A stretch of 34,037 nt of DNA from Saprospiraceae bacterium (lineage in GTDB: Bacteria > Bacteroidota > Bacteroidia > Chitinophagales > Saprospiraceae), in NCBI GenBank assembly GCA_020631105.1, contig JAHDHW010000040.1, positions 1,889-35,925 of the forward strand, written 5' to 3'. Each line of letters opens with the position of its first letter. Within the stretch, counting starts at the first letter, position 1. This document shows positions 1 through 34,037 of the stretch, in pieces. The notes beneath the pieces are model-generated. The model was not told the DNA's origin and searched no databases. It saw only the letters and a program-made list of their open reading frames with translations. A program made the translations under genes and the position numbers.

Positions 1-78
1 TGTTATAGTACTGAACCCCGTTTTATCAGCGAGGCACCTCTGCGAATAAAAAAAATACACCCACGACCCCACTAACCC

Positions 79-133
79 ACTCACTCACCCCCTGTCTCAC
101 TGTCTCACCCACTGTTTCACTGTCTCACTCACC
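79..133. repeat. Low-complexity CTGTCTCAC-type tandem repeat
   Basis: The stretch upstream of the first gene is built from near-identical short units (CTGTCTCAC, CTGTTTCAC, CTCACTCAC) rich in C on one strand. Copies of CTG[T]YTCAC begin near 92, 100, 112 and 120. It looks like a degenerate microsatellite. No coding potential or stable hairpin is visible, and it ends just before the candidate promoter of the first gene. Confidence 0.6.
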
Positions 134-137
134 AATT

Positions 138-164
138 AAACATTTTTCCAATTCATACTTTTTA
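138..164 (+). promoter_or_regulatory. Candidate ECF-like promoter of the first gene (AAAC-N16-CTTTTTA)
   Basis: AAAC at 138-141 is followed by exactly 16 bases and then CTTTTTAG at 158-165. This matches the GAAC-N16-CTTTTTA elements before the genes at 4205 and 11158 except for the first base. The start codon lies 17 bases after the -10-like element, so the leader would be about 10 bases. This is a weaker match than the others in the family. Confidence 0.4.
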
Positions 165-181
165 GTAATAAATAAAAATTA

Positions 182-1453
182 ATGCGCACCAATATCCTCT
201 TAATTCAAATGATTTCCATCCTTATTTTAGCCCTATTTTTACACTCCTGCAGCAGGATGTCAGGTATGCCTAAGAACGTAGTACTAGAGCATATAGATGA
301 TCACCCGTCTGATTCGGTAAGGATAATTGCTACTGAAAGATATAAGAGCGGAATCATTAAGCCAATTTTCCAAGGGAAGAATTATCGTAAGGCCTGGGCC
401 ACACCAATTAAAGTACCAGTGCTATATTTGGATGAGTACGAAAATGGGTTGAAGCCGTTGGAAAAGGGAGGGGGGTTACAGACGCTCTCAATGGATTTGC
501 AAGGAAGTAATGATGTAGTATATACTTTGAGGAGTATTAATAAAAACCCGGAAGCTGCAGTACCTGAAGGGGCCAAAAAATGGAAAGTAGAAGATATTGT
601 ATACGATGCAATGTCAGCACAACACCCTTACGGTGCTATCGTAGTAGCAGCCTTAGCAGATGCTGTTCAGGTACAACATACCCATCCACAAGTATTTTAT
701 TTGCCGGAGCAATCTGCACTGGATTCATTTAATCAGGATTTTCGAAATAAATTATTCTTACTAGAGTACGAACCGGAAGGAAGCGGCAACTGGGTGAATC
801 TTCCAGGTGTCCAGAAGATTATTGATACCGAAGATGTTCAGGATGAGCTTGCTGAAAACCCCGACGCAAGGATCAATGAACGGGCGCTAGTTCGTGCCCG
901 ACTATTTGATCTGCTCATAGGTGATTGGGATCGACATTCAAAGCAATGGGGTTGGATAGAGCAATTACAAGCTGATGGCACAAAATTATATACGCCTTTG
1001 CCAACTGACCGGGATAATGCTTTTTATAATCCGGGTGGTTTGATTCCATGGATAATTACTCGACCTAAAGTGACTCCTTTTTTAAGACCATTCAAAAAGA
1101 AAATAGATTATGTCCCCGGTATGATCACGGCATTTGATCAATTCTTTTTGTTGCATGTCCCGGAATCGATTTTTATAGAAGAAGCTGAATACTTGCAAGC
1201 GGACTTAACGGATGAAGAAATTGAAAACGCTTTTGAAATATGGCCCGAGCAGTTTTATAAAATTGATGCTAAAAAAATGATTAAGAAAGTCATGGCCAGA
1301 AAAAGTAAATTACAAGAATATGCAATAGAACTGAAAGCGGCGATTGATGAACGAGGGCCACTAAGCAAACCACTGAAAGGCTCTTCAAAGCTCTATGTTG
1401 GACATCAAAATGTAGAGGAACCGAAATCATCAGATTTGACAGATAAACACTAA
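182..1453 (+). CDS. Lipoprotein with kinase-fold-like 'GDWDRH' motif
   Basis: The 423-residue protein begins with a lipoprotein signal: a hydrophobic segment ends in a Cys at about residue 23 (ALFLHSC), so it is probably anchored in the envelope. The recognisable part is around residues 240-285, where LFDLLIGDWDRHSKQWGW is followed by PLPTDRDNAFYNPGG. GDxDRH followed by a second acidic DRD resembles the catalytic and metal-binding segments of HipA/FAM20-like kinase folds. The same signature occurs in large Bacteroidota surface proteins. I infer a kinase-like fold and cannot say whether it is active or what its substrate is. It has its own candidate ECF-like promoter and converges on the guaD-like gene with only four bases between the stop codons. 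Confidence 0.7.
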   Translation: MRTNILLIQMISILILALFLHSCSRMSGMPKNVVLEHIDDHPSDSVRIIATERYKSGIIKPIFQGKNYRKAWATPIKVPVLYLDEYENGLKPLEKGGGLQTLSMDLQGSNDVVYTLRSINKNPEAAVPEGAKKWKVEDIVYDAMSAQHPYGAIVVAALADAVQVQHTHPQVFYLPEQSALDSFNQDFRNKLFLLEYEPEGSGNWVNLPGVQKIIDTEDVQDELAENPDARINERALVRARLFDLLIGDWDRHSKQWGWIEQLQADGTKLYTPLPTDRDNAFYNPGGLIPWIITRPKVTPFLRPFKKKIDYVPGMITAFDQFFLLHVPESIFIEEAEYLQADLTDEEIENAFEIWPEQFYKIDAKKMIKKVMARKSKLQEYAIELKAAIDERGPLSKPLKGSSKLYVGHQNVEEPKSSDLTDKH

Positions 1454-1457
1454 ATAT

Positions 1458-1928
1458 TTATTTCTTTTTCTTGAAGGCTTCCCACAGGTGAAATACTTCG
1501 AGACCAGCCTGCCTTTCCAGTTGTTCATAAGTTGTTTTTCGATGCATAGGACCTTTGCTTAATTCACTATAAATCTCTTCTACTCCAAATCCTGAAATTT
1601 CTTCTGCATCTTTATGTCTGGCAGCAAAGACAATTCTTTTTACGCCAGCATAATGTGCTGCAGCAGTACACATGGGGCAAGGTTCGCAAGAAGCATAGAG
1701 CGTAGCACCGGTAAGTTTATGATGGCCCAGGTTTTTTCCGGCTTTTCGTATTGCCATCACTTCAGCATGCGCAGTTGCATCCTTCTCTTTATAGATTTCA
1801 TTACTAGACTTGGCAATCACTTTTCCATCCAAAACAATGACGGCCCCAAAGGGGCCGCCAATGCCTTTTTTGATCCCTTTCTTGGCAACTTTTATTGCTG
1901 CGAGGATGTATTTCTTATCTTTTATCAT
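1458..1928 (-). CDS. guaD: Guanine deaminase / nucleoside deaminase family (CDA fold)
   Basis: This cytosolic zinc hydrolase of the cytidine/deoxycytidylate deaminase fold is 156 residues long, the same length as Bacillus GuaD. Its layout matches: IGGPFGAVIV near residue 23, the HAE zinc/proton-shuttle motif at H54-E56, and the PCPMC zinc site at C84/C87. GuaD converts guanine to xanthine. The related TadA (tRNA adenosine deaminase) shares both zinc motifs, but the GIGGPFGAVIV start and the length favour GuaD. It follows the OmpA-like lipoprotein by 14 bases and is probably co-transcribed with it, which would place a purine salvage enzyme under the envelope-stress promoter at 2666-2692. Substrate is inferred from similarity only. 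Confidence 0.8.
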   Translation of the reverse strand: MIKDKKYILAAIKVAKKGIKKGIGGPFGAVIVLDGKVIAKSSNEIYKEKDATAHAEVMAIRKAGKNLGHHKLTGATLYASCEPCPMCTAAAHYAGVKRIVFAARHKDAEEISGFGVEEIYSELSKGPMHRKTTYEQLERQAGLEVFHLWEAFKKKK

Positions 1929-1942
1929 AGTTGCGTAAGCTA

Positions 1943-2617
1943 TTAATCTTCCAGGTCTCCACGTTCTGCAGATTTCTTTAATTTGTCATTTGCATAGATA
2001 GCGAGCTCAACTCTTCGATTTTGTTTTCGACCGGCTTCTGAGCCATTATCTGCAATGGGTAAAGACTCACCATAACCTTCAATAATAAACCGTCGACTAT
2101 CTACACCATCATTTACCAGAACATTACGGACAGACTTCGCCCGATTTTCTGATAATTCCATGTTATAGCTTTCTGAGCCAGAGCTGTCGGTATGCCCTTG
2201 CAAAAGAACTTCGGTGTCTTCATATTTTTGCAGGATTTCAGCCAGCTCGTCTAGCTCTGATTTTGTGCCTGCACTTACATTAAATGAATTTAAGTCAAAT
2301 AATAAACCAGAGTCGAAAGTCAGTAATATCCCTTCTCCGACACGCTCCACTTTTACACCTTCGAGATCCCGTTGTATTTCTTCTGCTTGTCGATCCATGT
2401 AACGACCGATAAGATACCCGGCAGTTCCTCCAACAGCAGCACCAATGATAACTCCAGCAGCAGTGTTTCCTGCTTTTTTACCGATGACACCTCCTAATGC
2501 AGCTCCCGAGGTAGCGCCGATTGTTGTTCCTTTGGCTTTGTTGCTCCAGTTACAAGAAAAGCCCAGACAGCAGATCATCAGGCATATAAAAGTTGATTTT
2601 AAAGAAAAATTTTTCAT
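1943..2617 (-). CDS. OmpA-family lipoprotein with glycine-zipper region
   Basis: The 224-residue outer-membrane lipoprotein starts with a signal ending in a lipobox (LGFSC, Cys22). A glycine-zipper stretch follows at about residues 33-72 (repeated GxxxG in GATSGAALGGVIGKKAG and AAVGGTAGYLIG). A C-terminal OmpA-like peptidoglycan-binding domain spans about residues 95-210, with LLQGHTDSSGSESYN, LSENRAKSVRNVL and GYGESLPIADN...GRKQNRRVE. The domain order is that of YiaD-type proteins. The role is envelope-to-peptidoglycan tethering. It is the first gene of a likely two-gene unit with the downstream deaminase. A GAAC-N16-AGTTTTA element lies 48 bases upstream. Confidence 0.9.
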   Translation of the reverse strand: MKNFSLKSTFICLMICCLGFSCNWSNKAKGTTIGATSGAALGGVIGKKAGNTAAGVIIGAAVGGTAGYLIGRYMDRQAEEIQRDLEGVKVERVGEGILLTFDSGLLFDLNSFNVSAGTKSELDELAEILQKYEDTEVLLQGHTDSSGSESYNMELSENRAKSVRNVLVNDGVDSRRFIIEGYGESLPIADNGSEAGRKQNRRVELAIYANDKLKKSAERGDLED

Positions 2618-2665
2618 GTAGATAGAATTTGGTTTAGTTAGTAGATGTGCAAGATGTTACGGTGG

Positions 2666-2692
2666 TAAAACTAATAACATTCTCGTATGTTC
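2666..2692 (-). promoter_or_regulatory. Candidate ECF-like promoter of the OmpA-like gene
   Basis: On the minus strand this reads GAAC, 16 bases, AGTTTTA. It agrees with the GAAC-N16-C[G/T]TT[C/T]TA family except for the first base of the -10-like part. It lies 48 bases upstream of the start codon. A separate standard Bacteroidota-like -7 box (TAGTTTTG, minus strand, 2721-2728) lies about 55 bases further upstream and is an alternative. Confidence 0.45.
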
Positions 2693-2840
2693 AACGGAAT
2701 TCCGGCTATAAACCCTAAGTCAAAACTATAATTTGACGAGTGGAAAAAAATATTTATTTTTTTTGGAGAAGATTGAACAATACAATCATTTACCCTTTCT
2801 ACATCTGAGAATTAAGCAAAACTGTGAACCACTACAACAT

Positions 2841-3092
2841 AATTAACTCAAGTTGCGCTGAGTTGTAACTTGAATTAACTAAATATAGCTAAGACAAAAG
2901 AGTCCCAGCTTTCCGTCTGTTTCACTTGTGTGAGGAGGCGGAACTGGGGCTTACTTAATCGTGTTAAAGATAGTGTCTTATAGTGTGCAATGGCTTTAAA
3001 AGGATCGTGATTGCAAATCACCGGTATAAAATCTTAAGTCATTGTAAAATGAATTGACTGGGGAGTGATCTGACTCCCTTAGTCAATTTTTT
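2841..3092 (+). ncRNA. Candidate structured non-coding RNA
   Basis: The 679-base gap between 2618 and 3296 has no credible protein gene but holds a run of four stem-loops on the + strand. (1) 2840-2881 is a long A/T-rich stem with 13 of 15 positions paired, with an alternative AACTCA/TGAGTT pairing inside it. (2) 2901-2951 is a hairpin of about 20 pairs opening with AGTCCCAG/CTGGGGCT and closing on a TTGT loop. (3) 2988-3044 has a 9-base outer stem, CAATGGCTT/AAGTCATTG, around the inner hairpin GTGA-loop-TCAC. (4) 3052-3092 is a strong terminator. No tmRNA, RNase P, SRP or rRNA signature was recognised, and I could not assign it to 6S RNA. The 5' end is not defined: a promoter is not clear. 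Confidence 0.5.
3052..3092 (+). terminator. Rho-independent terminator of the candidate ncRNA
   Basis: AATTGACT and AGTCAATT form the base of the hairpin. GGGGAGT and ACTCCC continue it around a GATCTG loop, and six T follow. It reads on the + strand although both flanking protein genes are on the minus strand, so a + strand transcript is expected upstream. Confidence 0.8.
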
Positions 3093-3151
3093 AAAGACAT
3101 TATTTAATTAAAATATTTCCTCCAAAGTGTCCCAAAGTTAATACATGGTAG

Positions 3152-3187
3152 AAGCTGAATGAATCAATTGATTTATTCAGCTTTTTT
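3152..3187 (+). terminator. Second + strand terminator-like hairpin
   Basis: AGCTGAAT...ATTCAGCT pairs around an A/T-rich inner part and is followed by CTTTTTTA. It lies 60 bases after the first terminator with no gene between, so it is probably a back-up terminator for the same transcript. Confidence 0.6.
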
Positions 3188-3235
3188 ATGTGTTAATTTG
3201 AGTGAAGTTGTAGGAAGAAACTAGAAATGGCTTAA

Positions 3236-3275
3236 AACAAAAAGAGAGCGTTTCAACAGAAACACTCTCTTTAAA
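3236..3275 (-). terminator. Terminator of the helical-bundle protein gene
   Basis: On the minus strand GAGAGTGTTTC pairs with GAAACGCTCTC around a TGTT loop and is followed by TTTTTG. It starts 21 bases after the stop codon at 3297. Confidence 0.75.
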
Positions 3276-3296
3276 TTTATGAATTTATTTGGTTAG

Positions 3297-3770
3297 TTAT
3301 GCTGCAATTGTACTTTGGCTTTTTAATGCTTTGATTTCAACATCTAAGTTGTCAAGGTGTAGGTATACAGTTTTTTCGTAGTCTACAATTTGATTGTGTA
3401 GTTTGATGTTTTTATGGAATTTTTTTAAGACGGGATTTATGTTTTGTAGGATTTTAATTTCAGCTTGCCAAAGGTGTTCCAGGATTTTTGATTTATCATT
3501 TACGATTAGGTTAATGACTATTTTTTGCCAGCGACTTTCGATGTAGTTTTTTACTTCGTGAAATGGTTTATTGCTTAAGTTGTCGGGGTTATTTTGGCTT
3601 AATATTCCTTTGAAAAAATATTCATGATTCTTTCTCATTTCCGAGACAATACTAATAATGTATTCGTCAGTTGTGATATCTTCAATGCGTTGGTAGTTTT
3701 TAGCAGTACTTTTTTGTAAAGCTAATAATCGCTTAAAATGTGTCTGAAAATTATTCCTTTGAAAAAACAT
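3297..3770 (-). CDS. PA2169/DUF2383-like four-helix-bundle protein
   Basis: This is a 157-residue all-alpha, soluble protein with no signal peptide. Its pattern of amphipathic helices, with a segment NDKSKILEHLWQAEIKILQNINPVL near residues 90-115, resembles the NDKxxxLxxxxxAE signature of the PA2169 (DUF2383) family, a ferritin-like helical bundle of unknown biochemical role found in stress loci. A second protein of the same type is encoded at 5415-5891. It is monocistronic: terminators lie on both sides. No clear copy of the shared ECF-like promoter was found upstream. The family assignment is by eye and moderate. Confidence 0.6.
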   Translation of the reverse strand: MFFQRNNFQTHFKRLLALQKSTAKNYQRIEDITTDEYIISIVSEMRKNHEYFFKGILSQNNPDNLSNKPFHEVKNYIESRWQKIVINLIVNDKSKILEHLWQAEIKILQNINPVLKKFHKNIKLHNQIVDYEKTVYLHLDNLDVEIKALKSQSTIAA

Positions 3771-3823
3771 GATGAATTAAATTTGAGTAGTAATATCTGA
3801 TTGAGTCGAAAGATTTTTGAGTG

Positions 3824-3870
3824 TTAAAATAGCACCTTGATAAATAAGTTAATCGAGGTGCTATTTTTTA
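3824..3870 (-). terminator. Terminator of the DUF1328 gene (symmetric)
   Basis: AAAATAGCACCT and AGGTGCTATTTT form a 12-base stem with further pairing inside. On the minus strand it lies 17 bases after the DUF1328 stop codon and ends in TTTTAACA. On the + strand it is followed by six T, so it could also work in that direction. Confidence 0.75.
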
Positions 3871-3887
3871 TTTAGAGAGTTGAAGTC

Positions 3888-4052
3888 TTAGACTTTTCTA
3901 ACTGCATTTGAGACTAAACTTAATACTGCTAAGACTACAAATACCCAGAATAATATTTTAGCAATTCCGGCAGCACCTGCGGCGATCCCACCAAAACCAA
4001 ATATACCAGCGATAATTGCGACAACGAAAAAGATTAGAGCGTAACGTAACAT
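3888..4052 (-). CDS. DUF1328 (YtjA-type) small membrane protein
   Basis: A 54-residue peptide was read directly from the minus strand, [18 protein letters not shown] at the start and [12 protein letters not shown] at the end. It has two hydrophobic helices separated by a Gly/Ala-rich turn ([14 protein letters not shown]), which is the signature of the DUF1328/YtjA family of about 50-60 residues. Members are inner-membrane peptides of unknown function and are commonly found among general-stress genes. It is preceded by the strong shared promoter element at 4129-4155 with a leader of about 70 bases, and followed by a terminator, so it is a single-gene unit. Confidence 0.9.
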
Positions 4053-4128
4053 AATTTTAAAGTTTTAAGGTTTTTTAAATGAAATAAATAGTTTAAATGT
4101 AAATAGGATTATTTGATTGTTGTGTCGC

Positions 4129-4155
4129 TAGAACGGGGCAAGATCTTAATTGTTC
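4129..4155 (-). promoter_or_regulatory. ECF-like promoter of the DUF1328 gene (conserved copy 1)
   Basis: On the minus strand this is GAAC-N16-CGTTCTA, continuing as GCGAC. The + strand block GTCGCTAGAACGG at 4124-4136 is identical in front of dps (8272) and baeRF (11074). TGTTC follows at the same 14-base distance in all three. The layout fits an extracytoplasmic-function sigma promoter. Confidence 0.75.
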
Positions 4156-4166
4156 GAAATGAAGTT

Positions 4167-4193
4167 GAACTTTCTTTTTATTCAGTCTTTTTA
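4167..4193 (+). promoter_or_regulatory. Divergent ECF-like promoter of the TonB-C lipoprotein gene
   Basis: GAAC at 4167-4170 is followed by 16 bases and CTTTTTA at 4187-4193. The same GAAC-N16-CTTTTTA occurs before the divergent gene at 11158. The start codon is 11 bases after the -10-like element, so the predicted leader is only a few bases long. Confidence 0.65.
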
Positions 4194-4204
4194 CTTTAAA
4201 AAAA

Positions 4205-4846
4205 ATGAATAAAATTATTTTTCTGTTTGCTAGCTTATTAATGATTTCTTGTGGACAACCTGCTAATGTTGATCCGGTTAATGAGATACAAGAAGATACT
4301 ACAATCTTTTCCCGGATGACTACTTTTGAGAGAGATGATTTGACAAGGGATGCAACACTTACTCCCTTAAGTAATCAAGATCCGGATCATTATATTTATG
4401 ACTGGTCCGTTGATAAAGCAAACTTTACAGAGCAAGTACCTAGGGTGAATTTTCAGGCGATTAAATTGGATTCCAGTAAAACTGTAAACCCCATATCTTA
4501 TGAGGTGACCAAAATTAATCGGCCGCCACTTTTTGATGCGGATTGTTTACAGGCTAATCGTCCTGTTGAATGTTCTAATAAAAAGTTAAAATCATTTATT
4601 CAATCTGTAGTTGATAGTTTTCAGGAAGAAGATGAATTCACGAATGATTACGAATTAGTGACTTTTGTAATTAATGAAAATGGGGAAATACTAGGAGATA
4701 TATTTATCGCACCCCAGGAAAAAACTTGTAGGGTTTGTACAAAGGTTGCAGCTCAAGTAGTTACAAAGATGCAAGACTGGGTGCCTGCGATAAGAAACGA
4801 AAAACCAGTAAGTGTCCGAATACAGGTGCCAGTACGATTTAGGTAA
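4205..4846 (+). CDS. Lipoprotein with TonB C-terminal-like domain
   Basis: The 213-residue protein has a lipoprotein signal (LLMISC, Cys at residue 16), so the start at 4205 is well fixed. The C-terminal 90 residues resemble the TonB C-terminal fold: VTFVINENGEILGD, then AAQVVTKMQDWVPAIRNEKPVS, then IQVPVRF. Unlike true TonB it is lipid-anchored, not held by an N-terminal membrane helix with a Pro-rich arm, so it is unlikely to power transport and more likely a periplasmic binding or assembly domain. Four Cys near the domain (DCLQ, ECSN, CRVC) could form disulfides. Its promoter faces that of DUF1328 and it ends in a strong terminator. Confidence 0.8.
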   Translation: MNKIIFLFASLLMISCGQPANVDPVNEIQEDTTIFSRMTTFERDDLTRDATLTPLSNQDPDHYIYDWSVDKANFTEQVPRVNFQAIKLDSSKTVNPISYEVTKINRPPLFDADCLQANRPVECSNKKLKSFIQSVVDSFQEEDEFTNDYELVTFVINENGEILGDIFIAPQEKTCRVCTKVAAQVVTKMQDWVPAIRNEKPVSVRIQVPVRFR

Positions 4847-4850
4847 AATT

Positions 4851-4889
4851 AAAAAACTCCTTAGTAGATAATGCTAAGGAGTTTTTTTA
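4851..4889. terminator. Bidirectional terminator between convergent genes
   Basis: AAAAAACTCCTTA and TAAGGAGTTTTTTT form a 13-base stem with T-runs on both strands. It serves the lipoprotein gene on the + strand and, 52 bases past its stop codon, the PepSY-like gene on the minus strand. Confidence 0.85.
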
Positions 4890-4940
4890 ATTATTCTAGA
4901 GTTCTTTCGTTCGCTGAATTGCAGTCTTGATTTAATTTAA

Positions 4941-5375
4941 TTAGTTAATTCGAATACCGTCAGCATTAAATTCTATATCCATTTTTTTACCATCCTTTTT
5001 GAATTCTATGTCATAGAATAAACCTTTGGAATGGTGTTCTACTTTTTCCATTTCTACGATTTTATATTTATCAAAATCTTTTTCAATTGCTTTTTCAACG
5101 GCCTTGGGTAAGTCTTTTTTCTTAACCCTTGTTTCAGTTTCTATCCATTGTCCGTCTGGGGAGAAATCTGCATTATATTTAATGCCTTTCTTTTTAAAGT
5201 TGGCTTCAAAGTTTCCGTTCTTGTCTGTGTGCCAGTCGGGGTCATTTTCTCCAGGGTATTTTTGTTGAAAAGTCTGCTTCACTGCTTCTGGAGTTTGATC
5301 ATTAGTTTCAGGGTTGTTTTCGCATGCTGCAAAAATAAAAAGTGTAGACAAGAGAATTAATATTGAGTATTTCAT
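4941..5375 (-). CDS. PepSY-like (BLIP-type) lipoprotein
   Basis: The 144-residue protein has a lipoprotein signal ending FIFAAC (Cys19). Its body has two similar halves, each with a DF/EF-K-KDG/KKG-beta pattern: FEANFKKKGIKYNADFSPDGQWIETETRV and FYDIEFKKDGKKMDIEFNADGIRI. This is the repeat layout of the 'putative beta-lactamase-inhibitor-like, PepSY-like' family common in Bacteroidota periplasms. The biochemical role is unknown. It lies 39 bases downstream of the DUF2383-like gene on the same strand and may be co-transcribed with it. Confidence 0.8.
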   Translation of the reverse strand: MKYSILILLSTLFIFAACENNPETNDQTPEAVKQTFQQKYPGENDPDWHTDKNGNFEANFKKKGIKYNADFSPDGQWIETETRVKKKDLPKAVEKAIEKDFDKYKIVEMEKVEHHSKGLFYDIEFKKDGKKMDIEFNADGIRIN

Positions 5376-5414
5376 TGTATTGTTTTTAAACGAAGAATAG
5401 GATTTATAAGGGAT

Positions 5415-5891
5415 TTAAATATTATCAAAAAAAGAGTTGTCCTCTATTTGTGAAAGAAGACTGTTGATTTCTACATTCCAATGTAAACCTGCGATAGTGT
5501 CTCTTTGGTTTTTTAATAGTCGTCTGGTAGAGTTTGGTAATATAGGAATGCGAAGCAAACGATCATATTCGTTTTTGCAAGTACGCTCTGCTTTTTCGCA
5601 AGCTTCTAAAAGAGAGGAAGTTTGTTTATTTTTTATCATTTTAGAATTGACGATGATCCAGGGGTTGATATTAAGGTGTTCTAATTGTTGTGCCTCATAT
5701 ATTTTACCACCCAGTTTTTTGATCTCCTCTTTAATCTGATTTCCCAGGACATACCTTTCATTTACTTTTCGGTGAAAAAATTCATGGGTATCAGTATGGC
5801 TTATCTTATTGGCGACTATACGATATTGCTTTAAGGTGTCGTAGTTCTTTTTTAATAAAATATTGAGTTGTTGAATAATGTATTCTCCCAT
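5415..5891 (-). CDS. PA2169/DUF2383-like four-helix-bundle protein
   Basis: This is a 158-residue, all-helical, cytosolic protein. The start chosen is the Met at 5891 because an upstream in-frame start at 5951 would sit inside the terminator hairpin of the preceding gene and adds a poorly matching leader. The core has LNILLKKNYDTLKQYRIVA, then LGNQIKEEIKKLGGK, then an acidic helix LLEACEKAERTCKNEYDRLL and a last helix with Q-x-x-x-x-x-LHWNVE. That order matches the PA2169/DUF2383 family better than the relative at 3297. The function is unknown; the fold is ferritin-like. Confidence 0.7.
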   Translation of the reverse strand: MGEYIIQQLNILLKKNYDTLKQYRIVANKISHTDTHEFFHRKVNERYVLGNQIKEEIKKLGGKIYEAQQLEHLNINPWIIVNSKMIKNKQTSSLLEACEKAERTCKNEYDRLLRIPILPNSTRRLLKNQRDTIAGLHWNVEINSLLSQIEDNSFFDNI

Positions 5892-5933
5892 GTTCAAAAT
5901 GTGTTGAATGAAAAATATTTTATTTGAAAGAGA

Positions 5934-5971
5934 AAAGCACCTGACAATCAAGAGTTGTCCAGTGCTTTTTT
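5934..5971 (-). terminator. Terminator after the coiled-coil secreted protein gene
   Basis: AAAGCAC-CTG-ACAA pairs with TTGT-CCA-GTGCTTT around TCAAGAG. On the minus strand the run CTTTTCTCTTTC follows. On the + strand six T follow, so it may be bidirectional. Confidence 0.65.
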
Positions 5972-6000
5972 GGTTTTTACATTAGCATTTTAATGCTTGT

Positions 6001-6711
6001 TTATTTAGGGTTGTCAGATAAAAGTTTGAGCTGACTATTGATCTTATCTAGTTCAGATTTTACCTTCTGTAATTCTTCTTCACTATCCATCAGTTTGCTA
6101 CTGGTTTTGCTTAACTCCTCTGTTAATTCCTCGTTTTCGGCCCGTAGTTTTTCGATCTCTTCAAGCTTTTTTTGAATGTCATCTTTGTTATCAGCAATGT
6201 CATCCTTTAGATCTGCTTTTTCTTCTCTGTAATCTTCAACGACGTCGTTAACATCTTGAACTTGCTCGGTGTAGTATCCGGGTAAGTAATCGTCAATGAA
6301 TGCTATCATTGTTGATCTTAGATTTGAATAGTCCTGATAGTTTTCATCAGGGCTTACAGGAATGCTATAACCATATGCTCCGAAAAAACTTATTTTAGTG
6401 CGATTACCTTCTTCGATTACTTTAGCAAAGAAGTCCATCTTTTTATCACTGATAGAATTAATTCTTATCTCTTCGGCGTAGAGTACGTCTTTGTTAGACA
6501 AAAAGCCAATGCCTTTTAATTTTACATCATATCGATCTTTAAAGAAATCTTTTAATTCCTTTTTTGTTGCCTTACTGTCAGGCTCGATATAGATGGAATA
6601 AGATGGGTACTGTTTCTTTTCGTATTCAACCTGGTCTTGTACAATGTCAATAGTTTGAGCGTTAGTGGAGAAGGTTAATGAAAATAATAAAAGAGCGAAA
6701 ATATATTTCAT
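6001..6711 (-). CDS. Secreted protein with C-terminal coiled coil
   Basis: The 236-residue protein has a signal peptide (MKYIFALLLFSLTFSTNAQ, cleavage after A). A mixed alpha/beta domain spans about 20-150, and a long charged heptad-rich coiled coil covers about 153-232 (KKLEEIEKLRAENEELTEEL and similar). I do not recognise the globular domain. The coiled coil suggests oligomerisation or a spacer in the periplasm. It is the last gene of a same-strand run DUF4199 - 103-residue protein - this gene, with gaps of 11 and 28 bases, closed by the terminator at 5934-5971. Confidence 0.7.
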   Translation of the reverse strand: MKYIFALLLFSLTFSTNAQTIDIVQDQVEYEKKQYPSYSIYIEPDSKATKKELKDFFKDRYDVKLKGIGFLSNKDVLYAEEIRINSISDKKMDFFAKVIEEGNRTKISFFGAYGYSIPVSPDENYQDYSNLRSTMIAFIDDYLPGYYTEQVQDVNDVVEDYREEKADLKDDIADNKDDIQKKLEEIEKLRAENEELTEELSKTSSKLMDSEEELQKVKSELDKINSQLKLLSDNPK

Positions 6712-6739
6712 GATTGTATTTTTTTGTTAGGTTAAAAAA

Positions 6740-7051
6740 TTAGACTGTTTGAGTTTTGAGGTCGTCCATAAACTGCATTAATGCTGCATTTGCATAAGGC
6801 CCATATGCTGAAACTACAGTCCCTTTAATTTGGTCATTACAATTAACTGCAAATACAATTGAATTATCTGAAGGGTTGGTCATTCCTTCGAAACGATACT
6901 GTTCGTCAATAACGACTTGTTCGCTATTGTATTCCTTTTTGTTTTGCAGGCATATCAATCGATGGTCGTCAAATTTAAAGGTATGATGGTAGCCCCTTTG
7001 ATTTAAATCATTGGTTGCTTCGACCATGGTGGAATATTTATATCTATTCAT
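6740..7051 (-). CDS. Small conserved cytosolic protein of unknown function
   Basis: This 103-residue protein has no signal peptide. It resembles a family of about 90-110-residue Bacteroidota proteins with an N-terminal Y-x-x-M/V-x-E-A-x-x-D-L-x-x-R-G-Y segment, a central YRFEGMTNPSDNSIVFAV and a C-terminal KGTVVSAYGPYA. Such proteins are sometimes labelled 'phosphoribosylpyrophosphate synthetase' in databases. The length and lack of a PRPP motif make that name untrustworthy, so I leave the function open. It lies between the DUF4199 gene and the coiled-coil secreted protein in one probable operon. Confidence 0.7.
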   Translation of the reverse strand: MNRYKYSTMVEATNDLNQRGYHHTFKFDDHRLICLQNKKEYNSEQVVIDEQYRFEGMTNPSDNSIVFAVNCNDQIKGTVVSAYGPYANAALMQFMDDLKTQTV

Positions 7052-7062
7052 TGTGGATACTT

Positions 7063-7599
7063 TTATGCGTTTACATTTTCATTCACTTCTCCGTTTTTTA
7101 GAAACTGTAAAGTGATGAAAGTCATAATCATTCCGTAAACAAAGGTTTCAATGAATATTAAGGCGCCGACGACTGCGGTAAGACCAAATTCTCCACCATC
7201 AATATTAAATTTTTGGAAAGCTAAACTATCGGCAAGGCCATAGGATAATAAACTTGCGACCAATAAAACAGTAGCACTGACCAGACTAATGAAAAGCCCA
7301 TAAGCCATGCCAGAGCGGAAAGTATAGGCTTTGCCTAAACGCTCCTTTTGACTATTTAATCCATATATTAATATACCCAGAAGAATAAAATATTTTAAAT
7401 ATTTCACCCCAACTGAATCTTCAAAGCCAAGGGCATTAATGGTAAGGAGGTATATGGACATTGCTGCTCCACCAATTAGTCCCAGACGAAGCCCATTGCC
7501 ATAAAAATTAAAAGGTTTTAAAAACGGGGTATTCCTATTGGTATTCAGACTTAAGGTGTTTCTCTTGTCTCTAATAATAATTTCTTCTTCGGTAGTCAT
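7063..7599 (-). CDS. DUF4199 integral membrane protein
   Basis: The 178-residue protein has four hydrophobic helices at about residues 35-55, 65-82, 95-120 and 138-165, with the GGxxMSIYLL and FRSGMAYGLFISLVSA segments usual in the DUF4199 family of Bacteroidota. I start it at 7599 because the upstream alternative at 7659 would place the first codons within the dps terminator. It heads a three-gene run. The function of the family is unknown. Confidence 0.75.
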   Translation of the reverse strand: MTTEEEIIIRDKRNTLSLNTNRNTPFLKPFNFYGNGLRLGLIGGAAMSIYLLTINALGFEDSVGVKYLKYFILLGILIYGLNSQKERLGKAYTFRSGMAYGLFISLVSATVLLVASLLSYGLADSLAFQKFNIDGGEFGLTAVVGALIFIETFVYGMIMTFITLQFLKNGEVNENVNA

Positions 7600-7630
7600 T
7601 TTAATATATTTTTCTTGGATTCGTAAGTTT

Positions 7631-7661
7631 AAAAAAAGAGCGGATAGCAAGCTACCCACTC
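7631..7661 (-). terminator. Rho-independent terminator of dps
   Basis: On the minus strand GAGTGGGTAG pairs with CTATCCGCTC around a CTTG loop with one T-G wobble, then seven T. It lies 32 bases after the dps stop, so dps is a single-gene transcript. Confidence 0.85.
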
Positions 7662-7693
7662 GAAAGGGGATTTGTTTATATGTTGATCCTGTT

Positions 7694-8236
7694 TTATGAA
7701 GCTGCTTCTAGTTCAGGCTTTAGTTTATGCGTTGCCCATGCATCAAGCATCCAGGATTTTTTCTCTATTGCTTCTAAGAAGCCTCCGATCATATCGATGG
7801 TTCCTTCATCTGTGATTTCGTCTGCTTTCTTGATTACATTCCGCATATTGGCGATTAGGATTCTGTGATTATCAAGAGTAGTTAAGATCATTTCACGATC
7901 CTCGTCAATCAAGGTAGCTTCCTCAATGTCCGCTATTTCAAGATAATCAGACATGCGGCTTAAAGGACGATGGCGTAATGTCAAAATACGTTCAGCAATT
8001 TCATCAATTTTTAATCTGGCATCATTATATAATGCTTCGAACTGCGCATGTAAGTCAAAGAAATTCTCGCCAGAAATATTCCAATGGAAATTTCTTAGGT
8101 TTTGGTAATACACGGTATAGTTACTTAAAAGGGTGTTTAATTCACCGACTACGTTTTGTAATTTTTCACGATCGTAACCGAGGTAATCTTTGGGTTTGAA
8201 GTATTTATTATCTGTAAATTCACTAGGTTTATTCAT
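7694..8236 (-). CDS. dps: Dps-family DNA-binding ferritin-like protein
   Basis: This 180-residue dodecamer-forming mini-ferritin oxidises iron with peroxide and protects DNA. The ferroxidase signature is intact: H51-W-N, H63 and E67 in the LHAQFEALYND helix, with D/E residues from RLKIDEIAERI. An N-terminal extension of about 22 residues before the first helix contains several Lys and could aid DNA contact. The gene has a private promoter of the shared ECF-like type 40 bases upstream and its own terminator. Family membership is clear, and transcription from an alternative stress sigma factor is inferred. Confidence 0.95.
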   Translation of the reverse strand: MNKPSEFTDNKYFKPKDYLGYDREKLQNVVGELNTLLSNYTVYYQNLRNFHWNISGENFFDLHAQFEALYNDARLKIDEIAERILTLRHRPLSRMSDYLEIADIEEATLIDEDREMILTTLDNHRILIANMRNVIKKADEITDEGTIDMIGGFLEAIEKKSWMLDAWATHKLKPELEAAS

Positions 8237-8276
8237 TGTTATATTTTATTTAATTATTTATTAATTATTGTGTCGC

Positions 8277-8303
8277 TAGAACGGAGCAACTTGATTTTTG
8301 TTC
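8277..8303 (-). promoter_or_regulatory. ECF-like promoter of dps (conserved copy 2)
   Basis: GAAC-N16-CGTTCTA on the minus strand, embedded in the 13-bp block identical to those at 4124 and 11074. It lies 40 bases upstream of the dps start codon, which implies a leader of about 34 bases. Confidence 0.75.
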
Positions 8304-8321
8304 AGTAGAATTTCTTAGTAT

Positions 8322-8328
8322 CTTTTTA
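8322..8328 (+). promoter_or_regulatory. Orphan CTTTTTAGC -10-like half element
   Basis: CTTTTTAGC matches the divergent -10-like element at 11141, and the dps block sits at the same side of it. Here the preceding GAAC is missing (TCAG stands 16 bases before) and no + strand gene follows except a six-codon reading frame starting at 8365. It may be a decayed divergent promoter. Confidence 0.3.
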
Positions 8329-8399
8329 GCTGAGAGTATACTTTTTTATCCAAGTGTGTGCACTATGGAGAAATTAAAAAAGTAAGTAGAAGTGGTTTT

Positions 8400-9242
8400 T
8401 TAAAATACTAAAACTGGAATCTCGGAGCGGAGAATAATTCGATCAGAGTGCAGATTAGAAAAGATGCGTTCGAAGAAAGGCTCTTCTGAATGTTCGATTG
8501 CTAACCAGTCAATTAACAATTGCTCAGACATATTTTGAATCTCTTTGGCCGAATCAATGTTAGTGACCAGGCTATATTTTAATTGTCTGTAATTATAGAA
8601 ACGCTGCATGGTGTTGACAAGGTGGTTGTATTTTTCAGTAGTACCTTTAGAAGCTTCATCTGCGACTAACATTATATGCAGGTTCGCATTGAGCGCTGTT
8701 GCAATAGTATGGAGCGTCCGTATGTTTTTAGCTTTGCTATCATCGAGTTCCATTACATACAAAATATCCTGGACAGGTTTCCAGCTAAAAGTATTTGGCA
8801 CAACAAGGACTGGAGCATTAATATTTTCTGCTAACCTCGTTTCATAAGTGCCAAACCATTCTCCCAAAGTATGTAATTCATTATTCCCTTCCACAATAAC
8901 CATAAATGGTTTTTCTGTTGCTGCTTTTTGTATCATGGTCTCTTCCGGAAAACCGACCTCAACTTCGTATTCGAGGTTATTGTAAACCTCTCTTGATTTC
9001 ATACAGATTTTCTGGAGTTTTGCCTCCTGTTCTTTCTGAATGGTTTCGATATTGGGAGCAGGAGAAATGATGGATGAGTGTGAATTAAAGCTTGTTTCAG
9101 GGATTGTCAATTGAGGCATTTTAGCAATGCCGGATAATAAAGCTGGCTGATCGAGCCGCTTTGCTAGCTGAACACCATAGTGAATGAATGGATTATCCAC
9201 TGTGTAATTATTTATAGCAATGATTATTTTCTGATTTTTCAT
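8400..9242 (-). CDS. Tandem universal stress protein (UspA family)
   Basis: The 280-residue cytosolic protein consists of two Usp domains, about 1-145 and 150-280. The first starts KIIIAINNYTVDNPFIHYGVQLAKRL and ends with the beta-strand LAENINAPVLVVP. The second starts DILYVMELDDSKAKNIRTLHTIA and ends LRSEIPVLVF. The ATP-binding G-x2-G-x9-G-S/T motif is not intact in either half, so it may be a non-ATP-binding type. It is convergent with nothing and sits between the PsbP-like gene and dps on the same strand. No shared promoter element was seen upstream. Confidence 0.9.
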   Translation of the reverse strand: MKNQKIIIAINNYTVDNPFIHYGVQLAKRLDQPALLSGIAKMPQLTIPETSFNSHSSIISPAPNIETIQKEQEAKLQKICMKSREVYNNLEYEVEVGFPEETMIQKAATEKPFMVIVEGNNELHTLGEWFGTYETRLAENINAPVLVVPNTFSWKPVQDILYVMELDDSKAKNIRTLHTIATALNANLHIMLVADEASKGTTEKYNHLVNTMQRFYNYRQLKYSLVTNIDSAKEIQNMSEQLLIDWLAIEHSEEPFFERIFSNLHSDRIILRSEIPVLVF

Positions 9243-9292
9243 GTGTTGATATTTGTCAGTAACTAAAGGGTTAGACTTTTTTCAGCGCTTGT

Positions 9293-9787
9293 TTAAATTA
9301 AGTCTGTATTAGTTTCCAGAATGATGTTGTTTTTTATTTCATTGATCCAGGCTGACTTTTCTATAGGGGCGGTGATTTGTAATTTTACAATTCTGTTTCC
9401 AAGATGAAATAATTTTTCATAGTGGTGATACTTTTCATCCTTGTAACTGATCTCACCGTAGTTACCATTAATTATGCGATAAGTAGTTTGAGTCAGACTA
9501 TCGTTCGGATTCAAGTAGTGATCACAAAGTGTATGGATGCCTTTATCTGAGACACCATACATCCCGTCAATTTTGATGGTCGTCTTGGTGCTATTGTGTT
9601 TTAGGACTAAAGTTTTTTTCTGATCATATACAGGTGTAAAACCATTAGGGTACTTGAAACTGTAGTTGAATTCTTCGTTTATATAATGAGCGAGAGGTTG
9701 TGAGGATAATTGACTTTCGGCTACCGCTTTTTCTCGTAAAAAAAATGGCAGTACTAATAAAACTAAAAAGCTAATGACTATTCGCAT
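9293..9787 (-). CDS. Secreted PsbP-like protein
   Basis: The 164-residue protein has an N-terminal signal peptide (hydrophobic stretch 4-17, possible cleavage near VAES). The start of the mature domain, NEEFNYSFKYPNGFTPVYDQKKTLVLKH, has the 'FSFxYPxxW/F' opening of PsbP-like folds found in many bacterial exported proteins. The rest is beta-rich and ends in a helix (SAWINEIKNNII). The role is unknown. It lies between a terminator-like hairpin after baeRF and the Usp gene, 50 bases ahead of the latter, so the two may be co-transcribed. Confidence 0.65.
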   Translation of the reverse strand: MRIVISFLVLLVLPFFLREKAVAESQLSSQPLAHYINEEFNYSFKYPNGFTPVYDQKKTLVLKHNSTKTTIKIDGMYGVSDKGIHTLCDHYLNPNDSLTQTTYRIINGNYGEISYKDEKYHHYEKLFHLGNRIVKLQITAPIEKSAWINEIKNNIILETNTDLI

Positions 9788-9813
9788 AAGAGTTGATGGT
9801 TAATTTTGAGCAT

Positions 9814-9848
9814 TGAAAAGTCGGCCGAAGTACAAGACTTCGGCTCTA
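9814..9848 (-). terminator. Terminator-like hairpin after the baeRF gene
   Basis: GCCGAAGT and ACTTCGGC form a perfect eight-base stem around a five-base loop. The minus-strand tail is CGACTTTTC, a weak T-run, so termination may be partial. Confidence 0.5.
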
Positions 9849-9873
9849 ATTATTAAAGAATGTTTGTCAGGGA

Positions 9874-11031
9874 TTAGTACCGGTAAATGGCGTTGACTTG
9901 TGCTACAATTCTTGGGAACTCCATACGAGGGATGTTTAGGACTTTACCACCATTGTTATAAGTTGCCATTGCAGCTTTATTCAGCAAACATATGCTGTTT
10001 GCTTGCTTATTCGGATGAATGGATATTTTGTTTGTTGCTTGATCGTATGTTCCCCAGACTGCTTCTGTATTTTTATCAACGAAAATTGTTTTTACTTTTC
10101 CGTTTAAAGCTGCAGGGACTACATTATGAATCGAGAAAGATGCCTCTTCTTCGGCTAACGCTGCTTCAAAAGCATTTCGGATTTCTTCTTTTCGTTGAGT
10201 GAAGTAAGATTTAATTTGATTCCATGCTTTTTCATGGATTAGGACTGGATCATCATTTTCGGGATTACCGGTAATTTTTTCTTCTATTATATTGGAGTAA
10301 TCTGATATGCTTTTGTAAAGCGCTACTTGTTCTTCTGTGGAATAGATGATTAATGGAGCGTTTTCATCAAATAGCATTTTCATTAAACCCTTATCTACGT
10401 CTTCGAAATATTTTTTGACTTGAATATCCTGGATGTCCTTGGCTCCGCCATGACCATGGTAAATTGTGTCGCTACCTCCACTATGATGTTGTAGTACTTT
10501 TTCTCTGTTATCTACACCAATTAGTTCTTCCTTTCCCATTGGGACAAGGTCAGATATTCTGACAGGACTAATACTAAATCTTGTGGCGTCAAAAAATCTA
10601 ACATCATTTTGACTTAGTGCCAGTACAAAGAATCGAGATTCTTCGTTGAGTAGAGAGATTAAATGCCTCAGATAAAACGCTTTATTTACGTAAATGAAAT
10701 CTTTAAAAGATAATGGTACTGTGAAATATTTAAAAGTATTTTTTCCAATGAAAACAGCAAGACCATCTGAGAGGTAATTCCAAAACTCATTATCCGCTAA
10801 TAAATTAAAACCTGCGGATAAATAATCTTGTGCTTGTTGTTTGTTCATCACATGCTCTCCTTGGAGATGTGGATCGGTAAGTTGGCTTACTGCATTCTTT
10901 AGTGCATTCTTAAACTTAAGTTGAAATTTTTCAGATTCACCGGATCGGTCAGTACCAATATATATGGATATTTTTGGATCGTTAGTATTTTGAGTATTCA
11001 GTAGCTTTTTATAATCGTGTTTGGTAAACAT
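9874..11031 (-). CDS. Bacterial archaeo-eukaryotic release factor-like protein (baeRF)
   Basis: The 385-residue cytosolic protein has the baeRF three-part layout: an N-terminal alpha/beta domain (about 1-130), a middle RNase-H-like domain with FFVLALSQNDVRFFDATRF, and a C-terminal L7Ae-like domain whose end, ICLLNKAAMATYNNGGKVLNIPRM...VAQVNAIYRY, is typical of the family. A His/Gly stretch (YHGHGGAKD) lies at the end of the loop region. The GGQ of true release factors is absent. baeRFs are proposed to act on ribosomes or stalled translation. It carries the shared ECF-like promoter and faces a DUF697 gene, so a stress role is inferred. Confidence 0.8.
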   Translation of the reverse strand: MFTKHDYKKLLNTQNTNDPKISIYIGTDRSGESEKFQLKFKNALKNAVSQLTDPHLQGEHVMNKQQAQDYLSAGFNLLADNEFWNYLSDGLAVFIGKNTFKYFTVPLSFKDFIYVNKAFYLRHLISLLNEESRFFVLALSQNDVRFFDATRFSISPVRISDLVPMGKEELIGVDNREKVLQHHSGGSDTIYHGHGGAKDIQDIQVKKYFEDVDKGLMKMLFDENAPLIIYSTEEQVALYKSISDYSNIIEEKITGNPENDDPVLIHEKAWNQIKSYFTQRKEEIRNAFEAALAEEEASFSIHNVVPAALNGKVKTIFVDKNTEAVWGTYDQATNKISIHPNKQANSICLLNKAAMATYNNGGKVLNIPRMEFPRIVAQVNAIYRY

Positions 11032-11078
11032 AAAATTAAGTTTTTAAAGTCAGGAATATGAGTTTCTTGATTCGTCGC

Positions 11079-11105
11079 TAGAACGGGACGTATTTAAATT
11101 TGTTC
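11079..11105 (-). promoter_or_regulatory. ECF-like promoter of baeRF (conserved copy 3)
   Basis: GAAC-N16-CGTTCTA on the minus strand inside the 13-bp block shared with DUF1328 and dps. It lies 47 bases upstream of the baeRF start codon. The -35-like GAAC is part of a perfect nine-base inverted repeat, TTGTTCAAT (11100-11108) and ATTGAACAA (11118-11126), whose other arm is the -35 of the divergent promoter. Confidence 0.75.
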
Positions 11106-11120
11106 AATTTCAATGCTATT

Positions 11121-11147
11121 GAACAATTCTGAGGCTTGACCTTTTTA
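11121..11147 (+). promoter_or_regulatory. Divergent ECF-like promoter of the DUF697-like gene
   Basis: GAAC at 11121-11124, 16 bases, CTTTTTA at 11141-11147 followed by GC. The start codon is 10 bases downstream. The element matches the one at 4167-4193 in sequence, spacing and distance to the start codon. Confidence 0.65.
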
Positions 11148-11157
11148 GCCTAAAAAA

Positions 11158-11691
11158 ATGGCATCAGTAGAAATTCCGATAGACCCGATTCAGAAAGCAG
11201 TGCACCGAAAAGATAACTTCGAAGAAAAGTCCGGGAGTATTATTAAAAAATATTCTTTGATTACCGGTGGAGCCTGCCTATTGCCTTACACTGGGCTTGA
11301 TATTGCTTCAAGTACGCTTACACAAACTTTAATGGTTAGAGAGCTCTGTCAATTGTATAATGTGGAGTACTCAGAGAGGCTAATGAATATTGCCGCATGG
11401 TCCGCGGTGGGAAGTGTTTTGATTAAATTGATCGGAGAACTGGTCACCAATTTAATACCTTCATCAAAATCAAATAAAAAAATCGATTTTACAGGCGCGG
11501 CTATCGGCGCCATTTATACGGCAACGCTTGGAGAATTTTATAAATTGCATTTAAGAGACGGAGGGACTTTAGAAGATGTTTCCGCTTCGGACTTTGTGGA
11601 TTACTTCGTAGCCGAGGTACAGCGAGGGAACCTAAGCATTGATTCATTTACTGATCCTCGTAAGTTGATTAATCAGTTTGTATTGTCCTAG
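11158..11691 (+). CDS. DUF697-like membrane-associated protein
   Basis: The 177-residue protein has two hydrophobic hairpin regions at about 35-60 (GGACLLPYTGLDIASSTLTQTLMVRELCQLYNV) and 80-130. The phrase LxPxxGLDI...T..Q..M.REL..LYNVEY matches the DUF697 core found fused to GTPases or as stand-alone membrane proteins. No GTPase domain is present. The start is fixed because no other Met follows for about 50 residues. It is divergent from baeRF from a shared 126-base control region and ends at a strong terminator. The function is unknown. Confidence 0.7.
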   Translation: MASVEIPIDPIQKAVHRKDNFEEKSGSIIKKYSLITGGACLLPYTGLDIASSTLTQTLMVRELCQLYNVEYSERLMNIAAWSAVGSVLIKLIGELVTNLIPSSKSNKKIDFTGAAIGAIYTATLGEFYKLHLRDGGTLEDVSASDFVDYFVAEVQRGNLSIDSFTDPRKLINQFVLS

Positions 11692-11725
11692 ATAACCGCT
11701 AGTTATCAAGTAGTTATATTGACAA

Positions 11726-11762
11726 GAAACGAGTCACGGATCAATCCATGACTCGTTTTTTT
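11726..11762 (+). terminator. Terminator of the DUF697-like gene
   Basis: AAACGAGTCA pairs with TGACTCGTTT around CGGATCAATCCA and is followed by seven T. It lies 35 bases after the stop codon. Confidence 0.85.
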
Positions 11763-11933
11763 ATGAGATTTGATATCTCTTTAAAAATCCAAAAAGTGTT
11801 TTTGGCGTAGTTCTTGGCTCTTTAATCCTATCAGCTCTCTTTTTAGAATTCCAATATTATAATACGATTTAATGTGTGGCATCCAGAATGCTATTATTGC
11901 TTTCGTATTACCCGTTCATAAAAACTACATAAG

Positions 11934-13445
11934 ATGAATATCAGAACTAGTCATAGGTACTTGTTGCTGGGAGCTTTGTTTGGCCTTTCGTTTCCAGTCA
12001 TGTCTACACTTATCGTTGCTTACCAGTCTGCAGGATTGATTACTTTTTCTTCATTGATTAGTGCACAACAATCTAACCTTTTACTATGGATTATAGACTC
12101 TGCTCCGATTTTTCTAGGAGCCTTTGCCTGGTTGGCCGGTTTAAAACAAGAGAGAGTAAATAGAATTAATAAATCTTTAGAAGCCCGGGTTGAAAAGCAA
12201 ACAATCGGAATTAAGAAAATCAATCAACAATTATTGCTGGAAATCACCGAACGCGAAGTAAAAGAAGTCATGCTCCTCGAAGCGATGGAAGAAGCGAAAC
12301 AAGGCGTAAGGAGTAAGGATCAATTTCTGAGTAATATGAGTCACGAGATCCGGACACCGATGAATGGAATCATTGGAATGACAGATATTCTATTGGGAAC
12401 GGAACTTGATGAACTACAGCATAAATACCTTTCCGCAATTGATTATTCAGCCAAAAATCTCCTCGTAATTATCAATGATATATTAGATCTGTCAAAGATC
12501 AATTCTGAGAAGCTGGAATTAGAACGAGTTAATTTCAATATTTATAATGTACTGGATTCGGTCAGTAAAACATTCGAGGTCAAGATCAAAGAGAAAGCAA
12601 TTGGATTTAATTTCGATGTTGAAGAAGACTTGCCTAGAAAAGTATGTGGTGATCCCGTTCGCGTTAATCAGATTTTACTCAATATTATAGGTAATGCGAT
12701 CAAGTTTACGGAAAAAGGTTCGGTAACTATAAAATGTGGTTTGTTTGAGAAAAACGAAAACCATATCATCTTAAATTTTGCAGTGATTGATACTGGAATT
12801 GGGATCAAAGAAGAAAATATTGATAAAGTATTCGAAAGTTTTTCTCAGGCCAATACTTCAATTACCAGAAAGTTTGGAGGTACGGGCTTAGGACTTCCAA
12901 TCTCTAAAAAGCTAATCGAATTACACGGAGGTACTTTGAAACTGGAGAGTACTTATGGAGAAGGAACCATTTTTTCTTTTAACCTTAAGTTTGGTTACCC
13001 AATTATTGAAGAAGCTAAAAAGGTCCAGCCAGCAGGTGCTCAATTAACCGACCTACAAAAGTCGAAAATTAGAATTCTACTTGCAGAGGATAATAAAATA
13101 AATCAACTGGTAGCTACTAAGTTTTTGGATCGTTTTGGTTTTAAGTCAGACATCGCGAATAATGGACAAGAGGCTATTGATAGAGTTGAAAATCAAGAGT
13201 ATGATCTGATTTTGATGGATGTACAAATGCCGGAAGTTGATGGATTGCAGGCCACCAGAATTATTAAATCCAGCCAGCGAACAAGAAATAAAGATATCAA
13301 AGTTATGGCAATGACCGCTTCTGTGCTTAAGGACGAGGTACAGCGATGCTACGATGCCGGGATGGATGATTATATTCCAAAACCATTCGACCCGGATGAG
13401 CTTTATGCTAAGATCGTAAGCTTGACAGCTGATGTGATCAAGTAA
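11934..13445 (+). CDS. Hybrid sensor histidine kinase with receiver domain
   Basis: The 503-residue inner-membrane protein has two membrane helices (about 9-30 and 49-69) with a very short periplasmic loop and then a coiled coil (about 75-128). A HisKA domain follows with the phospho-accepting His137 in FLSNMSHEIRTPMNG, then a HATPase domain with the N-box NQILLNIIGNAIKF, the D-box DTGIGI and GGTGLGLPIS. A C-terminal receiver domain has the acceptor Asp429 (LILMDVQMP) and Lys in IPKPF. It has no PAS, GAF or extracellular sensor domain, so it must sense through the membrane helices, the coiled coil or a partner. No response regulator gene is adjacent. Confidence 0.93.
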   Translation: MNIRTSHRYLLLGALFGLSFPVMSTLIVAYQSAGLITFSSLISAQQSNLLLWIIDSAPIFLGAFAWLAGLKQERVNRINKSLEARVEKQTIGIKKINQQLLLEITEREVKEVMLLEAMEEAKQGVRSKDQFLSNMSHEIRTPMNGIIGMTDILLGTELDELQHKYLSAIDYSAKNLLVIINDILDLSKINSEKLELERVNFNIYNVLDSVSKTFEVKIKEKAIGFNFDVEEDLPRKVCGDPVRVNQILLNIIGNAIKFTEKGSVTIKCGLFEKNENHIILNFAVIDTGIGIKEENIDKVFESFSQANTSITRKFGGTGLGLPISKKLIELHGGTLKLESTYGEGTIFSFNLKFGYPIIEEAKKVQPAGAQLTDLQKSKIRILLAEDNKINQLVATKFLDRFGFKSDIANNGQEAIDRVENQEYDLILMDVQMPEVDGLQATRIIKSSQRTRNKDIKVMAMTASVLKDEVQRCYDAGMDDYIPKPFDPDELYAKIVSLTADVIK

Positions 13446-13475
13446 TCTGAGATGATTGTTGGGGTGTTGATTTTT

Positions 13476-13489
13476 ACGTCGAGCGACGT
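13476..13489. repeat. Short palindrome upstream of the aminotransferase
   Basis: ACGTCG-AG-CGACGT, a perfect six-base inverted repeat, lies 63 bases before the aminotransferase start codon and 30 bases after the kinase stop. It could be an operator or a small terminator hairpin. No T-run follows. Confidence 0.35.
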
Positions 13490-13552
13490 GATTAAAAGAT
13501 TAGATATTTTCGTATCTTCTCCAACTCTTTTAATTAAATACCCCTCTTGATC

Positions 13553-14674
13553 ATGACGAATCTTAATCGACGCCAATGGCTCAAAACTGCCGGAATTACC
13601 GGTGGAGTTTCTTTATTCGCCGGTTTGCCAGCGCTGACAGCAGCTAACGCTTCGCCACTTACATCATCTCCGAAAGTAGATGAAATTATCCGACTTAGTT
13701 CCAACGAAAATCCCTTTGGTCCTTCAAAAAAAGTTAGACAGGCGATGATCGATGCTTTTGATTTAGCATGTCGTTATCCCTATGGGTATATTCCTGACCT
13801 TGCGAAAATGATTGCGGATAAAGAAGGTGTCAGTGCAGACCATATTGTAGTGACCGCAGGCTCCACCGAAGGACTTAAAATATGCGGACAAGTATTCGGT
13901 ATTCAGCGAGGAGAAATTATTGCTGCTGACCCGGTCTATAAATCTTTGATTTCCTACGCAGAGCAGTTCGGATGTTATATCAATCGTGTCCCGCTTAATG
14001 ATAAAATGGAACACGACCTGGAGGAGATGGAAAAACGCATCTCAAGTGATACTCAATTAGTCTTCTTCTGTAATCCTTCTAACCCTTCCGGAACGCTGAT
14101 CGATGCCAAACAGGCAGAGGACTTTTGTGAAAGGGTCTCTGATAAAACGATGCTTTTTTCTGATGAAGCTTATTGCGATTATATCGCTGAGCCTGATTAT
14201 CCTTCGATGACTAAGCTGGTCAAGAAAGGTAAAAATGTAATCGTCTCCAAGACTTTCTCTAAAGTATACGGACTTGCTGGTATTCGTATTGGTTATCTGA
14301 TCGCACGTCCTGATATCGTAAAACGACTACTCCAAAAAAGAATGGCCGGCCCAAATGTCCTTGCTATCCAGGCAGCCAAAGAAGCCCTAAGAGATAAGGA
14401 ATTTTATGAGTTTAGCCTGGACCAAAATCTAAAAGCCAGAAACCATCTTTACGAAACATTGGATGAACTCAAACTACGCTACGTTCCTTCACATACTAAT
14501 TTTGTTTTCTTTCATGCGAAAAAGCCAGTTCAAGAAGTGATTCAGGCGATGGTGAAAGAAGGTGTTCGGGTAGGGCGCCCATTTCCACCATTGACGGATT
14601 GGTGTAGAGTGAGTACTGGACGAATGGAAGATATGGAATTGCTTCGGGCTGGAATGCGGAAGGTATTTGCTTAG
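13553..14674 (+). CDS. Tat-exported PLP-dependent aminotransferase (HisC-like)
   Basis: The 373-residue protein is of the class I/II aminotransferase fold, closest in motif order to histidinol-phosphate aminotransferase: SSNENPFGPSKKVRQAM, TAGSTEGLKI, NPSNPSG, SDEAYCDY, the PLP-lysine segment SKTFSKVYGLAGIRIGY and the C-terminal VRVGRPF...WCRVSTG. Unusually, residues 5-35 are a twin-arginine signal (NRRQWLKTAGITGG and a hydrophobic stretch ending in ANAS), so the product is probably exported folded with its cofactor. I use the ATG at 13553; a TTG two codons upstream is the alternative. It is not in a his operon. The substrate is unknown, and the name hisC should not be assumed. Confidence 0.85.
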   Translation: MTNLNRRQWLKTAGITGGVSLFAGLPALTAANASPLTSSPKVDEIIRLSSNENPFGPSKKVRQAMIDAFDLACRYPYGYIPDLAKMIADKEGVSADHIVVTAGSTEGLKICGQVFGIQRGEIIAADPVYKSLISYAEQFGCYINRVPLNDKMEHDLEEMEKRISSDTQLVFFCNPSNPSGTLIDAKQAEDFCERVSDKTMLFSDEAYCDYIAEPDYPSMTKLVKKGKNVIVSKTFSKVYGLAGIRIGYLIARPDIVKRLLQKRMAGPNVLAIQAAKEALRDKEFYEFSLDQNLKARNHLYETLDELKLRYVPSHTNFVFFHAKKPVQEVIQAMVKEGVRVGRPFPPLTDWCRVSTGRMEDMELLRAGMRKVFA

Positions 14675-14690
14675 TATTCTTTCACCTTAG

Positions 14691-14850
14691 CCACAATGAG
14701 GAGTATGATAAAGGATATTACTGAACGTAGTGTCCTTTGTGTACGTCGTGAGAAAGAAATCTCTCACAACGGCCACTACGGCCACAACGAAGGAGTTGTG
14801 ATAAAGGATATTACGGAACGTAGTGTGTTTTATGTACGTGGTGAGAAAAG
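14691..14850. repeat. Paired 93-bp-period imperfect direct repeats with hairpins
   Basis: The 192-base gap between the aminotransferase and batD holds two copies of a unit reading TGATAAAGGATATTAC-x-GAACGTAGTG...TACGT-x-GTGAGAAA, at 14706-14757 and 14799-14850. Similarity extends about 15 bases upstream of each (CCACAA-GAGGAG). Between them CGTCGTGAGA (from about 14742) pairs with TCTCACAACG, and CGTAGTG with CACTACG, giving a nested hairpin. This looks like a small repetitive extragenic element. Confidence 0.6.
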
Positions 14851-14866
14851 CAAGCAATAGAAAATC

Positions 14867-16627
14867 CTATAAGCTAATCTGCTCCTCAATTTCCGCAATC
14901 ACTTCCAGCGCCTGATCATAAGTTGTCTGCATAGCAGCAGCATTATCCTTGCCTGCGAATAAAGCCATCTCACAGGTTTTGATGATCTCCATGAATTTTT
15001 CGATGCGAGGTGTTTCCACTTTAAGGGATTCTAATTTTGATCGAACATTTTGCTTGGTCAATTCTGCAAAAGGCATATTTAGTTTATCGCAGATATAACC
15101 AAAAGAAGCACGTGAAACCTCATCGTAGAAACTCTTGCTTTCCCCCGATTGCATAAATTGCTGTGCTTGAGATAAGCGTTGTTGTGCAATTTTTACAGCA
15201 CGGTTCCGCTTGAGTTGAACAGGGTCAATATTAGCTTTCTTAGCCTCTATTTGTTGAAGAACAAACACGCCACCTAATAGTAAAAAGGGAAGTGTAAAGA
15301 GCCCCCAAAATAAACCGGAGCCTACAAAGCCGAAAGGACTATCATTCAAATCTGCGTCCGTTTTAATGAAACGAATATCTTCCTTTTTTTCTGGTGCTTT
15401 GGTATCTGTAATATTTTGCTTTCTCCCAAGTGTACCTTTAGTAACGGTAAGTGGAAAGCTCTTAGAGCTTAGGGTTACATAAGCACTGGAGTCCGAATCA
15501 TAATAAGTAAAGTTAGCCGATATCTCATAATTACCGGGTTCCTCCGGCAGGATTAAATACTCAAATACTTTTTTCCCGGCCAGTTCACTATTCTCTTCAT
15601 AATTGGATTCATCGAGTACTTTGGGGTCATAAACTTCAAAGCCTTCCGGCAATTCCAGAGGAGGTGCTTGTACTTGTTTGATGTCCCCATTTCCATTGAT
15701 ATACATTCGGAGTGCGATAGCATCGTCCGTGGAAAGTTTCTCTCGATTAACGGTAGCCCGCATTTGAAATTTACCGACCGCTCCGGTGAAAGTTGAAGGT
15801 GCATCTGGAAGCGGTTCCACCCGGATATCGAAGGGCTCCGTTTCGATGGTAAACGTAGTGACCTTAGGCATAGAAAAAATACTTCTCCGCTGTTTTTCAC
15901 CCATGGTTACGGAGATGTTCATCATTAAAGATTCCACATTAAAGACGCCCGCTTGTTGTGGGAATAATGCTACGCGTTTAATGACTTTGGTCGTATACTG
16001 TATTCCTTCAATGACTTCCTGAACTTGTCGGCTATTGAAACGTCGTACCTCATGTGCAAAGAAGCCAGCGTATTCAGACTCCCGGACTACGTTATAAGAT
16101 TCTATGTTTCGGGAAGTAAAAAGTTTATAGTCTATGATGGTCTGTTCTCCAATTTTTGAGGCTTCTTTATTGACGATGGCTTTAATGAAAACGCCTTCAC
16201 TCAATTCCTGATCCAGTTCCGCTTTGGTCGTTGCAGTGGAATTACGTCCTTTTACGACTTCTACGCTTATGGGGCGAGAGCGTAAAGTCTTTCCATCAAC
16301 TTGGATGGTCGAAGGGCCAATAGTAAATTTACCTATCTTTTTAGGTTGTAAGACATAAGACAAGCCAAAGGATTGACTGCTTTTACCATTAACGATAGAG
16401 ACCCGACGACTTTCGTTGGGGCCGCTTAATACCTCAAAATCCCGAAATGGGGGAGGGTTAAAATTGCTGCCATCCGCATTATAGATTGTAAATTCTACTT
16501 GAAAGGTACCTCCCAAAACGACTTGACGTGCGTCAGATATCGCTTCAAATCTAACATCCTGAGCACCGACCAAAAGCGGTAGCAAAAGGAAGCATATTAG
16601 TGTATATGTTTTGAATAGTCCCGACAT
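14867..16627 (-). CDS. batD: BatD, aerotolerance-operon membrane protein
   Basis: The 586-residue protein has a signal peptide (ending LLPLLVGAQ), several periplasmic Ig-like beta domains between about 23 and 400, one membrane helix near 445-468 (SGLFWGLFTLPFLLLGGVFVL) and a cytosolic helical tail of about 115 residues. Motifs of the BatD/oxygen-tolerance family include VVLGGTFQVEFTIYNADG and SIVNGKSSQSFGLSYVLQPKKIGKFTIGP. It is thought to work with BatA/B and MoxR in envelope stress and oxygen tolerance. It is the last gene of the operon, 24 bases after a short paralog of its own N-terminal domain. Confidence 0.92.
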   Translation of the reverse strand: MSGLFKTYTLICFLLLPLLVGAQDVRFEAISDARQVVLGGTFQVEFTIYNADGSNFNPPPFRDFEVLSGPNESRRVSIVNGKSSQSFGLSYVLQPKKIGKFTIGPSTIQVDGKTLRSRPISVEVVKGRNSTATTKAELDQELSEGVFIKAIVNKEASKIGEQTIIDYKLFTSRNIESYNVVRESEYAGFFAHEVRRFNSRQVQEVIEGIQYTTKVIKRVALFPQQAGVFNVESLMMNISVTMGEKQRRSIFSMPKVTTFTIETEPFDIRVEPLPDAPSTFTGAVGKFQMRATVNREKLSTDDAIALRMYINGNGDIKQVQAPPLELPEGFEVYDPKVLDESNYEENSELAGKKVFEYLILPEEPGNYEISANFTYYDSDSSAYVTLSSKSFPLTVTKGTLGRKQNITDTKAPEKKEDIRFIKTDADLNDSPFGFVGSGLFWGLFTLPFLLLGGVFVLQQIEAKKANIDPVQLKRNRAVKIAQQRLSQAQQFMQSGESKSFYDEVSRASFGYICDKLNMPFAELTKQNVRSKLESLKVETPRIEKFMEIIKTCEMALFAGKDNAAAMQTTYDQALEVIAEIEEQISL

Positions 16628-16651
16628 TGATACTAGTAAGCGTGCAAATTT

Positions 16652-17185
16652 CTAAATCTTATAATACTTACGTTTTTTCTTGGGTTTGGTTTTTTCCTTT
16701 GGTTTTTGAGGCACTTTTCTTTGGAAGAAAGGGTCCTCAGAAAAAGGATCTCCGAAAAACGAATCGAAGGTACGACTTTTTTGTTGTTCGGGACGTTGAA
16801 TAATACCTTCGGGGTTGGGAGCGACCCGGATTTCGTATGGACTGGTTTCCAGAAAATTTCCGTCAATCTCTACACTAGCAGGTTCGATATAAAAAATACC
16901 TTCTTCTTTTGGTTCTAAGTAATAAGAATAGCTAAGGCTTTGGCTTGATACACCGTTGACAATGCTTATGCTGGAGGATTGATTTGGACCACCGACAATA
17001 TTGAAATCTTCGAAGTTCGGAGCTTCGAAATTCTTGGCATCCCCATTCTCGATAGAGAAGGTTGCGATCAGATAATTACCCATCAGGATAGAGTCTGTAC
17101 TCACATTCAGACTAAAGGTGGGCTCTTGGGCACTTATCGAAAAACTAAAATAAGTGCAAAGGATAAAAAGTAAGATTCTCATCAT
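16652..17185 (-). CDS. Stand-alone BatD N-terminal-domain paralog
   Basis: This 177-residue exported protein has a signal peptide (MMRILLFILCTYFSFSISAQ). One Ig-like domain (about 22-125) aligns with the start of BatD: DSILMGNYLIATFSIENGDA, then FNIVGGPNQSSSISIVNGVSSQS, then YYLEPKEEGIFYIEPASVEIDG. After this it has a short acidic/Phe linker (FDSFFGDPFSEDPFF) and a Lys-rich end (KPKEKTKPKKKRKYYKI) instead of further domains and a membrane helix. It keeps its reading frame with a normal stop, so it looks like a functional duplicate, not a broken gene. It lies between batC and batD in the operon. Confidence 0.8.
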   Translation of the reverse strand: MMRILLFILCTYFSFSISAQEPTFSLNVSTDSILMGNYLIATFSIENGDAKNFEAPNFEDFNIVGGPNQSSSISIVNGVSSQSLSYSYYLEPKEEGIFYIEPASVEIDGNFLETSPYEIRVAPNPEGIIQRPEQQKSRTFDSFFGDPFSEDPFFQRKVPQKPKEKTKPKKKRKYYKI

Positions 17186-17225
17186 TCACTCTTTTTGGTT
17201 TAATGTATATTGCCTGAAATCGATT

Positions 17226-17945
17226 TTACCAGTCTTTTGAAGACTTCGTTTTCTGCCTCTTTCCTTTACGGAGCTTCTCTTGTACTTTTTGCTCTTCTGC
17301 TTCCATAATCTCCAGTAACTTCTCTGCTTCTTCTTTACTTAGGTCTTTTTGTTCTAATTGCTGCTGCTCTTCCTGTTGCTGATTTTGATCCTGGTTTTCA
17401 TTCTGCTGCTGCTGCTGTTGTTGCTCTTGTTGTTGTTCGTTTTGTTGTTGTTGCTGCTCTTGTTCCTCCTGTTCCTGATTTTCGTTTTGCTGCTGCTGCT
17501 GTTGTTGCTGCTGTTGCTGTTGGATCAGTTTACGTTGAGCAAGTGCAAGGTTTTGTTTGGTTGCTGCATCTGCCGGGTTAATGCGCAAAGCATTTTTATA
17601 AGATTCAATACTGTTCTGGAAGTCTTGATTGTTATAGTATGCATTACCAAGATTGTGATAGGCATTAGATTTTAGCTCTTCAGTTTTAGCTTGATTTGCG
17701 GCTTCCAGGTATTGTTTGATTGCTTCTTCGTAACGGCTTTGCTGATAAATAGAGTTTCCTAGGTTATAACGACCCCTTGGATTTGATTTGTCCTCCAAAG
17801 ATTTGCGGTAACTCTCTTCAGCTGCCTGAAAATCTTGCTCTTGATAATTTCTATCTCCTTGCATCCGAAACTTATGGTCGGTTTGCCCGAAGCCCGGAGC
17901 TACGTGGATCAGCGATAGTATGATCAGCGAGTATAAATATTTCAT
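17226..17945 (-). CDS. batC: BatC, TPR protein with long Gln-rich tract
   Basis: The 239-residue exported protein has a signal peptide (ending HVAPGFGQ). The TPR motifs at about 25-135 include NPRGRYNLGNSIYQQSRYEEAIKQYLEAA and SNAYHNLGNAYYNNQDFQNSIESYKNALRINP. Next comes a tract of about 58 residues (142-199) that is nearly all Gln, Glu and Asn, then a charged coiled-coil end. The start at 17945 is chosen because it begins the signal peptide; a longer frame to 18086 would overlap batB. TPRs in BatC bind partners in the Bat complex. The Gln tract is coded by CAG/CAA runs and is probably length-variable. Confidence 0.88.
   Translation of the reverse strand: MKYLYSLIILSLIHVAPGFGQTDHKFRMQGDRNYQEQDFQAAEESYRKSLEDKSNPRGRYNLGNSIYQQSRYEEAIKQYLEAANQAKTEELKSNAYHNLGNAYYNNQDFQNSIESYKNALRINPADAATKQNLALAQRKLIQQQQQQQQQQQQNENQEQEEQEQQQQQNEQQQEQQQQQQQNENQDQNQQQEEQQQLEQKDLSKEEAEKLLEIMEAEEQKVQEKLRKGKRQKTKSSKDW
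17349..17522 (-). repeat. CAG/CAA trinucleotide repeat inside batC
   Basis: An almost pure run of CAG and CAA codons (CTG/TTG on the + strand) encodes residues 142-199 of BatC, interrupted by GAA and AAC codons. Such repeats are prone to replication slippage in whole triplets, which keeps the frame. Confidence 0.85.
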
Positions 17946-17970
17946 GTTGCAAAATAAGTTAAACTTAAAA

Positions 17971-19029
17971 TCATTTGTTAGTCTCAGTTTGGGTGGCAGT
18001 AGCTCCGCTAAAAATATCTTTATCTCCAAGCCAGCGATTTTTGCGGTATGAAAAGATAAATTCAATGAGTAAAAACAGTAAAGCAAGCGCTAAAAAGTAT
18101 TGGTAGTAACTTTCGTATTCCGTAAAAGAACGCTGCTCAAACTCTCGTTTTTCAATTTGCTCAATTCGGGTTTTTAAAGCTGTGATCACCTGATCTCCAT
18201 CAACTAGATTATAGTATGCTCCTGCACCCGCTTCCGCTACCTGAGTTAACATCTCCTCGTTGAGTTGGGTTTTGACAGGATTTCCCGAACGATCCATTTT
18301 GAAACCCGATTGTCCCGCGTAGTACATTGGAATATAACCACCATCAGGAGTACCTACGCCAATTGTAAAAATCATCAAGCCATTCTCACGTGCCTCTTGT
18401 GCGCGCTCAAGGGTTTCTTCATCATGATTTTCACCATCTGTAATTATAATGAGTGCTTTGTGTTGTTTATTGTCTTCTCCGAAGGTTCGTTCCGCCAGAT
18501 CAATCGCTTCACTAATTGCTGTCCCTTGTGTAGGGGCTTGATTTGTATTTGCGCTTTTGAGGAAAAGTTGTGCTGCTGCATAGTCCGTAGTCAATGGCAT
18601 CTGAAGGTAAGCATTGCCAGCAAAAAGGATGAGTCCCATGCGTTCACCCTTAAGTCCTTCGACGAGGTTCCGGGCAAAATTCTTGGCGCGATCAAGCCGG
18701 CTGGGACTAATATCTTGCGCCAGCATACTCTGAGAAATATCCAATGCCACAAAGACATCGATACTCTTACGTTGTACTTTCTCTTTCTTTGTTCCCCATT
18801 GCGGATTTGCCAGCGCAATAATCGACAAGATGATTGCGACAGTTAATAATACAAACTTTAATAAGTGTTTGTATCTCGAAAATTGAGGCATCAATCTTTG
18901 AATGATCTGCGGGTCACCGAACTGCTCTAATGCTTTTTTTCGAAAGTAAGCCATTACCCAAAAAACGGCTATCAGCACAGGGATGATAGCTAGATAATAT
19001 AGGTTGTCAATACTTTCGAAACGAAACAT
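17971..19029 (-). CDS. batB: BatB, VWA-domain membrane protein
   Basis: The 352-residue inner-membrane protein has two N-terminal membrane helices (about 9-29 and 56-76), a VWA domain (about 90-300) and a C-terminal helix (about 308-328). The MIDAS motif is intact: D97-x-S-x-S101 (DISQS), T in PLTTDY and DGEN. VWA domains of this type bind a partner through a metal ion and are thought to be remodelled by MoxR AAA+ ATPases. It is 24 bases after batA and 25 bases before batC. Confidence 0.93.
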   Translation of the reverse strand: MFRFESIDNLYYLAIIPVLIAVFWVMAYFRKKALEQFGDPQIIQRLMPQFSRYKHLLKFVLLTVAIILSIIALANPQWGTKKEKVQRKSIDVFVALDISQSMLAQDISPSRLDRAKNFARNLVEGLKGERMGLILFAGNAYLQMPLTTDYAAAQLFLKSANTNQAPTQGTAISEAIDLAERTFGEDNKQHKALIIITDGENHDEETLERAQEARENGLMIFTIGVGTPDGGYIPMYYAGQSGFKMDRSGNPVKTQLNEEMLTQVAEAGAGAYYNLVDGDQVITALKTRIEQIEKREFEQRSFTEYESYYQYFLALALLFLLIEFIFSYRKNRWLGDKDIFSGATATQTETNK

Positions 19030-19053
19030 GGCTCAGTTTATAGTTAAAAGCGT

Positions 19054-20061
19054 TTACGGTATAGAACGCAAAAAAGTATATCGCAAAGTGAATTCAATCA
19101 AAAGAAGAATTAGACCAAAAATTAAAAAACGATGAAATTCCTCACTATAACGCTTAATTGTTGTCACCTCGATTTCTGTTTTTTCTAAACGATCAATATC
19201 GTCATATATAGCTTCCAGGCTGGCTTCATCTGTTGCCCGGAAATATTTTCCTTTTGTTAATGTAGCAATTTGCTCCAGTAATTGTTCGTCGATCTGCACA
19301 TTAGCTAATCCAAATATGTACTCTCCATCACTACGTCTGCTTACCGGAGTCAAAGCTTTGCCACGAGAACCGACACCTATGGTGTATACTTTTACATCAA
19401 ACTCCTGGGCAATTTCTGCTGCAGTCATCGGTTGGATGTATCCTGCATTATTATCACCATCTGTCAATAAGATAACGACTTTACTTTGTGCTTCGCTTTC
19501 TTTGAGTCGATTGACAGCAGTAGCCAGTCCCATTCCGATAGCAGTTCCATCTTCCAGTACACCACATTTCAAGCTAGCAAGGAAATCCTTCAAGATATTA
19601 TGATCCGTCGTAAGTGGACATTGCGTAAATGCTTCTCCGGCAAATACCGCCAGCCCAATTCGATCATGTACTCGCTTGTCAATAAACTCAGAAGCGACCC
19701 GTTTACTTACGTCTAGTCGATCGGGCTTAAAATCCTGTGCAAGCATTGAGCTTGAGAGGTCCATGACAAGCATAATATCAATTCCGTCGGCTTTGATTTC
19801 CTCTTCTTTGAGCGTAAGCTGAGGGCGGGCCAGGGCAATAATGAATGCGGCAATAGCTAAGGCTCTCAATATCGGTAGTAAAGGACGAAGCTTTGTACGC
19901 CAGGTAGAAGCTGATTTGATCGCTTCCAGATTTGACATCTTTAAAGTCGGAAATCGATTATTGCGCTGGTAGTAATACCAAAATCCTAATATCGGTAAGA
20001 GGAGCAGTAGGAACAGCAACTCTTTGTGAAGGAAAGTGATATTTTCTAATCCGCTCATCAT
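19054..20061 (-). CDS. batA: BatA, VWA-domain membrane protein
   Basis: The 335-residue protein has the same architecture as BatB. Its helices are at about 14-31 and 60-79, the VWA domain has MIDAS D101-x-S-x-S105 (DLSSS), TTDH and DGDN, and there is a C-terminal helix near 312-328. Its ATG overlaps the TGA of the upstream gene as ATGA, a sign of translational coupling. BatA and BatB probably form a hetero-oligomer in the inner membrane. Confidence 0.93.
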   Translation of the reverse strand: MMSGLENITFLHKELLFLLLLLPILGFWYYYQRNNRFPTLKMSNLEAIKSASTWRTKLRPLLPILRALAIAAFIIALARPQLTLKEEEIKADGIDIMLVMDLSSSMLAQDFKPDRLDVSKRVASEFIDKRVHDRIGLAVFAGEAFTQCPLTTDHNILKDFLASLKCGVLEDGTAIGMGLATAVNRLKESEAQSKVVILLTDGDNNAGYIQPMTAAEIAQEFDVKVYTIGVGSRGKALTPVSRRSDGEYIFGLANVQIDEQLLEQIATLTKGKYFRATDEASLEAIYDDIDRLEKTEIEVTTIKRYSEEFHRFLIFGLILLLIEFTLRYTFLRSIP

Positions 20062-21062
20062 GTCAAATCTTTGTTTTCTCCTTCCACATTAATGTCTGTA
20101 GGTTTGTGCTGCGTAGTGGCAACAATCTCTTCGGCATAAGTCAGCAGTCGAGGATGCATTTCTTCCGGAGGGTTGGCCTTTGCAAACTTAACCATATCGG
20201 CTAATTGAAGCATTTCCCGCATTTTGGGCACCAATGTTTCCGGGAAATTCACCTTTTTGAGATCCGATAGTATTTCACTGGTAGTTGATTCCAGGGCAGG
20301 CTTATCGTAACGATTCTCAATATATTCTCTGATAATATAGGTCAATTGGCTTTGATATTGTTTGACTTCCCCTTTTTGCCAGAGCTCTGCTGCTTTTAGT
20401 GCAGTAAGTTTCTCGATGGCTATTTCATGAGCCGGACGAATGATTTCTGGTTCTTCAATTGGTTCCTGCTTTTTCTTTTGTAGATATGAAGTGATCCACG
20501 CTACCAGAAGAATTAATAAAGCAATGCCACCAATAATATATACAATAGGCAAGAAGTCAGAGAACTGCCAGCTCTCCAACTCAATATCTTTAATTGGCGT
20601 AATTTGTAAGGTGTCGGGGACTTCACTTTCGGAGATAGGAGAAGCGACCAAAAGGGTCAACTTATTGGTTGATCGATTTAGATTAGTACCGGAGCTTTTA
20701 AATTGAAAATTAACCGGAGGAACAAAGTACACCCCTTCCTGCCAGGCGGTAAGAATGATATCTTTGCGATAGGTGACTGTTGCACCGTTTTCCAGTTTCT
20801 CCCATTCGGTCTGTTGTAATATCTCTAAAGGACTCGGATCCTGGTCCGGGAATTTTTGATTAGGCTCTGAAAAAATAGAATCCAGAACCGTCAGGTCTAC
20901 AGATTCAACCTGATACTCTTTGGCATAAACTGCTTCTAGGTGGAGGTTGATTTGATCGCCAATCATGATTTGGCTATTCTCAAATGCTGCAGATACCTCC
21001 ACCTGAGCCAGCGCTCCAAATGTTGATAAAAATACTCCACAAACGATTAGCAATATCCGCAT
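20058..21062 (-). CDS. DUF4381/BatD-like membrane protein of the Bat operon
   Basis: The 334-residue protein has a signal peptide (ending TFGALAQ), a periplasmic Ig-like beta domain (about 20-160), one membrane helix (about 172-195) and a cytosolic helical region of about 130 residues with KLTALKAAELWQKGEVKQYQSQLTYIIREYIENRY. This mirrors BatD: beta domain outside, helices inside. A protein of this kind usually sits between DUF58 and batA in Bacteroidota. Its role is presumed to be part of the Bat complex; no enzymatic motif is visible. It starts 9 bases after the DUF58 gene. Confidence 0.8.
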   Translation of the reverse strand: MRILLIVCGVFLSTFGALAQVEVSAAFENSQIMIGDQINLHLEAVYAKEYQVESVDLTVLDSIFSEPNQKFPDQDPSPLEILQQTEWEKLENGATVTYRKDIILTAWQEGVYFVPPVNFQFKSSGTNLNRSTNKLTLLVASPISESEVPDTLQITPIKDIELESWQFSDFLPIVYIIGGIALLILLVAWITSYLQKKKQEPIEEPEIIRPAHEIAIEKLTALKAAELWQKGEVKQYQSQLTYIIREYIENRYDKPALESTTSEILSDLKKVNFPETLVPKMREMLQLADMVKFAKANPPEEMHPRLLTYAEEIVATTQHKPTDINVEGENKDLT

Positions 21063-21071
21063 GTAATTAAT

Positions 21072-21941
21072 TTACTTTGATCGTTTCTTAAAGAATTTAA
21101 GCAAGGTATTTACATAAGGCTTATCCGTATGGATGCTTATCGTATCAGCACCACTTTTCAAAAAAGTAGTACGGAAATAATTAAAATTATCCCGATGCCA
21201 TTCTTCATATTTATTTCGCACTGCAGCCGAATCAGTATCCACCCATTGATGGGTTCCTGTTTCTGCATCATAAGCTCGGATCATTCCGACTGCTGGTAAT
21301 CTTTCTTCTCTGGGGTCAACTACGTGTAAACCTACGATGTCGTGCCTCCGTGCTGCGATCCGCATCGGATTTTCGTAACCGGTAGCCATGAAGTCAGACA
21401 AAAGGAAACAGATGCTTCGCTTCTTAATGACGTTGTTGAAATATTGTAGTGCTTTTCCAATATCGGTTCCTTGTCCTGATGGTTTGAAGTTGATCAGCTC
21501 CCGGATAATCCGAAGGATATGTTGTTTTCCTTTTTTGGGAGGGATGAATTGCTCTACTGCATCAGAGAAAAACAGGACGCCAACTTTATCATTATTATTG
21601 ATCGCTGAAAATGCTAATACTGCCGCAAGCTCCGTAATCAATTCATTCTTCATCTGATTACTGGTTCCAAAAAATGCAGAACCACTAACGTCGATCAATA
21701 ACATAACGGTTAACTCTCGCTCTTCTTCGAAGATTTTAACGTGTGGGTCCCCCGTTCGGGCCGTAACGTTCCAGTCAATATTCCGGACGTCATCCCCGTA
21801 TTGATAATCGCGAACTTCACTAAAAGACATACCCCGTCCTTTGAAAGCACTATGATATTCTCCTGAGAATATGTGCTTACTCAAGCCTTTCGTCTTGATC
21901 TCTATCTTCCGGACTTTTTTTAGCAGTTCGCTAGTATCCAT
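21072..21941 (-). CDS. DUF58-family protein
   Basis: The 289-residue cytosolic protein has the DUF58 signature GRGMSFSEVRDYQYGDDVRNIDWNVTARTGDPHVKIFEEERE at about 35-75, followed by a VWA-like fold with DVSGSAFFG (an altered DxSxS-like motif). DUF58 proteins occur next to MoxR ATPases and are thought to link them to VWA membrane proteins. It lies 44 bases after moxR and 9 bases before the DUF4381-like gene, in the operon. Confidence 0.92.
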   Translation of the reverse strand: MDTSELLKKVRKIEIKTKGLSKHIFSGEYHSAFKGRGMSFSEVRDYQYGDDVRNIDWNVTARTGDPHVKIFEEERELTVMLLIDVSGSAFFGTSNQMKNELITELAAVLAFSAINNNDKVGVLFFSDAVEQFIPPKKGKQHILRIIRELINFKPSGQGTDIGKALQYFNNVIKKRSICFLLSDFMATGYENPMRIAARRHDIVGLHVVDPREERLPAVGMIRAYDAETGTHQWVDTDSAAVRNKYEEWHRDNFNYFRTTFLKSGADTISIHTDKPYVNTLLKFFKKRSK

Positions 21942-21985
21942 GTTATATTAAAGTTAAACCCTCAATTTAGAATCGGAGTTTTTTA

Positions 21986-22987
21986 CTAAGGTACCTCAAC
22001 GGAGTTCAAAATTTTATTGATAATATCTTCCTGAGTGATGCTTTCTGCTTCAGCCTCATAAGTAAGACCAATCCGGTGTCGCATCACATCATGACAGATA
22101 CTTCGCACATCCTCTGGTATGACGTAGCCCCGCCGTTGTAAAAAGGCGTATGCCTTTGCTGCTTTAGCCAGATTGATGCTGGCCCGTGGTGAACCACCAT
22201 AGTTAATCAGCGGAGCGAGGTCGTTCAGACCGTATTCAGCGGGGTTACGACTCGCGAATACTATATCAATAATATATTGTTCGATTTTTTCATCCATATA
22301 GATCTTACCAATGACCTTTCGGGCTTTGATAATCGTTGCTGTATCTACAACTGCTTCAATCTTCTTGAAGGCTTCTCCCATATTGAGGCGAATAATCTGA
22401 CGTTCTTCTTCTTTTGAAGGATACCCAATTTTTACTTTCAGCATAAAACGGTCAACCTGCGCTTCTGGGAGGGGATAAGTTCCTTCTTGCTCAATCGGAT
22501 TTTGTGTGGCAAGTACAAGAAAAGGTTCTTGTAATGAGAAGGTCTCATTACCAATCGTTACCTGTCGTTCTTGCATCGCTTCTAATAGGGCAGATTGTAC
22601 TTTTGCAGGTGCCCGGTTGATCTCATCTGCGAGGATGAAGTTTGCAAAGATTGGCCCCTTTCGTACGGTAAACTCATTCTGTGTAGGATTATAGATCATC
22701 GTTCCGATGATATCTGCTGGGAGAAGATCCGGTGTAAACTGGATTCGGCTAAAATCTGCATCTACCGCCGAAGAAAGCGTTTTGATGGCCAGTGTTTTCG
22801 CTAAACCAGGTAAACCCTCTAAAAGAACATGTCCTTTTGCCAACAAACCAAGCATCAATCGCTCAATCATATGGTGCTGTCCGATAATGACCTGCCCGGT
22901 TTGCTCGTTTAATTTCTCAACAAAGGCGCTTTCAATGTATATTTGTTGATTCAGCGCTTCAATATCTACTGATTGTTGCATATTCAA
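21986..22987 (-). CDS. moxR: MoxR-family AAA+ ATPase
   Basis: The 333-residue cytosolic AAA+ ATPase has a Walker A-type loop GLPGLAKT near residue 58, a Walker B DEINRAP (about 117-123), sensor 1 ATQNP (about 159) and an arginine-finger region QVDRFMLK. MoxR proteins act as chaperone-like remodelers of VWA-domain partners, here probably DUF58, BatA and BatB. It is the first gene of the operon; the promoter should lie in the 264 bases upstream. Confidence 0.94.
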   Translation of the reverse strand: MNMQQSVDIEALNQQIYIESAFVEKLNEQTGQVIIGQHHMIERLMLGLLAKGHVLLEGLPGLAKTLAIKTLSSAVDADFSRIQFTPDLLPADIIGTMIYNPTQNEFTVRKGPIFANFILADEINRAPAKVQSALLEAMQERQVTIGNETFSLQEPFLVLATQNPIEQEGTYPLPEAQVDRFMLKVKIGYPSKEEERQIIRLNMGEAFKKIEAVVDTATIIKARKVIGKIYMDEKIEQYIIDIVFASRNPAEYGLNDLAPLINYGGSPRASINLAKAAKAYAFLQRRGYVIPEDVRSICHDVMRHRIGLTYEAEAESITQEDIINKILNSVEVP

Positions 22988-23251
22988 GTAAATTTGTGGT
23001 CGAAGTTATGTTTAGACAACATCGTTGTTAATAGCCGGGCAAATTTCCGAAAAATCGGTTAAAAATGAGAACCTGTTTAGGATTTATTCCTACACTTGTT
23101 TACATGCCGGCGACTAATCATTTTTGACTAGCTATAAGTTGTCTGAATTGGAGTAATAAATATTACGTATTAAAGATCAAGAAGTTTACGTTTAAACTTG
23201 ACTAAAAATAGCTTGATCCAAAAAAAAAACAGTTTCAAAATATTAACCGAA
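22988..23251. other. Intergenic region between moxR and a secreted protein gene
   Basis: This 264-base, A/T-rich divergent region must hold the promoter of the Bat operon and of the downstream secreted-protein gene. No match to the GAAC-N16 family was seen. No convincing hairpin or RNA gene was found. Confidence 0.5.
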
Positions 23252-23947
23252 ATGAATCAAAAAGTTCATATAGTTTTCGTGTTTATTATAACTAATCTTT
23301 TTTGTGGACTAAATGTTTACGCACAAGAGCTTTCTTATAGCGAAAGAAAAGCTATTGCGCATGAAGCTATCAAGGAATTAAAAGAAGGAACCTTAGTGCT
23401 TCGACTTAAAAGTAAGCAAACTAAACTAGTGGCACTTAATGATCTCTTAGCAAAAGAAGGTTTGAGCGCCAAGGAGCGAAATAACATCGAGAAAAGAATT
23501 GAAACGACCATTAGTGAACGGGACGCTTATAATAAATCACTAGTAGATGCATTCGAAGATAAGTTTACTTTCGCAGAAGTCTACTATATGTATGATACTG
23601 CTAGTATTGCACTCAAGAGTGGTGTGCGTGAAGGCATATTTCTGAATAATAATTTGCAGTTGGATCCTTCTATTATTATTCCGGAAGGTGCTTTCTTTGT
23701 TGCAAAAACCGGTACTACGAATAGTACCTCGACAACAGGAGTGGAAGCAGTTATTATTATGGATGGGCAGTTTAATGATTTACAAAGGCCATTTCCTTAT
23801 TATGTTAGAGTAAATAGTATTGAACGATTATTCGTCCGTATTTTTAGGCCTAAAAAACTGGTCCGAAAAGATTCCAGAGAAATTGTAAAGAAACTGGAAG
23901 AAAAGCTTTGGAGATTTTGGCAAAACTTGCCACGAGAGAGAACTTAA
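23252..23947 (+). CDS. Secreted protein of unknown function
   Basis: The product is about 231 residues from the Met at 23252, chosen because it begins a signal peptide (hydrophobic VHIVFVFIITNLFCGLNVYAQ, cleavage after AQ); an upstream start at 23198 would put 18 charged residues in front of it. The mature N-terminal half is helical, charged and coiled-coil-like (LKSKQTKLVALNDLLAKEG). The C-terminal half is more globular, ending in basic residues. I do not recognise the family. It converges with the two small genes of the lptB operon. Confidence 0.65.
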   Translation: MNQKVHIVFVFIITNLFCGLNVYAQELSYSERKAIAHEAIKELKEGTLVLRLKSKQTKLVALNDLLAKEGLSAKERNNIEKRIETTISERDAYNKSLVDAFEDKFTFAEVYYMYDTASIALKSGVREGIFLNNNLQLDPSIIIPEGAFFVAKTGTTNSTSTTGVEAVIIMDGQFNDLQRPFPYYVRVNSIERLFVRIFRPKKLVRKDSREIVKKLEEKLWRFWQNLPRERT

Positions 23948-23988
23948 GGTATAGAAGTTTTTGAACAACTTCATAATACTCAATCCGC

Positions 23989-24348
23989 CTAGTCCATAAT
24001 CAAAGTATCGGGAAGTAAAGGCGCTGCAGCCGTACTGTCAATTGGTTTTAACGGCACTGGACGGTTGGGACGATCTGGTGCAGCAGGGCGGTTAACAGTA
24101 TCCTGAATGATGCGTAATTCTTTAGCCATTGTGATGACGATAGAGTCTGCCTTTTGGCTGGCTGCATTGAGGATTAATTCTCTACAGCGTTTAGCCCGTG
24201 CTGCTTTGTATTTCTCAACCCTGCGTTCGATTTCCTCATCCATTAATTGCTTGATGATGAGTGCACGTTCAGACTGCTGTGCACTAAACAGCATAGCAGC
24301 GATACATAATGCCAGGGTTAGGATGGTTTGTTTAGTTCCTTTGTTCAT
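23989..24348 (-). CDS. Small exported or membrane-anchored protein, helix plus Pro-rich tail
   Basis: The product is 119 residues from the Met at 24348. A hydrophobic stretch (TILTLALCIAAMLFSAQ) is followed by a charged helix (LMDEEIERRVEKYKAARAKRCREL) and a Pro-rich tail (PAAPDRPNRPVPLKPIDS). Its first 17 bases overlap the end of the preceding gene in another frame, suggesting coupled translation. No family was recognised. It is the last gene after lptB. Confidence 0.6.
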   Translation of the reverse strand: MNKGTKQTILTLALCIAAMLFSAQQSERALIIKQLMDEEIERRVEKYKAARAKRCRELILNAASQKADSIVITMAKELRIIQDTVNRPAAPDRPNRPVPLKPIDSTAAAPLLPDTLIMD

Positions 24349-24607
24349 AAGCTTCAATCTCGATTTTACGCCGGATTTCTTCCAGTCGAACTTGTACAAT
24401 GGAATCTGTATAGATATGTATACGCTCAGATAGTTCTATATCGCAAAGACTATCCATCTCATCCCGAAGGACAGTGGTTTGTAATGCGGTTAAACTGTCA
24501 ATCAGTTTTTTATGATTTCGGGTCAGGCGAACCTCTTCCTTGATACAGGAGGGAAAACAAAGGGAGGCAAATAGTGCCACCATAACGATAAGTGCCACCT
24601 TATTCAT
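24332..24607 (-). CDS. Small lipoprotein with helical body
   Basis: This 91-residue protein starts at 24607, with its ATG overlapping the lptB stop codon. A lipoprotein signal ends LCFPSC (about Cys20). The rest is helical and charged, similar in style to the downstream protein (both have R-x-E-E-I/DEEIERR segments). The three genes, lptB, this one and the next, overlap each other by 8 and 17 bases. No family was recognised. By position it could serve the LPS transport system, which is a guess from context. Confidence 0.6.
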
Positions 24608-25346
24608 TCGTGTCAATTACTTTTTTACGTAGTTCGAAATTCTTACCCAGGTATACCTTTCTTACCATTTCATCACTTGCCAACTCTTCGGCCGTACCGG
24701 CTTTAAGAATTTTACCTTCGAACATCAGGTATGCCCGGTCGGTGATGGAAAGGGTCTCCTGAACGTTGTGATCGGTAATTAGGATACCAATGTTTTTAGT
24801 CTTCAGTTGAGAGATGATCGTCTGAATGTCTTCAACTGCAATCGGGTCAATCCCTGCAAAAGGTTCGTCTAACAGGATAAAGTTAGGGCTGGTAGCTAGT
24901 GCCCGGGCGATCTCCGTCCGTCGGCGCTCTCCTCCGGAGAGGGTGTCTCCGCTACTTTTACGTACTTTATCCAAGCTAAATTCATCGATCAGGCTTTCGA
25001 GTTTATCTTTTTGCTCGGCCTTAGTCAATTTAGTCATTTCTAATACGGCCTTGATATTGTCTTCGACACTTAGCTTACGGAATACGGAAGGTTCCTGCGG
25101 AAGATAACCAATGCCTAGCTGTGCTCTTTTGTACATCGGTAGTTCCGTAATATCCTGCTCATTGAGAAAGACTCTGCCGGCATAAGGTTTTATAAAACCA
25201 ACGGTCATGTAAAAAGTGGTTGTCTTTCCAGCACCATTGGGCCCTAATAAACCTACGATCTCTCCACGGTTAACGAAGATGGAAACTTCTTTAACGACGG
25301 TCCGCTTGCCATATACTTTTACTAGATTCTCAGATTTTAAAACCAT
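24600..25346 (-). CDS. lptB: LPS export ABC transporter ATP-binding protein LptB
   Basis: The 248-residue cytosolic ATPase of the Lpt machine powers extraction of lipopolysaccharide from the inner membrane. Walker A is [11 protein letters not shown] near residue 35, the signature [15 protein letters not shown] near 137, Walker [12 protein letters not shown] near 157, and the H-loop ITDHNV near 190. The first part [28 protein letters not shown] and the [12 protein letters not shown] stretch are typical of LptB. It is 16 bases after the Ig-like lipoprotein gene and is followed by two tiny overlapping genes. Confidence 0.95.
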
Positions 25347-25362
25347 ATTCTAAATTAATAAA

Positions 25363-27012
25363 TTATTCTCCTTCCGGCGGAATGTTTTGCGCCGGACTTG
25401 CGGTTGGAAGGATAGAAACGGTAGCATTGACCTCCCAATTCGCCCGAAGTTTTTCGAGCGATTTTGTAAAGATCGGTTCGGGCTGTGCTTTCCGATTGTA
25501 ATTTCCGGTGTCCCAGCGGCCATTACGATTATTATCTGTTACCACTTCGACGATATATTGCCCTTCCGGAACCGTTTTAAAACTTTTACTAAAGCTATTT
25601 TCTCCTTTTACGATATTTTTCTCTACTAAGTTAGCACTACTCTTGAAATATAGGTTGATTACGTATTGTTTACTAGTGTCAAGGTCCGTTACTTGTAACT
25701 GTATGTCGCCAAAATCCTTCCGTTCCATGATTTGATACTTTTGCTCAATACTATCCAGAGATTGCAAACCATATATATCGGAGAGGGCACCCGGAAGCAT
25801 TCTTAATTGATACGGCATCCCTGCTCTCCACGAATGATTAATGATAAGCTCTCGCCCCTCGACGGCCAGGTCAGGTACGACCCGCGAATAAATAGTATCC
25901 TCCAGCAAATAGACCAGTGAAGTATCAATTGATTTTAGCGGATGATTAAAAGTTAAACGCAAAGGCTTTGTGGGATTGGCTCTGATATTATCACTTGCTT
26001 TTCCCTCCTCTCGTTTGAACTTAGCGCTGTTAGTGAAGGTGTTTTTACTCGGAGTTAACACCTTGAAAGTGTCTCTAAAAGCTTCGCCCTCCTGTAAGTA
26101 AATGTTCCAGGCCAGGGTATCATTATAGTCATACCAAAACCGGATAGTATCCTTAACCATCTCCTGGAAAACGGTCTGACCAACATTGTCAAAAGTGACT
26201 TCAACATCAATTGGACTGGTATTGAAAACTAAATTTATCTTACCGTAATTTTTACTATTTGGCGGGATTAGTTGTAGGGGAGGTACCTCCTTAAAAATAC
26301 CAATGTCCGGCAAGGTTTCATTCGGTTGATTTAAAACGATGAAGCTATCTGGAAAACCAATTAACTCTTGTACCTGATCAAACAGATAAGGGAGCCCCTC
26401 GTCTTTGATTGCAAAAACCTTGAACGTATCCTGTTTAACATTTTGAATGGTGTAAGTACCATCTTTTGCCGTTTTTCCAAAATAGAAGGGGCGATCCTTT
26501 CGAACCACCGAATCGGCCAGGTCATCATAGAGCAGGAGTAAAACTTTATCTGCAGGTTTATTCGTTAATGCGTCTACTACTTTTCCGGATACCGTCATGG
26601 AATCTATCGCGTCCCCTGTCGAAAAAACAAAGCGAAAATCAGGAACAACATTACCTTGTGTGTAATCAACAATCGCATCTCCGAAGTTGATGGTATAGGT
26701 AGCATCCGGACGTAGAACTTCGTCCTCATCGAATTCGAAGGTTACCGTTTTTAGTTTTTTACTGAGCTTCCATTGCTTTTCGAGCGGAGGAGAGACCACC
26801 ACTTGTTTGAAAACATCTTTGAGTTCGATGAATTCATCAAAAACGAATTTTAGGTCCTGTTTTTCGAAATTAGTCTGATAGTTTTCGGTAGAAGCTTCAG
26901 TCTTTAGTTTAGGGGGCGTTTCATCTTTATCGCCACCGGTTGGTGCTACAATATTTGCGCAGGCCCACAGGGTGAGGACAAAACCAAAGAGGATGTATCG
27001 TAAATGCGCCAT
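25363..27012 (-). CDS. Ig-like (Big_5) domain lipoprotein
   Basis: The 549-residue protein has a lipoprotein signal ending LWAC (about Cys18) and the start TGGDKDETPPKL that is common in a Bacteroidota family. An SbsA-type Ig-like (Big_5) domain is at about 30-130 (LKFVFDEFIELKDVFKQVVVSPP, then YTINFGDAIVDYTQGN), and a CarboxypepD-regulatory-like domain follows at about 138-220 (VSGKVVDALTNKPADKVLLLLYDD). The C-terminal half is beta-rich and includes GQYIVEVVTDNNRNGRWDTGNY. It is an envelope lipoprotein of unknown role and shares a transcript with lptB. Confidence 0.88.
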   Translation of the reverse strand: MAHLRYILFGFVLTLWACANIVAPTGGDKDETPPKLKTEASTENYQTNFEKQDLKFVFDEFIELKDVFKQVVVSPPLEKQWKLSKKLKTVTFEFDEDEVLRPDATYTINFGDAIVDYTQGNVVPDFRFVFSTGDAIDSMTVSGKVVDALTNKPADKVLLLLYDDLADSVVRKDRPFYFGKTAKDGTYTIQNVKQDTFKVFAIKDEGLPYLFDQVQELIGFPDSFIVLNQPNETLPDIGIFKEVPPLQLIPPNSKNYGKINLVFNTSPIDVEVTFDNVGQTVFQEMVKDTIRFWYDYNDTLAWNIYLQEGEAFRDTFKVLTPSKNTFTNSAKFKREEGKASDNIRANPTKPLRLTFNHPLKSIDTSLVYLLEDTIYSRVVPDLAVEGRELIINHSWRAGMPYQLRMLPGALSDIYGLQSLDSIEQKYQIMERKDFGDIQLQVTDLDTSKQYVINLYFKSSANLVEKNIVKGENSFSKSFKTVPEGQYIVEVVTDNNRNGRWDTGNYNRKAQPEPIFTKSLEKLRANWEVNATVSILPTASPAQNIPPEGE

Positions 27013-27153
27013 AATAGAAAAACGAGAATTTGCCTGTAAAGGTATATTGCTGCGTGGAGAGTTTTGTGGATATTGAGAAGAAACTTAATTTAGGTCAAGA
27101 TTCAACCACTTAATAATTATAAATTATTTAGTCACCAAAACAATTTATCGCAT

Positions 27154-27618
27154 ATGAATTACAAAGCGACTACCGTCAAAGAATATATTGATCAACTACC
27201 AGAAGATCGTCAAAAAGTGATCAAAAAGCTCCGTAGTACGATAAATAAGCACTTACCGAAAGGCTTCAAAGAGAAAATACAATATAATATGCCGGGCTGG
27301 GTAGTACCTTTGTCAAAGTATCCCGCTGGCTATCACGCCTCCAAAGGAGAATTACCCCTACCTTTTATCAATATTGCTTCCCAAAAGAACTTTGTAGCGC
27401 TCTATCATAGTGGAGTTTATGCTGATCCTGAGTTACACCAATGGTTTGTAGAGGAATATCCAAAACATGCAAAACGTAAGCTGGATATGGGGAAGAGTTG
27501 TATTCGATTTAAAAAACTGGATGATATCCCTTATGACCTGATTGGTGAGTTGGCTGGAAAAATAAGTCCTGATGCCTGGATCGAGACCTACGAGAAAAAT
27601 CTGGGGAAAGGCAAGTAA
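27154..27618 (+). CDS. DUF1801 (YdhG/YjbR-like) domain protein
   Basis: This 154-residue cytosolic protein has the DUF1801 pattern: VKEYIDQLPEDRQKVIKKLRSTI, GFKEKIQYNMPGW (the E-x-I-x-Y-x-M-P core), then FVALYHSGVYADPELHQWF and the Gly-Lys-Ser-like GKSCIRFKKLDDIPYDLIGEL. The family is common and has no agreed biochemical role. It is divergent from the Ig-like lipoprotein gene and ends upstream of purL with a large hairpin between. Confidence 0.88.
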   Translation: MNYKATTVKEYIDQLPEDRQKVIKKLRSTINKHLPKGFKEKIQYNMPGWVVPLSKYPAGYHASKGELPLPFINIASQKNFVALYHSGVYADPELHQWFVEEYPKHAKRKLDMGKSCIRFKKLDDIPYDLIGELAGKISPDAWIETYEKNLGKGK

Positions 27619-27639
27619 ATTTCATTGGTTTTCCTCTTT

Positions 27640-27684
27640 GTAAAGGAGTAAGTGAATAGAAGTAGAACTAACTTGCTCCTTTAC
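27640..27684 (+). repeat. Large hairpin between the DUF1801 gene and purL
   Basis: GTAAAGGAGTAAGT (27640-27653) and ACTTGCTCCTTTAC (27671-27684) pair over 14 bases with one wobble, with a 17-base loop. No T-run follows, so it is not a standard terminator. It lies about 90 bases before purL. Confidence 0.55.
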
Positions 27685-27773
27685 GAACTTATTCCCTCAA
27701 TTTTTCTGGTTTTTTGGAAGAAAAAGCTGACCTTTGCGCTTTCCTTTTTTGAGCTCATCAAATCTTCCAAAAT

Positions 27774-30700
27774 ATGATTCTATTCTTTGGAGACACCGCT
27801 GAAAATATGTTTGCAGTACAGGTGTCTGCTACGCTATCTGACGTGGCTATTCAAAAACTCATCTGGCTCTTTGGTAACCAACCTTTAATTGAAGGGGAAG
27901 TAGTCGAAGCAACATGTATCGGTCCTCGTGCGGCGATGATTACGCCCTGGAGTACTAATGCTGTGGAGATCACTCAGAATATGGCGATTGAAGGTATTGA
28001 ACGGATTGAAATGTTTCATGCTATGGCGCCAGGGGAATCCTTTGACCCAATGCTGTATCAACGGTATGAGCAATTAAATCAGGAAATCTTTAAAATTGAT
28101 ATTGAGCCAGAAGCGGTGAAAGCAATAGAAGATATTGCAGCGTATAACGAAACGGAGGGTCTAGCCTTAAGTCCGGAAGAAATTACTTACCTGGAAGAAC
28201 TAGCAGAACGAATTGGCAGACCTTTGACCGACTCTGAAGTTTTTGGTTTTTCTCAGGTGAATAGTGAGCACTGTCGACATAAAATTTTCAATGGAACTTT
28301 TGTGATTGATGGAGAGGAACAACCTTTATCACTCTTTAAAATGATTAAGGCCACTTCTGCTGAAAATCCTAATGATATTGTTTCTGCTTACAAGGATAAT
28401 GTAGCCTTTGTAAAAGGTCCTAAAGTGATGCAGTTTGCACCGAAGCGTGCAGATGTACCTTCTTCATATGAAAAACAACCTTTTGAATCTGTAATTTCTC
28501 TGAAGGCAGAGACGCATAATTTCCCAACAACAGTAGAGCCGTTTAATGGCGCGGCGACAGGCTCTGGGGGAGAAATTCGTGACCGACTTGCGGGAGGACA
28601 AGGTGCTTTACCTCTAGCTGGAACGGCAGTTTATATGACGTCCTATTCCAGACTTAAAGAGAATCGCCCCTGGGAGCAAGTAGTAGAGGAACGCCCTTGG
28701 CTCTATCAAACGCCGATGGATATCTTGATCAAAGCTTCCAACGGGGCTTCTGACTTTGGGAACAAATTTGGACAGCCCTTGATTAGCGGATCTTTACTCA
28801 CCTTCGAGCATGAAGAAGATGCACGGATGCTAGGTTTCGATAAAGTGATCATGATGGCTGGTGGAATTGGATATGGAAAGCTTGAACAAGCTTTGAAGCA
28901 TACGCCTAAGCCTGGAGATCAAGTCGTAATCCTCGGTGGGGATAATTATCGAATCGGAATGGGCGGAGCGGCTGTTTCTTCAGCTGATACGGGAGAGTTT
29001 GATAGTGGTATCGAATTAAACGCGGTGCAGCGGTCCAATCCCGAAATGCAAAAACGAGTGGCAAACACCATCCGTGGGATGTTTGAGAGTGGGATTAATC
29101 CAATTGTCTCGATTCATGATCATGGGGCTGGAGGGCATTTGAATTGTTTATCGGAATTAGTAGAAGATACAGGAGGAAAAATCAATCTGGATAAATTGCC
29201 GGTTGGTGACCCAACGCTGTCTGCCAAAGAGATCATCGGTAATGAATCGCAGGAAAGAATGGGGCTGGTCATCGCAAAAGAAGATGTGGAAAAGCTTCGG
29301 AAGATTGCGGAACGCGAACGATCACCAATGTATGTGGTTGGAGAAGTAACCGGGGATGATCGATTTACTTTTGAATCTGCATCGACCGGGGCTAAGCCAA
29401 TGGATTTGAATATGAGTGACTTATTTGGAAGTTCTCCTAAAACGATTATGCGAGATACAAGCATTGATCGCAAATATGAAGCATTAGATTATGCTACTAA
29501 ATCCATTCCTGAGTATATCCAAAAAGTACTCAAGTTGGAGGCTGTAGCCTGTAAAGACTGGTTGACGAATAAAGTTGACCGTTGTGTAGGAGGATTAGTA
29601 GCGAAGCAGCAATGTACCGGGCCTTTACAATTACCGCTAAATAATTGTGGTGTGATGTCTTTTGATTATGAAAGTCAAAGAGGGATTGCAACTTCCATTG
29701 GTCATTCGCCAGTAAGTGGTTTGATTGACCCGGTAGCTGGCTCTCGAAATTCGATTGCAGAGTCATTAACTAATATTGTCTGGGCTCCTTTGGAGAAAGG
29801 CTTAGCATCCATTTCGCTATCTGCTAACTGGATGTGGCCCTGTCGTAATGAAGGAGAAGATGCTCGGTTGTACACAGCTGTGAAAGCAATTTCTGAATTT
29901 GCGATTGACCTGGGTATAAATGTACCGACGGGGAAAGACTCTCTTTCGATGAAGCAAAAGTATGAGGATATGGATGTGCTCGCACCGGGAACTGTCATCA
30001 TTAGTGCCGGAGGTCACTGTAGTGATATCAATCAAATTGTAGAGCCTGTATTGCAGAAAGCCGGAGGCGCTATTTACTACCTGAACTTATCGCAAGATGC
30101 TTATGCACTTGGAGGTTCTTCGTTCGCACAGGTTCTTAATCGCGTCGGCGACGTAGCTCCGAGTATAAAAAATACGAGCTACTTTAAAAAGGCCTTTGAT
30201 GTCATTCAATCCTTAATCAAGAAAGATTTAATCCTTGCCGGTCACGATGTTAGTGCAGGTGGCTTATTGACTTGTTTGCTAGAGATGTGTTTTTCGGATA
30301 ATAATCTGGGCGCTGAGATTGACTTAAGTGCTTTAGGGGAGGACGATCCGGTTAAAGTATTATTTGCTGAAAACTCAGGTGTTGTTTTCCAGGCTGCTGA
30401 TGATTCTATAGAAGCGATGCTACAAGCAGAAGGCGTAGAATTTTATAAAATAGGAGCAGTAGTAGAATCAGAATATGTAAATGTGAAAGTAGGGGAGTAT
30501 GCGCATTCTTTCTCTGTGGCAGATTTGCGAGACTGTTGGTATGAAACTTCCTTCTTACTTGATCAGAAACAATCCGGACTTCAGAAAGCAACAGAGCGTT
30601 ATAACAACTTTGACCATCAACCTTTGACGTTTAACTTTCCGGAGCACTTTACAGGTAAGCTACCTAAAGTTGATCATAATGCCGCAAAGCCAAAAGCGGC

Positions 30701-31466
30701 GGTCATCCGGGAGAAAGGATCTAATTCAGAACGAGAAATGGCGAATGCTATGTACCTCGCCGGCTTTGATGTCAAAGATGTACACATGACGGATTTGATC
30801 AGCGGAAGAGAGACGCTTGAAGATGTACAGTTTTTGGGCGCTGTCGGAGGATTTTCTAATTCCGATGTACTAGGTTCCGCCAAAGGTTGGGCCGGAGCAT
30901 TTAAGTATAATGAAAAAGCAAGAGTAGCTTTAGAGAATTTCTTCAAAAGAGATGATGTCTTATCTGTAGGAATCTGTAATGGTTGCCAGTTATTTTTAGA
31001 GTTGGATTTAATCAATCCGGACCATGAGACTCCATCTCGAATGTACCATAATGATTCGCATAAACACGAAAGTGGATTTACATCTGTTAAGATTGAAGAG
31101 AATAATTCCGTGATGTTGTCCACCTTAGCGGGGACTACACTTGGCGTTTGGATTTCTCATGGCGAAGGTAAATTCAACTTACCATTGACAGAAGATCAAT
31201 ATAATATTGTAGCGAAGTATGGTTATAATGCTTACCCCGCTAATCCAAACGGAAGTAGTTATAATACCGCAATGCTTTGTAGTCCTGACGGACGGCATCT
31301 GGCCACAATGCCGCATATCGAGCGGTCTACTTTTCAATGGAATTGGGCGCATTATCCTAAAGGCCGTCGAGACGAAGTGTCTCCTTGGTTAGAAGCCTTT
31401 GTCAATGCGAAAAATTGGATCGAGCAGAAAAATGTAGAACAAGGTGTAAAGGAAGAGGTCGGATAA
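27774..31466 (+). CDS. purL: Phosphoribosylformylglycinamidine synthase (large, single-chain PurL)
   Basis: The 1230-residue cytosolic enzyme makes FGAM from FGAR, glutamine and ATP in purine synthesis. It has the N-terminal PurS-like domain (to about 125), a linker, two ATP-grasp-type synthetase halves (SQVNSEHCRHKIFNG near 160 and LKAETHNFPTTVEPFNGAATGSGGEIRD near 245) and the glutaminase at about 975-1225. The glutaminase triad is C1068 (GICNG), H1181 and E1183 (PHIER). The length is somewhat shorter than the about 1295 residues of E. coli PurL. The gene stands alone with its own terminator; a large hairpin lies in the region before it. Confidence 0.97.
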   Translation: MILFFGDTAENMFAVQVSATLSDVAIQKLIWLFGNQPLIEGEVVEATCIGPRAAMITPWSTNAVEITQNMAIEGIERIEMFHAMAPGESFDPMLYQRYEQLNQEIFKIDIEPEAVKAIEDIAAYNETEGLALSPEEITYLEELAERIGRPLTDSEVFGFSQVNSEHCRHKIFNGTFVIDGEEQPLSLFKMIKATSAENPNDIVSAYKDNVAFVKGPKVMQFAPKRADVPSSYEKQPFESVISLKAETHNFPTTVEPFNGAATGSGGEIRDRLAGGQGALPLAGTAVYMTSYSRLKENRPWEQVVEERPWLYQTPMDILIKASNGASDFGNKFGQPLISGSLLTFEHEEDARMLGFDKVIMMAGGIGYGKLEQALKHTPKPGDQVVILGGDNYRIGMGGAAVSSADTGEFDSGIELNAVQRSNPEMQKRVANTIRGMFESGINPIVSIHDHGAGGHLNCLSELVEDTGGKINLDKLPVGDPTLSAKEIIGNESQERMGLVIAKEDVEKLRKIAERERSPMYVVGEVTGDDRFTFESASTGAKPMDLNMSDLFGSSPKTIMRDTSIDRKYEALDYATKSIPEYIQKVLKLEAVACKDWLTNKVDRCVGGLVAKQQCTGPLQLPLNNCGVMSFDYESQRGIATSIGHSPVSGLIDPVAGSRNSIAESLTNIVWAPLEKGLASISLSANWMWPCRNEGEDARLYTAVKAISEFAIDLGINVPTGKDSLSMKQKYEDMDVLAPGTVIISAGGHCSDINQIVEPVLQKAGGAIYYLNLSQDAYALGGSSFAQVLNRVGDVAPSIKNTSYFKKAFDVIQSLIKKDLILAGHDVSAGGLLTCLLEMCFSDNNLGAEIDLSALGEDDPVKVLFAENSGVVFQAADDSIEAMLQAEGVEFYKIGAVVESEYVNVKVGEYAHSFSVADLRDCWYETSFLLDQKQSGLQKATERYNNFDHQPLTFNFPEHFTGKLPKVDHNAAKPKAAVIREKGSNSEREMANAMYLAGFDVKDVHMTDLISGRETLEDVQFLGAVGGFSNSDVLGSAKGWAGAFKYNEKARVALENFFKRDDVLSVGICNGCQLFLELDLINPDHETPSRMYHNDSHKHESGFTSVKIEENNSVMLSTLAGTTLGVWISHGEGKFNLPLTEDQYNIVAKYGYNAYPANPNGSSYNTAMLCSPDGRHLATMPHIERSTFQWNWAHYPKGRRDEVSPWLEAFVNAKNWIEQKNVEQGVKEEVG

Positions 31467-31492
31467 CTTCTGTTAATAGTCACATTAATAAT

Positions 31493-31530
31493 AAGCCTGA
31501 TAGATGAAAATTTATCAGGCTTGTTTTATT
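31493..31530 (+). terminator. Terminator of purL
   Basis: AAGCCTGATA pairs with TATCAGGCTT around GATGAAAATT and is followed by GTTTTATTT, 26 bases after the stop codon. Confidence 0.75.
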
Positions 31531-31707
31531 TAATTCATTCCTCATTTTTTTCCTTTATTTAAAAGTGATATTCATCAATTTAGAATTAGGGTAGATATGT
31601 TTTCTGTGTGAATAAGAAGAAGAAGAACGTAGCTTGTGCAAAGTACCCTTGTCATTGTTTGATAAAATTAACAGGGCAAGGTTTTTAAAATTTTTAAACA
31701 TTACGTT

Positions 31708-33705
31708 ATGAATAACTTTCGAAGAACCTCAGCATGGAACAAAAGAAATGAAGCTAACCAACTTGCAAATCAAAGACCGCATCCCAGGCATTTAAATAAT
31801 GGGGATGAATTTAAGTTTAGATACAAAGATGATGAAGCATTGGAATGTCATACAGATGAACTTAGTGAATGGTATGATCAACATAAAACAGTTAAGGTGG
31901 TTGACTTAAAAGGCCTGCCCTCTTACCTTATGGCTTTTACTAAAGGGATGCCGCATAACTTTGTAACAGGCTTATTGTTGAACCCTCAATATTTTCAATA
32001 TTTTCTACGGGCCATAGATAGTGGTAATCCGCGTGATTTTAGAGATACTCCTTTAGGACCGGACGGCTATTTAGGGAATACTCACAGCTGCACAGCAGAT
32101 TATAATACATGGAAATCTATAAAAGCAAAAAATAACGAGGCAGGTTTGCGAGCCTGGGAGAGTCAAAGTGCAGGCCTTGCTTTTGAACTTGAAGGCCCCG
32201 ATGCTCAAGCGGTTACAATGCCGCCTGCTCCAAGTTTAGGTAGTGATGAACTTACAGCTGAAATGGCTGAAATATATGTGCAAGCCTTGACGAGAGATTT
32301 ACCGCTTAATGCGTTGAGTGCTGGCGTTATATCCGGATATCATGCAGATGATCCATGTAAGGCATTAAACAAGAAAAATAATATTGATGTAAGTCCTTTG
32401 TCTGCACTTGGAGCAAATGCTTCTGATGTGTATGAGTTTTTAAAATTAACCGAACAGTTAAAAAAGTTGAAATGGTTTTCGGAGGAAGATTTAAAACTCG
32501 ATGATCAAGAAGAAGCCCGAAGATGTAAAAGGATTTGTCCTAATCCTGCAAAAGCGTTTCGGGGTATTACAGAAGGAGATCACGTTGGCCCCTACCTATC
32601 ACAGTTTCTGCTTATAGGAAATACAGGAATAAATTCGAATGATTCTGAAAGGCTTCCTGAAGATGGATTGATTTCTTATGGAGCTATAAATATTGATCAA
32701 CGTGTTCGCGTAGCAACCGAAGGAGTTGATTATATGCAAAAATGGGAAGAGTGGTTTGATGTACAAAATGGAGCAGCTGTAAACGGTCTTGAAGACTATG
32801 ATAATACCACGAAAAGAAGATTTATACATACTGGCAGAGATTTAGCAACCTACGTACATTACGACGCGCTTTATGAAGCGTATTTAAATGCTTGTTTGAT
32901 TTTGCTTGGGCAAGGAGCAAAATTTGATCCGGGAGTCCCATTTCAGGAAGATGATAATCGAGATCACCAACAAGGGTTTGCTCACTTTGGCGGACCACAT
33001 ATTCTTTCTCTTGTTACAGAAGTTGCAACGAGGGCTTTAAAAGCAGTAAGATTCCAAAAGTATAATGTTCACAGACGTTGTCGGCCAGAAGTATTGGCAG
33101 CCAGGATTACTAATGCAGATTTATTACATAAAATGGCCCCAGAGTTGAAGGAAATGAGAACACAAATGGGGACTGGAGTAAATCATATTTTAGGTAAAAT
33201 AAATACTCATAATGGCGATTTATTTGAAGACCCATCAAATAGAGGAGCTCATAGTCCAAATGAAAATTATTTATTGCCAATGGCATTTTGTGAAGGGTCG
33301 CCAATGCACCCTGCGTATGGGGCAGGACATGCTACTGTAGCCGGAGCTTGTATAACTGTTTTGAAAGGTTTCTTTGATTGCAAAGCATTATTTAAGCCTA
33401 ATGGCCAAGACGCAGATAAGGCATTTGTATCTGTAAATGATGGTGCATCCTTGAAAGAAATTCCTGTTTTGGATTGTTATGGTAATACTGCGCACCTGAC
33501 AGTGGAAGGCGAGCTTAACAAATTAGCTTCGAATATTTCTATTGGTCGAAATTGGGCTGGAGTGCACTACTTCACTGATTACTACGAGTCTATCTTAATG
33601 GGCGAGCAAATTGCTATCGGAATTCTGGAGGAGCAAAAACTAATGTTTGGAGAAAACTTTAGTATGACAATACCTCTTTTTGGAGGTGGGTCAATTAGGA
33701 TATAG
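31708..33705 (+). CDS. Vanadium-dependent haloperoxidase (algal bromoperoxidase type)
   Basis: This 665-residue enzyme of the PAP2/vanadium haloperoxidase fold uses peroxide to oxidise halides. The vanadate-binding residues are placed as in the family: K451 and R459 (K-x7-RP, the eight-residue step of algal bromoperoxidases), H541 in AYGAGHATVAG, and R614 with H620 (RNWAGVH, six residues apart). The Ser of the usual PSGH is Ala here (GAGH). The long N-terminal region, with LPSYLMAFTKGMPHNFVTGLL, resembles algal and cyanobacterial enzymes. No signal peptide is visible, so it is probably cytosolic or exported by another route. It stands alone between two terminators. Halide preference cannot be told. 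Confidence 0.9.
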   Translation: MNNFRRTSAWNKRNEANQLANQRPHPRHLNNGDEFKFRYKDDEALECHTDELSEWYDQHKTVKVVDLKGLPSYLMAFTKGMPHNFVTGLLLNPQYFQYFLRAIDSGNPRDFRDTPLGPDGYLGNTHSCTADYNTWKSIKAKNNEAGLRAWESQSAGLAFELEGPDAQAVTMPPAPSLGSDELTAEMAEIYVQALTRDLPLNALSAGVISGYHADDPCKALNKKNNIDVSPLSALGANASDVYEFLKLTEQLKKLKWFSEEDLKLDDQEEARRCKRICPNPAKAFRGITEGDHVGPYLSQFLLIGNTGINSNDSERLPEDGLISYGAINIDQRVRVATEGVDYMQKWEEWFDVQNGAAVNGLEDYDNTTKRRFIHTGRDLATYVHYDALYEAYLNACLILLGQGAKFDPGVPFQEDDNRDHQQGFAHFGGPHILSLVTEVATRALKAVRFQKYNVHRRCRPEVLAARITNADLLHKMAPELKEMRTQMGTGVNHILGKINTHNGDLFEDPSNRGAHSPNENYLLPMAFCEGSPMHPAYGAGHATVAGACITVLKGFFDCKALFKPNGQDADKAFVSVNDGASLKEIPVLDCYGNTAHLTVEGELNKLASNISIGRNWAGVHYFTDYYESILMGEQIAIGILEEQKLMFGENFSMTIPLFGGGSIRI

Positions 33706-33738
33706 TTTAATAACATCGAGCTATTATCTATGATGAGG

Positions 33739-33780
33739 GAAGCCATTAAGTCTTCGAACGATTTAATGGCTTTAATTTTT
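33739..33780 (+). terminator. Terminator of the haloperoxidase gene
   Basis: AAGCCATTAA pairs with TTTAATGGCTTT around a TCTTCGAACG loop and is followed by AATTTTTG, 34 bases after the stop codon. Confidence 0.75.
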
Positions 33781-33948
33781 GTTCTGATCATCGTTTCTCG
33801 AAAACAACCGGATGAATGTGGGCTTAGTTTTGGAATAATTTATTTCAATTTCTTTTTAGGCATAAGACAGAAAAATATTAAACAGCTAAATATGGGGTAT
33901 AATAAGTTTAATCAAAATGACTATATTAGTATTGTAAACCCCGTAAAA

Positions 33949-34037
33949 ATGCTGAATCTTATCATTATTGATGACGAGCCTGAAAGTCTTCAATATCTTA
34001 CCTCCCTAATAGAATTATATACTCCGGAAATGAAAAT
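33949..34037 (+). CDS. Response regulator, N-terminal part (cut by window end)
   Basis: The first 29 codons are visible: MLNLIIIDDEPESLQYLTSLIELYTPEMK. The I-I-D-D-E-P opening is that of receiver domains, where the two Asp bind Mg2+. In Bacteroidota this exact style (IIDDEPESL...L) is most often followed by a LytTR DNA-binding domain, but the output domain is outside the window. The start is the ATG at 33949; nothing upstream in frame looks coding. Confidence 0.7.
   Translation, partial: MLNLIIIDDEPESLQYLTSLIELYTPEMK

Follow-up and report, generated by a model that had tools for sequence, protein, structure and literature searches.

The window (the whole 34,037-nucleotide stretch of DNA that was analyzed) carries genes for a Dps-type ferritin, a universal stress protein (Usp), a ribosome hibernation factor related to baeRF and Balon, and other proteins, together with short repeated elements in the DNA ahead of them (Table 1). 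Beyond the Pfam assignments, the ferritin is matched by three NCBIfam Dps models, all under their cut-offs, and the hibernation factor by 8rd8_B (E 2.5e-9) and by an NCBIfam Balon-type model under its cut-off. The gene at 2617 codes for an OmpA/glycine-zipper protein according to Pfam.

Table 1. Genes and elements of the window, in window coordinates
Feature	Coordinates	Strand	Remarks
Weaker one-change element AAAC-N16-CTTTTTA, gene at 182	138..164	+	unproven
Weaker one-change element GAAC-N16-AGTTTTA, gene at 2617	2666..2692	-	unproven
Promoter-like element GAAC-N16-CTTTCTA	2775..2801	+	predicted start 2807
Candidate structured non-coding RNA	2807..3095	+	below the 2775 element; end placed by eye (hairpin and T-run)
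DUF1328 small protein, probable regulon member	3888..4052	-	PF07043
ECF-type promoter GAAC-N16-CGTTCTA, DUF1328	4129..4155	-	predicted start 4123
Divergent promoter GAAC-N16-CTTTTTA, TonB_C-like protein	4167..4193	+	predicted start 4199
TonB C-terminal-like domain protein, probable regulon member	4205..4846	+	PF03544 just above cut-off; lipoprotein by eye
Dps-type ferritin, probable regulon member	7694..8236	-	PF00210
ECF-type promoter GAAC-N16-CGTTCTA, dps	8277..8303	-	predicted start 8271
Universal stress protein	8400..9242	-	PF00582; presumably read with the baeRF transcript
baeRF/Balon-related ribosome hibernation factor, probable regulon member	9874..11031	-	Pfam baeRF families
ECF-type promoter GAAC-N16-CGTTCTA, baeRF/Balon	11079..11105	-	predicted start 11073
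Divergent promoter GAAC-N16-CTTTTTA, DUF697-like protein	11121..11147	+	predicted start 11153
DUF697-like protein, probable regulon member	11158..11691	+	PF05128 just above cut-off

As originally predicted, the block GTCGCTAGAACGG occurs exactly at 4124, 8272, and 11074, each time with TGTTC 14 bases later, and these minus-strand sites lie ahead of the genes that Pfam identifies as DUF1328, the Dps-type ferritin, and the baeRF protein. The pattern GAAC-N16-CTTTTTA claimed for the two divergent sites, at 4167 and 11121, is likewise exact at both. Two further elements had been described as weaker relatives with the same 16-base spacing; the spacing is indeed present, but each carries one change (AAAC in the first, AGTTTTA in the second). 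The family pattern with spacers of 15-17 bases has six matches in the window versus 0.37 expected, and none of 100 shuffles reaches six. Homologues of the two divergently read genes are headed by related sites, with GAAC-N16-CGTTTTA lying 16 bases ahead of the TonB_C-like homologue in G031 (27% identity, E 2e-20) and GAAC-N16-CTTTCTA preceding the DUF697-like homologue in G104 (44% identity). The assertion that the elements are unlike the usual promoter of this phylum is also borne out, as they do not contain TAnnTTTG, the primary-sigma promoter box of Bacteroidota (PMC9723704). An exact copy of this box is absent from five of the seven intergenic stretches of the window examined, and occurs once before the DUF697 gene and once before the gene at 2617.

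The motif heads stress genes in the window and on two more contigs of the same genome. Scanning the entire genome gave a divided answer: with spacers of 15-17 bases, the CGTTCTA form has 11 matches versus 13 in reversed controls, whereas GAAC-N16-CGTTYTA has 17 versus 10. Eight of these 17 matches fall on contigs C172 and C119 and are without exception intergenic by our own ORF calls, and the remaining nine comprise seven coding and two intergenic matches. Among 14 genomes, GAAC-N16-CGTTYTA exceeds its reversed control in five (matches/controls: G000, the genome of the window, 17/10; G018, 18/12; G031, 13/5; G060, 10/4; and slightly G004, 3/2). No excess exists in the other nine (G001, 2/13; G003, 4/21; G145, 4/13; G146, 2/2; G147, 3/4; G148, 1/1; G149, 1/8; G032, 12/12; G104, 5/12), although G032 and G104 both have the module discussed below. 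Strict counts are therefore near background in most genomes, and the enrichment is local to stress clusters. A longer form of the motif that includes GCGAC was rejected as a cross-genome marker; it was present, with at most two mismatches, in only 8 of 59 genomes including this one, as this extension is largely specific to the genome of the window.

Tests of spacing, of intergenic position, and of loci anchored by a protein are more informative than a short strict pattern applied genome-wide. Contigs C119 and C3 of this genome were picked because of motif matches, and 20 stretches were picked by protein but with the motif scan of their inner parts already known. The main test used 79 loci of relatives, some near-identical and thus not independent, which were fetched by sigma-factor protein and not by motif. 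These loci hold 65 matches at spacing 16, whereas the 13 other spacings compared (10-15 and 17-23) have 1-11 matches each (46 in sum, 14 intergenic). Of the 65, 52 fall between genes, in DNA with a coding share of 87%. Among words that follow GAAC at spacing 16, CGTT is the most strongly enriched, occurring 53 times versus 2.2 expected and in 51 of the 79 loci. The 52 intergenic sites are strongly oriented, with 29 forward-only, 1 backward-only, 12 divergent, and 10 neither. When spacers of 15-17 are admitted, there are 61 intergenic sites, of which 35 head homologues of genes on the stress contigs of the original genome, 23 head other genes, and 3 have no gene within 350 bases. The motif recurs ahead of homologous genes in other genera. 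Genes headed by it include those for Dps, Usp (8 intergenic sites of relatives), Balon/baeRF, DUF1328, CsbD, Pmp3, MscS, YtxH, the DUF697 protein, and the TonB_C-like protein, along with genes that have no assigned role; not all of the headed genes are stress genes.

A position outside the search pattern is also constant. Six bases past the -10 part, a purine is found at 52 of 52 intergenic sites of relatives and at 16 of 17 sites in the original genome, as expected for a fixed transcription start. The original prediction had placed the start about 7 bases past the -10-like part, and the purine lies near there. It is also present in 13 of 13 coding matches at spacing 16; gene calls were the longest-ORF calls made in this analysis, and some of these "coding" matches may reflect over-extended ORFs. 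The purine test fails to distinguish sites with spacing 17 (6 of 7 have a purine in the shifted column, and neighboring columns have equally many). On the upstream side, the base before GAAC is T or C and never G in 52 of 52 sites of relatives (T 13, C 3, and A 1 among 17 sites of the original genome), and GAAC is extended to GAACAT in relatives but mostly to GAACAA in the original genome. Sequence comparison shows a directional element, [T/C]GAACA-N15-C[G/T]TT[T/C]TA, with a purine 6 bases on that likely serves as the transcription start. The sharp spacing, intergenic placement, gene-ward orientation, recurrence in other genera, and fixed purine all favor the promoter reading that was first proposed. 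The repeated elements are very probably the on-switches of a stress-protection gene set read by one specialized sigma factor.

Promoters of extracytoplasmic function (ECF) sigma factors have an AAC-type -35, a spacer of about 16 bases, a short conserved -10, and a fixed start, and the elements share these features at the level of sequence. A candidate reader is encoded on contig C3 (G000:C3:11879-12403). This protein of 174 aa matches PF04542 (2.3e-15) and PF08281 (5.1e-12), and therefore has the sigma-70 regions 2 and 4 and the length of about 170-200 aa of an ECF; the best 25 of its 80 NCBIfam matches include a single model above its cut-off, that of the ECF superfamily. The site is present in 17 of 19 ECF loci with an adjoining activator gene (see below) versus 0 of the 29 rows of a Neolewinella-type ECF clade. 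A hand-made Neolewinella group of 28 loci also has no sites, although one of them (L206) falls outside the tree clade, and a search of Neolewinella-type loci for alternative -35 and -10 words gave none that was convincing. The deepest fork, which separates a group of 36 rows (27 of them with sites), is supported at 84/84 in a tree that carries warnings about long branches, including that of the C3 ECF. Among 120 genomes, the ECF is found in 11 of 14 genomes with the activator versus 8 of 106 without it, and baeRF in 10 of 14 versus 7 of 106, at thresholds (580 and 160 bits) set after the tables were seen, with 580 barely including G031. A close ECF and baeRF lie on one short contig in only 4 of the 12 genomes having both. 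From linkage and the ECF tree, the C3 ECF and its clade are the likely readers of the elements.

The genome has 44 matches to sigma-70 region 2, and thus another ECF could read these promoters while the C3 ECF is a mere neighbor. Related ECFs (E<=1e-35) exist in 115 of 120 genomes of the family, often several in each. We nevertheless consider this explanation unlikely, given that the presence of the motif tracks the ECF clade and the ECFs linked to an activator, as described above, and that only weak matches occur near the other sigma genes examined in this genome. It overlaps with the next alternative, and the odds of the two need not sum to one.

How the C3 ECF might be controlled is suggested by the DNA above its gene. 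The original prediction anticipated an ECF/anti-sigma pair preceded by the same element. No such pair was found, and no motif was seen before the C3 ECF gene; this gene has a sigma-54-type promoter, TGGCACG-N4-TTGAA (C3:12970-12955, score 22/25, with TTGAA and not TTGCA at -12). Sigma-54-type sites stand above the ECF gene in 53 of the 79 loci, many of them 60-90 bases away, versus 5 of 79 when the reverse strand is scanned, at a score of >=21/25 that was set after the table was seen. A sigma-54 gene is present in 15 of 15 genomes. Divergent to the C3 ECF gene lies a multi-PAS/AAA+ gene (C3:13259-15772) whose product matches Sigma54_activat (E 1.4e-75) and has at least two PAS stretches and no receiver listed by Pfam; identification as a histidine kinase was ruled out by the Pfam result. 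An activator homologue is divergent within 1.5 kb of the ECF in 19 of the 79 loci and absent there from 60, and it occurs anywhere in the fetched DNA, in which some contigs end early, in 27. These are best BLAST matches (33-60% identity) to proteins of three contigs of the original genome, which any sigma-54 activator could produce. Phaeodactylibacter xiamenensis (locus L200), a cultured relative, carries the motif as well as the activator. In 395 genomes sampled across the phylum, the activator was found in only two, both Saprospiraceae. Because it was found only in this family, the suggestion that such a regulon characterizes Bacteroidota as a whole is not supported.

Alternatively, the promoters and their ECF might be correctly identified but the sigma-54 step wrong. 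Expression of the ECF would then depend on some other route and its control would be post-translational, perhaps with a helical protein encoded ahead of it acting as an anti-sigma factor. All 17 of the preselected loci have an ORF of 135-169 aa whose end lies <=250 bases ahead of the ECF, and the corresponding protein of the C3 locus (158 aa) has a helical model with a mean pLDDT of 77. However, these proteins are only 15-28% identical to that of C3, which matches nothing in Pfam and no solved structure at E<=0.001, and the excess of sigma-54-type sites over controls, many at similar distances from the gene, also argues against this alternative. It appears improbable, slightly more so than a different reader.

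Far less credible is the possibility that the elements are operators for a transcription factor. In their CGTTC form, the three minus-strand sites do contain a dyad-like inverted repeat, GAAC-N17-GTTC, but this dyad is broken in the CTTT and CGTTTT forms, and neither the one-way orientation (29 versus 1) nor the one-sided purine at constant distance would be expected of it. Chance or an assembly artefact, which might be suspected from the near-background genome-wide counts of the strict short pattern, can be dismissed on the basis of the window shuffles, the spacing-16 peak in protein-fetched loci, the CGTT enrichment, the start purine, and the recurrence in other genera.

Our preferred reading, to which we assign a probability of roughly three in four, is that an ECF in charge of a general-stress regulon uses the elements as its promoters, and that this ECF is itself produced via the PAS activator and sigma-54. 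Stress would be sensed by the PAS domains of the activator, which would direct sigma-54 to transcribe the ECF gene from TGGCACG-N4-TTGAA, and the ECF would then activate the GAAC-N16-C[G/T]TT[C/T]TA promoters. In some members of the clade, the gene for a helical protein (~140 aa) immediately precedes that of the ECF, and this protein may tune the ECF. We also lean toward a broader proposal, in which Saprospiraceae possess their own general stress response. Its PAS/sigma-54 to ECF relay would end in a promoter whose core has become EcfG-like by convergence, with no NepR partner switching, and would command a stress island of clustered genes, among them those for Balon-type ribosome hibernation and perhaps a structured RNA induced under stress.

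The predicted circuit would join two known designs, an EcfG-like output and HrpL-like sigma-54 control. The resemblance to EcfG (ECF15) of Alphaproteobacteria that was noted originally holds for the promoter core, GAAC-N16-CGTT, and for the general-stress type of gene set. It does not extend to the leading G of the EcfG consensus GGAAC-N16-CGTT (PMC7083833), which is absent from 52 of 52 sites of relatives and 17 of 17 of the original genome, or to NepR, which was found in 0 of 15 genomes (and in one of 14 control genomes, Caulobacter). Control here seems to involve sigma-54-dependent synthesis rather than partner switching. In Pseudomonas syringae, the gene for HrpL (ECF32) is transcribed from a sigma-54 promoter via the enhancer-binding proteins HrpRS, and the available text of the sources reports no evidence for an anti-sigma factor (PMC5263251, PMC8999054). 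The arrangement on C3 would be similar in having a -24/-12 promoter above the ECF gene and an enhancer-binding protein nearby, but differs in its single PAS-type activator, its stress-type regulon in place of type III secretion, and its phylum.

Within the same phylum, comparable systems are SigP/PorXY, SM6, and SigH. The -10 of Flavobacterium SM6 promoters contains a CGT box (PMC9723704). Type IX secretion genes are the targets of both SM6 and SigP (PMC9723704; PMC4800418), and ECF114 (P. gingivalis SigH) is listed as transcriptionally regulated (PMC8999054). For Bacteroidota, we found no description of a relay in which one sigma system turns on an ECF, and none of a general-stress sigma factor in the open-licence full-text literature, which mostly leaves out subscription papers. 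If the preferred reading is correct, it provides such a sigma system, a promoter with which to list its regulon, start sites predicted to the base, and a regulator for a Balon-type hibernation factor. Balon genes usually reside in stress operons, including operons with alternative sigma-70 factors and RaiA (PMC10901736); the available text of that report gives no promoter, whereas the present analysis proposes both a specific promoter and a sigma factor candidate.

A sixth match to the family pattern, absent from the original prediction, lies at 2775, and the nearest plus-strand ORF downstream of it was called 1.4 kb away. The candidate RNA located just below this element is not conserved by sequence, with a single 34-base match (E 9e-4) beyond its own genome among 120 genomes. 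It has no plasmid match, and its 16 Rfam matches are all under the gathering score. A terminator scan did not list its 3' hairpin, and listed instead one at 3150-3185. The fold of 2808-3095 has a z-score of -7.5.

Comparisons within the genome and among its relatives make it almost certain that the elements of the form GAAC-N16-C[G/T]TT[C/T]TA, with GAAC as the -35 part and C[GT]TT[CT]TA as the -10 part, represent a promoter family. The window, which is C172:1889-35925 (contig C172) in a genome of 6.0 Mb and 339 contigs, carries six matches to GAAC-N15-17-C[GT]TT[CT]TA versus 0.37 expected, and none of 100 shuffles reached six. The positions that the original prediction gave for a 13-mer and its TGTTC partner are exact, and the elements it called "weaker," before the genes at 182 and 2617, each depart from the pattern by one change. 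Pfam assigns the genes headed in the window to DUF1328, ferritin (Dps type), baeRF, TonB_C, and DUF697; TonB_C and DUF697 score barely above their cut-offs.

A long form of the motif, with up to three mismatches, occurs at 17 places in the genome versus 12 for a reversed control, and all six places with zero to two mismatches fall on contigs C172, C119, and C3 (together 97 kb, 91% coding). GAAC-N16-CGTTYTA is found 17 times genome-wide versus 10 when reversed; eight of the 17 are on C172 and C119, and seven of the remaining nine are coding. On the three contigs, all 10 matches to GAAC-N16-CGTT[CT]T[AG] are intergenic, and the ten remaining spacings between 11 and 21 give one match in sum. The CTTT form has seven matches at spacing 16 (five intergenic) and two at other spacings. 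Another 280 kb of the same genome yields one match per form (CGTT, CTTT) at spacing 16, both coding, a comparison that is biased because C119 and C3 were picked for motif matches.

Two sets of relatives were analyzed. First, 20 stretches from 12 genomes (336 kb, 88% coding) were picked by ECF or baeRF protein, and only after an initial motif scan of their inner parts. Here CGTT[CT]T[AG] has 14 matches at spacing 16 (12 intergenic), six at 17 (three), two at 15 (two), and three elsewhere (one), and CTTT[CT]TA has six at spacing 16 (five intergenic) and six elsewhere (none). Second, a cleaner test used 79 named ECF-homolog loci for which the protein was the only basis of retrieval (1.26 Mb, 87% coding), a set that shares some records with the first. 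In these loci C[GT]TT[CT]TA has 65 matches at spacing 16 (52 intergenic), 11 at 17 (seven), and 35 (seven) in total over twelve other spacings; the reversed pattern at spacing 16 has one. When the -10 was not preset, CGTT at spacing 16 was the top word after GAAC (53 versus 2.2), present at 51 of the 79 loci. Judged by genes within 150 bases, 29 of the 52 intergenic sites point only toward a gene, one only away, 12 are divergent, and 10 are neither.

Columns outside the search pattern were compared in 52 sites from relatives, which include near-identical relatives and hence are not independent. The base before GAAC is T or C in all 52, the base after it is A in 49, and the next is T in 38. At the sixth base beyond the final A of the -10, every site has a purine. 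A transcription start would produce such an invariant purine, so this column presumably marks the start; the genome's own sites, hand-picked and including four variants, have a purine there in 16 of 17 cases.

Among 61 intergenic sites with spacers of 15 to 17, 35 head homologs of genes on the genome's own stress contigs (including Usp, 8; Dps, 6; baeRF, 5; and MscS of one type, 4), 23 head other genes (by eye, DUF1328, CsbD, HSP20-like, and PNPOx-like among them), and three head no gene within 350 bases. Further genes headed on C172, C119, and C3 are tabulated; the other motif-headed genes there are without an assigned role. Gene content, taken by itself, suggests a general-stress function for the regulon.

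Features of the proposed regulon and its surroundings
Feature	Location	Remark
CsbD	own stress contigs	motif-headed
Pmp3	own stress contigs	motif-headed
DUF2383-like protein	own stress contigs	motif-headed; by eye; paralog at C172:6 is PF09537
Unassigned 128-aa protein, then S30AE protein	S30AE at C172:1303-1626	motif-headed
MscS, then YtxH, holin-like, BrkB genes	own stress contigs	CGTTGTA variant site
AI-2E, then DUF2254	own stress contigs	CGTTGTA variant site
ECF sigma factor, 174 aa	C3:11879-12403	adjoins motif-headed genes
Helical protein, ~140 aa	C3:12475-12951	encoded just before ECF
PAS/AAA+ activator	C3:13259-15772	divergent to ECF
baeRF protein	window 9874-11031 (-)	
Candidate RNA	window 2775-3095 (+)	element at 2775
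MoxR/Bat aerotolerance-type gene series	window 14867-22987 (-)	resemblance by eye
Low-complexity stretch	window 61-132	by eye
Phytochrome-type kinase neighborhood	C119:40201-44031; L150:8340-13311 (relative G060)	by eye

The ECF protein encoded on C3 is likely the cognate sigma factor reading these promoters. Homologs of ECF and baeRF share one contig in G097, G088, G070, and G031, four of the 12 genomes having both at thresholds we set, and lie 18 to 30 kb apart in G087, which is one single contig. Across 120 genomes, activator, ECF, and baeRF co-occur, again at our own thresholds and in a count that ignores kinship. On the ECF tree, loci with sites cluster (12 changes versus 24 shuffled, with 0 of 500 as low), which ties the motif to the C3-type ECF clade. 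The Neolewinella clade of this tree (29 rows) has none with sites, and in the DNA examined, the Neolewinella and Lewinella ECF loci (L193-L235) carry neither a GAAC-N16-C[GT]TT[CT]TA site nor an activator. Judged by the ECF protein, Saprospiraceae MAGs are the closest named relatives of the genome; Phaeodactylibacter and Neolewinella are more distant. The fast-diverging helical protein preceding ECF (aligned with 16 sequences, A2) gave no Pfam match for the genome's own copy and no structure match.

Control of ECF likely involves a sigma-54 relay, as judged from the neighboring gene and upstream sites. In the divergent activator, Pfam finds two or more PAS stretches together with a sigma-54 interaction domain and an AAA lid, with no receiver among the matches, and GAFTGA is visible by eye. 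A sigma-54-type site lies upstream of ECF, or of the small gene preceding ECF, and scores 22/25 in this genome; scores of at least 21 occur at 53 of 79 loci versus 5 of 79 for the reverse strand. Many Neolewinella-type ECFs (L193-L235) also have a strong site of this type, with neither activator nor motif found in the DNA examined. A sigma-54 gene is present in 15 of 15 genomes. In a search of 395 genomes from the phylum at E<=1e-150, the activator turned up in two, both Saprospiraceae; within that family, 26 of 120 genomes have it at E<=1e-130.

The output of the proposed system resembles that of alphaproteobacterial EcfG, whose promoter is GGAAC-N16-CGTT and which NepR holds until release by PhyR (PMC7083833). 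Membership in the EcfG system fails, as NepR was found in 0 of 15 genomes. In its probable sigma-54-dependent control the system is similar to HrpL, an ECF expressed from a sigma-54 promoter via HrpRS (PMC5263251 and PMC8999054), a likeness of circuit design. For Flavobacterium psychrophilum, section 15 of PMC9723704 reports mapped motifs comprising three sigma-A forms, sigma-54 (whose genes include chaperones), SM5, and SM6, the last of which contains a CGT box and is found at type IX secretion genes; none is described there as a general-stress regulon.

The sole solved-structure match of the baeRF protein at E<=0.01 is 8rd8_B (E 2.5e-9), which comes from the work on Balon (PMC10901736); this match makes the protein a relative of that ribosome hibernation factor. 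A regulon-type element also reads into a strongly folded stretch of 288 bases (z -7.5), a candidate stress-induced RNA. By eye it ends in a hairpin and T-run, a hairpin missing from the output of the terminator scan. Beyond its own genome, a search of 120 genomes gave a single match, short and weak.

GAAC-N15-17-C[GT]TT[CT]TA is absent from the MoxR/Bat-like genes, and the low-complexity stretch consists of CACTCACC/CTGTCTCAC-like repeats. Finally, a phytochrome-type kinase, response regulators, and a heme oxygenase-like gene adjoin the stress cluster, a neighborhood that hints at light or redox input.
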